64,000 nt of DNA, taken from contig CP113055.1 of the NCBI GenBank assembly GCA_026625625.1, forward strand, positions 1,614,501 through 1,678,500, given 5' to 3'. The stretch's first letter is position 1, and the number at the start of each line of letters is the position of its first letter. Source of the stretch: Blastomonas sp. SL216. Its GTDB lineage: Bacteria; Pseudomonadota; Alphaproteobacteria; Sphingomonadales; Sphingomonadaceae. The notes beneath the pieces are model-generated. The model ran no database searches. It worked only from the letters and a program-made list of their open reading frames with translations, and had not been told where the DNA came from. The position numbers were made by a program, and so were the translations under genes. Below, in pieces: positions 1-64,000 of this stretch.

Positions 1-1
1 C

Positions 2-241
2 ATGGCCTGCACGGTCGCGGTGGAAACCGAGATCGACCGCCATTATGCCGAGCAACTCGAAGAACTGGGCGACAGCGACCCGGAACTGAGCGCTGCCATC
101 GCCAAGTTCCGCGACGAAGAGCTTGAGCACAAGGATCGCGCGCTCGCTGAAGGCGCCGAACAGGCCTTTGGCTATCCGGTGATGAGCGCCGTGATCCGCA
201 TGGGGTGCCGCGCGGCCATCGCCCTGTCGAAGCGCATCTGA
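2..241 (+). CDS. coq7: COQ7 family demethoxyubiquinone hydroxylase, C-terminal part (5' end outside window)
   Basis: Only the last 79 residues are present; the frame is open at the left edge, so the true start lies outside. COQ7 enzymes are di-iron hydroxylases that convert demethoxyubiquinol to hydroxyubiquinol late in ubiquinone synthesis, at the inner membrane. The visible part has the family's C-terminal helices: the CTVAVE segment with ETEIDRHY, then EELEHKD, whose E-x-x-H supplies metal ligands. A hydrophobic C-terminal helix containing RMGCRAAIALSKRI follows and fits membrane association. The gene ends in TGA and is followed by 71 bases before the next start. The family call is confident; the N-terminal half cannot be judged. 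Confidence 0.88.
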   Translation: MACTVAVETEIDRHYAEQLEELGDSDPELSAAIAKFRDEELEHKDRALAEGAEQAFGYPVMSAVIRMGCRAAIALSKRI

Positions 242-312
242 TCGCCGATCACGCGCCGTTCATCCGGCACGGGCTAGATGCCCATTGAATACTAATTTGA
301 GTGGAGGACGAC

Positions 313-909
313 ATGACGAAGACCGGTACCCTGGCAGCCCTGCTGCTGATTGGAACGGCCTTCGCCGCGCCCGCCGCCGCGCAGGAAAATGCAGGCGACA
401 AGGTCGTCCAGAAGATCGTTTATGGCGATGACGCCTGCGAAGCCTCGACCGATCCCAACGAGATCGTCGTGTGCATGCGGATGGACGAGCAGGAACGCTA
501 CCGCATCCCCGAAAAGCTGCGCAGCGACCCCAATGCCATCGCCAATACCAGCTGGACCGAGCGCGTCCGGTCGATGGAAACCGTCGGCAATTTCGGCACC
601 GATAGCTGCTCGCCGGTCGGCGCAGGCGGCTTTACCGGCTGCACCCAGACGCTGGTCCAGGCCGCGCGTGCCGAAAAGAAACAGGGCGAGGAGGCGATTG
701 CCGGTCGCCTGATCGAGGAAGAGCGCCAGCGCCGCCTGTCGAACATCGATCGCGATGCTGCTGCGGTCGAAGCCCGTCAGAAGGAGATCGAGGCACAGCT
801 TGATTCGCGCAAGGCAGAGCGCGAAGCCGCAGCCGCCGCGATGCGCGCGCAGGCTGACGGTCTGGAACCCGAGCGTCGCCCCGAGCCGGAAACCCCCTCG
901 CCCGAATAA
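313..909 (+). CDS. secreted/periplasmic coiled-coil protein of unknown function
   Basis: The product is 198 aa. The ATG at 313 was chosen because it opens a clear signal peptide (KTGTLAALLL...APAAAQ, cleavage after about residue 24) and follows a GGAGG ribosome site at 302-306; an in-frame GTG at 301 would add four residues. The mature part has four Cys residues in two pairs, within a DDACEAS...VVCMR block and a DSCSP...GCTQT block, which suggests disulfides. A charged Glu/Arg/Ala-rich coiled coil spans about residues 115-180, and the tail is Pro/Glu-rich. I recognise the general type from sphingomonads but know of no assigned function. It stands alone between coq7 and the PH-domain pair. Confidence 0.8.
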   Translation: MTKTGTLAALLLIGTAFAAPAAAQENAGDKVVQKIVYGDDACEASTDPNEIVVCMRMDEQERYRIPEKLRSDPNAIANTSWTERVRSMETVGNFGTDSCSPVGAGGFTGCTQTLVQAARAEKKQGEEAIAGRLIEEERQRRLSNIDRDAAAVEARQKEIEAQLDSRKAEREAAAAAMRAQADGLEPERRPEPETPSPE

Positions 910-1012
910 GCGGCAAGCCCCGCCAAGCAACCGACTTGCGCGACTAATACACCTGCTCCATATATAGAAGTGGCGCGGGCGCAGATGGCGTCGGCGCGCA
1001 GGGAGCGCAGGC

Positions 1013-1540
1013 ATGTCGATTTCGGTGGCGGATGGTTTGATCCCGGCAGAGATGCCGTCGGACAGTCTGAGCCACGGGCTCCGACCGCTGGACCGTGCCT
1101 ATGTTCACGTCATCCGCATCATGACCGCGCTGGTGCTGCTGCCGGTGCTGATCGCGGCCGTGGTGGTCGAATTCGCGCTGGTGGCCAAGGGCGTGATCGA
1201 ACATGGCCCTGTCATCGCGCCGGCATTGGCCCTTGCGGCCTTCATTCTGGTGTTCCTGCCGCAGCGGCGATGGCGGCGCTGGGGCTTTAGCGACAGCGAC
1301 GAACAGCTCCGTGTCGCGCGCGGCTGGATGTTCCGCACCGATACCATCGTCCCGTTCAAGCGCATCCAGCATATCGATATGGGCCAGGGCCCGATCGAGC
1401 GGCTGTTCGATCTGGCGAGCCTGACCGTGCACACCGCCGGCACGCACAACAGCATCGTCACCCTGCCGGGCCTCCGCCGCAGCCAGGCAGAGGCGATGCG
1501 CGATGCGATGCGGCTGCACATTCGCCGCGAGGCCGAATGA
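1013..1540 (+). CDS. PH domain-containing membrane protein (YdbS-like)
   Basis: The product is 175 aa. It has two membrane helices (about residues 36-60 and 66-86) followed by one bacterial PH (bPH2, YdbS-type) domain. The domain is recognisable from RVARGWMFRTDTIVPFKRIQHIDMG, then IERLFDLASLTVHTAG and a terminal helix. The start at ATG 1013 follows GGGAG at 1001-1005. The stop overlaps the next start by four bases (ATGA), so the two proteins are translationally coupled. In Bacillus the comparable YdbS/YdbT pair has been linked to bacteriocin resistance; whether that holds here is unknown. Confidence 0.85.
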   Translation: MSISVADGLIPAEMPSDSLSHGLRPLDRAYVHVIRIMTALVLLPVLIAAVVVEFALVAKGVIEHGPVIAPALALAAFILVFLPQRRWRRWGFSDSDEQLRVARGWMFRTDTIVPFKRIQHIDMGQGPIERLFDLASLTVHTAGTHNSIVTLPGLRRSQAEAMRDAMRLHIRREAE

Positions 1541-3057
1541 CCGAGACGTTGAGCGCGGATACGCCGCCCGCCGCAACAGCTGCGGAAACCGGCGCGGACC
1601 GGCGGCTGCATCCGCTGACCCTGTTGCTCAACCTGTCGCGCCAAGTGCCGCAGGCGATGCTGGGGCTGATCGCGCTGCGCTTCAGCGGGCCGGACGAGCT
1701 GCGCCCCTGGGTCGGCCTGCTGGCGCTCGCTGCGGTGCTCGCGATGTTCGGTTTCGAATATTATCGCTGGTGGCGCTTTTCCTATCGGCTGGATGCCGAG
1801 GAACTGCGCATTGCCAGTGGCGTCTTCAGCCGCAACGTCCGCTCCATCCCCTATGAACGCATCCAGGACGTCAATCTGGAACAGGGCCCGTTCGCGCGCA
1901 TTCTGGGCATGGCCAAGGTGCGGCTGGAGACCGGCAGCAGCGGCAGCGGCGATGAAGGCGCACTCGATTCAGTCGATCTGGCCGAAGCCGAGCGGTTGCG
2001 CGATGTCATCCGCCTGCGCAAGGCGGCGCAACAGGCAGGCACCACCGCCATGCCCGGCGACGAGGCCGCCGTTGGGGCGAGCAGCGACGCCCCGGTGCTG
2101 TTCGCGATGGACAGCCAGCGCATCCTGATTGCCGGGATCTTCAATTTCTCGCTGGTCTTCTTCGCCGTTGTCGGCGCGGTGGTGAACAATCTCGACTTCC
2201 TGATGCCCGACGATTTCTGGGATCCGCGCCGGCTGCTCGACTTTCTGGGGCTGGACGATCTGTTCGCTACGCTCGACCTGGCTGCACGCATCGCCTCGGT
2301 CGTTGCGGCCCTGTTCGGCCTGGTCATTGTCGGGCTGATCGGCGGGATCATCCGCACGGCGTTGCGCGAATATGGCTTCCGGCTGGAGCGGACCGAGACC
2401 GGCTTTCGCCGCCGCCGCGGCCTTGTCACGCTGACCGATGTCGTCATGCCACTCCACCGCATCCAGGCGGCAGTGATCGCGACCGGACCGATCCGCCGCC
2501 GCTTCGGCTGGTATGAACTGAAGGTGCAGAGCCTGGCGAGCGACAGCGAGAAGGAAAGCGACCACAGCATCGCTCCGCTCGCCAGCGCAGAGGAACTTCG
2601 CCACGTCCTCGCACAAACCCGGATCGCCTGGGAAACCGACCATTCCGCCATGCGTGCGGTCGATCCTGCGATGTGGTGGGTGCCACTGGTCTTCGCCCTG
2701 CCCGTACCAATCATCGGCATCGGCGCATCGGCCGCGATCGCCAGTCCGTGGATCGCGCTGGCCTATGTTCTGCTGCCGCTGGTGCCGCTGATCAGCTGGC
2801 TCCACTGGCGCGCGCACCGCTATGCGCTGCTGGGCGATCAGCTTTATGTCCGCAGCGGCTTCTGGAACCAGACGCTCACGCTGTTGCCGCTGCGCCGCGT
2901 GCAGAGCGTCGACATCAAGCAGAGCACAGTCAGCCGCTTTATCGGCCTGGCTGAAATCGCCATCGGTGTCGCCGGTCGCCCCTCTGCCGTCACGATCCAG
3001 GCGATCCCGCTGGAAGAGGCCATCGCACTCAGGGCGCAGCTGCTCCAATTGTCCTGA
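1537..3057 (+). CDS. triple bacterial PH-domain membrane protein (YdbT-like)
   Basis: The product is 506 aa, of YdbT type. Three bPH2 units are visible. The first is at about residues 83-170 (LRIASGVFSRNVRSIPYERIQDV, then LEQGPFARILG). The second is near 285-350 (FRRRRGLVTLTDVVMPLHRIQ) and the third near 430-500 (LYVRSGFWNQTLTLLPLRRVQSVDIKQ). They are separated by paired hydrophobic segments, including about 193-215, 248-270 and 380-415. The repeated pattern (R/Y)xGxxxxxxxxxPxxRIQ is the family signature. The ATG overlaps the stop of the single-PH gene upstream. The two probably form one membrane complex; no enzymatic motif is visible. Confidence 0.87.
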   Translation: MTETLSADTPPAATAAETGADRRLHPLTLLLNLSRQVPQAMLGLIALRFSGPDELRPWVGLLALAAVLAMFGFEYYRWWRFSYRLDAEELRIASGVFSRNVRSIPYERIQDVNLEQGPFARILGMAKVRLETGSSGSGDEGALDSVDLAEAERLRDVIRLRKAAQQAGTTAMPGDEAAVGASSDAPVLFAMDSQRILIAGIFNFSLVFFAVVGAVVNNLDFLMPDDFWDPRRLLDFLGLDDLFATLDLAARIASVVAALFGLVIVGLIGGIIRTALREYGFRLERTETGFRRRRGLVTLTDVVMPLHRIQAAVIATGPIRRRFGWYELKVQSLASDSEKESDHSIAPLASAEELRHVLAQTRIAWETDHSAMRAVDPAMWWVPLVFALPVPIIGIGASAAIASPWIALAYVLLPLVPLISWLHWRAHRYALLGDQLYVRSGFWNQTLTLLPLRRVQSVDIKQSTVSRFIGLAEIAIGVAGRPSAVTIQAIPLEEAIALRAQLLQLS

Positions 3058-3068
3058 TTGCTGCACGG

Positions 3069-3088
3069 TGCCGGCTCAGGGTCCGGCA
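3069..3088. terminator. possible stem-loop between convergent genes
   Basis: TGCCGG and CCGGCA form a perfect 6-bp stem around an 8-base loop, 11 bases after the PH-domain gene stop and upstream of the convergent DUF3299 stop. No T-run follows on either strand, so termination activity is only suggested by position. Confidence 0.25.
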
Positions 3089-3214
3089 TACGCACGAATG
3101 CTGTAGAGAAATGCGCGATCTGCCGGGAGCTACCTGCAGCATCTGGCCTGGTTCCCGGATAACCGATGTGTAGCCACTAGACCGCCGCGCTGACGTGCGT
3201 CCGAGTATGTGCTT

Positions 3215-3727
3215 TCATGCCGGGCTTGAGGCTTTCATGCGGTAGAAGATGCCGCTTTCGTCCTGGCCGGTCAGTTCCAGCACGCCGCTCACCACGATCA
3301 TCTTGGTCTCGTTGGTGGCAAAGGGGATGTCGGCATAGACCTCGATGAACTGGTTGGGCACCGCGTGGAAGTGGAACGGGCAGCCGGGCGGATAGGCGAG
3401 CAGCACGAAATGCTTCTGCCGCCCCCCGGTTTCCAGCGGCTTCATCCATCCCGCCACCTTGATGCGTTTGCCGGCCAGCGCCTTGACCGCCGGAGTGAAC
3501 AGCGGCTTGGAATAGAGATAGCCGTCCTTGCCCGTGCGCGTCTGTTCCTTGGTCGCTTCCAGCACCGCCCAGGATACACCGCCCTTGGGCGTCGCGGCGG
3601 GTTTCCACACATCTTCGACCGGGGCCTTCTTGCCCTGCTGCATCGCGGCCTGTCCGGCGGTCTGCGGCAAGGCGATCAGGCTCAGGGCGGCCAGGACAAG
3701 GGCTGGAGCAAGAATGGCAAGGCACAT
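3215..3727 (-). CDS. DUF3299 domain exported protein of a Zur-type ABC locus
   Basis: The product is 170 aa. ATG at 3727 was chosen because it opens a signal peptide (CLAILAPALVLAALSLIALPQ, cleavage near the AxA before residue 25) and sits 11 bases after the permease stop; the frame stays open upstream into the permease gene. The mature domain has the DUF3299 pattern: KRIKVAGWMKPLE, then FVLLAYPPGCPFHFHAVPNQ with a C-x-F-H-F-H metal-ligand-like cluster, and later IYRMKA. DUF3299 proteins commonly accompany an FtsX-like permease and ATPase in zinc-starvation loci, as in Pseudomonas PA4064-PA4066 and Vibrio Zrg. A role in handling zinc in the periplasm is inferred from context. Confidence 0.82.
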   Translation of the reverse strand: MCLAILAPALVLAALSLIALPQTAGQAAMQQGKKAPVEDVWKPAATPKGGVSWAVLEATKEQTRTGKDGYLYSKPLFTPAVKALAGKRIKVAGWMKPLETGGRQKHFVLLAYPPGCPFHFHAVPNQFIEVYADIPFATNETKMIVVSGVLELTGQDESGIFYRMKASSPA

Positions 3728-3738
3728 AGGGGCTGTCC

Positions 3739-5016
3739 TCAGCTGTAGCGGGCAAGCGTGGTGGCAAGATCGACCCGGAAGATCCGGATCGCGGGGATCA
3801 GTGCAGCGACCAGCCCGATGGCCAGCGCGGCGAGCAGGATCAGGCCCTCGCCCGGCAGGATGCGCAGCGCGGACAGGCCGAGTTCGTCGAGCGTCGGGAA
3901 GCTGGCGCTGGCCAGCGCGATCAGGCCATGCGCGATGGCAATGCCCCCCAGCGCGCCGATCGCCGCGATCAGCAGGCCTTCGATCAGGATGGTGCCGAAC
4001 ACGGTGGCGGGCCGCGCCCCCATAACGCGCAGCAGCGCCAGGTCGCCCTCGCGCGCACGGGTCGCGCTCCAAAGGGCCACGAACAGGCTGAGCCCCGCCG
4101 ACATGGCGAGCAGCCATCCGAACAGCCGCGCGCCCTCGATGATCGATCCGAACAGCCCCAGCAGCCGCGCGGCTTCGGCTGCGGGGGCTGCGGCCTGCAG
4201 GGCGGTCTGGCGGTTGATCTGCGAAGGCAGCCGCATCGCGGCCGAGGCATTGCGATAGCGCACCAGCAAGGCGGTGACCTCGGGCTCCATGCCGGGCATC
4301 GCGGCTTCATCGGCATGCTCTTCGTGATGCACGCCGCCTTCGTCATGGTCATGCCCGTCGTCATGGTCATGGCTGTCCTCATCATGCCCGTCATGCTCGA
4401 TGCCGTGCACATCCCAGACCGATTCGACCGAGGTCAGGATCAGGCGGTCGAGCACCGTTCCACTCGGGGCGAGGATGCCGACCGTCTCGAACGGCGCATG
4501 ATCATGCCCCTGCCCGTCCTCCTCGCCGGTTTCCAGCCCATGGCTGCCGATGAATTTCTGGCCCAGCTTCGCGCCGGTGCGCCGCGCGACTTCAGCGCCC
4601 AGCACCGCCTCGGCGGGCTGTGCAAAGGCGCGGCCCTTGGCCATCCGCGCGCCGTAAAGCGCCAGCAGCTGGTCATCGCTGCCGACAATGCGGAAGCCCT
4701 GGAAATTGTCGCCCAGCGCCAGCGGCACCACCCGCGCAACGCCCGGATCACTGCGCAATCGATCAAGTTCGCTGAGCGGGATGTTCCCGGTCGGCACATC
4801 GATATGATAGACGCTCGACAGCACCAGTTGCAGCGGCGAGCCCTTGGCCCCCACGACCAGATCGATCCCGCGCGCGTCGCGCTCGAACCGCTCGCCTGCC
4901 TGCTCGGCAAATTGCAGCAGCAGCACCAATGTGGCCACCGCGATCGCGAGCAGCAGCGCGTTGAGCGCGACGGTCAGCGGACGATCGCGCATATAGGCCA
5001 GCGCCAGCCGGATCAT
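3739..5016 (-). CDS. FtsX/MacB-type ABC permease with histidine-rich periplasmic loop
   Basis: The product is 425 aa with FtsX topology: one N-terminal helix (about residues 13-36), a large periplasmic domain and three C-terminal helices (about 290-320, 340-365, 385-410). The N-terminal MacB-PCD-like part contains GIDLVVGAKGSPLQ and the typical LGDNFQGFRIVG. Residues 204-234 form an extreme His/Asp/Glu stretch with about ten His, preceded by GHDHAP at 170-174; this is a likely zinc-binding loop. The ATG overlaps the ATPase stop by four bases. It pairs with the upstream ATPase and the downstream DUF3299 protein. Direction of transport and substrate are not proven; a metal-linked role is inferred from the His loop and the locus. 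Confidence 0.87.
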   Translation of the reverse strand: MIRLALAYMRDRPLTVALNALLLAIAVATLVLLLQFAEQAGERFERDARGIDLVVGAKGSPLQLVLSSVYHIDVPTGNIPLSELDRLRSDPGVARVVPLALGDNFQGFRIVGSDDQLLALYGARMAKGRAFAQPAEAVLGAEVARRTGAKLGQKFIGSHGLETGEEDGQGHDHAPFETVGILAPSGTVLDRLILTSVESVWDVHGIEHDGHDEDSHDHDDGHDHDEGGVHHEEHADEAAMPGMEPEVTALLVRYRNASAAMRLPSQINRQTALQAAAPAAEAARLLGLFGSIIEGARLFGWLLAMSAGLSLFVALWSATRAREGDLALLRVMGARPATVFGTILIEGLLIAAIGALGGIAIAHGLIALASASFPTLDELGLSALRILPGEGLILLAALAIGLVAALIPAIRIFRVDLATTLARYS

Positions 5017-5669
5017 GCGGCCGCTCCCGCAAGCGCCGGGCCGAGCTGCCGGACGGAGGCGATATGATCGCGCAACCTGTCGTCATGCGTGACGATCAGC
5101 AGGCTGGCCCCCGCCTCGTGCGCGCATTCGCGCAGCAGCGCGGCGACTTTTTCCATATTGCCATGGTCGAGCGCGGATGTCGGCTCGTCGGCGATGATGA
5201 GGTCCGGCCTGCCGATCAGCGCCCGGGCGATGGCGGCGCGCTGCGCTTCGCCCTGGCTCAGTTCGCGGGGCCGGGCATGCGCGCGGTGGGTAAGGCCCAG
5301 CCGCTCGATCAGCATCGCTACCCGCTCGCTTTCGGTGCCATGGCCGCTGAGGCGCTGCGCCAGCCTGAGATTGGCCGTGAGGTCGAGCGCGGAAACCAGC
5401 TTGAGCGTCTGGAAGACCAGGCCGATGCGGCGGCGGCGCAGATCGTCGCGATGGCGCGCACCGATGCCGGTCATGCTCTCGCCACCGATCGCGATCGTTC
5501 CCTTGTCGGGTGTCAGCAGGCCGCAAATCAGGTTGACCAATGTCGATTTGCCGCTGCCCGAAGCGCCGATCAGCAGGCTCTGTTCGCCTGCAGCCATTTC
5601 AAAGCTGAAGTCGTTCAGAATGTCGCGCCCGCCATAACGGAAGGCGAGGTTGTGGATCGCAAGGCTCAT
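5013..5669 (-). CDS. ABC transporter ATP-binding protein (LolD/MacB class)
   Basis: The product is 218 aa, the normal size for a LolD/FtsE-class ATPase. Walker A GASGSGKST lies at residues 35-43, the Q-loop at FQTLK, and the signature LSQGEAQR is followed by Walker B LIIADEPTSALD and the H-loop VTHD. It should energise the FtsX-like permease encoded immediately downstream with a 4-base overlap. The gene lies 16 bases after the small exported protein gene and so probably belongs to one minus-strand operon running from about 6021 to 3215. Confidence 0.92.
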   Translation of the reverse strand: MSLAIHNLAFRYGGRDILNDFSFEMAAGEQSLLIGASGSGKSTLVNLICGLLTPDKGTIAIGGESMTGIGARHRDDLRRRRIGLVFQTLKLVSALDLTANLRLAQRLSGHGTESERVAMLIERLGLTHRAHARPRELSQGEAQRAAIARALIGRPDLIIADEPTSALDHGNMEKVAALLRECAHEAGASLLIVTHDDRLRDHIASVRQLGPALAGAAA

Positions 5670-5685
5670 GATATGCGCGCGGCGC

Positions 5686-6021
5686 TCAGTCCTTGGTCGC
5701 GGTAAACCATTGCGACTGGCTGGCGCTGGCCTCTACCGAAACCGGCGTGATGGCTGCGGCCTGCGCGGTGGACCGAGTGCTGGCAGTGCTGGCCTGGCGA
5801 GGCTGCGATGCCGCATCGTTGCTGCTCGCGCTGCTCGTCGCTGCCTTGTCCTGCGGCTGGCTCTGCTGCGCCTGCTGTTCAGCGGGCACATTCCAGGCGG
5901 TATGCTGGGCGAAGGGGTTCATCCGGGTATAGCCGAAGCCCTCCAGATCACAGGCACTGGCCGCCTGAGGGATCGCCACAAGCGCTGCAAAACCGGTGAT
6001 TGCTGCTGCCACGATACGCAT
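5686..6021 (-). CDS. small exported Gln/Ser/Ala-rich protein, first gene of ABC operon
   Basis: The product is 111 aa. ATG at 6021 has a good ribosome site (AAGGGG) and starts a signal peptide (RIVAAAITGFAALVAIPQAASA). The mature part begins with a Cys and continues EGFGYTRMNPFAQHTAWN, then becomes a low-complexity Gln/Ser/Ala/Thr segment (about residues 50-95) before the end QWFTATKD. It sits where other Zur-regulated ABC loci carry a His-rich DUF2796 (ZrgA-like) protein, but it has only one His, so it is not that family. A Zur-like site lies about 30 bases upstream of the start. I do not recognise a function; a lipid- or metal-binding accessory role would be a guess. Confidence 0.7.
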   Translation of the reverse strand: MRIVAAAITGFAALVAIPQAASACDLEGFGYTRMNPFAQHTAWNVPAEQQAQQSQPQDKAATSSASSNDAASQPRQASTASTRSTAQAAAITPVSVEASASQSQWFTATKD

Positions 6022-6048
6022 GAACACACCCCTTCTCGAAAGTTGAGC

Positions 6049-6065
6049 AACGTTACAACATATCG
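6049..6065 (-). promoter_or_regulatory. Zur-like site upstream of the small exported protein/ABC operon
   Basis: Read on the minus strand the site is CGATATGTTGTAACGTT. Its core GATATGTTGTAAC resembles the left half and centre of the Zur box pattern (ATGTTATA-ATAACAT). It is in the 95-base gap between the MerC-like gene stop and the start at 6021, a normal operator position. It is only partly palindromic. Confidence 0.45.
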
Positions 6066-6116
6066 TGACGGCTTGGCAAAGCCTTTGTTCGCAGTTGCGA
6101 CAAGGCGGGCCTTGGT

Positions 6117-6533
6117 TCATCCATGCAACTGTCCCCTGGGGTGCCGCGCGAACCAGTTGGTGAGGTGCGCGATGGCCAGAAGCACGCTACCCGAGCTGCT
6201 GATGGCGACCTCCGCCGGCTCTGTCACCGGCAACACCAGCGCGAGCACCAGCAACGCCAAGCCAGTCAGCCCAACCGACATGACCAGCAGGCGGTTCTGC
6301 CGCGCCGCCTTCAGCAGGATCGAGAGACTGACCGGTCCGGCGAGCAGAACGATCCACAGATGCAGGTCGAACGGCAGGTCCAGCGTGCGGCTGACCGTCG
6401 GAGACCAGGCGAGCAGCAGCGGCAGCAACAGGCAATGCGCCAGGCACAGCAAAGATGCCGTGATCGCAACGCCTTCCGCCAGATCGGTGGTCTTCGGGGC
6501 GGCGCCGGGGCGACCATGGCGGCGGGTAGGCAT
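6117..6533 (-). CDS. MerC-like small membrane protein
   Basis: The product is 138 aa with four predicted membrane helices (about residues 21-43, 52-72, 80-100, 108-128). The first holds the pattern LLCLAHCLLLPLLL, similar to the MerC family segment with a Cys pair and a Pro in helix 1; here the Cys are spaced C-x3-C. MerC proteins are inner-membrane Hg(II) carriers, but relatives of this size without other mer genes occur in zinc-regulated loci. ATG 6533 was chosen for its spacing from GGAGA; an in-frame GTG at 6539 would add two residues. It diverges from the COG0523 gene across a palindromic site. Zinc-related transport is inferred, not shown. Confidence 0.72.
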   Translation of the reverse strand: MPTRRHGRPGAAPKTTDLAEGVAITASLLCLAHCLLLPLLLAWSPTVSRTLDLPFDLHLWIVLLAGPVSLSILLKAARQNRLLVMSVGLTGLALLVLALVLPVTEPAEVAISSSGSVLLAIAHLTNWFARHPRGQLHG

Positions 6534-6570
6534 GGGCACATTTCTCCACTTGTGCAGTTCGACGACAGTC

Positions 6571-6588
6571 TATAATGATATAACATTA
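6571..6588. promoter_or_regulatory. divergent promoter region with Zur-box-like palindrome
   Basis: TAATGATATAACATTA (6573-6588) matches its own reverse complement at 14 of 16 positions and resembles a Zur box (ATG-TATA-CAT). It overlaps a perfect TATAAT at 6571-6576 that could be the -10 element for the COG0523 gene; a TTGTGC at 6550-6555 with 15-base spacing is a possible -35. The site lies between the MerC-like and COG0523 starts and could control both. Confidence 0.6.
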
Positions 6589-6614
6589 CATATCAAGTCC
6601 CAGAAAGGTTGCCC

Positions 6615-7856
6615 ATGCCGATGCCCGACCCCGCCTCCACCGCCAAGCTGCCCGTAACGGTGCTGTCCGGCTTTCTGGGCGCGGGCAAGACCACCTTGCT
6701 CAACCATATTCTGGCCAATGTCGAAGGTCTGCGCGTCGCGGTGATCGTCAACGACATGTCCGAGGTGAATATCGACGCCGCCCTGGTGCGCGGCGGCGAG
6801 GCTGCGCTCAGCCGGGCGAGCGAGGAGCTGGTCGAGATGACCAATGGCTGCATCTGCTGCACGCTGCGCGATGATCTGCTGAAGGAAGTGCGCGCGCTCG
6901 CACAGGCGGGCCGTTTCGATTATCTGGTGATCGAAAGTACCGGCATTTCGGAACCCCTTCCGGTCGCAGCGACGTTCAGCTTTCGCGACGAGGCAGGCGA
7001 ATGCCTGGGCGATGTCGCAACGCTCGACACGATGGTCACCGTGGTCGATGCGGTGAATCTGCTCAACGATTATTCCAGCGCGGAATTTCTGGCTGATCGC
7101 GGCGAATCGCTGGGCGAAGATGACACCCGCAGTCTGGTCGGCCTGCTGGTCGAGCAGATCGAATTTGCCGATGTCATCATCGTCAACAAGGCATCGGATG
7201 TCAGCGCTGACCATCTCGCCACGGTCACCAAATTGTGCGCTTCGCTCAACGCCGATGCACGCATCATCACGGCAGACCGGTCGCAGGTCGATCTCAGGCA
7301 GATCCTGGGCACCGGCCTGTTCGATGACGAGCGCGCCGCCGAACATCCGCTCTGGGCCAAGGAGCTTTACGGCTATGCCAGCCATCGGCCGGAAAGCGAG
7401 GAATATGGCATCGAAAGCTTCGTCTACCGCGCGCGGCGTCCGTTCGCGCCGCAGGCCTTTTATGATTTCCTGACCGGCGACGGGCTGGAAGGCGTCGTGC
7501 GCGCCAAGGGGTTTTTCTGGCTGGCGACGCGCCCGGCCTGGGTTGGCGAGCTGGCGGTGGCGGGATCGCAGACGATGACCGCACGGCTGGGGCGATGGTG
7601 GGCCTCTGTCCCCAAGAACCAGTGGCCGCACGACAATCAGTTCGAGGATTTCGTCGCGCACAACTGGGACAGCGAATGGGGCGACCGGCGGCAGGAGCTG
7701 GTGTTCATCGGCATCGACATGGACGAGGCGCGGCTGCGCGCCGGGCTGGATCGATGCCTGGTCGATGCGGACGGCTATACCCCCGAAAGCTGGCAGGCGC
7801 TTCCCGATCCCTTCCCCGCATGGGGCGAAGTTGCCCGCATTCTGGAGAGTGCCTGA
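6615..7856 (+). CDS. COG0523 (CobW-family) G3E GTPase, probable zinc metallochaperone
   Basis: The product is 413 aa. Walker A GFLGAGKT is at residues 19-26, and the metal-binding CxCC motif NGCICCTL has Cys79, Cys81 and Cys82; both are hallmarks of the COG0523 family. The GTP-base motif NKASD and a CobW C-terminal domain (from about residue 270, with FYDFL) follow. ATG 6615 is 6 bases after AGAAAGG; an in-frame TTG at 6609 is less likely. Zur-regulated members such as ZagA and ZigA deliver zinc to client enzymes under starvation. The preceding palindrome and the flanking MerC-like and DUF1826 genes favour that role over the cobalt (CobW) role, although cob genes lie 51 kb away. Confidence 0.88.
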
Positions 7857-7859
7857 GCC

Positions 7860-8426
7860 ATGGCAGCGCTGAACCTTCTCACCCCCCGCGCACAAGCCCA
7901 CCAGCGCTGGGACGCGATCCGCCATCCCCAAACCCGGATCGTGATTGACGAGGATGCGGTGCTGCTGCCGCGGGGCGATATCGAGCCGCTGCTCGGTATC
8001 GCCCCCTTCGGCCATCGCGCCGCTGGTCGCCCCGCCGATCTGCTCGCAGCCCTGCCACCGTTGCCGCAGAGCCTGGGGGCGGCCATCACCGACCTTGCGA
8101 CGCGCTTTGCCGCATTGATGGGGTGCGACACGGTGCGGGTGCGGCTGGAGGGGGTAACCGGCAATGCCTGCCGCAAGGTGCACGCCGACTATACCGATCT
8201 GCGGCTGATCTGCACCCTGGCCGGGCCGGGGACCGACTATACTCTAGGCGACGATCCGGACGCACCGCTGCTCCGCATCGCGACGGGCGCGGTCGCCTTG
8301 TTCAAGGGGCATCAATTCGGGGCAGGCCACCGCGCCTGCATGCACCGCTCGCCACCGATCGAAGACAGCGGCGAGCGGCGACTGGTGCTGGTGATCGATA
8401 CCCCTGCCCGCCATCCCATGAGCTGA
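7860..8426 (+). CDS. DUF1826 family protein
   Basis: The product is 188 aa. It is recognised as DUF1826 from the central VRVRLEGVTGNACRKVHAD block followed by LRLICTLAGPGT, and a C-terminal half with VALFKGHQFG and LVLVID. The H-x-D and GHQFG segments look like a 2-oxoglutarate/iron-type jelly roll, but this is only a resemblance. The gene starts four bases after the COG0523 stop and is surely co-transcribed. DUF1826 genes often sit beside COG0523 genes in zinc-limitation regulons. No enzymatic role is established to my knowledge. Confidence 0.8.
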   Translation: MAALNLLTPRAQAHQRWDAIRHPQTRIVIDEDAVLLPRGDIEPLLGIAPFGHRAAGRPADLLAALPPLPQSLGAAITDLATRFAALMGCDTVRVRLEGVTGNACRKVHADYTDLRLICTLAGPGTDYTLGDDPDAPLLRIATGAVALFKGHQFGAGHRACMHRSPPIEDSGERRLVLVIDTPARHPMS

Positions 8427-8506
8427 TCCGCAACGCCGGGCTTGCCGGCCTGTCTGCACTCTGATCGCTGAGCCGAAGCCCGTCGCCACAAAATGGTTGA
8501 TTGCGC

Positions 8507-8522
8507 GATGATATAATGTATC
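8507..8522 (+). promoter_or_regulatory. promoter with weak Zur-like site upstream of TonB receptor
   Basis: GATGATATAATGTATC contains a perfect TATAAT (8512-8517) and fits the idealised ATGTTATAACATATC pattern at about 12 of 15 positions. It is 58 bases upstream of the receptor start. No good -35 is seen at standard spacing. The match is weaker than at 6573-6588. Confidence 0.4.
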
Positions 8523-8579
8523 TCGCGGGCCGCTGGCGATCAGATTCCACCATATCCATTCGCCTTGAGGGGGAAATCG

Positions 8580-10736
8580 ATGAAGAAAGTTTGCGTTGTC
8601 AGTTGCTGGTTTCCGCTGGTCGCCATGGGGGCGCTGGGGCTGCCCAGCCAGGCGCTGGCGCAGGATGAAGCGGCTGCGGCGGAGGATATCGATGCTGCCG
8701 ATAACATCGTGGTGACCGGCCAGCGCCAGGCCTATCGCGGGGACTTTACCCTGCGCGAAACGCCGCAGGCGATCACCCAGATCGGGCAGGAACTGATCGA
8801 TGCCAACAACCTGACCCGGCTGGTCGACGCGCTCGACCTGTCGGCATCGGTGGCGCGGCAGAACAATTTTGGCGGCCTGTGGGATGCCTATGCGGTGCGC
8901 GGCTTTGCCGGCGACGAAAACCTGCCTTCCGGCTATCTGGTCAACGGCTTCAACGGCGGACGCGGCTTTGGCGGAACGCGTGACGTCGCCGGGGTGGAGC
9001 GGATCGAAGTGCTGAAGGGGCCCAATGCCGCGCTGTTCGGCCGCGGCGAGCCTGGCGGCACCGTGAACATCGTCACCAAGCGCGCGGATTTCGACACGCG
9101 CGGCCGCATCAACGTGCTCGCGGGCAGCTTCGACCGTCGCCGCGCCGATGCCGATGTGAATATTGCGGTGGGTGAAATCGCTGCCGTTCGCCTCATCGGG
9201 TTCTACGAGAAATCGGACAGTTTCCGCCGCACGATCGGGTCGGAGCGGGTCGGGTTCCTGCCCTCGTTCGTGTTCAGGCTCGGCGATGACACGACGGTCA
9301 GCTATGATCTGGAGCTCACCCGGCAAGAGGCCGATTTCGACCGGGGTACCATTGCCATCGGCGGCGTGCTGGGCCGCGTATCGCGCCGCGACTTTTTCGG
9401 CGAGCCGGGCGATGGCCCGATCGAGGCCGATGCGACAGGTCATCAGGTGCAGTTCGACCACAAGTTCAGCGAGGACTGGAGCCTGCTGATCGGCACCCAG
9501 TATCGCGAAACGCGGCTGGAAGGCTTTTCGACCGAGCCCGAGCTCGCCACCGCGCGCCAGCGTCTGTTCCGCGACGGCCGTTCGCTGTCGCGCCAGCGGC
9601 GCTTCCGCAACTATGAAGGCGAGCATTTCGTCGTGCGCGGCGAAGTCGCGGGGCGCTTTGCCACCGGCAGCCTGACGCACCGGGTGCTGATGGGCGTCGA
9701 TTATGACGAGTTCGATAATTCGCAGCTCTTCCTGCGCTTCCGCCCGGCAGCGATCGGCGCGACGACCACCGCGCAGGCCACCAACGATATCGACGTGTTC
9801 AATCCGGTCTATGGCCGGTTCCCGCTGCCCAATCCCGGCCCGCAGACCAACCGGCTGGACCAGCAGCGCGCAGTAGGCGCCTATGTCCAGGATCAGATCA
9901 CGCTCAGCGATTCGCTGCAGATCAGGCTCGGCGGGCGGTTTGACGACATCACGGTGGAAAGCCTCAACCGGGCCAACACTGTCGCGGCCAGCCGCAGCTA
10001 CAGCAGGTTCAGCCCGCAGGCCGGGATCGTCTACACCGCCTCGCCCGCCGTGTCCCTCTACGCCGCCTATGGCGAAGGCTTCCGCGCCAATCTGGGCGCG
10101 ACTGCGGCTGGCACGCTGTTCGACCCGGAAACCAGCAAATCGGCCGAAGTCGGCGCGAAATTCGGGCTGTTCGACGATGCGCTGCAAGGCACCGTATCGC
10201 TGTTCACCCTTTCCAAGTCGAATGTGCTGGCAGCGGACCCCGCCAATCCGGGCTTTTCGCTGCCGATCGGCAAGGCGCGCAGCCGGGGCCTGGAAGTCGA
10301 CCTGATGGGCAAGCTACCCGGCGATATCGATCTGTGGTTCTCTTATGCCTATGTCGATGCCGAGGCACGGCAGGATGTCGCCGATCTCAATTTCGGCCTC
10401 CCGATCCGCAAGGGTGACCGGCTGATCAACATCCCCCGCCATACGCTGAGCCTGCAGGCGTCGCGCGCCTTCGCCATCGGCGATACCCGGCTGACGCTGG
10501 GCGGCGGGGTTCAGCATGTCGGCACGCGGCTGGGTGAGACCGGCACGACCTTCGATCTGCCCGACTATACGCTGGTTCGCCTGTTCGCGGCGTGGAAGGT
10601 CATTGAGAATGTGGAAATTTTTGCTGACGTCACCAATTTGTTTGATACAGTATACTATACCAACAGCTTCGCCCAATTGTGGGTGCAGCCCGGCACGCCG
10701 CGCGCGGCGTCCGTGGCGCTGCGGCTGACATTCTAG
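8580..10736 (+). CDS. TonB-dependent siderophore/metallophore-type receptor
   Basis: The product is 718 aa. ATG 8580 follows GAGGGGGAA and opens a signal peptide ending LGLPSQALAQ. The plug domain (about residues 40-170) has NIVVTGQR, RETPQAITQIG, YAVRGFAGDEN and GVERIEVLKGPNAALFGRGEPGGTVNIVTK, which is the FhuA/FecA-like siderophore receptor pattern. The barrel follows and ends in a C-terminal Phe, required for outer membrane insertion. It is the first gene of a probable operon with an ABC ATPase, two permeases and a second receptor. The substrate is unknown; the zinc-locus context suggests a metal-chelate complex. Confidence 0.9.
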   Translation: MKKVCVVSCWFPLVAMGALGLPSQALAQDEAAAAEDIDAADNIVVTGQRQAYRGDFTLRETPQAITQIGQELIDANNLTRLVDALDLSASVARQNNFGGLWDAYAVRGFAGDENLPSGYLVNGFNGGRGFGGTRDVAGVERIEVLKGPNAALFGRGEPGGTVNIVTKRADFDTRGRINVLAGSFDRRRADADVNIAVGEIAAVRLIGFYEKSDSFRRTIGSERVGFLPSFVFRLGDDTTVSYDLELTRQEADFDRGTIAIGGVLGRVSRRDFFGEPGDGPIEADATGHQVQFDHKFSEDWSLLIGTQYRETRLEGFSTEPELATARQRLFRDGRSLSRQRRFRNYEGEHFVVRGEVAGRFATGSLTHRVLMGVDYDEFDNSQLFLRFRPAAIGATTTAQATNDIDVFNPVYGRFPLPNPGPQTNRLDQQRAVGAYVQDQITLSDSLQIRLGGRFDDITVESLNRANTVAASRSYSRFSPQAGIVYTASPAVSLYAAYGEGFRANLGATAAGTLFDPETSKSAEVGAKFGLFDDALQGTVSLFTLSKSNVLAADPANPGFSLPIGKARSRGLEVDLMGKLPGDIDLWFSYAYVDAEARQDVADLNFGLPIRKGDRLINIPRHTLSLQASRAFAIGDTRLTLGGGVQHVGTRLGETGTTFDLPDYTLVRLFAAWKVIENVEIFADVTNLFDTVYYTNSFAQLWVQPGTPRAASVALRLTF

Positions 10737-10748
10737 AAGGTCCTGTCC

Positions 10749-11468
10749 ATGTCCAACCCGGTTCTGGTGATCGATCAGCTTGTCGTCGAGCGCGGCGGCA
10801 AGCGCATCGTCGATGGCCTGTCGCTGACCCTCGCCGCCGGGGAAATCTATGCCTTGCTCGGCGGCAACGGCGCGGGCAAATCGACCACGCTGTTTGCGAT
10901 CCTGGGCTTTCTGAGCCGCACCGACGGGACCTTGACCGTGGGTGGACAGGACCCTGAAGGCCAGATCGATGCGGTACGCGCGCAGATCGCCTATCTGCCC
11001 GAAAATGTCGCGCTTTACGATCATCTGAGCGCGCGCGAGAATGTCGATTACCTGCTCAAGGTCGCCGATTGCCGCCGGACCCGCGCAGAGGTGGAAGCGG
11101 CTTTCCAGTCGGTGGGCCTCGCAGCGACAGCCTGGGACCAGCGCGCGGGCAATTTTTCCAAGGGCATGCGCCAGAAGACCGCCATCGCGCTCGCCATGCT
11201 GCGCGATACGCCGCTGCTGCTGCTCGACGAGCCCACTTCGGGTCTGGACCCTGCCGCGTCGGCCGACTTCCACGCGCTGCTCGAAACGCTCGCCAAGCGC
11301 GGGGTGGCGGTGCTGATGGTGACGCACGACCTGCTGGGCGCTGCCGATACCGCAGACCGGATCGGGCTGATCTCGGGCGGGCGGATCGCCAGCGAATGGG
11401 CAGCGCAGAGCGGCGAGCCGCGCTTTGACCTCAACGCCCTGCACGACGGCTTTGCGAGAGTGCGATGA
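10749..11468 (+). CDS. ABC transporter ATP-binding protein (NosF/CcmA class)
   Basis: The product is 239 aa, an ABC-2 type ATPase. Walker A is GGNGAGKST (about residues 38-46). The signature is FSKGMRQK, Walker B is LLLLDEPTSGLDP and the switch His lies in VTHD. The gene begins 12 bases after the receptor stop, and its end overlaps the first permease start (ATGA). Such ATPases with NosY-like membrane partners act in export or in processes coupled to the inner membrane rather than in classical binding-protein uptake. No periplasmic binding protein is encoded in the operon. Confidence 0.92.
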   Translation: MSNPVLVIDQLVVERGGKRIVDGLSLTLAAGEIYALLGGNGAGKSTTLFAILGFLSRTDGTLTVGGQDPEGQIDAVRAQIAYLPENVALYDHLSARENVDYLLKVADCRRTRAEVEAAFQSVGLAATAWDQRAGNFSKGMRQKTAIALAMLRDTPLLLLDEPTSGLDPAASADFHALLETLAKRGVAVLMVTHDLLGAADTADRIGLISGGRIASEWAAQSGEPRFDLNALHDGFARVR

Positions 11469-12913
11469 GCCAGGTGCTGACCATAGCGGGCGCCGAACTG
11501 CGCCTGATGCTGCGATCGCGCCTGGCGCTGGTCGGCGTCGCCACGCTGCTGCTGCTGTCGGCGATCGCAGCGGTGACGTCGGCCACGCAGATGACGGCTG
11601 CAGCAAAGATCCGCGCAGAAGCCCAGGCCGCGACCGACGCGCAGTTCAAGGCGCAGCCCGACCGGCACCCGCACCGGATGGTGCATTATGGCACCTATGC
11701 GCTGCGCCCGGTGGGGCCGCTCGCCGCCTTCGACCCTGGGGTCGATGCCTTTACCGGCACGCTGCTGTTCCTGGAAGGCCATCGGCAGAACAGCGCCACC
11801 TTCGGCGCAGCGCGCGAATCTTCCGATCTGGTGCGCTTCGGCCAGCTCACCCCGGCCTTTGTGCTGCAGACGCTCGCCCCGCTGCTGCTCATCTTCCTGG
11901 GCTTTGCCAGCGTGGCGCGCGAACGGGAGCGGGGCAGCCTGAGGGCACTGGCGGCGCATGGCGCCAGCGGCGCGGCCATCCTCGGCGGAAAGGCCATGGC
12001 GCTGGGTGCTGCAGCGGTGCTGGCAATGCTGCCTGCCTTTGCAGCGCTCGGCTGGGCCGCAGCGCAGCAGCCGAGCGAAGCGGGTATCGCAGCGCTCACC
12101 GCGCTTTCCTATAGCGGCTATCTGCTGGTCTGGGTGCTGCTGATCACGGCGGTTTCAGCCCTTGCGGCCAGCGCGCAGGGTGCGCTGGTGACGCTGATTG
12201 CGGCCTGGGCGATCGTCGTCGTGCTGGTCCCGCGCGCGGCAGCGGCCTGGGTGGGCGTGGCAGAGCCCCTGCCCAGCCGGGTCGATACCGAATTCGCGAT
12301 CGCCGCAGACCTGCGGCGCATCGGTGACAGCCACAATCCCAATGACCCGCATTTTGCTGCGTTCAAGGCGAAGCTGCTCGCCCGATATGGCGTGACCAGG
12401 GTCGAGGATCTGCCGTTCAATTATCGCGGCGTGCTGGCGCAGGAAGGAGAACGGCTGACATCACAGCTGTTCAAGCACTATGCCGCGCGCGCCGCCGCAA
12501 TCCAGAATGCCCAGACCGATCAGCTGACGGCGCTGGGGCTGGTCAGCCCTGCCCTTGCCGTGCGCCGCGCGTCGATGACCGGGGCGGCGACTGACCTCGG
12601 CACCCATCTCGCCTTTCTCGCGGCAGCCGAGGCCTATCGCTATGACATGGTGCAGAAGCTGAACGGCCTGCAGGCATCGGCGGTGGCCAGCGCCGATGAT
12701 GCCGCGCGCAGCAAGGACCCGATTGCCGACCGCCGCACGCGCATCTCGGCAGATTTCTGGAAGTCCATCCCCGATTTCCGCTTCGATGCGCCGACGCCGT
12801 CCCAACGCGCGAGCGGCATGGCCTGGCCGCTCGCCATTGTGGCGCTGTGGATCGCGCTGGCATTCGGGCTGCTGGTTCGTGCCAGCCGCCGGCTGGAAAG
12901 AGCCGACGCATGA
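11465..12913 (+). CDS. ABC-2 permease, DUF3526-type, first subunit
   Basis: The product is 482 aa. It has an N-terminal cytoplasmic/TM1 segment (RSRLALVGVATLLLLSAIAAV), a roughly 130-residue extracytoplasmic loop, then five helices between about residues 140 and 270. A second long soluble loop (about 275-450) and a last helix near the end follow. This is the layout of DUF3526/NosY-like proteins. The motif ARERERGSLRALAAHG after TM2 is the usual ABC-2 coupling region. It is translationally coupled to both neighbours through 4-base overlaps and probably forms a heterodimer with the next gene product. Confidence 0.85.
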   Translation: MSQVLTIAGAELRLMLRSRLALVGVATLLLLSAIAAVTSATQMTAAAKIRAEAQAATDAQFKAQPDRHPHRMVHYGTYALRPVGPLAAFDPGVDAFTGTLLFLEGHRQNSATFGAARESSDLVRFGQLTPAFVLQTLAPLLLIFLGFASVARERERGSLRALAAHGASGAAILGGKAMALGAAAVLAMLPAFAALGWAAAQQPSEAGIAALTALSYSGYLLVWVLLITAVSALAASAQGALVTLIAAWAIVVVLVPRAAAAWVGVAEPLPSRVDTEFAIAADLRRIGDSHNPNDPHFAAFKAKLLARYGVTRVEDLPFNYRGVLAQEGERLTSQLFKHYAARAAAIQNAQTDQLTALGLVSPALAVRRASMTGAATDLGTHLAFLAAAEAYRYDMVQKLNGLQASAVASADDAARSKDPIADRRTRISADFWKSIPDFRFDAPTPSQRASGMAWPLAIVALWIALAFGLLVRASRRLERADA

Positions 12914-14163
12914 GCAACATTACCCGCGAACTGTGGCTGCTGATGCGCAGCCGATCGGCCCTTCTGGCGCTGGCGCTGCTGGTGCTGTGCAGCGCTGCCA
13001 GCGTGGCGCTGGGCCTCGCCAGCGTCGCACGCGACCGCGCGGCGATCGACCGGATGCTCGCCGGACAGACTGCAGAGGAACGCGCGCTTTCCGCCTTTGT
13101 CGCGGATGCAGGCTCCGGCGCCTATTACGGCTTTCAGCCGACCTGGGATTCGCCATCGGATCTTGCCTTTGCCGCGCTCGGCAGCCGCGATATCGCGCCC
13201 GCCATGCTGCGCGTGCGCGCGCTGGCTCTGGAAGCGCAGATCTATGAGAACGAGGCCGCCAACCCCGAACTGGCGCTGCCTGGCCGGTTCGATCTGGCCT
13301 TTGTCGCGGTCTATCTTGCGCCGCTGGTGCTGATCGCGCTGCTGCATGACCTGTGGTCGGGCGAACGCGAGGCCGGACGCTATCATGCGCTCGCGGCGCT
13401 GCCCCAGGCGCGCAAGCGCCTGTGGACCGCGCGCGTGCTCGTGCGCGTCGGCGGCGTGCTCGCTGCGCTTCTGCTGCCGTTTTTCGCAGGCGCGATCATT
13501 GCCGGTACAGCGCCCTTGCGCGCACTGGGCTTTGCCGGGCTGATCGTGCTCGTCGTACTTCTGTGGACCGCCATCGTCCTGCTGGTCGCGCGGCGGGGCG
13601 GACGCTCGGCGGTGCACGCCGCCTCGCTCGCCGCGATCTGGTTCGCGCTCACCCTGGTCGCGCCCGCCGGGGCCAACCTCGCGATCAACGCCGCCGTGGC
13701 GGTCCCCGATGGCGCGGCGCTGGCGCGCGAGAACCGCGAACATGTCCATGCCGGCTGGGATCGTCCGCGCGACCAGACGATGCGCGACTTCCTGAAGCTG
13801 TATCCGCGCTACGCATCGGGCGCGGCAATCCCGCCCACCTTTCACTGGAAATGGTATTTCGCCTTCCAGCATCTGGGCGACCGGCATGTTGCGCAGCAAT
13901 CGCAGGCCTATCGTGAGGGGATCGAGCGCCGCGCCGACCTCGCCAGGCTTGCCGGATGGCTGCTGCCGCCTGCCGGGCTTGCCCAGGCCATGACACAACT
14001 GGCAAGGACCGATGTGGCCGCCCAGTTGGACTATCAGATGCGCATCCGCGCCTATCACCAGCGCTTGCGCGAGTTCTATTATGACTATCTTTTCAGCGAG
14101 AAACCCTTTGGCCCTGAGGAATTGCAGCGCGTTCCGCGTTTCGATCCTGCTATCGGCGGCTAG
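12910..14163 (+). CDS. ABC-2 permease, DUF3526-type, second subunit
   Basis: The product is 417 aa. ATG 12910 overlaps the preceding TGA. The organisation repeats that of the first permease: an N-terminal helix (SALLALALLVLCSAASVALGL), a large loop, a coupling motif GEREAGRYHALAALPQ, and several helices between about residues 135 and 285. A soluble segment follows with a conserved-looking FHWKWYFAFQHLGD, and the C-terminus reads YYDYLFSEKPFGPEEL. The 3' end overlaps the likely start of the second TonB receptor by about 83 bases, an unusually long overlap that supports tight coupling. Confidence 0.84.
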   Translation: MSNITRELWLLMRSRSALLALALLVLCSAASVALGLASVARDRAAIDRMLAGQTAEERALSAFVADAGSGAYYGFQPTWDSPSDLAFAALGSRDIAPAMLRVRALALEAQIYENEAANPELALPGRFDLAFVAVYLAPLVLIALLHDLWSGEREAGRYHALAALPQARKRLWTARVLVRVGGVLAALLLPFFAGAIIAGTAPLRALGFAGLIVLVVLLWTAIVLLVARRGGRSAVHAASLAAIWFALTLVAPAGANLAINAAVAVPDGAALARENREHVHAGWDRPRDQTMRDFLKLYPRYASGAAIPPTFHWKWYFAFQHLGDRHVAQQSQAYREGIERRADLARLAGWLLPPAGLAQAMTQLARTDVAAQLDYQMRIRAYHQRLREFYYDYLFSEKPFGPEELQRVPRFDPAIGG

Positions 14164-16048
14164 CCTCGCGACCAGTCCTGCCGCGCACGCGCAGCGTGTC
14201 GGCGACAATGCGGCTGCCGGGGCGGAGGACGCTTTCGGTACCAGCATCGGCAACGAGCGTGTCGGGCTGTACAGCGGCAATGACGTGCGCGGCTTCTCGC
14301 CCGTCACCGCCAACAACATCCGGCTGGAAGGCCTGTATTTCGATCGCCCCGCAGCGTTCACCGACCGGCTGGTGCAAAGCAATGTCGTGCGCGTCGGCCT
14401 CACCGCGCAGAACTATCTCTTCCCCGCGCCCACCGGCATTGTCGATTACAAGATCCGCCCGGCGGGCAATGACCTGGTGGTCAGCACGATGCTGGGCCTC
14501 AACAGCTGGGGCGGCGGGCGGCTGGAGATCGATGCGCAGATCCCGGTGGTCAAGGACCGGCTGAGCCTGGTCGCCGGCGCTGCCGGGTTCGTCGATGAAC
14601 TCGCCCCCGGCAACCAGTCGTTCTTCGGCTCCTACGCGCTGGCCGCGCGCTGGCAACCTGGACGCAATATCGAGGTCATCCCGTTCTGGAGCCGCATCGA
14701 CCTGTACAATCGCGAGGCCGCGCCGCTTTACACGCCCGAAGGCGCGTTCCTGCCGCCGCGGATCGAACGCCGCAGGTTTCCCGGACCCGAATGGACGGAC
14801 CAGCGCAACACCGTGCAGCATTATGGCGCGCTGACCAAGGCGCGGCTGGGCGGCGGCTGGGATCTGGCGGCGGGTCTGTTCCGCTCGACATCGGACAGCG
14901 CCACCAACTTCGCCACGAACTTCACCGCATTGCGGCCCGATGGCACGGCGGTCCGCCGCGTCACCAGCGACCCGCCGCTCTCGCTCGCCGGGACCAGCGG
15001 CGAATTCAGGATCAGCAAGAGCTTCACCGAAGGGCCGCGCCGCCACACGCTGCACGCGGCGCTGCGCGGGCGCGAGCGGGTGAGCCGCTATGGCGGCGGC
15101 GCATCGATCAGCTATGCGCGCGCGCCGGTCGAGGCCGTGCTCGATGGTCCCGAGCCCGATTTCGCCTTCAACCCCCAGACCGGCGAGACCGTGCGTCAGG
15201 CGATTGCGGGCCTGGCCTATGACGGACGCTGGCAGGGCATGGGCGGGCTCAGCGTCGGGCTGCAGCACACCTGGTATCGCAAGCGCGTCGACCGCCCCGG
15301 CGCGGCGCTGGCGCGCACCGATGACGAAGCGTGGCTGCCCAATGTCACTGCCTCGATCGAGGCCACGAAGCGCCTCGCCTTTTACGGCGGCTATACCCGC
15401 GGGCTGGAGGAAAGCGGCATCGCGCCGGACAATGCCGCCAACCGCACCGAAGCCCTGCCTGCAATCCTGACGCGCCAGGTCGATGCGGGATTGCGCTGGA
15501 AAATCCCCGGCGGGATGAGCCTGGTCGCCGGGCTGTTCGATGTGCGAAAACCCTATTTCGCCGCCGACAATGCCAATGTGTTCCGCGAACTGGGCGATGT
15601 GCGCCATCGCGGACTGGAGCTCTCCGCCACCGGCGCGCTGTTCCCGCGCCTTACCGTTGTCGCAGGGGCCGTGCTGATGAAGCCGCGCGTGACCGGCGAG
15701 GCTGTCGAACAGGGACGGGTCGGACGGCGCCCGCTGGGCCAGCCATCGCAGATCCTGACGCTGGCGACGCAATACAGCCTGCCGGGCGTCGAGGGCGTGC
15801 AGCTGACGCTCAACGTCTCTCATCGCGGCACGCGCGCGGCGGACACGCGCAATCTCGTCATCCTGCCTGCGCGCACCACGATCGACGCCGGAGTCCGCTG
15901 GCGTTTCGATCTGGGCGACAATCCTGCGCTGCTCAGGGTGACGATGCTCAACGTCACCAACACCTACGACCTCGCGCTGGTCGGTAGCGGCAGCTATCAG
16001 GTCAATGCCCCGCGCCAGGTCACGATGTTCCTCACCGTGGATTTTTAG
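14081..16048 (+). CDS. TonB-dependent receptor, second of the ABC-2 operon
   Basis: The product is about 655 aa from ATG 14081, which opens a signal-like segment (NCSAFRVSILLSAASLATSPAAHAQ). A TTG at 14108 inside the same frame is an alternative start; the ribosome site is weak for both. A short plug region has VRGFSPVTANNIRLEGLYFDRP and a DRLVQSNVVRVG segment in place of the usual RGxxGxxxV arrangement. The barrel then ends with RQVTMFLTVDF, with the terminal Phe. The plug is atypical, with no clear TonB box of the VVVTG kind. This is the last gene before the convergent ArsR gene. It probably acts with the ABC transporter encoded upstream. Confidence 0.85.
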   Translation: MTIFSARNPLALRNCSAFRVSILLSAASLATSPAAHAQRVGDNAAAGAEDAFGTSIGNERVGLYSGNDVRGFSPVTANNIRLEGLYFDRPAAFTDRLVQSNVVRVGLTAQNYLFPAPTGIVDYKIRPAGNDLVVSTMLGLNSWGGGRLEIDAQIPVVKDRLSLVAGAAGFVDELAPGNQSFFGSYALAARWQPGRNIEVIPFWSRIDLYNREAAPLYTPEGAFLPPRIERRRFPGPEWTDQRNTVQHYGALTKARLGGGWDLAAGLFRSTSDSATNFATNFTALRPDGTAVRRVTSDPPLSLAGTSGEFRISKSFTEGPRRHTLHAALRGRERVSRYGGGASISYARAPVEAVLDGPEPDFAFNPQTGETVRQAIAGLAYDGRWQGMGGLSVGLQHTWYRKRVDRPGAALARTDDEAWLPNVTASIEATKRLAFYGGYTRGLEESGIAPDNAANRTEALPAILTRQVDAGLRWKIPGGMSLVAGLFDVRKPYFAADNANVFRELGDVRHRGLELSATGALFPRLTVVAGAVLMKPRVTGEAVEQGRVGRRPLGQPSQILTLATQYSLPGVEGVQLTLNVSHRGTRAADTRNLVILPARTTIDAGVRWRFDLGDNPALLRVTMLNVTNTYDLALVGSGSYQVNAPRQVTMFLTVDF

Positions 16049-16075
16049 CGAGGCCTCCCCGCCCTGCAGAGCGGC

Positions 16076-16474
16076 CTAGCCGATACGGGCGAAACCGGCT
16101 GCGCCTAGAGGCACCATGGTTTGCGGTGCGGGTGCTGCAGGCAGGCTCAACACCTGTTGCAGGCCGGCGCCGGTACGCCCCTCCCCCATCATCGCTTCCA
16201 TGGTGCGCACGCACAGCGCGACATCATCGTCCGCGAGCGAATAATGGACCTGCTTGGCAGCGCGGCGCGCGCGCACCAAGTCAGCCCGGCGCAATTCGGC
16301 AAGCTGCTGGCTGAGCGCGGGCTGGCCGATCGCCGTCATCGCATCGATCTCGCTGACGCTCTTCTCGCCCTGAACCAGGCACGACAGGATCATCAGCCGC
16401 TGCGGCTGGGCGAAGACGCGCAGTTTCTCGCTCATCGCATCGGCCAGCGCGCGGTTGCCATACAACGCGGTCAC
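16076..16474 (-). CDS. ArsR-family regulator (BigR/SqrR/YgaV-like)
   Basis: The product is 132 aa, an ArsR winged helix. The N-terminal helix holds KLRVFAQPQRLMILSCLVQGEKSV, the recognition helix IGQPALSQQLAELRRADLV, and the wing RRAAKQVHYSL. Cys32 is in the position of the first thiol of the persulfide sensors BigR and SqrR; the only other Cys, Cys88, lies about ten residues earlier than their second thiol. GTG 16474 overlaps the peroxiredoxin stop. The gene is divergent from the persulfide dioxygenase operon and is the obvious candidate repressor for the palindrome at 17177-17193. Alternative: a general ArsR regulator with another thiol chemistry. Confidence 0.82.
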   Translation of the reverse strand: MTALYGNRALADAMSEKLRVFAQPQRLMILSCLVQGEKSVSEIDAMTAIGQPALSQQLAELRRADLVRARRAAKQVHYSLADDDVALCVRTMEAMMGEGRTGAGLQQVLSLPAAPAPQTMVPLGAAGFARIG

Positions 16475-17124
16475 GCGTCGGCGACCTTCTGGCAGAACCA
16501 GTCGGAGGCATCGGCAAGTGGCGGCGCTTCCGGGTCGGGCGCCCGGAGCAGTTCATGGCCCGGCTGCCAGCCCTCGGGCGTCATCACGTCACCGGCATCC
16601 GCGCGCTGCAGCGCGGCGAGCAGGCGCAGCATTTCCTCGACCGATCGGCCGACATTGTGCGGATAGACGGTGATGGCGCGCACCACGCCCTGCGGATCGA
16701 TGAAATAGGTGCAGCGCATCGCCGCGCTGCTCTGCGCCTGTTCGTCGATCATCCCATAGGCACGACCGATGGCCATCGAGGGGTCCTCGACCACGGGAAA
16801 GCCGATCGCGACGCCAAAGCCCGTCTCGATCGCGCGCAGCCAGGCGTGATGGGCGTAAAGGCTGTCCACCGAAAGCCCCAGCAACGCGCAATTCATCGCT
16901 GCAAATCGCTCTGCCGCCTGCTGCAGCCCGATAAACTCGGTGGTGCAGACCGGGGTGAAATCAGCCGGGTGCGAAAAGAACACCAGCCATTGGCCGCGAT
17001 AGTCGCCAAGCCGCCGGATGCCCTGCGTGGTGCGGGCGGAAAAATCGGGTGCGACATCGCCGATCCGCAGCGGACGGGCAACGGTTGCGGTACGGGCCTC
17101 GGGATCAGTCATGCGGTGCGCCAT
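16471..17124 (-). CDS. Prx6-type (1-Cys) peroxiredoxin
   Basis: The product is 217 aa. The peroxidatic Cys60 is in HPADFTPVCTTEF, the Prx6 subfamily motif. The long C-terminal domain has RCTYFIDPQGVVRAI and a conserved SVEEMLRLLAALQRAD, then a MTPEGWQPG segment typical of this subfamily. Such enzymes reduce H2O2 and organic hydroperoxides, and could act on persulfides. ATG 17124 is used; ATG 17112 is an in-frame alternative. It is first in a two-gene operon with the ArsR regulator and is transcribed away from the sulfide oxidation genes. Confidence 0.9.
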   Translation of the reverse strand: MAHRMTDPEARTATVARPLRIGDVAPDFSARTTQGIRRLGDYRGQWLVFFSHPADFTPVCTTEFIGLQQAAERFAAMNCALLGLSVDSLYAHHAWLRAIETGFGVAIGFPVVEDPSMAIGRAYGMIDEQAQSSAAMRCTYFIDPQGVVRAITVYPHNVGRSVEEMLRLLAALQRADAGDVMTPEGWQPGHELLRAPDPEAPPLADASDWFCQKVADA

Positions 17125-17154
17125 CTCACATCAATGGGGGCCAGATCAATTCCC

Positions 17155-17193
17155 TTGACGATCCCCATTTAGTGAATTACATATTTTATGTAA
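17155..17193 (+). promoter_or_regulatory. promoter with overlapping operator palindrome for the persulfide dioxygenase operon
   Basis: TTGACG (17155-17160) and TACATA (17178-17183) are spaced 17 bases, a good sigma-70-like promoter for the plus strand. The -10 lies inside a perfect inverted repeat, TTACAT-5 bp-ATGTAA (17177-17193). Repressor binding there would block polymerase. The site is between the divergent peroxiredoxin/ArsR and dioxygenase genes. Confidence 0.65.
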
Positions 17194-17218
17194 ATATGAA
17201 TTTTAAGAGGACGCCACC

Positions 17219-18136
17219 ATGTCAGACCCCGCCCTTGCCTCTGCTGTCCAGCAGGTGAAGACCGCGCAGGTCGGCGTGCCCGTGATCAAGGCCTTTTTCG
17301 ATCATGACACCAACACCGTGTCCTATGTCGTCCACGATCCCGAAACCCTGCGCGGTGCAGTGATAGACAGCGTGCTGGACTATGATCCCGCTTCAGGTCG
17401 CACCGCCTTCGCCTCGGCAGATGCCATCCTGGCCTATGTCGCGGAAAAGGACCTCGTCATCGACTGGCTGCTGGAAACGCATGCCCATGCCGATCACCTG
17501 TCTGCCGCGCCCTATCTGCAGCAGAAACTGGGTGGGAAGATCGCCATCGGCGCCTCGATCACGCTGGTGCAGACTGTTTTCGGCAAGCTGTTCAACGCGG
17601 GCAGCGAATTCCAGCGCGATGGCAGCGATTTCGACGCGCTGTTTCACGACGGCGACCATTTCAGGATTGGCAATCTGGACGTGACCGTGCTGCACGTGCC
17701 CGGCCATACGCCTGCCGATATCGCCTATGTCATCGGCGATGCGGTCTTCGTTGGCGACACGATGTTCATGCCCGATTACGGCACCGCGCGCTGCGATTTC
17801 CCCGGTGGCGACGCGCGCACCCTGTTCCGGTCGCTGCGCCGCATCCTCGAACTGCCCGGCGATACGCGGCTGTTCATGTGTCATGATTATCTGCCCAAGG
17901 GCCGCGAGCATTTCACTTGGGAGACGACCGTGGCCGAGCAGCGCGCCAACAATGTCCACGCGCATGACGGTATCAGCGAGGACGCGTTCGTCGCGATGCG
18001 CGAGGCGCGCGATGCGACGCTGGACATGCCGCGCCTGATCCTGCCCTCGGTACAGGTCAACATGCGCGCCGGGCATCTGCCGCAGGCCGAGGACAATGGC
18101 GTGCGCTATCTCAAGATTCCGCTCGATGCGCTATGA
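17219..18136 (+). CDS. metallo-beta-lactamase fold persulfide dioxygenase (ETHE1/Blh-like)
   Basis: The product is 305 aa. Motifs are the metal-binding THAHADHLS, then HVPGHTPADIAYVIGD, GDTMFMPDYGTARCDFPGGD (with the ETHE1-type RxDF-like segment) and LFMCHDY. Persulfide dioxygenases oxidise glutathione persulfide to sulfite with one non-heme iron. The start is GAGGACGCCACCATG. The downstream order (two YeeE/YedE proteins, then sulfide:quinone oxidoreductase) matches bacterial H2S detoxification operons controlled by BigR-like repressors. The gene overlaps the next one by four bases. Confidence 0.9.
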   Translation: MSDPALASAVQQVKTAQVGVPVIKAFFDHDTNTVSYVVHDPETLRGAVIDSVLDYDPASGRTAFASADAILAYVAEKDLVIDWLLETHAHADHLSAAPYLQQKLGGKIAIGASITLVQTVFGKLFNAGSEFQRDGSDFDALFHDGDHFRIGNLDVTVLHVPGHTPADIAYVIGDAVFVGDTMFMPDYGTARCDFPGGDARTLFRSLRRILELPGDTRLFMCHDYLPKGREHFTWETTVAEQRANNVHAHDGISEDAFVAMREARDATLDMPRLILPSVQVNMRAGHLPQAEDNGVRYLKIPLDAL

Positions 18137-18576
18137 CATTGCCCGGATTTCCTGACGCAATGCCGCTGCAAGGACTGGCGGGCGGGCTGATGATCGGCCT
18201 GTCGGCTGCGATCATGCTGCTGGTGCTGGGGCGGATCGCCGGGGTCAGCGGGCTTGCCGCGCGCGCGGTCGGGCTATCGGCCAGCGGCGCGCCGCGCAGC
18301 ATTGCCATCGCCTTCATCATCGGCCTGCCGCTGGGCGGGCTGCTCGTCAGCTTGTTGGCAGGGCCCGTGGTGACGCGGTTTCCGGCAAGCATCTGGCCGC
18401 TGCTGATCGGCGGGCTGCTGGTCGGCTATGGCACGCGGCTGGGCTCGGGCTGCACCAGCGGCCATGGCGTGTGCGGCTTGTCGCGCCTGTCGCCCCGCTC
18501 GCTGGTGGCGACCGCGCTGTTCATGGCCAGCGGTTTCGTGACGGTCGCGCTGCTGCGCGCAGGTGGCCTGTTGTGA
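18133..18576 (+). CDS. YeeE/YedE family membrane protein, N-terminal-type half
   Basis: The product is 147 aa with four hydrophobic segments. The motif [27 protein letters not shown], with its two Cys in a GSGCTSGH context, is the signature of YeeE/YedE sulfur-compound channels (thiosulfate or related transport). Here the family is split over two genes; this is the first half. It is joined by 4-base overlaps to the genes on both sides. Role: movement of a sulfur species across the inner membrane in the sulfide module; the exact species is unknown. Confidence 0.88.
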
Positions 18577-18983
18577 AGCGGAACGCGATTGCCTTGATCG
18601 CAGGAACATTGTTCGGCGCAGGGCTGGCCGTCTCGGGCATGGCCGATCCGCAGCGCGTGCAGGCGTTTCTTGACCTCGGCGGGAACTGGGATCCGACATT
18701 GGCCTTTGTCATGGGCGGGGCGATGCTGGTGATGGTGATCGCCTGGGCCATCCAGCGGCGCATGACCGCGCCGATCGCGGTCAGCCGCTTCGACCTGCCC
18801 GAGACGCGCCGCATCGATGCCAGGCTCGCCATCGGCGCGCTGATCTTTGGCGCAGGCTGGGGCATTGGCGGGCTCTGTCCGGGGCCTGCCATAGCCGATC
18901 TAGCCATAGCACCGATGCAGGCGGGGATGTTCATGGCCGCGATGCTGGCAGGCATGGCGATCCACCGTTTCACCGCCCGATAG
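18573..18983 (+). CDS. YeeE/YedE family membrane protein, second half (DUF6691-like)
   Basis: The product is 136 aa. GTG 18573 overlaps the previous stop (GTGA) and opens a hydrophobic segment (AIALIAGTLFGAGLAVSGMADPQRV). The second family signature, FGAGWGIGGLCPGPAIADL, carries one Cys. Four helices are visible. It is the partner of the first half, and together they equal one full YeeE/YedE protein. Rhizobial BigR operons carry an equivalent membrane component. Confidence 0.87.
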   Translation: MKRNAIALIAGTLFGAGLAVSGMADPQRVQAFLDLGGNWDPTLAFVMGGAMLVMVIAWAIQRRMTAPIAVSRFDLPETRRIDARLAIGALIFGAGWGIGGLCPGPAIADLAIAPMQAGMFMAAMLAGMAIHRFTAR

Positions 18984-19012
18984 CCAGATTTCCGCCAGCG
19001 CGCGGAGAGGAC

Positions 19013-20311
19013 ATGACCATGCAGAATAGCCGCCCCCTTGAACCGACTTCCGGTGCGCCGCACATCGCGTCGCAACCTGCGACCAGTATCTTTGACGTCG
19101 TCATCGTCGGCGGTGGCAGCGCGGGGATCGCCACCGCTGCCAGCCTGCTCAAGCGCAAGCCCGGCCTGTCGATTGCGATCATCGAGCCTTCGGACGTGCA
19201 TTATTATCAGCCGGGCTGGACCATGGTCGGCGGCGGCATTTTCGATGCTGCGGTCACGCGGCGGTCGCAGGCATCGGTGATGCCCCATGGTGCTACCTGG
19301 ATTCACGCCTCGGCGAGCGGCTTTGCGCCCGACGACGACCGCGTGATCCTGAGCGATGGCACCGATGTGCGCTACCGCGTGCTCGTCGCCTGTCCCGGCA
19401 TCAAGCTGGACTGGGATGCCATTCCCGGTCTGCGTGAGACTTTGGGCCGCAACAATGTCACGTCCAATTACGGCTATGACCTTGCGCCCTATACCCGAAA
19501 GCTGGTGGACGCCCTGCAGGGTGGACGCGCGCTGTTCACCCAGCCACCGATGCCGATCAAATGTGCCGGTGCGCCGCAAAAGGCGATGTATCTTTCCTGC
19601 ACCCGCTGGGAAAAGGCCGGCATCCTCTCGCGCATCGACGTGCAGTTTCACACCGCAGGCGCGGTGCTGTTCGGCGTGCCCGCCTATGTCCCCGCGCTGA
19701 TGGAATATGTCGAGCGCTACAACGCGCATCTGAACTTTGAATCGAAGCTTGTGGCCATTGACGGCCCGGCGGGAATGGCGACGTTCGAGCAGAAGCGCGG
19801 GGACCAGGTCGAGCGGATCGAGGAGCGCTTCGACATGATCCATGTCGTACCGCCGCAGACTGCGCCCGATTTCATCCGCTCAAGCCCGCTCGCAGCGGCC
19901 TCCGGCTTTATCGATGTCGACGAGGCGACGCTGCGCCATACCCGCTATGCCAATATCTTTGCGCTGGGCGATGCGTGCTCGGCGTCCAACGCCAAGACCA
20001 TGGCCGCCGCGCGCAAACAGGCGCCCGTGGTTGCGGTCAACGTGCTGGCGGCGCTGGAGGGCAAGCCGCCGGTGGCCGATTATGATGGCTATGGCAGCTG
20101 CCCGCTGACGGTGGAATCGGGCAAGATCGTGCTCGCCGAGTTCGGCTATGGCGGCAAGCTGCTGCCAAGCTTTCCCAAATGGCTGATCGACGGCACCCGG
20201 CCATCGCGGCTGGCATGGCTGCTCAAGGATACTATCCTGCCGCCGGTCTATTGGCACGGCATGCTCAAGGGGCGCGAATGGATGGTCAGGCCGCACAGGA
20301 TCGGCAGCTGA
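19013..20311 (+). CDS. sqr: sulfide:quinone oxidoreductase (mitochondrial/type II-like)
   Basis: The product is 432 aa. The FAD Rossmann motif is VVIVGGGSAGIATAA near residue 30. The two catalytic Cys of type II SQR/SQOR are recognisable: Cys184 in KCAGAPQKAMYLSC and Cys322 in LGDACSASNAKT. The C-terminal part has the quinone-site and membrane-associated helices. It oxidises sulfide to persulfide/polysulfide and feeds electrons to quinone; the persulfide is then handled by the dioxygenase of the same operon. ATG 19013 follows GAGAGGA; ATG 19019 is an alternative. Confidence 0.9.
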   Translation: MTMQNSRPLEPTSGAPHIASQPATSIFDVVIVGGGSAGIATAASLLKRKPGLSIAIIEPSDVHYYQPGWTMVGGGIFDAAVTRRSQASVMPHGATWIHASASGFAPDDDRVILSDGTDVRYRVLVACPGIKLDWDAIPGLRETLGRNNVTSNYGYDLAPYTRKLVDALQGGRALFTQPPMPIKCAGAPQKAMYLSCTRWEKAGILSRIDVQFHTAGAVLFGVPAYVPALMEYVERYNAHLNFESKLVAIDGPAGMATFEQKRGDQVERIEERFDMIHVVPPQTAPDFIRSSPLAAASGFIDVDEATLRHTRYANIFALGDACSASNAKTMAAARKQAPVVAVNVLAALEGKPPVADYDGYGSCPLTVESGKIVLAEFGYGGKLLPSFPKWLIDGTRPSRLAWLLKDTILPPVYWHGMLKGREWMVRPHRIGS

Positions 20312-20315
20312 GCCC

Positions 20316-22085
20316 ATGCGTCTTTCCCGCTTTCTGCCGGTGCTCGAATGGGGCCGCGCCTATAATGGCACCACGCTGACCAATGATCTGGTGGCAGCGG
20401 GGATCGTCACGATCATGCTGATCCCGCAGAGCCTGGCCTATGCCATGCTGGCAGGCTTGCCGCCGGAGATCGGCCTCTATGCCTCGATCCTACCGATCAT
20501 CGCCTATGCGCTGTTTGGCACCAGCAGGGCGCTTGCCGTCGGCCCGGTCGCGGTGATCTCGCTGATGACGCTGACCGCAGCGAGCAGTGTCGCGGTTCCG
20601 GGGAGCGCCGAGTTCATCGCTGCCGCGCTGGTGCTTGCGCTGCTTTCCGGCCTGATCCTGCTGGCGATGGGGATATTGCGGCTGGGCTTTCTGGCCAATC
20701 TGCTCTCGCATCCGGTGGTGTCGGGCTTCATCACCGCATCGGGCCTGATCATCGCGACCAGCCAGCTCAAATCGATCCTGGGCATCAAGGCGAGCGGAGA
20801 AGCGCTGCCCGAGCTGGTATCGACGCTCGCGGCAAACCTGCCAGCGACCAACATGCCGACGCTGATCATCGGCGGTGCCTCGACCGCCTTTCTGTTCTGG
20901 GTGCGCAAGGGATTGAAGCCGCTGCTGGTCAGCATGGGCATGAAGCCGCGCGTCGCCGACCTGAGCGCGAAGGCAGGGCCGATCGCTGCAGTGGCCGTCT
21001 CCACGCTTTCGGTGCTGCTGCTCGATCTTGAGGCGGCGGGGGTGAAGACCGTGGGGCAGATCCCGCAGAGCCTGCCGCCGCTCACCCTGCCGCTGTTCGA
21101 CGTGGCCCTGTGGCAGCAACTCGCCATTCCGGCGCTGCTGCTCAGCATCATCGGCTTTGTCGAAAGCGTCTCGGTGGCACAGACGCTGGCGGCCAAGAAG
21201 CGCCAGCGGATCAATCCGGATCAGGAGCTGATCGGCCTGGGCGCGGCGAATGTCGCGGCGGCCTTTACCGGCGGCTATCCGGTGACTGGCGGCTTTGCCC
21301 GTTCGGTGGTCAATTTCGATGCCGGGGCAGAAACGCCAGCCGCGGGGGCATTTACCGCGATCGGTATCGCCATCGCCGCGCTGTTCCTTACCCCCTATCT
21401 CGCCTCGCTGCCCATCGCCACCCTGGCCGCGACGATCATTGTCGCGGTGCTCAGCCTGGTCGATCTGAAGACGCCGCGCCACATCTGGCGCTATTCGCGC
21501 GCGGATTTCGCAGCGATGGCTGCGACGATCCTGGTGACGCTCCTGGTCGGGGTAGAGCCGGGCGTGATTGCGGGCGTCGGCCTGTCGCTCGGGCTGTTCC
21601 TGTGGCGCGCATCGCGGCCGCACGCCGCCGTGGTCGGGCGCGTTCCGGGGACCGAGCATTTCCGAAACATCCTCCGCCACAGCGTGTTCACCGATCCGCG
21701 CATCCTGACTATCCGCATCGACGAGAGCCTGACCTATCTCAACGCCCGCTGGCTGGAGGAATTCGTGCTCGAACAGGTGGCCGAACATCCGCAGCTGCAG
21801 CATCTGGTGCTGATGGCATCGGCGGTGAATGCGATCGACGCCTCTGCGCTCGAGAGCCTGGAGGCGATCAACCACCGTCTGGGCGATGCGGGGGTTGCGC
21901 TGCACCTGTCCGAGGTCAAGGGACCGGTCATGGACGCGCTGGAGCGATCGCACCTGATCGGCGATCTGACAGGGCAAGTCTGGCTGTCGCAGAACGAGGC
22001 CTTCGCCCAGCTGATCGAGCAGATGCAGCGCGCCGAGCAAGCCGAGATCGCCAGGGACCCTCTGCTGGCGCGTGGCTTGATCTAG
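20316..22085 (+). CDS. SulP family anion transporter with STAS domain
   Basis: The product is 589 aa. The membrane domain starts with TNDLVAAGIVTIMLIPQSLAYAMLAGLPPEIGLYAS, the classic SulP signature, followed by 10-14 helices up to about residue 430. A C-terminal STAS domain spans about residues 450-560 (ILTIRIDESLTYLNARWLEEFVLE and a SAVNAIDASALESLEAI segment). SulP proteins carry sulfate, bicarbonate or other anions. Its start is four bases after the SQR stop, so it belongs to the sulfide module and may export or exchange sulfite/sulfate made by sulfide oxidation. Confidence 0.9.
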   Translation: MRLSRFLPVLEWGRAYNGTTLTNDLVAAGIVTIMLIPQSLAYAMLAGLPPEIGLYASILPIIAYALFGTSRALAVGPVAVISLMTLTAASSVAVPGSAEFIAAALVLALLSGLILLAMGILRLGFLANLLSHPVVSGFITASGLIIATSQLKSILGIKASGEALPELVSTLAANLPATNMPTLIIGGASTAFLFWVRKGLKPLLVSMGMKPRVADLSAKAGPIAAVAVSTLSVLLLDLEAAGVKTVGQIPQSLPPLTLPLFDVALWQQLAIPALLLSIIGFVESVSVAQTLAAKKRQRINPDQELIGLGAANVAAAFTGGYPVTGGFARSVVNFDAGAETPAAGAFTAIGIAIAALFLTPYLASLPIATLAATIIVAVLSLVDLKTPRHIWRYSRADFAAMAATILVTLLVGVEPGVIAGVGLSLGLFLWRASRPHAAVVGRVPGTEHFRNILRHSVFTDPRILTIRIDESLTYLNARWLEEFVLEQVAEHPQLQHLVLMASAVNAIDASALESLEAINHRLGDAGVALHLSEVKGPVMDALERSHLIGDLTGQVWLSQNEAFAQLIEQMQRAEQAEIARDPLLARGLI

Positions 22086-22094
22086 GCGTGGGCG

Positions 22095-22420
22095 ATGTTC
22101 GCCGCAGGTGCTGGAACACGGCAGCACGCCGTTGCCGGTGCAGCCATGATCGCGCTGGCGATGTGGATCTATGTCGGCTTTGCGCGCTTCGTCGAACGGC
22201 GGCAGTTTTGGGCTGGAAGCATAGCTGATCCCCTGCCTGCTGTGCACCGCCACCGGCGTCGTCCTGGCGCTGCGGTCGGTCCGCTGCGGGCATGTTGTGC
22301 TGCCCTTCTGGAAGCAACCGCGCGAGCCCATGCTGCACCGGCCTGGCTGAGGCGCACGCGAATCTGGCAGATCCGCTCCGCCAGGAGCAGGCGCGCTGTT
22401 CATCTCGTCTCGCAACGCTG
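22095..22420 (+). pseudogene. possible frameshifted remnant of a small membrane protein gene
   Basis: The 447-base gap between the SulP and BNR genes holds no intact gene. A reading frame from ATG 22095 begins plausibly with a membrane helix (AAMIALAMWIYVGFARFVERRQFWAGS) but turns into Arg/His-rich nonsense. From about 22224, a neighbouring frame gives a second hydrophobic segment (IPCLLCTATGVVLALRSVRC, then VVLPFWKQPREPM) that ends at TGA. A third frame continues with LAEAHANLADPLRQEQA. Alternating plausible segments in different frames suggest decay. No family was recognised, and chance is not excluded. Confidence 0.3.
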
Positions 22421-22532
22421 TGATCTGGCTTGATTTTCTCCGGACTCGGCCCGATGGTCCGCGCAACACGAAAAGCCGCGAATGTCCGCTGGTCGGCAGC
22501 CGCGTTCAGGCTTGCGATAAAGGGGTGAGAGC

Positions 22533-25500
22533 ATGAAACTGGGGCCAAAAATGATCGGGCTGGCATTTTGCTGGCTGCCGGTCGGCGCGGTAATGGCGCA
22601 GGACGCGAATGAACTGAAAAAGGCTGAAGAGGCCGCAGACGCCCCGCTGCCAGAGGATGAGCAGGCTTATTTCACCTCGCTGACCTGGCGCAATATCGGC
22701 CCCGATCGCGGTGGCCGCTCGATCTCTGCCAGCGGCAGCGCGGCGCGCCCGAACGAATATTATTTCACCGCCGTCGGTGGCGGCCTGTGGAAGACGACCG
22801 ATGGCGGCCAGAGCTGGAAGGCTGTCACCGACGGGCAGCTCGATACCGCCTCGGTGGGCGGTGTCGCGGTGTGCGAGGCGAATCCCGATATCGTCTATCT
22901 GACCACCGGTGAAACGCAGCTGCGCGGCAACATCCTGCCCGGCAACGGCGTGTGGAAATCGATCGACGCGGGCAAGACCTGGGCCAAGATCGGCCTGGCG
23001 GATGTGCAGAATTTCGCGCGCGTGCGGATCGATCCGGCCAATTGCGACACTGCCTTTGTTGCCGGTTTCGGCCATTATGGTGAGCCGAATGCCGAACGCG
23101 GGGTCTTCAAGACCACCGATGGCGGAAAGAGCTGGCGCAAGGTGCTGTACCGCGACCCGAAGACCGGCGCGGTCGATGTGTCGATCGATCCGAAAAACCC
23201 CCGCAACATGTACGCGGCGCTCTGGGAAGCCTGGCGCAAGCCCTGGGGCATGAGCTCGGGCGGGCCGGGCAGCGGGCTGTTTCACAGCACCGATGGCGGC
23301 GAAAACTGGACCGAGCTGACCCGCGCGCCGGGGCTGCCGCAAAAAGGCCTGATCGGCAAGATCGGGGTCAGCGTATCGCCGGTGGACGCAACCCGTGTCT
23401 ATGCGATTGTCGAGCATGCCGAGGAAGGCGGTCTGTACGTGTCGGACGACGCCGGTGCCAGCTGGCGGCGGGCCAATGACAGCCGCGACCTGCGTCAGCG
23501 AGCCTTCTACTACTCCCGCCTGCTCGCCGATCCGGTGGTCAAGGACCGGGTCTATATCCTCAACGTCGATTTCTTCCGGTCGGACGATGCAGGTGCGACG
23601 CTGACCAAGATCAAGGTGCCGCATGGCGACAATCACGACCTGTGGATCGACCCTGCCAACAACCAGCGGATGATCCAGTCCAACGACGGCGGGGCCAATG
23701 TCAGCGTCAATGGCGGCGAAAGCTGGACGCGGCAGAATTATGCGACCGCACAGATGTATCGTGTGTCGATCAGCAACCACTTCCCCTATTTCGTCTGCGG
23801 CGGGCAGCAGGACAATTCGACCATCTGCGTGCCCTCGCGCGACTGGAAGCATGTCAACGTGCTGGGCGGCCAATATGGCTTTGCTGCAGGCGGCGGCGAG
23901 AGCGGCTATGTCACCAACGATCCACTCAACCCCGAAATCTTCTATGCGGGCAGCTATGGCGGCACGCTCGACCGCTATGACCGCGCAACCGGTCAGGCCC
24001 GCGCGATCAATGTCCTGCCCGACAACCCGATGGGCTATTCGGCCAGCGAAGTTGCCGAGCGGTTCCAGTGGACCTTCCCGATCGTCTTCGATCCGCACGA
24101 TCCCAAGAGCCTGTACGTCACCTCGCAGCATGTCTGGCGCAGTCGCAACGAGGGCCAGAGCTGGGAGAAGATCAGCCCCGACCTGACCCTGGCCGATCCC
24201 AAGACGCTGGGTCCGTCGGGCGGACCGATCACCCGTGACCAGACCGGCGTGGAAACCTATGCCACCGTCTTTGCGCTGGCCCCGTCGCGGCGCGAGCGCG
24301 GCCTGATCTGGGCGGGGTCGGACGATGGCCTGGTGCATGTGACGCGCGATGGCGGTGCGAAATGGAGCAATGTGACGCCCAGGCTGCTGCCGCAATATGT
24401 GAAGATCACCACGGTCGAGGATTCGCCGCATGCCGATGGCACCGCGTACCTTACCGGCCATCGCCACCTGCTGGGTGACTTCAAGCCCTATGTGCTGAAG
24501 ACGACCGATTACGGGCGCAGCTGGACGTCGATCGCGGCTGGCCTTCCCGCCGACGAGATGGCGCGCAGCATCCGCGAGGACCCCAAGCGTCCGGGCCTGC
24601 TGTATCTTGGCACCGAACGCGGCGTGTGGGTTTCGTTCAACGCCGGCAAGGACTGGCGCAAGCTGCAGCGCAACCTGCCCGCCGTCCAGGTCTCCGACCT
24701 TGCCGTGACCGCCAATGATCTGGTGATCGCAACGCATGGCCGCTCGTTCTGGGTGCTCGACAATATCGGCGTGCTGCGCCAGCTGGAAAGCGGCGCGGCG
24801 CGGACCGAGCGGTTGTTCGCTCCTGCGCCTGCGGTGCGCGAGGTCGATGAAGGCGTTGCGATCGACTATTTCCTCCCCGCCCGGCCCAAGCAGCTGGCGC
24901 TCGAAATCCTCGGACCCGACGGCGCGCTGATCCAGAGCTTCGCCGGCAATCCGGTGGAGCCGAAAAAGGACGACAAGAAAAAGGACGAGGACGACGACGA
25001 TCCGTTCAAGCCGCGCCCGGCTGTCACCACAACGATGAAGCCCGGCCTGAACCGGTTCGTGTGGAAGATGCGGCATCCTGGTTTCACCGATTTCCCCGGC
25101 ATGATCCTTTGGACCAGCCGCAACAACGGCATCACCGCCGTCCCGGGCCAGTATCAGGCGCGGCTGACGGTCGATGGCAAAAGCTTCACCCAGCCCTTCG
25201 AAATCCGGTCGGACCCGCGCCTCACGGGGGTCACCCAGGCGGATCTGGTCGCACGGTTCGATTTTTCCAATCGCGTGAGCAAGCGGGTGAGCCAGGCGAA
25301 CGAAGCGGTGCTGCTGATCCGCGGGATCAAGGAACAGACGGCTGCGGCTGCCGCCAACCCGGCTGCCGATGCGGCGCTGCGCACGGCGCTGGCAGGTTTC
25401 GACAGCCGGCTGAGCGAGATCGAGGGCCAGCTCTACCAGGTGCGCAACCGCTCGCGTCAGGACCCGCTCAACTATCCGATCATGCTCAACGACAAGCTGG

Positions 25501-25724
25501 CCGGACTGATCGGGGTAGCAGAAAGCGCAGAAGCGCGGCCGACCGACCAGAGCGAGGCGGTGTTCGCAAGCCTTTCGGCGGAACTGGACAAGCAACTGGC
25601 GGCGCTCGATCAGGCGATCGGCACTGGTCTGCCCGATCTCAATACACGGCTTGGCGCAGCGGGATTGGCGCAGATCGTGCGCAGACCGCAAGCTGTGCCG
25701 GTGGCTGATCCGGCGAAGGAGTGA
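22533..25724 (+). CDS. exported BNR/sortilin-like beta-propeller protein
   Basis: The product is 1063 aa. The start at ATG 22533 follows GGTGAGAG and opens a signal peptide (MIGLAFCWLPVGAVMAQ). Repeated Asp-box/BNR units (KTTDGGQSWK, KTTDGGKSWR, HSTDGGENWT, VSDDAGASWR, RSRNEGQSWEK, VTRDGGAKWS, KTTDYGRSWT) cover about residues 85-700 and imply a two-propeller sortilin/VPS10-like fold. A Lys/Asp-rich linker spans 809-828. The C-terminal third has a beta domain followed by a helical bundle. These are often labelled glycosyl hydrolases, but no catalytic proof is visible. The stop overlaps the GTG of a TonB receptor gene, so the protein may process or present a ligand for that receptor. Confidence 0.83.
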   Translation: MKLGPKMIGLAFCWLPVGAVMAQDANELKKAEEAADAPLPEDEQAYFTSLTWRNIGPDRGGRSISASGSAARPNEYYFTAVGGGLWKTTDGGQSWKAVTDGQLDTASVGGVAVCEANPDIVYLTTGETQLRGNILPGNGVWKSIDAGKTWAKIGLADVQNFARVRIDPANCDTAFVAGFGHYGEPNAERGVFKTTDGGKSWRKVLYRDPKTGAVDVSIDPKNPRNMYAALWEAWRKPWGMSSGGPGSGLFHSTDGGENWTELTRAPGLPQKGLIGKIGVSVSPVDATRVYAIVEHAEEGGLYVSDDAGASWRRANDSRDLRQRAFYYSRLLADPVVKDRVYILNVDFFRSDDAGATLTKIKVPHGDNHDLWIDPANNQRMIQSNDGGANVSVNGGESWTRQNYATAQMYRVSISNHFPYFVCGGQQDNSTICVPSRDWKHVNVLGGQYGFAAGGGESGYVTNDPLNPEIFYAGSYGGTLDRYDRATGQARAINVLPDNPMGYSASEVAERFQWTFPIVFDPHDPKSLYVTSQHVWRSRNEGQSWEKISPDLTLADPKTLGPSGGPITRDQTGVETYATVFALAPSRRERGLIWAGSDDGLVHVTRDGGAKWSNVTPRLLPQYVKITTVEDSPHADGTAYLTGHRHLLGDFKPYVLKTTDYGRSWTSIAAGLPADEMARSIREDPKRPGLLYLGTERGVWVSFNAGKDWRKLQRNLPAVQVSDLAVTANDLVIATHGRSFWVLDNIGVLRQLESGAARTERLFAPAPAVREVDEGVAIDYFLPARPKQLALEILGPDGALIQSFAGNPVEPKKDDKKKDEDDDDPFKPRPAVTTTMKPGLNRFVWKMRHPGFTDFPGMILWTSRNNGITAVPGQYQARLTVDGKSFTQPFEIRSDPRLTGVTQADLVARFDFSNRVSKRVSQANEAVLLIRGIKEQTAAAAANPAADAALRTALAGFDSRLSEIEGQLYQVRNRSRQDPLNYPIMLNDKLAGLIGVAESAEARPTDQSEAVFASLSAELDKQLAALDQAIGTGLPDLNTRLGAAGLAQIVRRPQAVPVADPAKE

Positions 25725-27670
25725 CGACAAGGGCGCTGGCAGCCTGCTCTGTTGTGGCGCAGGCCGTGCTGACGATCGGCACGGCAGGCGCGCAGACCAG
25801 GCTGCCACCGATCACGGTCACGGCCCACGCCCCGGAAGAACGGGTTCTGCCGCCGCAGACGGTGATCACCATCGATACGCTGGTGGACCGCCAGCCCCGG
25901 ACTGTGGCCGATGTGCTGCGGGGGGTGGCCGGGGTGACCGTGCGCGCCAATTCGCGCGGCGAAACCGTGGCGCGGATCCGCGGTGCCGAGGAGCGCCAGA
26001 CACAGGTGTTTCTCGATGGCGCGCCGCTGGCGGTGCCCTGGGATGGGCGGGTCGATCTAGGGCTGCTTCCGGCTGGCCTGCTCGGCAATGTGCGCGTCAT
26101 CAAGGGCGCTGCACCGATCGAATATGGTGCCAACACCGTCGCCGGTGTCGTCGATTTCCAGACACGACAAAGCGCGCAAGGCAGCTTTGCCCATGCCGAG
26201 GCGGGCAGCCTCGGTTCGGGCAGCGCATCGGTCGTGCTGGCGGAGAAGATCGGCGCTATCGAGGCGACATTTGCTGCGGGCGGTATCACCCGCGATGCCG
26301 AGCCGCTGGCGGGTCCATTGCGCTTCAGCCAGCCCTCGCGCGACCGGCGGACCAACAGCGATCTCGATGCAGGCAGCCTTTTTGCCGCGCTGGGCACCAG
26401 CATCGGCGATGTGCGCCTGAGGGCTTCGCTGCTGCATCTGGCCGCCGAGCGGGGCATTGCGCCCGAATCGGATCGTCCGGCAGAGGCCGGGGTGCGCTTT
26501 TGGCGCTATCCCGATATCGCGCTGACCCAGGCGACGCTGAACCTGGGCGTCGCTCTTGGCGGAGATGCCGAGTTGCTGGCAACCGCATGGCGGCAGGAGT
26601 TCAGCCAGCGGATCGCGCAATATCGCAGCGTCAACTATGCCGCGCTGCGGCGCACGCAGGAGGATGATGACAGCACGCTCGGCGGGCGCATCACTTTTGC
26701 CCATCGGCTTGGGCCTTTGCACCTGCGCTGGGCGGCGTCGGCCCAGACGAGCACGCACCGCCAGGTCGAAACCGATTTTCCCTCGGCCATGGCCGGCCCC
26801 CGCCTGAAATATCGCCAAAATCTCCATAGCGCCGGGGTCGAGGCTGACGCGGAACTGGCGCCAGGGGTCCGCGCGACCTTCGGGGCGGCCTATGACGCGG
26901 TCGACAACCCGCTGACCGGAGACAAGCCCCGCCAGCCTTCGCTCGATGCGGGCGCAGCGTCGGCCGCATTCCGCTTCGATCTGGGCGATGATGCAGTGCT
27001 GACGCTCAGCGGCGGGCGGCGCACACGGTTTCCCACCGCACGCGAGCTGTTCGGCGAGGCGCTGGGGCGGTTTGTGCTCAATCCTGACCTCCGGCCCGAA
27101 CAGGCCTGGCTGACCGATGCGGAGCTGCGATGGACCCGATCCGGCCTTTCGCTGACGCTCAACCCGTTCCTGATCCGCTCGGAAGATACGCTGGCCCAGC
27201 GCGTGCTGGCCGATGGCCGCCGCCAGCGGTTCAACCTGTCGGGTGCGACAAGCTTCGGCGTTGATGCCAGCATCGTGCACGATCTTTCCGATACGCTGCG
27301 CCTCGAGCTTTCCGGCACGGTGCTCAGCGCGCGGGCGGATGCCGGCAGCGCTGCGGTGCGCCGCCTGCCGCAACGCCCGTCATTCGAGGCCCTGGCGGTG
27401 CTCGACTGGAATGTGCACGGCCAGTTCGATCTACGCGCCGAGTTGCGCGGGGTGGGCAAGGCGATCGACCTGGATGCGACCGGCCAAAGCGTGGATCTGC
27501 CTGCCGCCGCCGAGATCGCGTTGCGCGCGGCAATCCCGGTCGCGCAGCTGGGCAAGCATCAGTTGCTGGTCACCTTCGCGGTCGACAATCTCACCGACGC
27601 GCAGATCTTTCCGCAGGCGGGCCTGCCCTCGCCCGGACGGCTCTGGCGCGTCGGGCTGCGTTTCGACTAG
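25721..27670 (+). CDS. TonB-dependent receptor coupled to the BNR protein
   Basis: The product is 649 aa. GTG 25721 overlaps the BNR stop (GTGA) and begins a signal-like segment (ALAACSVVAQAVLTIGTAGAQ). The plug has LPPITVTAHAPEERV as TonB-box region, ADVLRGVAGVTVRANSRGE and a VRVIKGAAPIEYGANTVAGVVDF segment, the BtuB/CirA-type pattern. The barrel ends with WRVGLRFD; the last residue is Asp after Phe, slightly unlike the usual terminal Phe. The substrate is unknown. Coupling to an exported propeller protein and to a PepSY membrane protein gene nearby suggests uptake of a peptide or of a metal complex. Confidence 0.87.
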   Translation: MTTRALAACSVVAQAVLTIGTAGAQTRLPPITVTAHAPEERVLPPQTVITIDTLVDRQPRTVADVLRGVAGVTVRANSRGETVARIRGAEERQTQVFLDGAPLAVPWDGRVDLGLLPAGLLGNVRVIKGAAPIEYGANTVAGVVDFQTRQSAQGSFAHAEAGSLGSGSASVVLAEKIGAIEATFAAGGITRDAEPLAGPLRFSQPSRDRRTNSDLDAGSLFAALGTSIGDVRLRASLLHLAAERGIAPESDRPAEAGVRFWRYPDIALTQATLNLGVALGGDAELLATAWRQEFSQRIAQYRSVNYAALRRTQEDDDSTLGGRITFAHRLGPLHLRWAASAQTSTHRQVETDFPSAMAGPRLKYRQNLHSAGVEADAELAPGVRATFGAAYDAVDNPLTGDKPRQPSLDAGAASAAFRFDLGDDAVLTLSGGRRTRFPTARELFGEALGRFVLNPDLRPEQAWLTDAELRWTRSGLSLTLNPFLIRSEDTLAQRVLADGRRQRFNLSGATSFGVDASIVHDLSDTLRLELSGTVLSARADAGSAAVRRLPQRPSFEALAVLDWNVHGQFDLRAELRGVGKAIDLDATGQSVDLPAAAEIALRAAIPVAQLGKHQLLVTFAVDNLTDAQIFPQAGLPSPGRLWRVGLRFD

Positions 27671-28209
27671 CGCGCGCGGGCAGCGGCCTTGGCCAGCCGC
27701 TTGCGCCGCCGCACCAGCATCGGCTTGATGAACATATAGGCGCCGGTCCCCCACAGGATCAGCAGCGCGACGCCGGTCGGTACCGACAGCAGATATTTGC
27801 CCCAGCCGCCCAGGATGCTGAAATCGTGGAGCGTCTCGATGAAATCGGATGTGCGATAGCCGGTCTGGAGCACCTCCAGCGAATGCAGATCGACCTGATA
27901 TTCGGTCCGATCATTGAGGATCACCTTGGCGAGGCCGTCATCGGGCCTGACATCGATGCGATCGACATCGCGCCAGTCCAGCCGGTCCCTCCCCTCTTGG
28001 CTGGCAACCGCCGCCAGCAATGCATCGAGCGGCGTGCTCGGCAGACCAGGCGCACTCGCTTGCGCCGTCGGCGCTTGCAGGACGTCAAAATCCTTTTTCA
28101 AAGCCAGCAGCACGCCGGTGACAGCGACCATGGCGACGGTGACCAGCGTGAACGCGGTCAGCCAGTAATGTATCAAGCGCAAGGTGCGACCCATCAGCAG
28201 CATGTCCAT
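27667..28209 (-). CDS. PepSY-domain membrane protein
   Basis: The product is 180 aa. It has an N-terminal membrane helix (IHYWLTAFTLVTVAMVAVTGVLLALKKDFD) and a small periplasmic PepSY-like domain with VDRIDVRPDDGLAKVILNDRTEYQVDLHSLEVL. A second helix (VPTGVALLILWGTGAYMF) is followed by a basic cytoplasmic tail. The arrangement is that of PepSY-associated TM proteins, which often accompany TonB receptors in iron or metal uptake and may reduce the chelated metal. The gene converges on the TonB receptor with a 4-base overlap of stops. Start choice between 28209 and 28203 is open. Confidence 0.78.
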   Translation of the reverse strand: MDMLLMGRTLRLIHYWLTAFTLVTVAMVAVTGVLLALKKDFDVLQAPTAQASAPGLPSTPLDALLAAVASQEGRDRLDWRDVDRIDVRPDDGLAKVILNDRTEYQVDLHSLEVLQTGYRTSDFIETLHDFSILGGWGKYLLSVPTGVALLILWGTGAYMFIKPMLVRRRKRLAKAAARAR

Positions 28210-28321
28210 GGGAAAGAGGGCAGATCAGGAGCGTGGTTCTTACCCGAGCCGCCAGGAATTGCCATGCCGGAGCGGCGCGCCCGAGTGACGGCGCGCGTTC
28301 GCTTCGGTCCAGTGCTTTGCG

Positions 28322-29335
28322 CTAGATGGGTTCGCAGGGCCTTGGCTGGCCGCGCTTCAATGCACGGGGCGACTGGCCGTACCAGCGTACCATGGCCCGC
28401 GATAAGGCGCTCGTTTCAGAGAATTGCAGAAGCTCGGCGATCTGCGTGACGCTGAGGCGGGATTCCTGAAGGTATGAGAGCGCAAGATCGGCGCGGACGG
28501 CATCGACGATCTGCGCAAGGCTGGTCCCTTCATGCGCCAGCTTGCGCTGCAACGTCCGCCGCGACATCCGCAACAGGCTTGCGGTCTTGGGCAAATCGAT
28601 GGTCGCGTGCGGCAGGAATGCCCGCACGAGATTTTCGACATTGACGGCGACGGCCCCCGGGGTCGATTGCCGCATGGCATCGTACCGGGCCGCCAGCTCG
28701 CCATGCAGCACCACGCTGCCTTCGCAGGTCGGCCTGGCCAGTTCTGCACGGGCGATGAAGATCGTGTTGCGATCCGCGTTGGTATAGATGGTCGGCCCCA
28801 GAAGCTGCGCATGGTAACGGCGGTTGGCGGGCGGCGCGTGACGCAGCGAGATATATTGCGGCGACCAGCCCGGCAGGTGGCGGCGGATTTCCTTCACCAA
28901 TATGCCGAAGCCAAGCTCGGTGATGTGGCGGTGCGCCAGGCCCGTGCCAGCCGCGAGTTCGTAATTCACCTCGATGCCTGCAGGCGATTCGACCAGCGCG
29001 ACCAGTGCGCCAACGGTAAAGACCGGGAAATAGGCTGCCAGATCGTGGAGCAGTTCGCCGATGGTGTTGGCGCTGCCCAGCAGCGAGGCGAGCGGTCCGA
29101 GCACCGAGAAGCCCTGATAGCCCGACAATCTGAGGCCGAAGGATTCGCACTCCAGCCGGTCGGCGGCCAATGTCAGGAACCGGGCGAACCCCGCGATCTC
29201 GATCAGTTGCGGGGAAGCGGCCGAAATCCCGGCGGGCAATCCTGCCTCCGCCAGCAGGGCATCCCAATCGCCCGCGAGTTCAGCGACCAGATCCGGAGCG
29301 CCGGACAGTGCGGAACTGGACACCCATTTGGCCAT
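28322..29335 (-). CDS. AraC-family transcriptional regulator (Arabinose_bd/OruR-like)
   Basis: The product is 337 aa. ATG 29335 follows AGGGGGAAAGAC. The N-terminal about 200 residues match the ligand domain of the AraC subgroup with GFSVLGPLASLLGSANTIGELL. The C-terminal HTH pair is seen in TASLLRMSRRTLQRKLAHEGTSLAQIVDAVRADLALSYL and VTQIAELLQFSETSALSRAMVRWYGQSPRALK. Such regulators usually activate catabolic genes in response to a small hydrophobic or amino-acid-like ligand. It is divergent from the CYP153 gene (197 bases apart), which makes the P450 cluster its likely target. Confidence 0.88.
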   Translation of the reverse strand: MAKWVSSSALSGAPDLVAELAGDWDALLAEAGLPAGISAASPQLIEIAGFARFLTLAADRLECESFGLRLSGYQGFSVLGPLASLLGSANTIGELLHDLAAYFPVFTVGALVALVESPAGIEVNYELAAGTGLAHRHITELGFGILVKEIRRHLPGWSPQYISLRHAPPANRRYHAQLLGPTIYTNADRNTIFIARAELARPTCEGSVVLHGELAARYDAMRQSTPGAVAVNVENLVRAFLPHATIDLPKTASLLRMSRRTLQRKLAHEGTSLAQIVDAVRADLALSYLQESRLSVTQIAELLQFSETSALSRAMVRWYGQSPRALKRGQPRPCEPI

Positions 29336-29532
29336 GTCTTTCCCCCTTTGCGCAGGAGACACAGGCTTTGGCGCGCGATGTCAAGTTTTGCCGCCGCGTT
29401 GCTGTATCACCAATAGGCACGACAGGGTTTCGCCAGCGCGCGAGACATCTGGACGAGCAAGCCGAAAACGGCACGGGGCGGGCGCGGTGGACAGCTGCAT
29501 CCCGACCCCGATCGATGGAGAGGGATCGAGAG

Positions 29533-30777
29533 ATGGCGACAAGCATATTGGACGAGCGACCCGTGGTCGATCCGCGGGATGTCAGCCGGGCCGAGCTGTA
29601 TCATGGCGACTGCTGGCAAGCCCCGTTCGAGGAGCTGCGGAAGAATGCGCCCATCCATTATGTGGAGCATTCGAAATTCGGTCCCTATTGGTCGGTCTCC
29701 ACCTACAAGCCGATCGTTCATATCGAGGCGCTGCCGAAGATCTTCTCCTCCTCCTGGGAATATGGCGGCATCACCGTGGCATTCGACCCCGAAAAGCCGA
29801 TGGAGGGGGAGCTGCGGATGCCGATGTTCATCGCCATGGACCCGCCCATCCATACCGGTCAGCGCCGGACGGTGGCACCCGCCTTCGGCCCCAGCGAAGT
29901 CGCCGCGATGAAGGCGGAGGTGCAGCAGCGCACGGCCGAGGTGCTCGACGCGCTGCCGATCGGCGAGGCGTTTGACTGGGTCAAGGCCGTCTCGATCGAA
30001 CTGACCACCGGAATGCTGGCGCGACTGTTCGATTTCCCGTGGGAAGAGCGTCACAAGCTGACCGAATGGTCGGATACCGGCGGCGATATCGAGCTGATCT
30101 TCAAGCCCGACGGCATGGCCATCCGCAATACCGCACTCATGGAAATGGGCGGCGCTTTCGGAAAGCTGTGGCAGGAAAAGGCCGCAGCGCCGGGCAAGGA
30201 CCTGATATCGATCATGCTCCAGTCCGACGCGATGAAGGAGATGAGCCAGGAGGAGTTCCTGGGCAATCTGATCCTGCTGATCGTCGGCGGCAACGACACC
30301 ACGCGCAACTCGATGTCCGGCTTTGTCTATGGCCTGAACAAATATCCCGAGGAGCGCGCCAAGCTGGAAGCCGATCCTTCGCTCATTCCCAACGCGGTCA
30401 GCGAGCTGATCCGCTGGCAGACGCCGCTGGCGCACATGCGCCGGACGGTGATGGAAGACACGGTCGTCGATGGCGTCGCGATGAAAAAGGGCGACAAGGT
30501 CGTGCTGTGGTACCTGTCGGCCAATCGCGACGAAAGCGTGTTCGAAGATGGCGAGGCGATCCGGATCGATCGTCCCAATGCGCGTCGCCATCTGGCCTTT
30601 GGCTATGGCATCCACCGCTGCGTCGGCGCACGCGTCGCCGAACTGCAGCTGACCGTGCTGCTGGAAGAGATGGCCAAGCGCCGGTTGCGGGTGAACGTTC
30701 TGGAAGAGCCCGAGCGCGTCAAATCCTGCTTTGTCCATGGCTATTCCCGGATGATGGTCAGCCTGTCACATTATTGA
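29533..30777 (+). CDS. cytochrome P450, CYP153 family
   Basis: The product is 414 aa. Signatures are the I-helix GGNDTTRNSMSG, the ExxR motif ELIRW, the MRRTVMEDT segment, and the heme loop FGYGIHRCVGARVAE with proximal Cys363. The FGPYWSV, FIAMDPPIHTGQRR and SIELTTGMLARLFDFPWEER segments closely recall CYP153 enzymes, which hydroxylate the terminal carbon of alkanes and related chains using ferredoxin and a reductase. No ferredoxin or reductase gene is within the window. ATG 29533 was chosen; ATG 29515 is in frame. Soluble cytosolic enzyme, probably activated by the divergent AraC regulator. Confidence 0.88.
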   Translation: MATSILDERPVVDPRDVSRAELYHGDCWQAPFEELRKNAPIHYVEHSKFGPYWSVSTYKPIVHIEALPKIFSSSWEYGGITVAFDPEKPMEGELRMPMFIAMDPPIHTGQRRTVAPAFGPSEVAAMKAEVQQRTAEVLDALPIGEAFDWVKAVSIELTTGMLARLFDFPWEERHKLTEWSDTGGDIELIFKPDGMAIRNTALMEMGGAFGKLWQEKAAAPGKDLISIMLQSDAMKEMSQEEFLGNLILLIVGGNDTTRNSMSGFVYGLNKYPEERAKLEADPSLIPNAVSELIRWQTPLAHMRRTVMEDTVVDGVAMKKGDKVVLWYLSANRDESVFEDGEAIRIDRPNARRHLAFGYGIHRCVGARVAELQLTVLLEEMAKRRLRVNVLEEPERVKSCFVHGYSRMMVSLSHY

Positions 30778-30839
30778 TCGCGCGCGATGCTTCACCCGCA
30801 ACGCAGCGCATACAGGCCCATTTCAAATATCCGGGACAC

Positions 30840-31997
30840 ATGATGATGAGCGACACCTACACCCTCTGGGGAACACCGCACTCGTTGTTCACCGGCAAGG
30901 TGCGATCCTATCTGATCAAGAAGCGCGTACCCTATCGGGAGATCGTCTCGTCCGATGCGCGGTTCCTCAGCGAGGTGGTGGCCCGGGTCGGCCACCGGGT
31001 CATTCCGGTGATGCAGACCCCTGAAGGCGAGATCGTCCAGGATACCACCGCGATCATCGACCTGGTCGAACAGCGGGTCGCAACGCCCGATTTCACTCCG
31101 CCCGGCCCGGTGCAGCAGGTCGTCGCGCATCTGCTCGATGCCTTTGGATCGAACTATCTGATGCCGCTGGCGATGCACTATCGCTGGTCGTATCGCGCGC
31201 AGCAGGAGCTGTTCCTGCGATCCGAATTCGCCCGCGCGGTTCCGCCGATGGAGCATGGCCAAAGGCTGGAGACTGCAGGCAAGCTGATGCTGCGGTTCGC
31301 CGATTTTCTGCCCGGCCTGGGTGTCACGCCTGCGGTCATCCCGGCGATGGAGGCGAGCTATGCGGAGCTTCTCGCGGCGCTGGAGCAGCATTTTCAGCAG
31401 CACCCGTATCTCTTGGGCGGACGCCCCAGCATCGCCGATTTCGGGATGATGGCCCCGCTCTATGCGCACCTGGCGCGTGATCCCGTGCCGGCCTTTTTGA
31501 TGAAGACCACCGCGCCATCGGTGTTCCGCTGGACCGAACGGATGAACAGCCCTGAGATCATCGACACCGATTATCCCGATTATCCCGACAGCTTTCCCGC
31601 CGATGACGCTCTGCCGCACACGCTCGAAGCGGTGCTGGCGTTGGTGTTTGCGCATTGGGGGCCAGGGCTTAACGCAGATACCGCGTGCTTCAATGCATGG
31701 CTTGCCGAGCTGGAGACTGCGGCACCCGGCACGCTGGTATCCCACAACAACGGACGCAAGGTCCATCCGCATGTCGGCTGGATCAGCTATCCCTGGCGCG
31801 GCGTCGTGATGGAACGCGCGAGCCATCCTCACTCGCTGTGGCACTTCAGCCGTGCTCAGGCGCTGGCAGACAACCTCGCAGTGACCGATCAAGAGCGGCT
31901 TGGCGTGCTGCTGGACCGGACCGGGGGCAGAGAGATGATGGCGCTGCGGACCGATCGTGCGATCACGCGGCAGGATAATGTGCTGGTTCTGGCCTGA
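30840..31997 (+). CDS. glutathione S-transferase-like protein with long C-terminal extension
   Basis: The product is about 385 aa (three consecutive ATG codons at 30840, 30843 and 30846 are possible). The N-terminal thioredoxin-like domain reads LWGTPHSLFTGKVRSYLIKKRVPYREI, with the cis-Pro region GHRVIPVMQTPEG and then QDTTAIIDLVEQR. The helical GST C-domain shows PYLLGGRPSIADFGMMAPLYAHL. About 110 further residues follow, longer than a normal GST of about 210-240 aa. The active Cys/Ser is not at the usual position; Ser in TPHSLFTGK is the candidate. It lies 62 bases after the P450 gene and is likely part of that transcription unit. Confidence 0.78.
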   Translation: MMMSDTYTLWGTPHSLFTGKVRSYLIKKRVPYREIVSSDARFLSEVVARVGHRVIPVMQTPEGEIVQDTTAIIDLVEQRVATPDFTPPGPVQQVVAHLLDAFGSNYLMPLAMHYRWSYRAQQELFLRSEFARAVPPMEHGQRLETAGKLMLRFADFLPGLGVTPAVIPAMEASYAELLAALEQHFQQHPYLLGGRPSIADFGMMAPLYAHLARDPVPAFLMKTTAPSVFRWTERMNSPEIIDTDYPDYPDSFPADDALPHTLEAVLALVFAHWGPGLNADTACFNAWLAELETAAPGTLVSHNNGRKVHPHVGWISYPWRGVVMERASHPHSLWHFSRAQALADNLAVTDQERLGVLLDRTGGREMMALRTDRAITRQDNVLVLA

Positions 31998-32067
31998 GGC
32001 ATCAGGTGTCGCAAACGTAAAGAGACGCACAACAAGGCGTCCACAAGATAACTGGGGAGGGAGTTGC

Positions 32068-33717
32068 ATGACCAAGGCCCGTTTTGCAGCAGGCGGCGTT
32101 ATCGTCTTGCTGGCAGCAGCGTTCGTTGCCTGGAAATTCTTTCCGATCCAGTTGGTCGCGATGCTTGATCGCATCCGCAATCCGATCGCCGAGACTCAGG
32201 AGGTGGTCTGGCAGAAGGGCCCGGCAACCCCGCCTGCGGGCCAGCGCCCGCCAAACATTATCCTCATTGTCGCCGATGACCTGGGGATCAATGACCTGAC
32301 CGCAACCGGCACCGGCGTTGCCAACGGGCTGGTGCCCACGCCGAACATCGATGCCCTTGCCCATGAAGGTGCGCAGTTCGATACCGGCTATGCGGGCAGC
32401 GCCACCTGCTCGCCGTCGCGCGCGGCCCTCATGACCGGGCGCTATCCTGCACGCTTCGGCTTCGAATATACGGCGGTGCCCAAGTCCTTCGCGCGCAATC
32501 TCGCGGCACCTGTCCCCGGCCGCCTCCACCAGCCGATCTATCATCCCGAACGCGAGGCCGAGATGCCGACGCTGGAGGATATGGGTGTTCCAGAAGACCA
32601 GGTGACGATTGCCGAGCTGCTTAAGGGCCAGGGATACCGCACCTTGCATGTCGGCAAATGGCATCTGGGTGAATCGCCGAAGATGCGACCCGAAACGCAG
32701 GGGTTCGACGAGAGCCTCGGCATCATGTTCGGCGCGGGCAAGTTCCTGTCCGAAGACAATCCCGATGTTGTCAACGCCAAGCTGGATTACGACCCGATCG
32801 ACCGGTTCCTGTGGATCTTCGGGACCGACGCCGTGCAGAAGAACGGCGGCCAGCGCTTCCATGTCGGTGAATATATGACCGACTATTACACGCATCAGGC
32901 GATCGCCGCGATCGATGCCAATCGCAATCGCCCGTTCTTTCTTTACCTGGCCTATAATGCGCCGCACACGCCGCTGCAGGCCAAGCGCGCCGATTATGAG
33001 GCGCTGTCGGCGATCAAGGACCACAAGACCCGCGTCTATGGCGCGATGATCCGGGCGCTCGATCGCGGCGTCGGCGAAGTGGTGGCGGCGCTCAAGAAAA
33101 AGGGGCTGGACGACAACACCCTGATCATCTTCACCAGCGACAATGGCGGGGCCTGGTATCTTGGGCTGCCGGGTGTCAACGAGCCTTATCGCGGGTGGAA
33201 GGCGACCTTTTTCGAAGGCGGCATTCGCGTGCCGTTCCTCATGCGCTGGCCGGGCCAGATTGCGCCCGGGCAAAGGGTGGCAATGCCCGCGCATCATCTC
33301 GACTTCTTTGGCACGGCAGCCGCCCTCGCAGGGGCAGACGTGCCAACCGACCGCAAGATGGACACGGTTAACCTGCTGCCGTTCGTGACCGGCACGCCGG
33401 CGGCGCAGCGGGAGCGGACCCTGTTCTGGCGCTCCGGAGATTACAAGGTGGTGCGACAAGGCCAGTGGAAGCTGCAGGTCGCCGGCAAGCCGCGCAAGGC
33501 CTGGCTGTTCGACCTCGCCACGGACCCCACCGAGAAGGTCAATCTGGCGGATCGCAATCCCGAACGGGTCAAGGCGATGAAAGCGCTGCTGGCGGCGCAT
33601 GACCGCGAGATGCCCAAGCCCATCTGGCCCGCGCTGGTGGAAGACGCCATCCGCATCGACGTTCCGCTGGATGCCCCGTGGAAGCCGGACCAGGAATATG
33701 TCTACTGGGCCAACTGA
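32068..33717 (+). CDS. type I (formylglycine) sulfatase
   Basis: The product is 549 aa. ATG 32068 follows GGGGAGGGAG and opens a single hydrophobic anchor/signal (FAAGGVIVLLAAAFVAWKFF). The sulfatase core has IILIVADDLGINDLT and the modification motif C-S-P-S-R with Cys114 (TCSPSRAALMTGRYP). HVGKWHLGE follows, and later IIFTSDNGGAWY supplies metal ligands. Cys114 must be converted to formylglycine by a maturation enzyme not encoded here. It acts in the periplasm or at its membrane face on a sulfate ester. Context with CYP153, a GST-like protein and a TonB receptor suggests desulfation before uptake or oxidation of an organic sulfate. Confidence 0.9.
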   Translation: MTKARFAAGGVIVLLAAAFVAWKFFPIQLVAMLDRIRNPIAETQEVVWQKGPATPPAGQRPPNIILIVADDLGINDLTATGTGVANGLVPTPNIDALAHEGAQFDTGYAGSATCSPSRAALMTGRYPARFGFEYTAVPKSFARNLAAPVPGRLHQPIYHPEREAEMPTLEDMGVPEDQVTIAELLKGQGYRTLHVGKWHLGESPKMRPETQGFDESLGIMFGAGKFLSEDNPDVVNAKLDYDPIDRFLWIFGTDAVQKNGGQRFHVGEYMTDYYTHQAIAAIDANRNRPFFLYLAYNAPHTPLQAKRADYEALSAIKDHKTRVYGAMIRALDRGVGEVVAALKKKGLDDNTLIIFTSDNGGAWYLGLPGVNEPYRGWKATFFEGGIRVPFLMRWPGQIAPGQRVAMPAHHLDFFGTAAALAGADVPTDRKMDTVNLLPFVTGTPAAQRERTLFWRSGDYKVVRQGQWKLQVAGKPRKAWLFDLATDPTEKVNLADRNPERVKAMKALLAAHDREMPKPIWPALVEDAIRIDVPLDAPWKPDQEYVYWAN

Positions 33718-33892
33718 GACCCCGCACTGGGTTGCTGGCCAGATATCCCGCGATGCCCCGCAGCTGATTTTTGGCGCGCAAAGTCAACTTAACCTGAACG
33801 GCTTTGCCTAGGGTCGATAATGAGGGGGGGCCTTTTTGAATAATGGCTCCCGATACAAGCGGCCAACGAGCCGCGATAATGGGAGAGAAGCC

Positions 33893-36481
33893 TTGAAGAA
33901 GTTCGCAATGCTTGGCGTGTCAACGCTGGCCATGGTCGTCGCGACCCCGGTCTATGCCCAGTCCGCCGACGACGAACAGTATAACGAGCCGATCATCGTG
34001 ACGGCCACGCTGCGCGCGATGGACGTGCAGGACGTGCCGCTGGCCGTGACCGCGGTGGCACCCGAGACGCTGGAACGTCAGGGCATTTTCGATATCAAGA
34101 ACCTGTCTGCGGTTTCGCCAAGCTTCAACATCCAGTCTTCCAATTCCGAAACGCAGGGCACGTCGATCCGCATCCGCGGTGTCGGCACCACCGGCAACAA
34201 TACCGGTCTCGAAAGCTCTGTCGGCGTGTTCATCGACGGCGTGTACCAGTCGCGGCCGGGTGTTGCGCTCGGCGATCTGGTCGATCTGGAACGGCTTGAA
34301 ATCCTGCGCGGCCCCCAGGGTACGCTGTTCGGGCGCAACACCTCTGCCGGTGCACTCAATGTGACAACCAAGCGCCCCAGCCTGACCGAGGTCGAAGGGT
34401 TCGCCAACGCCAGCTATGGCAATTATGATTTCATGAACGTGCAGGCCGGTGTCAGCGTGCCGGTGGTGACCGATGTCGCGGGCATTCGCGTATCCGGCAC
34501 CTGGCGCAAGGCGGACGGATATCTGACATCGCCCACCGGGGCGGAGAGCAACAATCGCGACCGCTACATGCTGCGCGGCCAGCTTTATATCGAGCCCAGC
34601 AGCGAGGTGAGCATCCGGTTGCTCGCCGATTATGCGCGCACCGACGAGCAATGCTGCCAGGCCGTGATCCTGCGCGAGACAGAGCTCGCACCCTTTGCCG
34701 CGTTCCATGGCCTCGCCAATGATGGCGTCGCCCAGTCCGGATTCTCGGCGCTGAAGAACCTGTCGATCAACGGCGGACCCTATCTCAACGGATCCAAGCA
34801 ATGGGGCCTTTCGGGCGAGCTGACCTGGGACATCGGCGCGGCCAAGCTGACCTCGATCACCGCTTATCGCCATTTCCAGTCGAGCCAGACCACTGTCGGC
34901 GGCTTTACCAGCAACGATACCTATACCGTCGGCAATGGTGCGCCGACATCGCGCCCGGGCATTCTGCCTTCGGGTGACCGCATCCGCACCTTCACCCAGG
35001 AGCTGCGCCTGCAGGGCACCGCGTTCAACGATGCGCTCGACTGGCTGGTCGGCGGTTTCTATTCGAGCGAGAAAATCCGCGCCAATCAGTCGATGACCCT
35101 GAACGCGGACTTCCAGCGGACCGGCAGCGCGTTCAACTTCGGCAATCTGGCCGGCGTCAATCCGCTCTTCGCGCTCACCGCGCTGGGCAATGGCGGCGTC
35201 CCGGTCAATGCCAATGGCAATTTCGCCGAGAACCAGTTCTTCCAGAATGCCGAAAGCTGGTCGATCTTCACCCACAATGTCATCAACCTGACCGACCGGC
35301 TCAGCCTCACCGTCGGCGCGCGCTATGTCAACGAGACCAAGGACGCGCGCTTCGACCAGCTTGGCGCGACGACAGGCGCAGGCAGCAGCGCCTGCCAGGC
35401 CAGCGTCAATGGCGTGCTGGCCGGCACCGTGCCCGCCGCGCTGCGGGCGGGTCTGATCGGCATCAACTGCTTCCCCTTTGCAACCTCGGTCAACCTGACG
35501 GCACCGGCGGCGTTGGGCGGCGGGCTTGCCAGCCGGTTGCTGCCCCTGCCCCGCCTGTGGAACCAGCGATTCAAGGACGATGAGATCACCTATACCGGAC
35601 AGGTCGCCTACAAGGCCACCGATGATCTGCTGCTCTATGCAGGCTTCAGCCACGGCTTCAAATCGGGCGGGTTCAATCTCGACCCGCAATCGGCCACCTT
35701 GCAGAATTCGGCGGCCATTCTTGCAGGTCTGGCGACACCGGGCGGCCCCGTGGTCGTGGCTCCGGTCTATGCCGATCCCAGCTTCGCCTCGGAAAAGGTC
35801 GACCAGATCGAGATTGGCGTGAAGGCGACTCTGTTCGGGCGGATCAAGGCGAACCTTGCCTTCTTCGACATGAAGATGAGCGACTTCCAGGTGCTCGAAT
35901 TCACCGGGGTCCAGTTCCTGACGTTCAACGTCAATTCGGCGCGGTCCACCGGCGCTGAACTCGAACTGTTCGGCCAGCTTTCCAACCATATCTCGGCGAA
36001 CCTTTCGGCCACCTATGCCCATGCGCGCTATCCATCGAACTGCGCCAATGGCGTTGCGCCTGCCGCGCTCGCATCCTCGCGGCGGCTGTGCGGTCAGGAC
36101 CTGACTAACGCACCCCGCTTTGCCGGCGTGTTCGGCCTGACCTATGACGGGCCGCTCAACGATTCCGGATGGCGGCTGCTGGTCAACGGCAATGTCAGCT
36201 ATTCGGACAGCCGCACCACCCGCACCATCGACCTCGATACCAACGGGCTGCCCACGCCGTTTGCGCGGCAGGAAAACTATTTCAAGATGAATGCCCGTAT
36301 CGGCCTGACCACCCCCGACGAGCGCTTCACCTTCGAATTGTGGGGCACCAATCTTTCGAACGAGATCACCCGCGGCATCACGGCCAACACGCCGCTGCGC
36401 GGGGGCGCTGGCACCCGCTCGCTGATCGGCTTCGTCGAAGAGCCCCGCATGTACGGCGTCACCGTCCGCACAGTCTTCTAG
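33893..36481 (+). CDS. large TonB-dependent receptor of the sulfatase/P450 cluster
   Basis: The product is 862 aa. The TTG at 33893 is preferred because GGGAGAGA (33881-33888) stands just upstream and KKFAMLGVSTLAMVVATPVYAQ is a good signal peptide; an upstream TTG at 33836 would add 19 unlikely residues. The plug reads IIVTATLRAMDVQDVPLAVTAV, IRIRGVGTTGNN, VGVFIDGVYQSRPG and RLEILRGPQGTLFGRNTSAGALNVTTK. This is the large sphingomonad-type receptor used for carbohydrates, aromatics and other organics rather than siderophores. The barrel ends in VTVRTVF with C-terminal Phe. It probably imports the substrate of the neighbouring enzymes. Confidence 0.91.
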   Translation: MKKFAMLGVSTLAMVVATPVYAQSADDEQYNEPIIVTATLRAMDVQDVPLAVTAVAPETLERQGIFDIKNLSAVSPSFNIQSSNSETQGTSIRIRGVGTTGNNTGLESSVGVFIDGVYQSRPGVALGDLVDLERLEILRGPQGTLFGRNTSAGALNVTTKRPSLTEVEGFANASYGNYDFMNVQAGVSVPVVTDVAGIRVSGTWRKADGYLTSPTGAESNNRDRYMLRGQLYIEPSSEVSIRLLADYARTDEQCCQAVILRETELAPFAAFHGLANDGVAQSGFSALKNLSINGGPYLNGSKQWGLSGELTWDIGAAKLTSITAYRHFQSSQTTVGGFTSNDTYTVGNGAPTSRPGILPSGDRIRTFTQELRLQGTAFNDALDWLVGGFYSSEKIRANQSMTLNADFQRTGSAFNFGNLAGVNPLFALTALGNGGVPVNANGNFAENQFFQNAESWSIFTHNVINLTDRLSLTVGARYVNETKDARFDQLGATTGAGSSACQASVNGVLAGTVPAALRAGLIGINCFPFATSVNLTAPAALGGGLASRLLPLPRLWNQRFKDDEITYTGQVAYKATDDLLLYAGFSHGFKSGGFNLDPQSATLQNSAAILAGLATPGGPVVVAPVYADPSFASEKVDQIEIGVKATLFGRIKANLAFFDMKMSDFQVLEFTGVQFLTFNVNSARSTGAELELFGQLSNHISANLSATYAHARYPSNCANGVAPAALASSRRLCGQDLTNAPRFAGVFGLTYDGPLNDSGWRLLVNGNVSYSDSRTTRTIDLDTNGLPTPFARQENYFKMNARIGLTTPDERFTFELWGTNLSNEITRGITANTPLRGGAGTRSLIGFVEEPRMYGVTVRTVF

Positions 36482-36519
36482 GGCTGTAATCGGGTCGGAT
36501 GTTCGGGAGGAGGATAGCC

Positions 36520-37902
36520 ATGATGAAACGCCTGATCGCGTTGTGCAGCTTTGTCCTTGTGTCGCTGATCGCGACCGCGCAGGCAAAGCCGCCCAGCCCT
36601 GAAGAGGCCTATGCCATCGGGGTGGAGGCCTATACCTATGCCTATCCGCTGGTGCTGATGGAACTGACCCGGCAGGTGGCCACCAGTGCATCCGACCCGG
36701 ACCAGATGCGCGCGCCGATGAACCGGTTTTCGCATCGCAAGACCTTTCCCGATGCCAGGTTCAAGGATGTCGTGCGTCCCAACGCCGACACCTTGTACTC
36801 CTCCTTGTGGTTTGACGTCGGCAGCGAGCCTCTGATCCTGACGCTTCCCGATACGGGGGGGCGCTATCATGTCATCCCGCTCATGGACATGTGGACCGAC
36901 GTGTTCGCCTCTCTGGGTACACGGACGACCGGGAATGGCGGCGGCACCTTCGCGATTGTCGGGCCGGACTGGAAAGGCGATCTCCCGGCAGGCACGGGTA
37001 TCATCCGCAGCCCGACCAATGTCGGCTGGATCATCGGCCGCTTCCAGACCAACGGCCCGAAGGATTATCCCAACGTCCACAAGCTGCAGGCCGGGCTTCT
37101 GGCAAGGCCCTTGTCTTCGGGTGCCGCGGCGACAGGTCCATCGGCTCCCGCCACCGACCGCAGCGTTCCGCCGGTGGTGCAGGCGGCCAACATGGAACCG
37201 GCAAAGTTCTTTGCCCTGTTTGCTGACCTCCTGAAGCGCAATCCGCCGCATGCCAGCGATTATGCCATCGTGCGGCGCATGGAGCGGCTGGGCCTTGTCG
37301 TCGGCAAGGATTTTGATCTGGCCACGACCGACCCGGTCATCCAGCAGGCCATGATCAGGGCGGCGAAGGACGGCTATCAGCGGATCGTCAACCGGCGCTC
37401 CGCGATGCGTCCCACCGCAACGGGATGGATGGCAATCGGCAATTCGCTGGGCGTTTACGGCAATGATTATCTGCAGCGCGCCTTTGTCGCCTATGCGGGC
37501 CTGGGTGCCCTGCCGCCCGAAGAGGCGATCTATCCGATGGCGGCATTTGATGGCCAAGGCAAACCGCTCAACGGCGCGTCCCGCTATGTCATCCGGTTCG
37601 AAAAGAACCAGATCCCGCCAGCCGATGCGTTCTGGTCGCTCACCATGTATGGCCAGGACCAGTTCTTTGTCGAAAACCCGCTGCAGCGCTTTGCACTGGG
37701 CGACCGCGACAATCTGAAGTTCAATCCGGACGGATCGCTCGACCTTTACGTGCAGGCCGCCTCGCCCGGAGCGGACAAGGAAGCGAACTGGCTGCCCGCC
37801 CCGGCTGGTGCGTTCACGATGAACATGCGGCTCTACTTGCCCCGTCCCGAGGCGATTGACGGTCGATGGTCACCGCCGGCCATCCGGCGGCTGGGCGACT
37901 AG
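36520..37902 (+). CDS. exported DUF1254/DUF1214 protein
   Basis: The product is 460 aa. ATG 36520 follows GGGAGGAGG and opens a signal peptide (KRLIALCSFVLVSLIATAQA). The DUF1254 part (about residues 28-160) has EAYTYAYPLVLMELTRQVATS, FSHRKTFPDARFKDVVRPNADTLYSSLWFDV and YHVIPLMDMWTDVFASLGTRT. The C-terminal DUF1214 part has FWSLTMYGQDQFFVENPLQRFALGDRD and NWLPAP. The family is widespread and its biochemical role is unclear to me. The gene follows the TonB receptor by 38 bases and converges on the MATE gene; it looks like the last gene of the P450-sulfatase-receptor unit. Confidence 0.85.
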   Translation: MMKRLIALCSFVLVSLIATAQAKPPSPEEAYAIGVEAYTYAYPLVLMELTRQVATSASDPDQMRAPMNRFSHRKTFPDARFKDVVRPNADTLYSSLWFDVGSEPLILTLPDTGGRYHVIPLMDMWTDVFASLGTRTTGNGGGTFAIVGPDWKGDLPAGTGIIRSPTNVGWIIGRFQTNGPKDYPNVHKLQAGLLARPLSSGAAATGPSAPATDRSVPPVVQAANMEPAKFFALFADLLKRNPPHASDYAIVRRMERLGLVVGKDFDLATTDPVIQQAMIRAAKDGYQRIVNRRSAMRPTATGWMAIGNSLGVYGNDYLQRAFVAYAGLGALPPEEAIYPMAAFDGQGKPLNGASRYVIRFEKNQIPPADAFWSLTMYGQDQFFVENPLQRFALGDRDNLKFNPDGSLDLYVQAASPGADKEANWLPAPAGAFTMNMRLYLPRPEAIDGRWSPPAIRRLGD

Positions 37903-37966
37903 CATTCTGGATCGGCTGTGCTGCTGGGCATCGCCTGGGCTAATGGCAACATCAGCACGGCATTCA

Positions 37967-39322
37967 TCACCAGCGGGCCAGCTTGATGAACAGCGCCGTG
38001 CCGAGGCCCATCGGCAACATCGCCGCAGCGGACAAGGCGAACACCGTCCACAGCGGCGCCCCGTAAGACACCAGCGCCCACCCTCCGAGAAGCGCCACCG
38101 CCAGCCGCATCGCCTGGGCCGCGATTGCTCCCCCTACCCGCCCTGCACCTTGCGAAGAGAAATAGAGGCACAAGCCAAGGCCAAAAAAGGCATAGCCGAA
38201 GCCCGCGATGCGCAGATAGCTATAGGCGGCGCTTTTGGCGGCCATGTCATCGGTGAACAGGTCAACCCAGACCCCGGGGAAGAGCACCACCATCAGGCCG
38301 AGCGCACCCAGCACCGATGCCGAGAGCGACCCGCTGATCCACGCGATGCGGCGCGCCCGCGCAACATCCCCCGCACCAATGGCGGTGCCCACCAGGGGAA
38401 CGCTGGCCACCCCGATCGAAAAGGCGATCGGGATCAGCAGAAATTCGAATCGCACCCCGATGCCATAGCCTGCAAGCGCCTCGGGCCCGAAGCGGGCTAC
38501 CAGATTGGTGAGCACCAGCACCGTCGATACCGAGAGCAAGGGCGAGAGCATGGCCACCGCGCCAACCCGCAACAGGTCCGAAAATCGTGCAGGCTTCAGC
38601 AGCGTCGGCGCGAACCGCAGCGGCAACCGGGCGTGGGTGGAGCGCAGATACACCAGCAGAGCCAGGGCCGCTGCGCCAAAGGCGACGACCTGCCCCACCG
38701 CCACGCCCGCCATGCCCAGCCGTGGCGCGGGCCCCAAGCCCAGGCCCAGCGTGCCGCCAACGGCCACCTGGGCAAGGCCTGCCAGCAGCAGCGTCCACGC
38801 CGGCATCGCCATGCTGCCCATGCCTCGCGCGATGGATGCCAGCATGTTGGTCGTCCAGATGAACACGATCGCCATCGCCGCGACATTGGAGAACGCCACG
38901 GCCTGCTGCAGCACCGCGCCCGAGCCGCCCAGCACCGTATAGACGGCAGGGCCTGCGAGCAGAACGACCAGGGTCCATAACAGACCCATCACAAGGCCGA
39001 TGACGAGCGCGCAGAGCGCAAGCGACTGCGCCCGTTCGGTATCGCCTGCCCCCAGCGCGCGGCTGATGGCACCCGATACCGTGCCGCCCATGGCGCCTGC
39101 CGACAGCATCTGCATCAGCATGAAGATCGGGAAGGCCAGCGCGATCCCGCCGAGTGCAGAGACACCCAAGGAGCCGACATAGGCCGTTTCGGCGATCGAA
39201 ATGATCGCGGCAGAGCAAAGCGCAATGACGTTCGGCAGGCTCAGCCTGACCAGTGTCGAGAGGATGGGCCCATGACGCAGCAGATGCGCCCTGGCCTCGG
39301 CCGCGGCCGCAGCCTTGCGCAT
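37967..39322 (-). CDS. MATE family multidrug/toxin efflux transporter
   Basis: The product is 451 aa with twelve helices in two homologous halves. ATG 39322 is chosen for its strong ribosome site (GGGGGGAAAAG); GTG 39361 is in frame but has none. The first half has LPNVIALCSAAIISIAETAYVGSLGVSALGGIALAFP and MGGTVSGAISRALGAGD. The second has GIGVRFEFLLIPIAFSIGVASVPLVGTAIGAGD, the family's characteristic repeat of the G-A-G-D ending. MATE proteins export cationic compounds using Na+ or H+ gradients. It stands alone; substrate unknown. Confidence 0.9.
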   Translation of the reverse strand: MRKAAAAAEARAHLLRHGPILSTLVRLSLPNVIALCSAAIISIAETAYVGSLGVSALGGIALAFPIFMLMQMLSAGAMGGTVSGAISRALGAGDTERAQSLALCALVIGLVMGLLWTLVVLLAGPAVYTVLGGSGAVLQQAVAFSNVAAMAIVFIWTTNMLASIARGMGSMAMPAWTLLLAGLAQVAVGGTLGLGLGPAPRLGMAGVAVGQVVAFGAAALALLVYLRSTHARLPLRFAPTLLKPARFSDLLRVGAVAMLSPLLSVSTVLVLTNLVARFGPEALAGYGIGVRFEFLLIPIAFSIGVASVPLVGTAIGAGDVARARRIAWISGSLSASVLGALGLMVVLFPGVWVDLFTDDMAAKSAAYSYLRIAGFGYAFFGLGLCLYFSSQGAGRVGGAIAAQAMRLAVALLGGWALVSYGAPLWTVFALSAAAMLPMGLGTALFIKLARW

Positions 39323-39835
39323 CTTTTCCCCCCGGGCCTCAGCGGCGGCGTTGGTGCTCACGCGGTCAGGCGCCTACAGCGGCGGGCGCGGCGATCCGGT
39401 GGCATAGCCTGCCATCGGACCGCCTGAACGGATAAAGGTGATCCACGCGCTGCTCCCCTGCCTTGCCGCCCATCATCACGCGCATCCATCACATCGCCAG
39501 GCGGACAATCCCCTCGGCACCGCTTTGGGATGCAGGATCGACGTCAGGTGGGCCAGCGATAGAGATGCGCATTCCTCCGGGTCTCGGCGCACACACTGAA
39601 CGTGACGGCACGCCACCGTCAAGGCTGTGCCGTTCGCCATCACAGGCCTGCAGCATGGCTTGGGCAAAGGCCTTGCCCGACTGAATGATACCGGTGCGAG
39701 GGCACCGGAACGAATGCCGCTGCAAGGGGTAAGTGTGATGACCGTGCCACAGAGCCACTTTGGGCCAGGTAGCCCCGCTGCGCCTTTGAATTTGGCCGGG
39801 CCGTTCTGTCGCATCATTCCGAAAGGACGCCCTGT
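39323..39835. other. intergenic region between divergent MATE and glycosyltransferase genes, with a stem-loop
   Basis: I see no convincing gene in these 513 bases. CCGGTGC-GAGG-GCACCGG (39691-39708) is a perfect 7-bp hairpin with a 4-base loop. GGCAA-5 bp-TTGCC (39663-39677) lies just before it. No T-run follows either of them. The promoters for the divergent genes should be here, but none stands out. Confidence 0.4.
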
Positions 39836-42112
39836 ATGTACGAAGCCTTTCCTGCCCTGCTTGCCGATGATGGCCAAGACGGATTTGCCCATCCCGATGT
39901 TCCGCACGCCGTCCGGCTGGCACTGATCGGAGGGTTCCTGCCCCGCCGCTGCGGCATCGCGACCTTCACCACGGACGTGCATGCCGCGCTCAAGGCGAGC
40001 GCTCCGGACATGACAATCGATGTCTACGCCATGTCACCCCCGGCGGCCGAGGCCGAATTTGACGGCACCATCTGCAACACCATCACCGAAGGCGATCCCG
40101 CCGCGTTTCTGGCTGCGGCAGCCAGGATCGAGGCCAGCGGTGCGGATGTCATCTGGCTTCAGCACGAGTTCGGGCTGTTTGGCGGCCCGGCAGGAGACAT
40201 GATCCTGCCGCTGCTCGATCATGTCGCCGCGCCGCTCATAGTGACCCTGCACACGGTTCTGGCCAAGCCCGATCCGGACCAGATGCGGGTGATGACCCGG
40301 CTGATCGCGCGGGCGAGCAAGCTGGTGGTGATGTCCGATCTTTCGCGAAATCTGCTGATCAGCGTCTATGGCGCGGACGCAAAGCAGATCGCGCTTATCC
40401 CCCATGGCGTGCCTGACCGCCCGTTCGGACGCAGCGCAGAATTCAAGCCGCGCTTCGGCTTTGCTGGCAGGAAGGTCATCCTCACCTTCGGGCTGCTGTC
40501 AAAGGGCAAGGGGATCGAGGCGATGATCAGGGCACTGCCCCAGATCGTGCGGCGGCATCCCGGTATCCTTTACTGCGTCGCCGGGGCAACCCACCCCAAT
40601 CTGGTCGCGCACGAAGGCGAGGCCTATCGCCATTCGCTCCAGGCACTGGCCCGTGAGCACGGCGTGGATGGGCATATCCGCTGGATCGATTCCTTCCTGG
40701 ACACGGACGAACTGCTCGACCTGATCGAAGCGGCGGACATATTCGTGACGCCCTATATCGGCGCGCAGCAATCGACCTCAGGCACGCTGTCTTATGCGAT
40801 GGCGCTGGGCAAGGCGATCGTATCGACGCCTTATGCCCACGCGTCCGAACTGCTGGCGGACGACCATGGCAGGCTCGTACCCTTTGGCGACAGCGATGCC
40901 ATGGCCAGCGCGATCTCGCTGCTGCTCGACGATCCAGAGCGGCTCCACAGCCTTCAGCAACGGGTCTACAGCCGCGGGCGCGACATGGTCTGGCCCCGCT
41001 TTGCCGAACATACGATCAATCTCATCGAGGCTACCCGGCTGAAGCCGCGATCGGAGCCTCTGGCAAAGCGGATCGGGATAAGCGGCTTTGTGCGCATGTG
41101 CGACAATACCGGGATACTCCAGCACAGCATTCACGGCATACCCGACCGGCGTCACGGCTATTGCGTCGATGACAATGCCCGCGCGCTGATGCTGATGCAT
41201 CGGCTGGACAAGCCCATGCTGCGCCAGTGCGGCCATCTGACCAACGTTTTTGCCTCGTTTGTCCAGCATGCATGGAACCGCGATACGGGCGAATTCCGCA
41301 ATTTCATGGGTTTCGGTCGCAACTGGCTGGAGGATATCGGGTCCGAGGACAGCTGCGGGCGGACGATATGGGCGATCGGGATCACGGCGCGGCATGCGCA
41401 CGACCAGATGATGCGCCGCTGGGCACGCGAGCTGTTCCTTGAAACCGCCCCTTCTGCGCTGGGCTTTCAGTCCCCTCGCGCGATTGCCTTTGCGATGCTG
41501 GGGTCGGCAAGCCTTTTGGCGAGCGAGGCCGATCACGCGTTGCCCAATGCCATCCTGCGGCAGGGTGCAGACCGGCTGACCGCGTTGCATGACGCGATTG
41601 CCCGGCCCGGCTGGAACTGGTTCGAAGACGTGCTGGCCTATGACAATTGCCGCCTGCCCGAGGCGCTGTTGCGAGCGGGCGTCCATCTGGGCGATGATGG
41701 CATGATCGCCTGCGGCCTGGAAACTCTCAGCTGGCTGATGGACCTGCAGACCGCCCCCCAGGGCCATTTCCGCCCCGTGGGCTCTGACAGTTTCGGCCAG
41801 CGTTTTGCCCGGCCCAAGGTGTTCGATCAGCAAGCTGTCGAGATATGGGCGGCGATCGATGCGGCTGCCGCAGCCTGGGAGGTGACCCGTGACCCGAACT
41901 GGCTGACCCATGCGCGCCGCGCCTATGACTGGTTCGACGGGGGCAACGATCGCTGCGTGAAGGTCGGCGATCCGCACAGCGGAACGAGCCGGGACGGAAT
42001 CAACCCGCGCGGACTCAACCTCAACGAAGGGGCGGAATCGGTATTGTCCTACCAGCATGCACATTATTCCCTGCAGGCCTTGATGGCCAAGGCGGGGGTA
42101 CATCATCCGTGA
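39836..42112 (+). CDS. GT4-type glycosyltransferase fused to a helical (alpha/alpha-toroid-like) domain
   Basis: The product is 758 aa. Residues about 25-395 form a GT-B glycosyltransferase: LIGGFLPRRCGIATFTTDVHAAL, WLQHEFGLFGG, LIPHGVPDRPFG, ILTFGLLSKGKGIEAMIRALPQIV and PYIGAQQSTSGTLSYAMALGKAIVSTPY with a donor-binding pattern. From about residue 410 a mostly helical domain begins (MCDNTGILQHSIHGIPDRRHGYCVDDNARALMLMHRL) and continues with repeated helix pairs to the end, like an (alpha/alpha)6 glycosidase-type toroid. The stop overlaps the start of a GH130 gene. Together they suggest synthesis or remodelling of a mannose-containing glycan. Sugar specificity is inferred only from the neighbour. 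Confidence 0.82.
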   Translation: MYEAFPALLADDGQDGFAHPDVPHAVRLALIGGFLPRRCGIATFTTDVHAALKASAPDMTIDVYAMSPPAAEAEFDGTICNTITEGDPAAFLAAAARIEASGADVIWLQHEFGLFGGPAGDMILPLLDHVAAPLIVTLHTVLAKPDPDQMRVMTRLIARASKLVVMSDLSRNLLISVYGADAKQIALIPHGVPDRPFGRSAEFKPRFGFAGRKVILTFGLLSKGKGIEAMIRALPQIVRRHPGILYCVAGATHPNLVAHEGEAYRHSLQALAREHGVDGHIRWIDSFLDTDELLDLIEAADIFVTPYIGAQQSTSGTLSYAMALGKAIVSTPYAHASELLADDHGRLVPFGDSDAMASAISLLLDDPERLHSLQQRVYSRGRDMVWPRFAEHTINLIEATRLKPRSEPLAKRIGISGFVRMCDNTGILQHSIHGIPDRRHGYCVDDNARALMLMHRLDKPMLRQCGHLTNVFASFVQHAWNRDTGEFRNFMGFGRNWLEDIGSEDSCGRTIWAIGITARHAHDQMMRRWARELFLETAPSALGFQSPRAIAFAMLGSASLLASEADHALPNAILRQGADRLTALHDAIARPGWNWFEDVLAYDNCRLPEALLRAGVHLGDDGMIACGLETLSWLMDLQTAPQGHFRPVGSDSFGQRFARPKVFDQQAVEIWAAIDAAAAAWEVTRDPNWLTHARRAYDWFDGGNDRCVKVGDPHSGTSRDGINPRGLNLNEGAESVLSYQHAHYSLQALMAKAGVHHP

Positions 42113-43401
42113 GCAGGCTCGCCCAGCACGAACTACGGCTGCACGCCGACCCCACCCGCGTCGTGGTCCGCCCCTTTCACCTCGCCTGGCAGGCAACCGG
42201 CCCGGATCTGGAACGGGTGCAACGGCTGGCGCGTGAAATCATCGCGCTCGACCCGCGAACCGTGCGGTCCGAACTGGCGGTGGTGCTGCGCGATTTCGCC
42301 GACCGCCACTGGCAGATCGAACGGGTGTTCCAGGATCGATTTGACGAGATCGAGCCGCGCCTTGACCTCGATGTCCCGCTGCGCCGCGAGACCCAATTGC
42401 TGATCGGTGCCTATTTCTGCCACGAATACAGCTATGCTGCAGCAGCGGTGATGAACCCCAGCGTGGTGCTGCATCCCGATCAGGACGGGCTGGACCCCGG
42501 CAGCATCCGCATCCTGATTTCGCTGCGCGCGGTGGGCGAAGGCCATATTTCGACCATCGCCTTTCGCGAAGGCACGATCTCTGCACAGCGTGAGCTGTGC
42601 CTGGTTCCGCAACCGACCTTTGCTACAGCCGCGATGGCTGGGCCGCTCATGGACCCTGTCACGCACGATGCGGTCACGCTGCACCGTCAGCCCGACAGCA
42701 GCCTGTCGGGCACCGTCATCTTCCCGATCACCGAGGCCCAGCGCAACGGGCTTGAAGACCTGCGTCTGGTGCAATTTTCAGACGATGATGGTGGGCAGCA
42801 GTGGATCGGCACCTATACGGCCTATAGTGGCCGCGACATCCGGTCGGAACTGCTGCAAACCCGGGATTTCCAGGACTTCACGCTGACGCCGATCAAGGGT
42901 GGGGCCGGTCGCAACAAGGGCATGGCGCTGTTTCCGCGCAAGATTGACGGGCGCTATTGCATGATCGGGCGGCAGGACGGCAAGAACCTGTATCTGCTGC
43001 GCTCAGACAGCCTCGACCATTGGGAAGGCGGCGAACTGCTGCTGGAGCCCCGCTATCCCTGGGAGCTGGTGCAGATTGGCAATTGCGGGGCCCCGATCGA
43101 GCTGGAGGAAGGCTGGCTGGTGCTGACCCATGGCGTCGGCGCGATGCGCAAATATGCCATCGGCGCCATGCTGCTGGACAAGGATGATCCATCCCGAGTG
43201 CTGGGGCGGACACCCAATCCCATTCTTTCCGCAGCCGATGAGGACCGCGAGGGCTATGTCCCCAATGTCGTCTATACCTGCGGCGCGATCAGGGTCGGCG
43301 ACGATCTCTTCCTGCCCTATGGGGTCGCGGACAGCTCGGTCTGCTTCGCCTTTCTGGCCATTTCGGACATGCTGGCGGCGATGGACTTTTCCGCAAGCTG
43401 A
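42109..43401 (+). CDS. GH130 family beta-mannoside phosphorylase/hydrolase
   Basis: The product is 430 aa. GTG 42109 overlaps the glycosyltransferase stop. GH130 features include FNPS-like NPSVVLHPDQDG, KGGAGRNKGMALFPRKIDGRYCMIGRQDGKNLYLLRSDSLDHW, QIGNCGAPIELEEGWLVLTHGVG and a C-terminal REGYVPNVVYTCGAI with LPYGVADSSVCFA. Family members cleave beta-1,4- or beta-1,2-mannosides, either with phosphate or with water. There is no signal peptide, so it acts in the cytosol, next to a glycosyltransferase made from the same transcript. Phosphorylase or hydrolase mode cannot be decided by eye. Confidence 0.88.
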   Translation: MSRLAQHELRLHADPTRVVVRPFHLAWQATGPDLERVQRLAREIIALDPRTVRSELAVVLRDFADRHWQIERVFQDRFDEIEPRLDLDVPLRRETQLLIGAYFCHEYSYAAAAVMNPSVVLHPDQDGLDPGSIRILISLRAVGEGHISTIAFREGTISAQRELCLVPQPTFATAAMAGPLMDPVTHDAVTLHRQPDSSLSGTVIFPITEAQRNGLEDLRLVQFSDDDGGQQWIGTYTAYSGRDIRSELLQTRDFQDFTLTPIKGGAGRNKGMALFPRKIDGRYCMIGRQDGKNLYLLRSDSLDHWEGGELLLEPRYPWELVQIGNCGAPIELEEGWLVLTHGVGAMRKYAIGAMLLDKDDPSRVLGRTPNPILSAADEDREGYVPNVVYTCGAIRVGDDLFLPYGVADSSVCFAFLAISDMLAAMDFSAS

Positions 43402-43582
43402 CCAGCTGCATGAGCCGACGACGCGGCCAGGGCCAGCAGGCGCTGACCCTGCGATAGCCGGCTGGCCTTTGATCGTCTGAGACGCCCGCTCACCGACACG
43501 ATCTGCCCGTTCGCGGCAAAATCCTCACGCGCATGGCAAAGGCGGCGATGTGACAGCTCCCTGTCCCAACGGAGCCTCGCCG

Positions 43583-45739
43583 ATGACCCTGACCGCCCCT
43601 CCCCCGATGCCGCTATCGGCCAGCACCGACCGAAGGAGCCTGTTATGCGGCCTGACCTCAGCCGGGCTGCTGGCAGGTTTGCCAGGCGCTCCGGCCTGGG
43701 CGGGTGGGCCGGCTGCATCCGGGGCCCGCAGCCGCACGATCCATGGCGTGACGATCACCGATCCCTTTGGCTGGCTTGACGAGGCGTCGCTCGATGACCC
43801 GGAAGTGGCGGCGCTGATGGCCAACCTTGCCGCTGCATCAGAACAGGTCATGACACCGCTCGCCGGGCTGGTGCAACGTCTGCGCGCCGAGGCCGATGCC
43901 GCCACCCCGTCGGCGCCCCCGCCCGCTCCCGTCGTGGACGGCGACCATGGCTATTGGAGCGCATGGGGCTCGGGCGGCCGCCAGCTCTGGCGCGCTCATC
44001 GGGTGACCGGCAAGCGCGAATTGCTGCTCGACGCCGCCGAGCCCGCTGCCGATGGAAAGCCGATTGGCGATTTCGTCGCCTGGGGGCTGTCGGATGACGG
44101 GAAGTTGCTGGCGTTCGCGACGATGAGTGCCCCCGAACACCATGACATCCGCTTCAAGCATGTCGCGACGGGCCGGATGCTGACCGATATCGTGCGCGAT
44201 GTGGGCGTGCAGATCACCTCCGAGAGGATCATATGGAGGGCTGACAGCCGCAGCATCATCTATGGCGAAGTCGATGCCGCAGGCCGCCCCTGGCGCGCAC
44301 GCATCCACCGGATCGGCCATCTGCAGGCCGATGGGCCGGTGTTGTTCGAGGAAACCGACCCCGCATTCTTTGTCGAGATCCGGCAGACGACATCGCGCCG
44401 CTTTGCGCTGATCAACAGCGTGTCGGTCGACACCAGCGAGGTGAGGCTGCTGGCCCGTTCGAGCCTGCAGGCTCCTCGGCTGGTCAGCGCCCGCCGGGCG
44501 GGCCGCGGCTATGCGGTCGATCATGGCGGCGGCGGAGCGCTCGATATCCTGACCAACGACACCCACCCCAATTTCCGGCTGGTGCGCGCCACGCTGGCAG
44601 AGCCGGACCGCTGGAGCGAAGTCCTGTCAGCGCAGGACCGAACCGGCCTCACATGGCATCAGGCGTTCAAGCGGCATCTGGTGGTGGCCGAGCGCAACGA
44701 GGGGATCAGCCGGGTACGGGTGCTCGACAGGGCGGCTCGCCAATGGCGTGCGATCGCATTTCCCGACGCCATCGCCGTCGCCGGGTTCGACCGCTGGACC
44801 GCCGGCCCCGAGGCCAATCGCGAACCCGATCCCGCCAGGCTCAGGCTGGGGGTGGAGTCGCTTGCTGCACCCAGGACGCTGTTTGACTACCGCTTTGCCG
44901 ATGCCACGCTGGAACCGCTGCAGGCCGGATCAAGCGCCGCTGCAGGCTTTGTGTCAGAAAGGCTTTTCGCGACCGCACCCGATGGCACCGCGATCCCGAT
45001 GTCGATGATCCGCCCGCATGGCCAGGCGCTGCGCGGTGCGGTTCTGTATGGCTATGGTGCCTATGGTGTTCCGTCCAATCCCGATTTCGATCCGCAGCGG
45101 CTCAGCCTGCTGACGCGCGGGGTGGCCTATATCATCGCGCATGTGCGCGGCGGTGGCGATCTGGGCGGCGCGTGGCACGATGCCGGGCGAGCCGAGCGGC
45201 GCGCCCAGCCTGTCGAGGATTTCATCGCCTGCGCTCGTGCGCTGACCGCGCAGGGCATCGTGCCAGCGGGCCGGATCGTCAGCATGGGCCGCTCTGCCGG
45301 GGGGTGGCTGGTCGGCGCGGCGCTGAACCGCGCTCCGGATTTATGGGCCGGGGTGATGGCTGATGTGCCATTCGTGGATGTGCTCACATCGCTGGTCGAT
45401 CCGCGCAGCCCTGTTGCCGCTGCCGAGCTGTCGGAAGTCGGCGATGTCGCCCGCGATCCGGCTGCCTTCGCGCGCGCCCTGCGCCTGTGCGCCTATCAGA
45501 ACATCCCCTCGGCCGGGCTGCCACCGGTCTATCTCACAGCCTCGCTTGCCGATGTGCGCATCGCCTGGAGCGGGGTGCTGAAATACGCGGCCCGGCTGCG
45601 CGCTGCGCACCCTGACAACGCCGTCGTGCTGAGACTGGACCGCGATGGCAACCATTGGGGCCCAGCCGATCCGGCAACCGGAGCGACATGGCGGGCCGAG
45701 CGGATAGCGTTCACGCTCGAGGCGCTGAGCATCGCCTAG
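43583..45739 (+). CDS. prolyl oligopeptidase family (S9A), oligopeptidase B-like serine peptidase
   Basis: The product is 718 aa. ATG 43583 has GGAG nine bases upstream; a GTG at 43550 is in frame. The N-terminus has a twin-Arg-like signal (TDRRSLLCGLTSAGLLAGLPGAPAWA), suggesting export by Tat. A beta-propeller follows to about residue 440. The alpha/beta-hydrolase domain has LYGYGAYGVPSNPDF, AHVRGGGDLGG and the nucleophile Ser571 in SMGRSAGGWLVG. VPFVDVLTSLVD, the Asp in ASLADVRI and the His in GNHWGPAD complete the triad. Motifs are closest to oligopeptidase B, which cleaves after basic residues in short peptides. It appears monocistronic. Confidence 0.88.
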   Translation: MTLTAPPPMPLSASTDRRSLLCGLTSAGLLAGLPGAPAWAGGPAASGARSRTIHGVTITDPFGWLDEASLDDPEVAALMANLAAASEQVMTPLAGLVQRLRAEADAATPSAPPPAPVVDGDHGYWSAWGSGGRQLWRAHRVTGKRELLLDAAEPAADGKPIGDFVAWGLSDDGKLLAFATMSAPEHHDIRFKHVATGRMLTDIVRDVGVQITSERIIWRADSRSIIYGEVDAAGRPWRARIHRIGHLQADGPVLFEETDPAFFVEIRQTTSRRFALINSVSVDTSEVRLLARSSLQAPRLVSARRAGRGYAVDHGGGGALDILTNDTHPNFRLVRATLAEPDRWSEVLSAQDRTGLTWHQAFKRHLVVAERNEGISRVRVLDRAARQWRAIAFPDAIAVAGFDRWTAGPEANREPDPARLRLGVESLAAPRTLFDYRFADATLEPLQAGSSAAAGFVSERLFATAPDGTAIPMSMIRPHGQALRGAVLYGYGAYGVPSNPDFDPQRLSLLTRGVAYIIAHVRGGGDLGGAWHDAGRAERRAQPVEDFIACARALTAQGIVPAGRIVSMGRSAGGWLVGAALNRAPDLWAGVMADVPFVDVLTSLVDPRSPVAAAELSEVGDVARDPAAFARALRLCAYQNIPSAGLPPVYLTASLADVRIAWSGVLKYAARLRAAHPDNAVVLRLDRDGNHWGPADPATGATWRAERIAFTLEALSIA

Positions 45740-45917
45740 AGCATCACCCAGCCAGGGTCGGCCAGGTGTGAATCTGGCGGCGCACAGATGTTTGGCGTTC
45801 CAGGCTATTGCGGTTACACCCCATGGGCACCGTGCGCCGCAAAGCCGCTCCGCCCGATGCACAACGGCAGCGCTTGGTGCACAAGCCACATGGCGGGTCT
45901 GGAACAGGGGAAAATGC

Positions 45918-47216
45918 ATGAAGGCGGGAATTCTTGGCGCGTTTGTTGCGATGGCGATCGCGCTGCCTTCGGTGGCCTCGGCGCAGACATCCATCATTCA
46001 TGCCGGTCGCCTGATCGACGTGCCCGGCAAGGCACCACGCGGACCATCCACGATCGTCGTAAAGGATGGTCGGATCGCATCGGTCGATAATGGCCATGCC
46101 AAGGTGCCCGAAGGTGCCGCATTCATCGACCTCAGCGATCGGACTGTGCTACCCGGACTGATCGACAGTCACGTGCATCTGACGAGCGACTCCGCCGGGC
46201 CCGCAGGGCAGCTGGAGGCCGTCACCCTGTCGCCCGCTGCTCAGGCCTTCAACGCCCAGGCCAATGGGATGAAGACGCTGCGCGCCGGCTTTACCACGGT
46301 CCGCAATCTGGGTGATGGCGACGGCGCGGTGCTCGCGCTGCGCGATGCGGTCAATGCCGGCAAGGCGATGGGGCCGCGGATCCTGGATGCCGGCAGCAGC
46401 CTGTCTGGCACCGCGGGCCATTCCGACAATGCACTGAGCTATCGCGACGAATTGCGTCCCTTCTTTGCCGGCGCGGGCAATATCTGCAATGGGGCCGAAG
46501 ACTGCCGCCGCGCGACGCGACAGCAGATCGGGCGCGGGGCCGATGTCATCAAGGTGACCATCACCGGCGGCGTCAACAGCCGGATCGGCGCGGGGCTGGG
46601 CAGCCAGATGTTCGATGACGAGGCAGCGGCCATTGTCGCCACCGCACGGATGTTCGGCCGCAAGGTGGCGGTCCATTCGCATGGTGCCGACGGCACGCTC
46701 CAGGCCTTGAAACTCGGCGTCGATTCGATCGAACATGGCACGATGCTGACCGAGGAGGTCATCGCGCTGTGGACCAGAAGCAAGACCTATTATGTCCCGA
46801 CCCTGTCGACCGTGAACGGGTACAAGGAACGGCTTGCGGCCAACCCAGATGCCTATGAGCCCGATGTCCTCGCCAAGATCAAATGGCGCATCGACATCAC
46901 CGGCAAGACGCTGCAGACGCTCGCTCCGCGCGGCGTTCGGATCGCCTTTGGCACCGATGCAGGCGTGTCGAAACATGGCCGCAATGCCGACGAATTCGAG
47001 CTGATGGTCGCAAACGGCATGACGCCCGAAAGCGCGCTGATAGCAGCCACAGTCAACGCGGCTGACCTGCTCGGCCTTTCCGATAAGATCGGCACCATCG
47101 CTCCGGGCAAAAGCGCCGACATCATCGCTGTGGCGGGCGATCCGCTGACGGATGTGTCGGTCTACAAGGACGTCCAGTTCGTGATGGCACGCGGCAAGGT
47201 CATCGCGCTGGAGTGA
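45918..47216 (+). CDS. exported metal-dependent amidohydrolase (imidazolonepropionase-like)
   Basis: The product is 432 aa. ATG 45918 follows CAGGGGAAAA and opens a signal peptide (KAGILGAFVAMAIALPSVASAQ). Metal ligands are visible: GLIDSHVHLTSD (HxH), the Lys of GADVIKVTITGGV as bridging Lys, VAVHSHG, DSIEHGTML and the final Asp in IAFGTDAGVSKHG. The C-terminal LGLSDKIGTIAPGKSADIIAV is the amidohydrolase small-domain motif. Periplasmic enzymes of this class hydrolyse Xaa-Pro or Xaa-Arg/Lys dipeptides and cyclic amides. It follows the oligopeptidase gene by 178 bases, so a shared role in peptide breakdown is possible. Confidence 0.88.
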   Translation: MKAGILGAFVAMAIALPSVASAQTSIIHAGRLIDVPGKAPRGPSTIVVKDGRIASVDNGHAKVPEGAAFIDLSDRTVLPGLIDSHVHLTSDSAGPAGQLEAVTLSPAAQAFNAQANGMKTLRAGFTTVRNLGDGDGAVLALRDAVNAGKAMGPRILDAGSSLSGTAGHSDNALSYRDELRPFFAGAGNICNGAEDCRRATRQQIGRGADVIKVTITGGVNSRIGAGLGSQMFDDEAAAIVATARMFGRKVAVHSHGADGTLQALKLGVDSIEHGTMLTEEVIALWTRSKTYYVPTLSTVNGYKERLAANPDAYEPDVLAKIKWRIDITGKTLQTLAPRGVRIAFGTDAGVSKHGRNADEFELMVANGMTPESALIAATVNAADLLGLSDKIGTIAPGKSADIIAVAGDPLTDVSVYKDVQFVMARGKVIALE

Positions 47217-47361
47217 TGGAACAGCCCCCAGAGTTCTGACCGTCGTGCGTCTGATGTTGGGCACAGCGGCGATGAAGGGCATGCCGCGCCCCAGCGGCAA
47301 ACCGAAGCATGGAGGGGAATGGCCTTGACCACCCCCGCCCCTCACCGCGTTGCGAGCCCCG

Positions 47362-49527
47362 TCAGGCCAGATCGCGAACCTTGGGTTCCCGATCCCAGTG
47401 CCTGACCGGCCCGACCTGCATGAATTCATCCGGATGGACCACGCCTGCGTCGGGTTCGATATTGGCCTTGGGCAACAGATGCTGCCGGGTGCCTTTACAG
47501 GCCCCGATGGTCTTGCAGTGATACCAGGCATCCGCAAACCAGGCGACTGCACCGACATCCCGGGCCAGCATCTCTGCCCGTTCCGGCGCCAGCATCGCCA
47601 CAACCGCATCGAACAGGACCGAGGGTGACCCGGCCAGTTGCCCGTCAGCTTTCAGTTCGCCGCCGTCCAATGCCAGCGGGCCGATTTTCGGGGCGACCAG
47701 AAACGCCGATCCGCCCGCCTTTTCGATGTCGCTCACCAGATCGGTGATGGCGGATTTGCTCGAGCCCTGATCGAACAAGATGCCGATCTTGCGCCCCTTA
47801 AACGTGGGCTTGGCCTGTTTCTGGATCGACAGGGCATCGGAAGTGCCGAGGTCGACCGGTTCCCTCGCAGCCTTTGCCTTGGCCGGCAGATCCGTGCCCA
47901 GTCCTGCAGCCACCCGCTTGGCCAGATCCTCGTCCACGTTGCGCAGCCGCGCGATGACCCTGGGCGGGACATGCGCAATCGTCACCTTGGACAATTCGAA
48001 GACCAACGCCGATGCGATATGCGCTTGCTCATTCTCGGTCTGCGACCGGTAGAACAACCTGGCCTGGCTGTAATGGTCCGCAAAGGCCTCGGCGCGCACC
48101 CGCAGCTTCTCGGTCGGATCGTTGCGCTCCGCATTCTCCCGGAACGAGGTGAAACCCGTATCCGGGCAAGCGCGCGGTCCGCCGTCTTCTCCTGCCTCAG
48201 CCAGGCTGTTGGGCTCGTAATTGGCACGGCCTGTGGGCACGAGCGTCTGCATCAGACCATCGCGCTGGAAATTGTGAAACGGGCATTTGGGCGCGTTGAT
48301 GGGAATCTGATGGAAATTCGTCGTCCCAAGCCGCGACTTCTGCGTGTCGAGATAGCTGAACAGACGCCCCTGAAGCAGCGGGTCGTTCGAGAAATCGATG
48401 CCGGGAACGAGGTTGGTCGGCATGAATGCCACCTGCTCGGTCTCTGCGAAGAAATTATCGACATTCCTGTTCAGCGTCATCCTGCCGATGACTTCCACCG
48501 GGATTACCTCCTCGGGTATCAGCTTGGTCGCATCGAGCACGTCATAAGGTTGCTGCGCAGCCCATGCCTCGTCGAATATCTGGACCGCCAGGTCCCATTG
48601 TGGATAGTCGCCCGCGTCGATGGCCTCCCACAGGTCGCGGCGATGGAAATCGGGGTCGGCACCGGCGATCTTGACCGCCTCGTCCCAGGTCGTGCTCTGA
48701 AGCCCCAGCACCGGCTTCCAGTGGAACTTGACGAACCTGCCCTCGCCCTCGGCATTGATGAACCGGAAGGTGTGGACGCCAAAGCCCTCGATCATGCGCA
48801 ATGATCTCGGGATACCGCGATCCGACATGGCCCACATGACCATGTGCATCGCCTCGGGCATCAGACTGATGAAATCCCAGAACGTGTCATGCGCGCTTGC
48901 CGCCTGCGGATAGCCGCGATCAGCCTCCATCTTGACGCTGTGGACAAGGTCGGGAAACTTCATCGCATCCTGGATGAAGAAAACCGGAATGTTGTTGCCG
49001 ACCAGATCCCAATTGCCTTCTTCAGTATAGAGCTTCACCGCAAAGCCCCGCACATCGCGCGGTGTATCGACACTGCCGGACCCGCCTGCGACGGTGGAAA
49101 AGCGAACGAAGACCGGGCAGCTATTGCCCTTGGTCTGGAAAAGCGATGCCTTGGTCCATTCCGGGATAGCGCGCGTCACCTCGAAGGTGCCGTGCGCACC
49201 CGAACCGCGCGCATGAACGATCCGCTCGGGAATGCGCTCATGGTCGAAATGAAAGATCTTCTCCCGCAGGACAAAGTCTTCCAGCAGGGTCGGACCGCGT
49301 TCCCCCGCCCTCAGGGAATTCTGATTGTCGGAAATTCGGTGGCCGAAATTGTCGGTCAGATGCGTATCGCGGCTGGCCGACTTGCCCTTCATGTCAACGT
49401 TTTGATGGACCTCGCCGCCATTACCGGTGGTCGCGATCAATTCCGCCGAACCCGCACCCGGTTGGTGATCGGCAAGCGCGTTGTCCGTGGCGGGCGATGC
49501 GAGGCTTGGTTTCTGTCTGGCCGGCAT
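47362..49527 (-). CDS. katE: large-subunit (clade II, HPII-type) catalase
   Basis: The product is 721 aa, the size of HPII enzymes (about 700-750 aa). ATG 49527 has GGAG eight bases upstream. The heme domain holds [18 protein letters not shown] with the distal His, [43 protein letters not shown], and the proximal Tyr segment [14 protein letters not shown]. The C-terminal 150 residues form the flavodoxin/GATase-like domain of large catalases ([18 protein letters not shown], then [14 protein letters not shown]). It converts H2O2 to water and oxygen in the cytosol. A strong hairpin stands in the leader 35 bases before the start. Confidence 0.93.
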
Positions 49528-49561
49528 GTGCTGGGCTCCAATGTTAAGGGGTATACAGGCG

Positions 49562-49593
49562 GTGCGGCCATGCACTGAGTGGCATGGCCGCAC
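49562..49593. repeat. 12-bp perfect inverted repeat in the katE leader
   Basis: GTGCGGCCATGC and GCATGGCCGCAC flank an 8-base loop (49574-49581), 35 bases before the katE start on the minus strand. No T-run follows, so it may be a protein-binding site or an mRNA 5' hairpin rather than a terminator. A second, weaker palindrome GGCCGAT-TG-ATCGGTC lies at about 49618-49633. Confidence 0.6.
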
Positions 49594-49757
49594 GCCCGAT
49601 CCTGAGGGACGGTGCCTGGCCGATTGATCGGTCATGCGGATCGATGTCCGGAAAAATGGCCGGGCTTCGGAAGACCTGAGCGGCAGCCGCGAAATCGTTC
49701 CCGAACGAGATGTCGCGCGCCTGGCTCATGCGCCAGCCGACATGCCGGTTGCGCCGC

Positions 49758-49970
49758 TTAAGCGGCTCGACCATTCTTGTCGTAATGCTTCTTGATGTAA
49801 TAGCCCGCCACACCCACGGCGAGCATCGTGGGCAGGCTCATGCGGGACAGAACGAACGGAATGGCCGACGCGGCCAATGCACCCGTTGTGGCACCCTTTG
49901 CGCTGTCCGCTTTCGATGTCGGACCTGCGAGCTTGGCTCCGATGACGGCACCGATAACATTCTTGATCAT
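49758..49970 (-). CDS. small glycine/alanine-rich protein with hydrophobic C-terminal segment
   Basis: The product is 70 aa. The start codon has a strong AGGAGAAAG site. It begins MIKNVIGAVIGAKLAG, has a short hydrophilic stretch with Ser/Lys, then two hydrophobic segments (GALAASAIPFVLSRM and TMLAVGVAGYYI) and ends KKHYDKNGRAA. The two segments fit a small membrane or membrane-associated protein. I do not recognise a named family. It lies between katE and the truncated hemoglobin gene and appears to be a single gene. Confidence 0.7.
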   Translation of the reverse strand: MIKNVIGAVIGAKLAGPTSKADSAKGATTGALAASAIPFVLSRMSLPTMLAVGVAGYYIKKHYDKNGRAA

Positions 49971-50152
49971 AGGCTTTCTCCTGCGTTTCCCCAGTTACCG
50001 AGAGGATCGCAGAAGGTTCCAATCCGTGATGCGTTTGATGGCCACGCGAAAGGCCGGACACGCCTTTTCAAGATCGCCCCAGGTTCCGCGCGTCGAGTCC
50101 GTAATGCGGGGTGCTCGCACGGGGCCTTGCGCCACCGGCGCTGCGTATTCGG

Positions 50153-50698
50153 TCAGCGGGTGACCACGTCGCGCTTCATCGGAGCCAGCTTGGACAGGAA
50201 GCGGTTCTGCGCGGCAAAGCTGATCTTTTCCTTCGCCATGGCCGCCTGCAGGTTTTCGACGAGCACATTGAGGTCATCAATCTGCAGGCCGAGATCCTTG
50301 TGCGAACTGACCATGTCGCGCCCGCTGTAATCGCAACCCGCGTTGAGGATGTAGCAGAACTGTTCGAACAATGTGCGGCGCAGGCGGACCAAATCGTGCG
50401 AGACGAAGACTTCGGAAATCCGCGGGTCTGCAACGGAGAGATCGACCATGTCGTTGACGACGCGCCGGATGCCGTCCTGTCCGTGAAACGCATCGCGCAT
50501 GCCGGACCCGGCAAACGGTTTCGAGCCTGCATTGGCATTGGACATTTCATAGGGATCGACCGGCACTTCACCCGTGACGGGATCGCGCTGCGGCTCTGGC
50601 GGCATCGTGGTCGCCTCCGATGCCTCGGCCTCGGCGGCGGGCGTGTCGGGCATGTCCTGCGCTGCGGACAGGGCAAGGGCGAGAATGAGGCTGATCAT
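50153..50698 (-). CDS. exported group I-like truncated hemoglobin
   Basis: The product is 181 aa. It has a short N-terminal signal (ISLILALALSAAQ) and a Pro/Glu-rich linker to about residue 60. The truncated globin domain follows: FHGQDGIRRVVNDMVDLSVADPRISEVF (B/E helix region), LRRTLFEQFCYILNAGCDYSGRDMVSSHKDLGL with proximal His133, and IDDLNVLVENLQAAM. Group I truncated hemoglobins bind O2 or NO and can dioxygenate NO; the export signal is unusual for the family. Cys115 and Cys122 are close enough for a disulfide. It is 18 bases downstream of the DUF3034 gene in the same direction, so the two are co-transcribed. Confidence 0.82.
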   Translation of the reverse strand: MISLILALALSAAQDMPDTPAAEAEASEATTMPPEPQRDPVTGEVPVDPYEMSNANAGSKPFAGSGMRDAFHGQDGIRRVVNDMVDLSVADPRISEVFVSHDLVRLRRTLFEQFCYILNAGCDYSGRDMVSSHKDLGLQIDDLNVLVENLQAAMAKEKISFAAQNRFLSKLAPMKRDVVTR

Positions 50699-50716
50699 GA
50701 TAGGTCCTGTCCGGTA

Positions 50717-51601
50717 TCAGAATGCGGCTTGCAGCGAGAGAAAGGCGCCGCGCTGATTGTCCGCCGTGGCAATGCTGCCAAGATCGACATAGGCCGCCGT
50801 CACCGTCACATTGCGGGTTACGGCATAGGCGGCAAACAGATCGAACCAGTCATCTTCCCGCGCAATGGCCAGATTGTCCGGCTTGGTGCGATATTCGCCG
50901 CCGACGACGAAGCGGCGCGAGAACTGATAGGCGATCGACCCTTCGAACTGGGGCTTGTGATCGTTATCGGTTGCGCTGCCGAAGCCCAGCAGACCGTTCT
51001 GATTGGCCTTGGTGAAGCGCACCGTCGCATTGGCCAGGACGCTATGCGAAAGGAAGAGCTTGGTCGCGCTGATATAGAAATCGGTGCCATGGGGTGATGC
51101 CCCGCCGACTGCCGCGACCACCGCATCGTCGCTCGAGCGCTTGTGCTGCACGCCGACCGCGATCTGGGGCATGAGACTGGAGCCATAGACCGCATCTCCC
51201 GCGATCCTCAGCTTGGCTCCGAAGACATCCTGATTGAGCGTATAGCCACGCCCGAGCCCAAGCGCGGCGCCGATATCGATCGTATCGAGGTTCTGCCGCG
51301 CATAGCTCAGCTCAACGCGATCGAAGAACCCGACCGACAGACCGTAGCTCGTCCAGTTATAGTCGGGCAACTCGATGACCGTGCCATGCGCCGATCCGCC
51401 AATACCTTCCTGCGTGCCATTGCCGGCAATCGTGCTCCAGGTGGCAAGTCCGCCGCCGCCCGATCCCTCGATGGTGCTGACGCCATTGGTCAGCAGCAGC
51501 TTGCCGCCGTTGCGAATGTCCTGCGCCTGGGCTGCGGTGGCTGCACAAACGGACAGCGCGATCAGACAGGCAGTGCGGGTGAATATGTTGATGGCAATCA
51601 T
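50717..51601 (-). CDS. DUF3034 outer-membrane-like protein
   Basis: The product is 294 aa from ATG 51601 (TTG 51622 with AGGAT upstream is an alternative). A signal peptide ends CAATAAQAQ. DUF3034 features are NGGKLLLTNGVSTIEGSGGGGLATWSTIAG, YGLSVGFFDRVELSYARQ, and the alternating hydrophobic strands to the last residues LSLQAAF. A terminal Phe and repeated amphipathic strands suggest an outer-membrane beta-barrel. The family has no established function known to me. It is divergent from the cupredoxin gene and co-directional with the truncated hemoglobin gene. In other proteobacteria DUF3034 genes lie near methylamine-utilisation-like cupredoxin and GGDEF/EAL genes, as here. Confidence 0.82.
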   Translation of the reverse strand: MIAINIFTRTACLIALSVCAATAAQAQDIRNGGKLLLTNGVSTIEGSGGGGLATWSTIAGNGTQEGIGGSAHGTVIELPDYNWTSYGLSVGFFDRVELSYARQNLDTIDIGAALGLGRGYTLNQDVFGAKLRIAGDAVYGSSLMPQIAVGVQHKRSSDDAVVAAVGGASPHGTDFYISATKLFLSHSVLANATVRFTKANQNGLLGFGSATDNDHKPQFEGSIAYQFSRRFVVGGEYRTKPDNLAIAREDDWFDLFAAYAVTRNVTVTAAYVDLGSIATADNQRGAFLSLQAAF

Positions 51602-51730
51602 GCCGCTGGCCGTATCGGTCAAATCCTAACGCTCGGTTAACCAAAAGTGCCGACGAGCGAGTTGGGCACAATGGATCCAGAATTTGGTCAGGGCTCGCGC
51701 CGAACAACTTGTTTTTAACCACTTAAGGCC
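51602..51730. promoter_or_regulatory. divergent control region between DUF3034 and cupredoxin genes
   Basis: This 129-base gap is AT-richer than its surroundings. It holds a perfect 8-bp palindrome GGTTAACC (51635-51642) and a second TTAACC near 51715-51720, followed by ACTTAA. These could be paired regulator half-sites. No clear -35/-10 pair was found. Confidence 0.35.
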
Positions 51731-52387
51731 ATGATCAAGGTCATGTTTGATCTTCGCTTCCCCTGGCATCTTGCCTTTTCAGCATTGGCAGCGATGCTGC
51801 TTCTGGTCCCGGGATCTGAGGCAGCCGCCCCGGCCACACTGGCCATTACGGTCAGGCAGGCCAGTGGCATGCCCGTGAAGGACGCGGTGGTCATGGTGTA
51901 CCCCAAGTCCGGTGCTGCCCAGGGACCGATTCGCTTTGGCTGGAAAAATGAGATGGCCCAGTCGAACGTCACCTTCCTGCCAGGGACGCTCATCGTGCCT
52001 GCTGGTGCCACGGTGCGTTTCCCGAATTTCGACAAGGTCCGGCACAGCATCTACAGCTTCTCCAAGGCGGCAAAGTTCGACATCCAGCTGTATGGCCGCG
52101 ACGAGACGCGCACCCACACTTTCGCGGTCCCAGGGAGCGTGTCGCTTGGCTGCAAGATCCACGACAAGATGCGTGGCTATATCAAGGTCGTGGATACCCC
52201 CTATGCGGCCAAGACCGATCATAACGGCCAGCTGAAACTGGCGCAGCTGCCCGGCGGCCCGGCGACCATCAGAGTCTGGCATCCCGCGCTGCGCAGCCGG
52301 ACGGGCGAGCATCAGGAGGCGGTCACCCTCGCCCCCGGTCAGCCTGCGGCGCGTTCGGTCACCGTTGAACTGCGACCCAATCCATAA
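51731..52387 (+). CDS. exported amicyanin-like cupredoxin (methylamine-utilisation type)
   Basis: The product is 218 aa. It has a signal peptide (FSALAAMLLLVPGSEA) and a cupredoxin domain. The type 1 copper ligands are visible: His105 in KVRHSIYSF, and Cys141, His144 and Met147 in LGCKIHDKM. The C-x2-H-x2-M spacing is that of amicyanin. After about residue 158 a short carboxypeptidase-regulatory-like beta domain follows (DHNGQLKLAQLPGGPATIRVWHP). It should carry electrons or sense copper in the periplasm. The gene precedes the GGDEF/EAL gene by six bases, so they are one unit. ATG 51743 is an alternative start. Confidence 0.87.
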   Translation: MIKVMFDLRFPWHLAFSALAAMLLLVPGSEAAAPATLAITVRQASGMPVKDAVVMVYPKSGAAQGPIRFGWKNEMAQSNVTFLPGTLIVPAGATVRFPNFDKVRHSIYSFSKAAKFDIQLYGRDETRTHTFAVPGSVSLGCKIHDKMRGYIKVVDTPYAAKTDHNGQLKLAQLPGGPATIRVWHPALRSRTGEHQEAVTLAPGQPAARSVTVELRPNP

Positions 52388-52393
52388 GCCGCC

Positions 52394-54745
52394 ATGACAA
52401 TGCCTGACCCCTCTGCCAACGACCGCTTCCGATCGCTCTCGACCCGCATAACCTTGTGGTATGCCGTGGTGATCGCGCTGACCTTCGGTGCCTTCATCAT
52501 TGTCGCGGCAGACGGGGTGGAGCGCTATGCGCAGAACGTCGCGACCGGCGAGATGGCCGCCAACGGGGCAACCTTCGACAAGATCCTGGAGCTGGAAGCG
52601 GCGCAGATGCGCACATCAGCTGATGTGCTGGCGGCCGATTTCGGCTTTCGCGAGGCATTTGCCATCGGCGATGCGCCGACCATCGCCAGTGCGCTCGACA
52701 GCCTGCGCCAGCGCGCCGGTGCCCCGCTGGCGATCATGATCCCGCTGCAGGGCGACATCATCAGCACCGGGACCACGTTGCTGCCTGCCGACCACGATAT
52801 GCTGTGGAGCGCGGTGGACTCAGGGGTCGATCGCGGTGTTTTTCAGGTTGGCGGCCGTTTCTACAACGGGGTCGCCGCACCCATCAAGATTCCCGATCTG
52901 GCAGGCTGGCTGGTCCTCGCCCGCCCGCTGAATACTGTTGCGATGCGCGACATGGCCAGGCTTGCCCCCGAAGGCATGTCGGCCAGCATTCGGGCAGGCG
53001 GCACGCTGTCCCATGGCATCACCCTGGCGCAAGCCAGCGGCAAGGCGCCCATTGCCGTCGACATCAAGGGTGAGCCGACGCTCTATTGGTCGCGGCGGCT
53101 GCCCTCCTTTGATGCGCAAGCCAAGCCGCGCCTGCTGCTGCGCTACGCCTTGGGCCCGGCGCTGGAACAATATGCGCCGATCAAATATCTGCTGATTGCC
53201 CTGAGCGGCCTAGGCCTGCTGATATCGACCGCGATCGGTGCATTTGTCGCGCGCGGCATTACCCGACCGATCGCTGCACTGGACCGGGCTGCGCGCGCGA
53301 TCAGCGAAGGATCGCGCAACAGGGTGTCGATCAGGTCCTCCGATGAGGTTGGCAGGCTGGCCGCAAGCTTCAACATCATGGTCGATTCGATCACCGAGCG
53401 CGAGGAACGCATCACGCACATTGCGCTGCATGACGAGCTGACCGGCTTGCCGAACCGCAAGCTTTTCGCCGAGCAACTCGAATTTGCACTGGCCCGCCGC
53501 GCGAGAAACGAGCGCGTCGTGGTCATGTATTTCGACCTCGACAACTTCAAGGCGGTCAATGACACTTTGGGCCATCCGGTTGGCGATGAGCTGCTCAAGG
53601 CCGTGGCCGAGCGTCTCCGGCAGACGATCAACGGGGCCCTGATCAGCCGCCAGGGCGGAGATGAATTCGCCATCCTGCTCGACCAGATCGAACCTGGAGC
53701 CAATCTTGCCCTGCTCGCCGATCAGGTGATTGCAGTGTTCGGCGCGCCGTTCCAGCTGACCGGGCATTCGCTCGAGACCAGCTCCAGCATCGGCATTGCC
53801 GTCGCGCCGGGCGATGGCACCTGCCCCGACGACCTGATCAAGAATGCCGACCTGGCCCTGTACCGGGCCAAGAATGAGGGCCGCAATTGCTCATGCTTCT
53901 TCGAACAGGCGATGGACCTGGAGGCGCGCAAACGCCATCAGATGGAAATCGACATGCGCGAGGCCGTGCGCGGGAGACAGTTCCACCTCAATTATCAGCC
54001 ACTTTTCAGCCTCGAGAAGAACCGGATCGTCGGCTTCGAGGCGCTGATCCGCTGGCAGCACCCCAAGCACGGTTTGATCTCCCCGGCGGAATTCATCCCG
54101 CTGGCCGAGGATACCGGCATGATCGTGCCGATCAGCGAATGGGTGATGAACGAGGCCTGCGCGCGCGCCAGCCAATGGCCTGAGGATGTGCGGGTCGCGG
54201 TGAACCTCTCGCCGGTGCTGTTCAAGAATGCAGGGCTGCCGCTGATGGTGATGCAGGCGCTCGATGCGACCGGCCTCAATCCCAGCCGGCTGGAGCTGGA
54301 GGTGACCGAGTCGCTGTTCATCGACAACGTCGAGCGCACCTTGGCAATGCTCAGTTCCTTGCGCGAATGCGGCATCCGGATCGCGCTCGATGATTTCGGC
54401 ACCGGATATAGCTCGCTCAATTATCTGCGCTCGTTCCCGTTCGACAAGATCAAGATCGACAAGAGCTTCGTCAACGACCTGACGGCCGACCACAGCGCCC
54501 GTGCGATCATCGGTGCGATTACGGCGCTGGCGGGTGCGCTGGGCATGGAAACGATCGCCGAAGGCGTTGAGGACAGTGACCAGCTTGAGGCATTGCGATC
54601 GCAGGGGTGCACCAACATCCAGGGCTATTTCTTCAGCCGACCGGTGGACATCGCCCTGGTCGACGCGATGATTGCCAACATGCGCTATGAGGCTCGCGCC
54701 ACCCAGGCCATCGCCAAGGCAGAACCCTCCCGCAAGGCCGCTTGA
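52394..54745 (+). CDS. membrane-bound GGDEF-EAL protein with periplasmic sensor and HAMP
   Basis: The product is 783 aa. TM1 is near residues 17-38, a periplasmic sensor region spans about 39-255, and TM2 (YLLIALSGLGLLISTAIGAFV) leads into a HAMP domain (about 285-335). The GGDEF domain has an intact GGDEF at 421-425, but the inhibitory I-site position reads INGA instead of RxxD. The EAL domain has an intact EAL at 549-551, DDFGTGYSSL and the KIDKSFV loop. Both cyclic di-GMP synthesis and breakdown are possible. Coupled directly after the cupredoxin gene, it is likely to respond to periplasmic redox, copper or gas signals from the proteins encoded beside it. Confidence 0.92.
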   Translation: MTMPDPSANDRFRSLSTRITLWYAVVIALTFGAFIIVAADGVERYAQNVATGEMAANGATFDKILELEAAQMRTSADVLAADFGFREAFAIGDAPTIASALDSLRQRAGAPLAIMIPLQGDIISTGTTLLPADHDMLWSAVDSGVDRGVFQVGGRFYNGVAAPIKIPDLAGWLVLARPLNTVAMRDMARLAPEGMSASIRAGGTLSHGITLAQASGKAPIAVDIKGEPTLYWSRRLPSFDAQAKPRLLLRYALGPALEQYAPIKYLLIALSGLGLLISTAIGAFVARGITRPIAALDRAARAISEGSRNRVSIRSSDEVGRLAASFNIMVDSITEREERITHIALHDELTGLPNRKLFAEQLEFALARRARNERVVVMYFDLDNFKAVNDTLGHPVGDELLKAVAERLRQTINGALISRQGGDEFAILLDQIEPGANLALLADQVIAVFGAPFQLTGHSLETSSSIGIAVAPGDGTCPDDLIKNADLALYRAKNEGRNCSCFFEQAMDLEARKRHQMEIDMREAVRGRQFHLNYQPLFSLEKNRIVGFEALIRWQHPKHGLISPAEFIPLAEDTGMIVPISEWVMNEACARASQWPEDVRVAVNLSPVLFKNAGLPLMVMQALDATGLNPSRLELEVTESLFIDNVERTLAMLSSLRECGIRIALDDFGTGYSSLNYLRSFPFDKIKIDKSFVNDLTADHSARAIIGAITALAGALGMETIAEGVEDSDQLEALRSQGCTNIQGYFFSRPVDIALVDAMIANMRYEARATQAIAKAEPSRKAA

Positions 54746-54816
54746 TCGAGCGGCAGGTAGCGCCAGGCGTCTACACGCACCATCCGCGCAAACAGAGGGT
54801 CGCTCGTGCGGCCAGC

Positions 54817-55971
54817 CTATTTCAGGCGAGGCAATGCTTCTGCCAGCCGCTCCAATGCCCGCTCCAGAGTCGCGCGCTCCTTTGCGAAACAGAAGCGCAC
54901 CAGATGGGTGGGCGGAGCATCGCTATAGAATGCCGATATCGGGATTGCGGCGATGCCGGCCTGGTCGATCATCGCATGGCAGAAGGCCATGTCCTCCATC
55001 GCGATGCCGGATGCGGCCACGTCCACGCTGACGAAATAGGTGGCGGCCGAGGGCACCGTTGCCAAACCGATCTTACGCAATCCGGCGCAGAAAAAGTCGC
55101 GCGAAGCCTGATGTTGCGCGCGGGCCATCGCGATCCAGTCATCCTGGCTGTTCAGCCCTTCGGCCACCGCCCATTGCAGGTTGGGCGGGGTGGTGAAGGT
55201 CAGGAACTGGTGCGCCTTGGCGAGGACACGCGCAATCGGCGGGGCTGCGCACATCCAGCCGACCTTCCATCCGGTCAGCCCGAATATCTTGCCGGCAGAA
55301 CCGATCTTCACGGTCCGCTCGCGCATGCCCGGATAGCTCAGCAGCGATCTGTGCTGCGCCCCGTCATAGACCAGCGCCTCCCAGACCTCGTCACAGATCG
55401 CGATCAGATCATTGTCCACACAGGTTCGGGCGAGCAGCGCGAGGTCATCCGGATGTGCGGTGGTCCCCATCGGGTTCATCGGATCGTTGAGGAGCAGGAC
55501 ACGGGTCCGCGGGCTGATGGCATCGGCCAGGGCCTGGGCATCGATGCGCCAGCACGACCGATCGAAATCGACGATCCGGGCAATGCCCCCGGCACGCTGC
55601 ACCAGCGGGCAATATGCGTCGTAGAGCGGCTGGAACAGCAGCACCTCATCGCCAGGCTGGATGATCGCAAGCAGGGCAGCAGCAATGGCCTCGGTCGCAC
55701 CCGATGTCACGACGACCTCATCCGGGGCAAGTTCCAGCTGCTGATGCCGACGATACCAATCGGCGATCGCTGCCCGCAGTTCGGGCAGGCCGACCATCGG
55801 CGGATACTGGTTCGATCGATGCTGTAGCGCTGCGCATGCTGCATCGATGACCAGATCATTGCGCGGACCATCGGGAAACCCCTGCCCGAGATTGATCGCC
55901 CCGGTCTCCCGCGCGCGCATCGACATCGCCTCGAAAATCGTGGTGGGCATGTCGCGGTATATCGGGTTCAT
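54817..55971 (-). CDS. PLP-dependent class I aminotransferase (YbdL/kynurenine aminotransferase-like)
   Basis: The product is 384 aa. ATG 55971 has AGGAG seven bases upstream. Fold-type I features include the N-terminal GAINLGQGFPDGP, VTSGATEAIAAALLAIIQPGDEV, NDPMNPMGTT (the NPxNPxG-like motif with Met replacing the second Asn), the cofactor region ICDEVWEALVY, and the Schiff-base Lys228 in GSAGKIFGLTGWKVGW. The sequence resembles YbdL methionine aminotransferase and similar enzymes. It is a cytosolic transaminase; the substrate is not certain. Divergent from the SnoaL-like gene; no operon partner. Confidence 0.89.
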   Translation of the reverse strand: MNPIYRDMPTTIFEAMSMRARETGAINLGQGFPDGPRNDLVIDAACAALQHRSNQYPPMVGLPELRAAIADWYRRHQQLELAPDEVVVTSGATEAIAAALLAIIQPGDEVLLFQPLYDAYCPLVQRAGGIARIVDFDRSCWRIDAQALADAISPRTRVLLLNDPMNPMGTTAHPDDLALLARTCVDNDLIAICDEVWEALVYDGAQHRSLLSYPGMRERTVKIGSAGKIFGLTGWKVGWMCAAPPIARVLAKAHQFLTFTTPPNLQWAVAEGLNSQDDWIAMARAQHQASRDFFCAGLRKIGLATVPSAATYFVSVDVAASGIAMEDMAFCHAMIDQAGIAAIPISAFYSDAPPTHLVRFCFAKERATLERALERLAEALPRLK

Positions 55972-56135
55972 CGCGGCTCCTGAATCGATGGCACGCTGGG
56001 CGAACAGGTGCGCTGCGCAAGCCGCGTTCTATATCGGGCGGGCAGCTTGTTGCACAAATGCAATTGTCCTTGCGTGGCGCCGGCGCAGTAACAATCCGGG
56101 TTGCCACGATCGATCTGCCTCTGTAGCTGTAGTAT

Positions 56136-56681
56136 ATGAGCAATACAGTTAGCCATGGGCTGAAACGATCGATTCTGTGCGGCGTAGCGTCGCTGCTGGC
56201 CTGTCTCTCGGTGGCCGAGGCAAAGCCCGATGCCGCGACGCCTCACAATCTTGCATCGCCGGGCGATCCGCTGACGCAGGAGATAGGCGCGCTCGATGCG
56301 AGGGTGTTCGGTGCCTATAACAGCTGCGACCTGGCAACATTTTCGGCCTATTTCGACCCCAAGGTCGCCTTCTATCACGATACCGGCGGGGCGACGTTCG
56401 AGCGCGACGCGATGGTCGACGGCGTGCGCAAATATATCTGCGGCAAGGTGAAACGGGAACTGATCCCGGCAAGCTTCCGCGTCTATCCGATCAAGGACTA
56501 TGGCGCGATCGAGGAAGGGGAACATCGCTTCTGCGACCTCGCCACAGGACAGTGCGAGGGCATTGCCAAGTTTGTGATGGTCTGGGCAAAGCGCGATGGC
56601 GCCTGGAAGATCACCAGCGTCCTAAGCTACGGCCATCGTGCTGCGACGCCGCAAGAGCCGGCAGGCGCTGCCGGCAGATAG
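56136..56681 (+). CDS. exported SnoaL/NTF2-like (DUF4440-type) protein
   Basis: The product is 181 aa with an N-terminal signal (RSILCGVASLLACLSVAEA). After a linker an NTF2-like domain begins near residue 48 with EIGALDARVFGAYNSCDLATFSAYFDPKVAFYHDTGGATFERDAMVDGV, the DUF4440/SnoaL pattern. It ends with GEHRFCDLATGQCEGIAKFVMVWAKRDGAWKITSVLSYGH, the usual closing strands. Function cannot be assigned from this fold. It converges on the TraB-like gene two bases downstream. The N-terminal length fits; ATG 56136 is the only early start. Confidence 0.83.
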   Translation: MSNTVSHGLKRSILCGVASLLACLSVAEAKPDAATPHNLASPGDPLTQEIGALDARVFGAYNSCDLATFSAYFDPKVAFYHDTGGATFERDAMVDGVRKYICGKVKRELIPASFRVYPIKDYGAIEEGEHRFCDLATGQCEGIAKFVMVWAKRDGAWKITSVLSYGHRAATPQEPAGAAGR

Positions 56682-56683
56682 GC

Positions 56684-57610
56684 TCAACGCCAATCGGGTC
56701 CGGCAATGGCAAAGCCTCGCGCCTCGAGCTGATCAAGCACGCCTTGTCGCTCGGCAAGCACGCCGAGCGGCACAACGGCGAGCGTCACCCCGTTCGTGCT
56801 GGACGCCTCGGCGATCAATCGTGTCCACTGATCCCGGATTTCTCCGCCAAGGTCCTCATCCTCCCATGGCCAGCACGTGCCGAGCGCGATCTCGAGCGGA
56901 TTGGCCATAACGGCGGGAATATCAAATCTGCGCCAGTCGTCCCCGCGCGCCTGAACGACGGGTTGCCCTGCTTCGGTCGCGGCCATCGCGGCTTCCAGAC
57001 ACGCGATATGGCTCTCAGGCGCCGCCGCAGCCAGATTGTCCAGAAGATCCTCGCCGCGAAATCGCTCTGGCCGGATAATGGGTATGTCCGCCCGTTTTGC
57101 CGCCTTTTCGACGATGTCGGTTGCATCGTCCGTCGTGTCATTGTCGAAATCAAGCCGCCGCGCCAGCAGGTCGAAGGCGGACATCAGGAAACTGCCTCGA
57201 TCATAGTCGACCTTGTACCGGGCCTCCAGATCAGCCAGGCGCGCCCGCTGCGGACTGCTCAGATAATCGGCGGCCACCCGTCCATCAGGCAGCTTGGTAA
57301 AGCTTCCTCCGCGGAAGATCAGACGGAACACATCGCCGGGCGAGAATTTCGGCGCGGCGCGCAGGATGACACGGTTGGCTTCGGCCGTGGCATCGCGCAG
57401 CCGTTCCGGCTCCCAGGGAGTGCTCTTGGGAACCGCGCGGATTTCACCGACCAGCAGCACGGTTCCGCTGGGCGTGTCGATCGTCCACATAGGCGCACCT
57501 GATCGCCTGGCGCTGACCACGATCTCGCTTTCCGCCTGCGCAGCCAGCGCGTGCGCGGGCATCGCACCCAAGAGCATGGCCGCAACCGCGAACAGGGACT
57601 TTGTCTTCAT
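56684..57610 (-). CDS. TraB/GumN family exported protein
   Basis: The product is 308 aa. ATG 57610 opens a signal peptide (KSLFAVAAMLLGAMPAHALA). TraB/GumN traits are PMWTIDTPSGTVLLVGEIRAVPKSTPW near residue 40 (in place of the usual GTxH motif), the middle EANRVILRAAP, and a C-terminal LEIALGTCWPWEDEDLG segment. A region with a LAVVPLGVLAERQGVLDQLEARGF ending is typical of the family. The family resembles gelatinase-like metalloproteins of unclear role, but the canonical GxxH is not seen here (GEIRAVP instead), so any catalytic claim is doubtful. Upstream lies a 251-base gap without evident features. Confidence 0.75.
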   Translation of the reverse strand: MKTKSLFAVAAMLLGAMPAHALAAQAESEIVVSARRSGAPMWTIDTPSGTVLLVGEIRAVPKSTPWEPERLRDATAEANRVILRAAPKFSPGDVFRLIFRGGSFTKLPDGRVAADYLSSPQRARLADLEARYKVDYDRGSFLMSAFDLLARRLDFDNDTTDDATDIVEKAAKRADIPIIRPERFRGEDLLDNLAAAAPESHIACLEAAMAATEAGQPVVQARGDDWRRFDIPAVMANPLEIALGTCWPWEDEDLGGEIRDQWTRLIAEASSTNGVTLAVVPLGVLAERQGVLDQLEARGFAIAGPDWR

Positions 57611-57861
57611 GCCCACAGCCTTATCATCCCGCGAATAGATGGTGTGTGAGCTTGAAAACGTGGGGTTGGCAGCCCGGAAAGCCAAGGCCCGGAATTGGCC
57701 GACCGTCGCTATGGCCCATATTGCTGCCACGGGCCTTCCCGGAGGAGAAGCCCATTGATTGCTCGATCCGCAGCACGCTGATGGGCATGCCTGCGCAAGG
57801 GATCGATGCGGCCAGGGGGCAAGATTTACGGCGCAAAAATCCTGAAAGCTTCAGCGCGAGA

Positions 57862-58515
57862 TCATTTGCTGAGCGCGTGCAGCTTGCGACCGGTGACAGC
57901 GGTCTGGATGACGAACAGGATCATCATGCCTGCGCCGATTGCCGCGATAAACAGATCGAATGGCGAAAGGCCCGTGCCCATCACCGTGCCCGGCTGGGTG
58001 GTGAACATCGCCAGGCTCATGGCGATCAGGATCAGCCGCAATTCGGTGGGTCCGGCAGCAAGATAGGACAAGCGAAATTCGCCTGTTACGCGGGCCGCAA
58101 GGAAAGTGTGGATCGACAAGAGCAGGTAGCTGCCCAGCGCGAACATGGCGACATCCATGCGAATGAAGGCAGTCAGCCCCAGCCCGACGACAATGATGAG
58201 ATTGGACAGGGCATCCATGCTGTGATCGATGAAATAGCCGTAATTGGGCCGCTCGATCTTGCGAAAGCGTGCCAGGCTGCCATCGAGGGAATCGCCGAAC
58301 CAGTTGATGATGAATCCGGCGATCGCCAGCCACAGCCATTCGACCTGGAACAGGCTGAGCGCATAGCCTGCAAAAACGGTCAACGCGCCGCAAAAGCCCA
58401 TCAGCGTCAGTCCGTCAGGCGATACCCAAGCAGGCAGCCGCGCACACAGCCAGTTCAGCAGCCGCCGTTCAGCGCCCGCGAGCATGTTGCCCTGTATCCG
58501 ATTGACGCCGCTCAT
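57862..58515 (-). CDS. CDP-alcohol phosphatidyltransferase family protein
   Basis: The product is 217 aa from ATG 58515 (ATG 58527 is in frame). The family motif D-G-x2-A-R-x8-G-x3-D-x3-D is complete: DSLDGSLARFRKIERPNYGYFIDHSMD. Six membrane helices follow and flank it. These enzymes transfer a phosphatidyl or similar group from a CDP-alcohol in phospholipid synthesis; the accepting alcohol cannot be deduced. The ATG at 58515 overlaps the TGA of a possible 27-codon ORF by ATGA, which favours this start. The gene lies 166 bases or more from cobC and is not part of the cobalamin unit. Confidence 0.86.
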   Translation of the reverse strand: MSGVNRIQGNMLAGAERRLLNWLCARLPAWVSPDGLTLMGFCGALTVFAGYALSLFQVEWLWLAIAGFIINWFGDSLDGSLARFRKIERPNYGYFIDHSMDALSNLIIVVGLGLTAFIRMDVAMFALGSYLLLSIHTFLAARVTGEFRLSYLAAGPTELRLILIAMSLAMFTTQPGTVMGTGLSPFDLFIAAIGAGMMILFVIQTAVTGRKLHALSK

Positions 58516-58595
58516 GACCGCCACCATGCGGTACAGGCGAGAATGGCGGAGGCTATGGGCACGGTCATCAGTAAATCCTTGGCAACTCTATGCAT
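58512..58595 (-). CDS. possible 27-aa leader ORF coupled to the CDP-alcohol transferase
   Basis: ATG 58595 to TGA 58512 encodes a 27-aa peptide with one hydrophobic stretch (MTVPIASAILACTAWW) and basic ends. Its stop overlaps ATG 58515 of the next gene. A G-rich run stands immediately before the start, too close for an ideal ribosome site. A short ORF at this place could be a translated leader or chance; I saw no homologue to support it. Confidence 0.28.
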   Translation of the reverse strand: MHRVAKDLLMTVPIASAILACTAWWRS

Positions 58596-58693
58596 GTCCC
58601 CCCGCATAGGAGTGTGGGCTATAGGGCCATTAGCAAGGAAATCGAGGCCTACGTAAAAAGTCTGTAACAAATTCGTGCCGCAGACCAGGTTCT

Positions 58694-59239
58694 TCACCGC
58701 ACAACCACGACCATGGCTCCGGCAGCGGGCATCAGGCCTGGCCAGTCATGGACGGGCACAGCCTGCAGCATGCCGACAATGGCCGCGATCGGCCCGCCAT
58801 GGGTGACAACCAGCACCCGCTGCGACGGCAGCTTTCGCAAAGCCGCATTCGCCCTGGCCGCAAGTTCCATGGTGGTCTCGCCATTGCCGGGTCGAAAGCT
58901 CTCGGGAGCCTCGATCATCCCGTCCATCGCGTTGCCGGTTTCGCGATAGATCGCCGTCCAGCGCTTCCCCTCCCAGCTGCCGAAATCCCGCTCCATCCAT
59001 GCCGGATCGGCGATTGCGGCGACGCCAACGAACGTGGCGATGGCATCGGCAAGGATCTGCGCGCGGCGAAGCCCTGAATGCAGCACCAAATCGGGCTTCC
59101 ACTCGGCAAGCTCGGGCGCCAGCGTGCGCGCATGTGCAGCCCCGGCGCGGCTAAGGCCCATGTCGCTCTGCCCATAGCACCGGCCCCGCCATGCGCGTGC
59201 GACCTCGGTATGCCGGACCAGCAGGACCTGGGCGGACAT
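58694..59239 (-). CDS. cobC: histidine phosphatase, alpha-ribazole phosphatase-type
   Basis: The product is 181 aa. The catalytic LLVRHTEVA (RHxE), the CYGQSDMGLS segment and VVTHGGPIAAI with the second His are typical of CobC-type histidine phosphatases. The start ATG at 59239 overlaps the CobS stop by one base. It would dephosphorylate adenosylcobalamin 5'-phosphate or alpha-ribazole phosphate at the end of nucleotide loop assembly. Its place as the last gene of the cob operon supports the cobalamin role over a general phosphatase. Confidence 0.86.
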   Translation of the reverse strand: MSAQVLLVRHTEVARAWRGRCYGQSDMGLSRAGAAHARTLAPELAEWKPDLVLHSGLRRAQILADAIATFVGVAAIADPAWMERDFGSWEGKRWTAIYRETGNAMDGMIEAPESFRPGNGETTMELAARANAALRKLPSQRVLVVTHGGPIAAIVGMLQAVPVHDWPGLMPAAGAMVVVVR

Positions 59240-60030
59240 CACAGCGCCGCCGTCGCTGCCAGCAGCAGGATGAGCTGCCCGGCATAGGCCGCAAAGCCCA
59301 GGCAATCCCCGGTGCTCCCCCCGATACGCCGCAGCATCAGCGTGCGGAACCAGAGCAGGAATGCAGCCGCGCCCAGCGATGCCACGATCAGGGCCAGCGG
59401 AGCGTGGATCGCAAATCCCAGCAAGCCGGGCAGCGCGGTCGCCATGGCCAGCAGCAGTGTGGAAAGCCCGACACCCGAGCCGATGTCCTTGGCCAGACCG
59501 GTGCCCTGCGGAGCGGGCGACACGATGCTCATCAACAGCACGACCAGCAATCTGCCGAAGGTGGCCGAGGCAGTGATGGTCGCAAACGCCACGACCGGGT
59601 TCATGCTCTCGATCACCGCGATCATCAGCGCGGCCCGCAAGCCGACCGCCAGGATCAATCCCACGCTGCCATAGCTGCCGATGCGGCTGTCCTTCATGAT
59701 GCGCCGCACATCCTCCGCGCTCTGGCCACCGCCAAAGGCATCGCAGAAATCGGCAACGGCATCCTCGTGAAAGGCCCCCGTCAGCCTGGCTTCGACAGCC
59801 AGCGCAAGCAGCACCGCAACCAGCGAGGGCCAGAGGCTGTCCGCCGCCAGCGCTACGGACGACGTCATCGCTCCGACTGCCGCACCGACCAGCGGGAACC
59901 ATCCGACCGCACGCACCAGCCCGGCGGCGACCTGTTCCGCGGTCAGCCCGGCGGTGCCGGGAACGGGAATGCGGGTCAGGAACTGCACCGCCAGCACCGG
60001 GGGTGCCCAGAATGGGGGCCGACCGTCCAT
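59239..60030 (-). CDS. cobS: adenosylcobinamide-GDP ribazoletransferase
   Basis: The product is 263 aa with several hydrophobic helices. Motifs are AVQFLTRIPVPG at the N-terminus, LTGAFHEDAVADFCDAFGGGQSAEDVRRIMKDSRIGSYG (the CobS signature, with an acidic metal-binding core), and a C-terminal GGSTGDCLGF. It joins alpha-ribazole to adenosylcobinamide-GDP to form adenosylcobalamin, at the membrane. The start at 60030 is one base after the cobT stop codon. Confidence 0.93.
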   Translation of the reverse strand: MDGRPPFWAPPVLAVQFLTRIPVPGTAGLTAEQVAAGLVRAVGWFPLVGAAVGAMTSSVALAADSLWPSLVAVLLALAVEARLTGAFHEDAVADFCDAFGGGQSAEDVRRIMKDSRIGSYGSVGLILAVGLRAALMIAVIESMNPVVAFATITASATFGRLLVVLLMSIVSPAPQGTGLAKDIGSGVGLSTLLLAMATALPGLLGFAIHAPLALIVASLGAAAFLLWFRTLMLRRIGGSTGDCLGFAAYAGQLILLLAATAAL

Positions 60031-60031
60031 G

Positions 60032-61030
60032 TCAGGCGCCGATATCCGCCAGCAGCGCGACATCGCGCAACAGCGCAGCGGCGCTGTCCAGCAGCGGCAG
60101 GGCGACCAGCGCGCCGCTGCCTTCGCCCAGCCGCATCTGCCATTCGAGCACCGGGGCAAGGCCCAGTTTCGCCAGCGCGGCGCGGTGACCGGGCTCAGCC
60201 GAAAGATGCCCTGCGATCATCACGGCACGGGTGCCCGGGCACAGATGATCGGCCAGCAGCGCAGCGGCGGTCGTGACATAGCCATCCAGCAGAACTGCGG
60301 CGCCCTGCTGCGCCGCCTCCGCATAAAATCCCGCTATCGCGACAATCTCGAACCCGGCAATGGCCGCCAGCGCAGCCTTGTCGGTGCAACCGCCGAGCCT
60401 GGCAACCGCTGCCGCCACGATGTCGCGCTTGACGCCGCGCATCGCCGCGTCCGCCCCGGCACCATGACCGGTCGCGATATCGGCATCGATGCCGGTCAGG
60501 GCATGGGTCAGGCAGGCGGCAGCCGTGGTGTTGCCGATGCCCATTTCGCCCGCGATGAGCAGGCGGTGACCCGCGTTGACGGCGGATTGGGCCTCGGCAG
60601 CACCCAGCGCCCAGGCCCTGTCGAACTGTGCCTCCGTCATCGCCGGACCCTGGCTGAGGTCCGCCGTGCCGGGCGCGACGGGTTGCGCGATGAAATGGTC
60701 GGGCCAGGGCCCGCGCGGTGGATGGATCATCCCGGCATCGACAACCCGCACATCGACGCCATGCGCCTCGGCCAGCGCAGTGCTGCTCGCCCGGCCCTTC
60801 AGGAAAGTCTCGACCATCGCGGTGGTGACCGCCGAAGGCCAGGGCGTGACGCCTTGCGCCACGACACCATGGTCGGCCGCGAACAGGACAAGACGTCGCG
60901 GACGGGTCTGCGGCCCGAGCGATTGGCTCGCCACGGCAAGATCGACCGCAAGCGCTTCCAGTCGCCCCAGGCTGCCCATGGGCTTGGCAAGGGCATCGAG
61001 CCTTGCCTGAACGTCTTTACGGATGATCAT
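60032..61030 (-). CDS. cobT: nicotinate-nucleotide:dimethylbenzimidazole phosphoribosyltransferase
   Basis: The product is 332 aa, the usual size. It begins VQARLDALAKPMGSLGRLE and contains LFAADHGVVAQGVTPWPS, the conserved AADHGV region. The segment LLIAGEMGIGNTTAAACL follows, then TGHGAGADAAM and a C-terminal LRLGEGSGA-like QMRLGEGSGALVALPLL with the catalytic Glu. It makes alpha-ribazole phosphate from nicotinate mononucleotide and dimethylbenzimidazole. Its ATG overlaps the bluB stop by one base, matching the supply of dimethylbenzimidazole by BluB. Confidence 0.94.
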   Translation of the reverse strand: MIIRKDVQARLDALAKPMGSLGRLEALAVDLAVASQSLGPQTRPRRLVLFAADHGVVAQGVTPWPSAVTTAMVETFLKGRASSTALAEAHGVDVRVVDAGMIHPPRGPWPDHFIAQPVAPGTADLSQGPAMTEAQFDRAWALGAAEAQSAVNAGHRLLIAGEMGIGNTTAAACLTHALTGIDADIATGHGAGADAAMRGVKRDIVAAAVARLGGCTDKAALAAIAGFEIVAIAGFYAEAAQQGAAVLLDGYVTTAAALLADHLCPGTRAVMIAGHLSAEPGHRAALAKLGLAPVLEWQMRLGEGSGALVALPLLDSAAALLRDVALLADIGA

Positions 61031-61668
61031 CAGCGCTCGAGCCGTGTCGTTTCAAAAGGCAGGCGGTCCTGCCATCCATGCCGGACCAGCTCGGGCGTTT
61101 CGCTCTCGCGCTCGGGATAGCCCAGGCACAGCAAGGCGACAAAACGCCAATGCGCAGGCACGTCGATCAGCGCGTTCATGCTCGCCGGATCGATGATCGA
61201 CACCCAGCCCAAACCGACGCCGTGCGCGCGGGCGGCGAGCCATAAGGTGTGCACCGCAGTCACCACCGACCAGCACAGGGTTTCGGGCATCGTCGCCCGG
61301 CCCAGTCCGTGGCCCGCTTCCGTCTCCGCATCGCAAAAGACCGCGACAATCTCAGGCGCCTCGCGCAGGCCGTGCAGCTTCAGGCGCGCGTACAGCGCCT
61401 TGCGGTCTCCGCAATAGGGCTCGCCAGCGGCATGCTTGTGCGCATCGACCGAGGCGATCAGCGCTGCGCGGCGCTCGGGCGAAACGATGCGGACAAAGCG
61501 CCATGGCTGGGCATTGCCCACCGACGGCCCGCGACAGGCGATCTCGATCAGGCTGTCAAGCAGGCCATCGGGCAGCGGGCGCGTCTGGAAATGCCGCACA
61601 TCGCGCCGCCATGTGAGCAGCTGCTCCAGCGCATCGCGAAAGGCCGTGTCGAATACCGGCCCGGTCAT
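61030..61668 (-). CDS. bluB: 5,6-dimethylbenzimidazole synthase
   Basis: The product is 212 aa of the nitroreductase fold. BluB traits are [34 protein letters not shown], the late [22 protein letters not shown] and [25 protein letters not shown]. The enzyme breaks down reduced FMN with oxygen to give dimethylbenzimidazole, the lower ligand of cobalamin. The ATG overlaps the cobQ stop by four bases. Presence of bluB means aerobic synthesis of the ligand. Confidence 0.94.
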
Positions 61669-63122
61669 GCGCCCTGCCCCGCGATCGCCAGCAGCCGGTC
61701 GATATCGACATGCTCCTCAAGCGCGGCGGCCAGCGCATCGAGCGCCTGATCGACCCGGTGGGCTTGCGCGACCCCATCGCTCTGCGCGCCCAACCGCGCC
61801 AGCCAGGCCCCGCGCTGCGCGGGATGATCGAACAGCTGGTGGATATAGCAGCCCGCTATTCTTCCATCGGCGCTGACGGCGCCATCCTCTGCCCCGCTAT
61901 CGAGCCGCAGCAGAGGCTGCACCGGCGCGGTTGCGCGGGTCTCGCCGACATGGATTTCATATCCGGCAAAAGGCTGGCTGTCGCGCAGGCTGATGCCGCT
62001 GACATCAACCACGCGCTTGTCTCCGGTGAGCCGGGTGGTGACCGGCAGATAGCCGAGCCCCGCCGCGGTGCCCGCCACCCCCTCGACGCCACCGGGGTCC
62101 TCGATGCTCTGACCCAGCATCTGGTATCCGCCACAAATGCCGAGCAAGGCCCCGCCGCGCCGGACATGCGCAGCGATATCGATGTCCCAGCCCTGCGCGC
62201 GCACAAAAGCAAGATCGGCGATCGTCGCCTTGGTACCGGGCAGGATGATCAACGCCGCGTCGCCAGGCAAGGGCTGGCCCGGCGGAACCATAACCAGCCG
62301 CACGCCGGGTTCGTGCATCAGCGGATCGAAATCGTCGAAATTGGCGATCCGCGACAGCATGGGCACTGCAATGGTGATCGGCCCCGCCGCGCCGCCAGCG
62401 CTGTCGAGTACCACCGCATCCTCAGCGGGCAGCTGCCGCGCTGCCGCCAGCCAGGGGATCACCCCCAGCCCCGCCCAACAGGTGCGGCGCGCGATCTCGG
62501 CATAGCCATCATCGAACAGACGGACATCGCCGCGAAACTTGTTGATCACAAAGCCCTGGATCATCGCCGCGTCCTCGGGATCGATCACGGCCCTGGTGCC
62601 GACAATCGAGGCGATCACCCCGCCCCGGTCGATATCGCCGATCAGCACGACCGGAACACCAGCGGCGCGCGCAAAGCCCATGTTCGCGATATCCCCTTCG
62701 CGCAGGTTGATCTCCGCCGGGCTGCCCGCGCCTTCGACGATGACGATATCGGCCCGAGCCTTCAGCCGCTCCCAGGACTGCAGCACGGCCGCGAGCAATT
62801 CGCCCTTGCGGTGCTGGTAATCCGCAGCCCCCAGCGTGCCGACCACCTTGCCGTGCACCACCACCTGCGCGCCGATGTCAGACTGCGGCTTGATCAGCAC
62901 AGGGTTCATGTCGATCGTCGGCGCGGCACGGCACGCCAGTGCCTGGAGCGCCTGTGCGCGGCCAATCTCGCCGCCTTGCGCCACGGCGGCATTGTTCGAC
63001 ATGTTCTGCGGCTTGAACGGCAGTACTTTCAGCCCGCGATTGGCGAGCAACCGGCAAAGGCCTGCGACCAGCACCGACTTGCCGACATCGGACCCCGTTC
63101 CCTGCAGCATCACAGCAGCCAT
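61665..63122 (-). CDS. cobQ: cobyric acid synthase
   Basis: The product is 485 aa. ATG 63122 follows GGGAGGTC. The N-terminal P-loop-like domain has [26 protein letters not shown] and [29 protein letters not shown]. The C-terminal GATase1-like domain has [12 protein letters not shown] with the catalytic Cys. It amidates side chains of the corrin ring with glutamine and ATP. The start lies within the end of cobD (13-base overlap), so translation is coupled. Confidence 0.95.
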
Positions 63123-64000
63123 GCAAGACCTCCCACGCCAATCCAGAGCAGCAGGCACGCCCGGCGATAGACCCAGAGCGCCCGTTTCAAGTCCACAGCA
63201 TCGGGTACCGGGCCATCGCCCAGCCAGGTACGGTGTGCGGGTTCGCCATCATAGCTGACCGGACCGCCCAGCCGGCGCCCGAGCACGCCTGCCATTGCCG
63301 CCTCGGGCCAGCCACCATTGGGCGATGCATGGTGGCGTGCATCGCGCAGCATTGTGCGCCACCCACCCCAGCCCGAGATGCACAGCAACACACCCGCAAT
63401 CCGCGCTGGAATCCAGTTCACCAGATCATCGGTGCGCGCCGCTGCCCAGCCGAAATGGAGATAGCGCGCATCGCGGTGGCCGATCATCGAATCCGCGGTG
63501 TTCACGACCTTGCAGACCAGCAGGCCCGGAAGGCCCGCGACGAGAAACCAGAACGCCGGTGCCACAACGCCATCGCAGAAACTTTCGGCCAGGCTTTCGG
63601 TCGCGGCAACGGCGATCCCAGTTTCGCCGAGCGCCTCGGTGTCGCGCCCCACGATCCGCGCCACCGCCACGCGCGCGGCTGCTACATGGCCGCGCAGCAA
63701 GGGCGCTGCGACCGCGCGGACATGATCGTCGAGGCTGCGCTGCGCCAGGCCTGTCGAGGCGAGCAAAATGACAAGCACTATCGCAACGCTGCCTCCTGCC
63801 AGTTGCTCGAAGACCCAGCCGATAACCCCTGCGCTGCAGCCGACCAGCAGCAGCAGGCCAAGCCCCATCGCTTTGCGCCGCATCGCGCTGCCCGCGTTCC
63901 AGCGCCGCTCAAGCGCCGCGATGGCAGCACCGATCCATGTCACCGGATGGCCGATTGCCGCCAGCACCGGCGCGGGATAGCCGATGGCAGCCTCGCCGAT
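63110..64000 (-). CDS. cobD: adenosylcobinamide-phosphate synthase (CobD/CbiB), N-terminus outside window
   Basis: About 296 residues are present; the frame is open to the right edge (reading [11 protein letters not shown] before [13 protein letters not shown]), so the first residues are missing. The sequence has the CbiB/CobD features [35 protein letters not shown] and [37 protein letters not shown], with several membrane helices. It attaches aminopropanol phosphate to cobyric acid. The cob operon continues right to left from here, and its promoter lies outside the window. Confidence 0.92.

Follow-up and report, generated by a model that had tools for sequence, protein, structure and literature searches.

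A conserved DUF3034, truncated haemoglobin, cupredoxin and GGDEF-EAL receptor locus suggests unrecognised trans-envelope sensing of copper, redox state or nitric oxide

Introduction

In the NspS-MbaA system, a periplasmic polyamine-binding partner is coupled to a membrane c-di-GMP receptor; descriptions of NspS, in the portions covered here, call it a periplasmic binding protein and not a metal protein. The receptor of the Blastomonas sp. SL216 locus described below is of the same type, being a membrane protein with a periplasmic input and c-di-GMP domains (by Pfam), but its putative partner is a cupredoxin. Envelope partners also govern a membrane c-di-GMP enzyme in YfiBNR and HmsCD, according to the excerpts covered, and to our knowledge the YfiBNR partners are neither cupredoxins nor globins. 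The HmsCD partners are likewise not described as cupredoxins or globins in those excerpts; HmsC, which contains pairs of cysteines, reacts to the redox state of the periplasm (PMC8846402, parts of the text).

The CHASE4 receptors PA14_37690 and PA14_53310 of P. aeruginosa also have a periplasmic CHASE-type input on a c-di-GMP enzyme, and are reported to bind copper or haem (PMC13277305). There the receptor itself binds the metal or haem, and no cupredoxin or globin partner is named in the sections of that report covered here, whereas the inputs of cupredoxin-paired GGDEF-EAL receptors have no invariant His, Cys or Met. Common ground with the haem-bearing Cache domains (DUF3365/Tll0287) lies in Cache-type sensing, a metal cofactor and the NO-sensor properties attributed to them (PMC12889525, parts of the text), but those domains hold a c-type haem through CXXCH inside the Cache domain, while here the cofactors would lie in separate partners. 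Globin-coupled sensors, as partly covered here, tie a globin haem to c-di-GMP turnover, as may also be the case in this locus, but have globin and enzyme in one chain instead of a separate, exported truncated globin.

Copper is never mentioned in the main text of a census of c-di-GMP sensing (PMC8846402), in which a text search for cupredoxin likewise gave 0 occurrences, and PMC3770913, in the part covered, treats truncated hemoglobin and the EAL domain apart. No description of the gene combination was found by title or start of abstract, in a search whose scope left most subscription journals aside. The string 'DUF3034' was met in two partly covered sources with no bearing here, as a probable membrane protein of actinobacteria and in a retron figure legend (the text elsewhere has DUF3037).

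Results and Discussion

Gene layout and control region

The window, i.e. the whole stretch of DNA analysed, is 64,000 nt long and carries the following features.

50153..50698, minus strand: putatively exported group I-type truncated haemoglobin (Pfam Bac_globin, profile match to HbN, residue counts)
50717..51601, minus strand: DUF3034, predicted 12-strand outer-membrane beta-barrel ending in Phe (Pfam, model, fold matches)
51602..51730, no strand: divergent control region (gene borders; alignment of the window and four relatives)
51626..51641, plus strand: CTAA-N7-TTAAC, CtrA-like candidate site (five-sequence alignment, pattern scan)
51731..52387, plus strand: predicted periplasmic cupredoxin, apparently inserted in a CarboxypepD_reg-like domain (ligand residues, profile, predicted fold)
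52394..54745, plus strand: inner-membrane receptor, dCache_3-HAMP-GGDEF-EAL (Pfam)
52574..52963, plus strand: dCache_3 periplasmic input, residues 61-190, with DFGFR at residues 82-86 (Pfam, input alignment)
53423..53887, plus strand: GGDEF domain, residues 344-498, GGDEF motif intact (Pfam, motif reading)
53954..54643, plus strand: EAL domain, residues 521-750, motifs intact (Pfam, motif reading)

The original prediction held that DUF3034, globin, cupredoxin and GGDEF-EAL genes form two divergent units around one short control region, with all but the c-di-GMP output domains periplasmic or in the outer membrane. All four genes are present, as judged by Pfam, residues and predicted fold; coordinates and strands agree with two divergent pairs, globin/DUF3034 on the minus strand and cupredoxin/receptor on the plus strand, and the sequences fit the proposed topology. 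The wider interpretation, a redox, NO, O2 or copper signal that controls cyclic di-GMP, is supported in part. The globin gene lies 18 nt behind DUF3034, for which an ATG start at 51601 was taken (TTG at 51622 is a possible alternative that would lengthen the reading frame), and the cupredoxin gene 6 nt ahead of that of the receptor.

Within the control region, CTAA-N7-TTAA is conserved in the window and in each of the four relatives aligned with it, and the final C in three of the five. This stretch resembles the consensus of a CtrA site; the pattern, which was written after the site was seen, has one match in the window against 0.01 expected. A promoter scan gave 3 matches (1.3 expected), a terminator scan none (3.5 expected), and a tRNA search of positions 44000-60000 found none.

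Co-occurrence and neighbourhood survey

A lack of co-occurrence in other genomes had been named beforehand as grounds for abandoning the prediction; the neighbourhood survey, now run, shows the opposite, as co-occurrence is very strong. A search of 398 Pseudomonadota genomes found DUF3034 in 39. This globin type is present in 39/39 of these and in 2/359 others, and the cupredoxin in 38/39 and 15/359, respectively. The neighbourhood count used 38 of the 39 DUF3034 genomes (G000 being the window itself), with a second, broken DUF3034 copy in G078 (L069) excluded, and near these 38 genes there were 38 globins, 32 cupredoxins and 30 receptors. The genome searches scored only part of the first-look candidates for the DUF3034, globin, cupredoxin and dCache_3 counts, so that absences in these counts can be misses. 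In five DUF3034 genomes the cupredoxin sits at another site, four times adjoining a GGDEF-EAL receptor and once an outer-membrane-like gene.

All three partners were found near DUF3034 in 41 of 47 further contig loci, a set located by patterns from the window's own protein and including near-copies. At locus L116, DUF3034 has none of the three partners found, and at L106 and L111 it is accompanied by the globin only. Alphaproteobacteria, a betaproteobacterial plasmid and genomes of another class all have the same genes as neighbours, though variously ordered, and annotated plasmids carry the same four genes side by side. RefSeq names them DUF3034 family protein, group 1 truncated hemoglobin, EAL domain-containing protein and, for the cupredoxin, methylamine utilization protein or carboxypeptidase regulatory-like domain-containing protein. 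These names say nothing of a joint system, and 'methylamine utilization' was rejected as a cupredoxin function, being a database name alone.

The four genes form a conserved unit, and their association is confirmed as far more than chance. Nothing was found in favour of reading the neighbourhood as accidental or tied to a lineage, without a common function, although sphingomonad loci alone could be inherited synteny. That reading was rejected on the co-occurrence and on the tally of cupredoxin loci given below: adjacency in varied orders across distant lineages and plasmids, and a cupredoxin re-paired with other outputs and barrels, make it extremely improbable.

The cupredoxin

Identification of the cupredoxin is based on four ligand residues (H105, C141, H144 and M147) invariant in 28 rows, on a profile match to solved cupredoxins and on the predicted fold. 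The H, C, H, M set recurs in 84/84 cupredoxin loci (82 by pattern, two by eye). Pfam names no cupredoxin domain in the protein, giving a sub-cut-off CarboxypepD_reg match over the C-terminal part and two weaker matches, and NCBIfam gives one match, far under the cut-off. The model (pLDDT 92) has its best fold match at Z 12.9 (1.8 A, 83 residues), and the structures tied as nearest (Z 12-13) include two from Nitrosopumilus, namely the purple cupredoxin and the cupredoxin domain of a multicopper oxidase, as well as the cupredoxin domain of a NirK from Thermus and a cupredoxin from Bacillus. By its fold and ligands the protein is a predicted type 1 copper protein, and its N-terminus reads as that of an exported one. 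The fold is shared with Nitrosopumilus purple cupredoxin, NirK-linked cupredoxins, plastocyanin and amicyanin (Z about 11-13 over 80-92 residues). Unlike these, the window domain (about residues 68-155) appears to interrupt a CarboxypepD_reg-like domain (within residues 30-218), adjoins signalling receptors and has the ligand loop C-x2-H-x2-M.

Pairing with receptors and exchange of outputs

The 84 cupredoxin loci come from 75 genomes and comprise 59 cupredoxin places (E <= 1e-30, weaker matches being left out) and the 25 of 32 places of another search not already included. A Cache-type receptor, called by a home-made profile at 40 bits or more, lies within 2 kb at 70 of the 84. On Pfam, the called receptors of L156 and L176 have no Cache domain and those of L160, L170, L172 and L173 only sub-cut-off ones; the L162 receptor is split over frames, and at L142 the contig end is too close to the cupredoxin for a receptor to be visible. 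The outputs at the 70 loci are GGDEF-EAL (54), Ser/Thr kinase (7), class III cyclase (6) and histidine kinase (3), where the GGDEF-EAL label derives from home-made EAL profiles and, for the window, from Pfam. Leaving the window aside, 69 loci bear a receptor, and at 63 of these cupredoxin and receptor share a strand, with the cupredoxin first; the window has this arrangement too. No receptor is nearby at 14/84 loci, and neither receptor nor barrel-like gene at 5/84, and therefore the cupredoxin may have another job.

Among the 84 loci, the globin occurs only with DUF3034 (39/40 loci with DUF3034 vs 0/44 without). The cupredoxin-receptor pair is thus the wider core, the globin going only with DUF3034, and the cupredoxin looks like the hub. 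These counts bear on the view that redox or NO chemistry comes first, with globin and cupredoxin forming a small periplasmic redox chain for NO removal or electron transfer, and a receptor that only adjusts lifestyle. The nearest cupredoxin folds (multicopper oxidase, NirK, Bacillus and purple cupredoxin) would suit such a chain, as would the purple cupredoxin's reported oxidation of NO to nitrite (PMC6790972, in part, citing Hosseinzadeh 2016) and the globin near DUF3034 in 38/38 phylum-sample loci, but no globin is nearby at 34 of the 70 receptor-bearing cupredoxin loci, and we regard this view as improbable.

The inputs of 19 GGDEF-EAL receptors align with those of 5 cyclase receptors along 323 columns (hhalign prob 100, E 1e-62). 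The receptor tree (rows thinned at 60% identity) requires at least 4 output changes, 3 being the least possible for four states, and the cupredoxin tree at least 7; the number of swaps forced by the starred branches of these quick trees is below these minima. In a tree thinned at 50% identity, the branch splitting paired from unpaired receptors has a support of 0. No cupredoxin was found near 20 dCache_3 loci hand-picked as unpaired among the matches listed. The motif DF[GAS][FLIYV][RK]xA is present in 33/58 paired receptor rows vs 0/20 unpaired ones, and is lacking from all 8 kinase and histidine-kinase receptor rows. The dCache_3 domain is common without a cupredoxin, with a match in at least 153 of the 398 genomes.

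The receptor

All nine EAL catalytic-motif residues are kept in 43 of 46 thinned receptor rows, the window among them, the exceptions being a Ser/Thr-kinase receptor (L113), a row truncated where its contig ends (L095) and one with a single E-to-D change (L043), while a GGDEF-like motif is kept in 24 of the 46. As the EAL residues are retained and GGDEF is often lost, a phosphodiesterase would be a likelier output than a cyclase. Against solved structures the receptor profile matches mainly HAMP domains, and the putative dCache assignment is that of Pfam. CHASE4 gave no Pfam match in the window receptor at E up to 1, dCache_3 being matched instead; six receptor relatives have CHASE4 matches, two of them above cut-off (L169, L171). 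No His, Cys or Met is invariant in the 19 aligned GGDEF-EAL inputs, and direct metal binding through invariant residues was rejected for these receptors; the five cyclase inputs have one invariant Met in common.

The exported globin

The globin matches Pfam Bac_globin (PF01152; E 3.3e-5, 24.5 bits vs a cut-off of 21); NCBIfam has no family for it or for DUF3034. Like HbN, which its family profile matches at E 5.5e-25, it has the proximal F8 His133 and CD1 Phe98 (each in 54/54 rows). It differs from HbN in two invariant cysteines (Cys115 and Cys122), in probable export, as read from the N-terminus, with a lipobox pattern in 21/54 rows (L066 doubtful among these), and in its distal pocket, which is apolar at B10, E7 and E11. 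Tyr B10 and Gln E11 are the distal pair of HbN-type NO dioxygenases. With the positions placed via alignment to HbN, Tyr B10 was found in none of 54 rows (one masked there) and Gln E11 in 0/54. An HbN-like NO dioxygenase was rejected for this lack, and NO dioxygenation or O2 storage of the HbN kind is unlikely because the pocket has no HbN distal residues.

DUF3034 and other outer-membrane-like genes

The DUF3034 match (PF11231) is strong (E 2.2e-97, 326 bits vs a cut-off of 25). Its predicted model (pLDDT 75) resembles FapF (Z 19.4), KdgM (Z 18.3) and the COG4313 channel (Z 18.2). One of three families of outer-membrane-barrel-like proteins is carried by 64/84 cupredoxin loci; by hhalign the three are unrelated (prob under 10). 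Two of them are read as putative barrels, given Pfam matches to porins or barrels, all below the cut-off, and an aromatic residue at the C-terminus, which is present in 15 of the 20 outer-membrane-like proteins listed. The frequency of barrel-like genes would agree with cupredoxin and globin being barrel assembly or quality-control factors, the receptor reporting envelope stress, but this leaves the invariant copper ligands and the haem-binding residues unexplained and appears highly improbable.

A further account is copper handling, in which the barrel passes copper inwards or outwards, the cupredoxin carries it in the periplasm, the receptor senses it directly or via the carrier, and biofilm follows supply. 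The cupredoxin copper ligands are invariant, and in vitro copper binding is reported for the CHASE4 domain of one GGDEF-EAL receptor from P. aeruginosa (PMC13277305, in part). PcoB is also among the DUF3034 fold matches, but at Z 12.8, well under the best; barrel fold matches do not tell substrates, and the GGDEF-EAL receptor inputs have no invariant metal ligand. Copper handling of this kind is possible but rather unlikely.

Proposed mechanism

The reading we prefer, whose chances we judge about even, is an envelope-spanning sensor in which the copper or redox state is relayed by the cupredoxin to the dCache receptor, with the globin adding a haem input. We infer a contact between cupredoxin and receptor, the cupredoxin being a dedicated periplasmic partner whose copper state (loaded or empty, Cu(I) or Cu(II)) would set its docking on the receptor's periplasmic domain. 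As for the direction of effect, the docking state would be relayed through HAMP to the output. In the DUF3034 branch this is probably the c-di-GMP phosphodiesterase activity of the EAL domain, GGDEF being regulatory or providing a second activity. The DUF3034 barrel may be the outer-membrane end of the module, and the exported globin may add a haem-ligand or redox input. NO is the best guess for the haem signal, given the apolar distal pocket and a possible redox switch in the two invariant cysteines.

More tentatively, and at somewhat longer reach, the cupredoxin may act as a ligand-like receptor partner, not as an enzyme's electron carrier, connecting interchangeable outer-membrane barrels with outputs that are interchangeable too (c-di-GMP, cyclic nucleotide, Ser/Thr kinase, histidine kinase); in the DUF3034 branch, to this the globin adds an NO or haem-redox input.

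If correct, the envelope-spanning sensor would give a function to a common unnamed gene set (DUF3034 occurs in 39 of the 398 sampled Pseudomonadota genomes) and would place a metalloprotein partner among the known inputs of c-di-GMP signalling. Outputs and barrels are swapped around one small copper protein, and the input is therefore testable in several systems, which would offer a ready test of a periplasmic copper, redox or NO reading.

Gene cluster and control region

Two divergent gene pairs were read in the window, one on each strand, so that the four-gene cluster of the original prediction is correct as an observation:

50153–50698, minus: truncated globin (Pfam E 3.3e-5), 18 nt behind the DUF3034 gene
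50717–51601, minus: DUF3034 protein (Pfam E 2.2e-97)
51731–52387, plus: cupredoxin-bearing protein
52394–54745, plus: receptor of 783 residues, 6 nt behind the cupredoxin gene (Pfam dCache_3, HAMP, GGDEF, EAL)

The four genes are annotated separately in RefSeq, and searches of Pfam and NCBIfam gave no name for the cupredoxin. The closest named loci belong to Sphingomonas and Blastomonas (DUF3034 identity 92 to 84%). Between the divergent genes lies CTAA-N7-TTAAC (nt 51626–51641), the sole match in the window (0.01 expected, the pattern having been written after the site was seen); CTAA-N7-TTAA is conserved in the window and four relatives, and the final C in three of these five. This putative site resembles what we take to be the CtrA consensus. 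A minus-strand frame of 757 residues adjoining the cluster (nt 47362–49635) is, by eye, like a large-subunit catalase, and about 85 kb past the window the same genome has a 65-codon open frame resembling the C-terminal part of the globin (L147, nt 6077–6271).

Co-occurrence and gene order

DUF3034 is present in 39 of 398 Pseudomonadota genomes, counting the window's own. Co-occurrence of the cluster genes in other genomes was checked and found: the globin is strongly matched (E ≤ 1e-38) in all 39 DUF3034 genomes vs 2/359 others (G154 and G328), and the cupredoxin, counted at E ≤ 1e-30, in 38/39 (genome G078 being the exception) vs 15/359. Within 7 kb of the 38 DUF3034 genes outside the window's genome are found the globin (38), the cupredoxin (32), the receptor (30), or all three (29). 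A set of 47 named DUF3034 loci, biased to close relatives of the window, has all three partners in 41. Its exceptions are two loci with the globin alone (L106, L111), one with no partner (L116), one without receptor on a short contig (L112), one without cupredoxin at a contig end (L114), and one without globin (L113).

Gene order varies. Sphingomonads have divergent pairs, many genomes of another class have cupredoxin-receptor-DUF3034-globin in one direction, and a Caballeronia plasmid carries DUF3034-globin-cupredoxin-receptor. Co-occurrence with varied gene order is a mark of selection on joint function.

At L113 and L159, whose contigs are equally long and probably identical, DUF3034 and cupredoxin adjoin a dCache receptor whose output is a Ser/Thr kinase; no globin was found there. 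Genome G078 has a second DUF3034 copy (L069) broken into fragments, one of them interrupted by a stop; the adjoining globin match likewise contains an internal stop. Two genomes carry the same globin type without DUF3034 (L137, L138), with no partner recognised.

A likely cupredoxin-receptor core with exchangeable parts

Cupredoxin loci numbered 84, comprising 59 strong places in the 398-genome sample and 25 new ones from a sample of the class of genome G207. A Cache-type receptor lies within 2 kb at 70 of them, its output being GGDEF-EAL (54), Ser/Thr kinase (7), class III cyclase (6) or histidine kinase (3). A gene from one of three exported families lies within 5.5 kb at 64/84: DUF3034 (40), an outer membrane (OM) barrel-like family of 400–447 residues (17), and a second of 290–313 residues (7); comparison by hhalign showed no kinship among the three. 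Receptor and OM-family gene are both found at 55 loci, and neither at five. The globin is present at 39/40 DUF3034 loci (all except L159) vs 0/44 of the remainder. No receptor is near the cupredoxin at 14 loci, three of which (L037, L055, L060) have only DUF3034, globin and cupredoxin. In five DUF3034 genomes the cupredoxin is at a separate site, adjoined by a GGDEF-EAL receptor in four and by an OM-like gene in one.

These swaps are observed, as are the gene set and its conservation. The cupredoxin tree requires at least seven output changes and at least nine OM-family changes, omitting loci without receptor or OM gene, and the receptor tree at least four output changes (possible minimum three); both are quick trees, whose starred branches force fewer changes. 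Cyclase and GGDEF-EAL receptors have inputs that align over almost their full length (hhalign, 323 columns, E 1e-62). Since outputs and OM families are exchanged while inputs align, cupredoxin and receptor input are, as judged from sequence, the constant core. The cupredoxin gene comes first, on the same strand as the receptor, at 63/69 receptor-bearing loci (window not counted).

Other neighbours were seen. In genome G225 a 4HB-HAMP chemoreceptor (L119, nt 3953–5710) lies beside the cupredoxin, divergent from the cupredoxin-receptor pair, and L121 has a weak receptor-profile match in a similar position. On a Comamonas aquatica plasmid (L215, nt 4973–8927) a DUF4394 protein, a cupredoxin ('methylamine utilization protein') and an EAL protein stand in a row; a protein other than the barrel may therefore fill the barrel's place there.

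Features of the four proteins

Cupredoxin residues H105, C141, H144 and M147 are invariant (28 rows). In the predicted model (pLDDT 92) residues ~68–155 superpose on solved cupredoxins, the top matches being tied at Z 12–13 (a Nitrosopumilus multicopper oxidase domain and purple cupredoxin, a Bacillus cupredoxin and Thermus NirK). Matches to carboxypeptidase-type, SusC N-terminal and other domains span residues ~30 to 218 of the protein with just 78–92 residues aligned, so the cupredoxin domain looks to be inserted within a carboxypeptidase-type-like domain.

Unlike the cupredoxin, the GGDEF-EAL receptor input has no invariant metal site; five cyclase-receptor inputs have one Met in common. 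Among 46 thinned receptor rows (one a kinase receptor, one ending at a contig end), all nine counted EAL residues are present in 43 and a GGDEF-like motif in 24; both motifs are intact in the window. The dCache_3 domain is frequent without cupredoxin (match in 153/398 genomes), and no cupredoxin was found around 20 hand-picked unpaired loci. In a tree of these with 58 paired rows, a single change splits the two groups, on a branch of support 0. The motif DF[GAS][FLIYV][RK]xA occurs in 33/58 paired vs 0/20 unpaired rows, and in none of eight kinase and histidine-kinase receptor rows.

DUF3034, which ends in Phe, is predicted to form a 12-strand barrel (31 alignment rows, mean pLDDT 75). Its best matches, to FapF (Z 19.4, 3.0 Å, 221 residues), KdgM (Z 18.3) and a COG4313 channel (Z 18.2), point to a common barrel, not a common function.

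Globin residues F98, C115, C122 and H133 are invariant (33 rows), and HbN structures are matched by the profile at E 5.5e-25 to 5.6e-24. Two of the structures, with E11 Val and B10 Phe or Tyr, rank above 1idr and are probably distal-pocket mutants. No Tyr stands at B10 in 54 thinned rows, one of them masked there: 51 have V, L, I, M, A or F, one has N and one T. E11 is L, F or I throughout. To judge from work on HbN, this pocket should hold O2 weakly and suit NO or CO. A lipobox pattern is present in 21/54 thinned rows, one doubtful; outside the alphaproteobacteria it occurs in only one named organism, a Pseudomonas sp. MAG (L114).

Proposed mechanism and relation to known systems

In the simplest reading, cupredoxin and membrane receptor would form a partner-and-receptor pair, because the cupredoxin has an invariant metal site, its gene comes first, and outputs are exchanged behind one input. 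The DUF3034 barrel would be the outer end of the system, and the globin, which accompanies DUF3034, would supply it with a haem ligand or with electrons. As a whole, this explanation seems to us about evenly balanced between right and wrong; the number of swaps on the receptor tree, close to the fewest possible, weighs slightly against it. We infer the cupredoxin-receptor contact, the signal and the sign of its effect. NO as the globin's input is a guess; the pocket speaks for it, as does a purple cupredoxin with a comparable fold that is reported to oxidise NO (PMC6790972).

The closest systems in print are the Pseudomonas aeruginosa CHASE4 receptors, where copper or haem is bound by the receptor itself (PMC13277305), and a Cache family that carries haem and shows the properties of an NO sensor (PMC12889525). 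Text searches of open-access papers gave none whose title or abstract opening describes the four-gene combination. The proposed pair would work in the manner of NspS-MbaA, a copper protein replacing the binding protein of that system, and the cluster would thus be a variant of the periplasmic partner and membrane receptor type.
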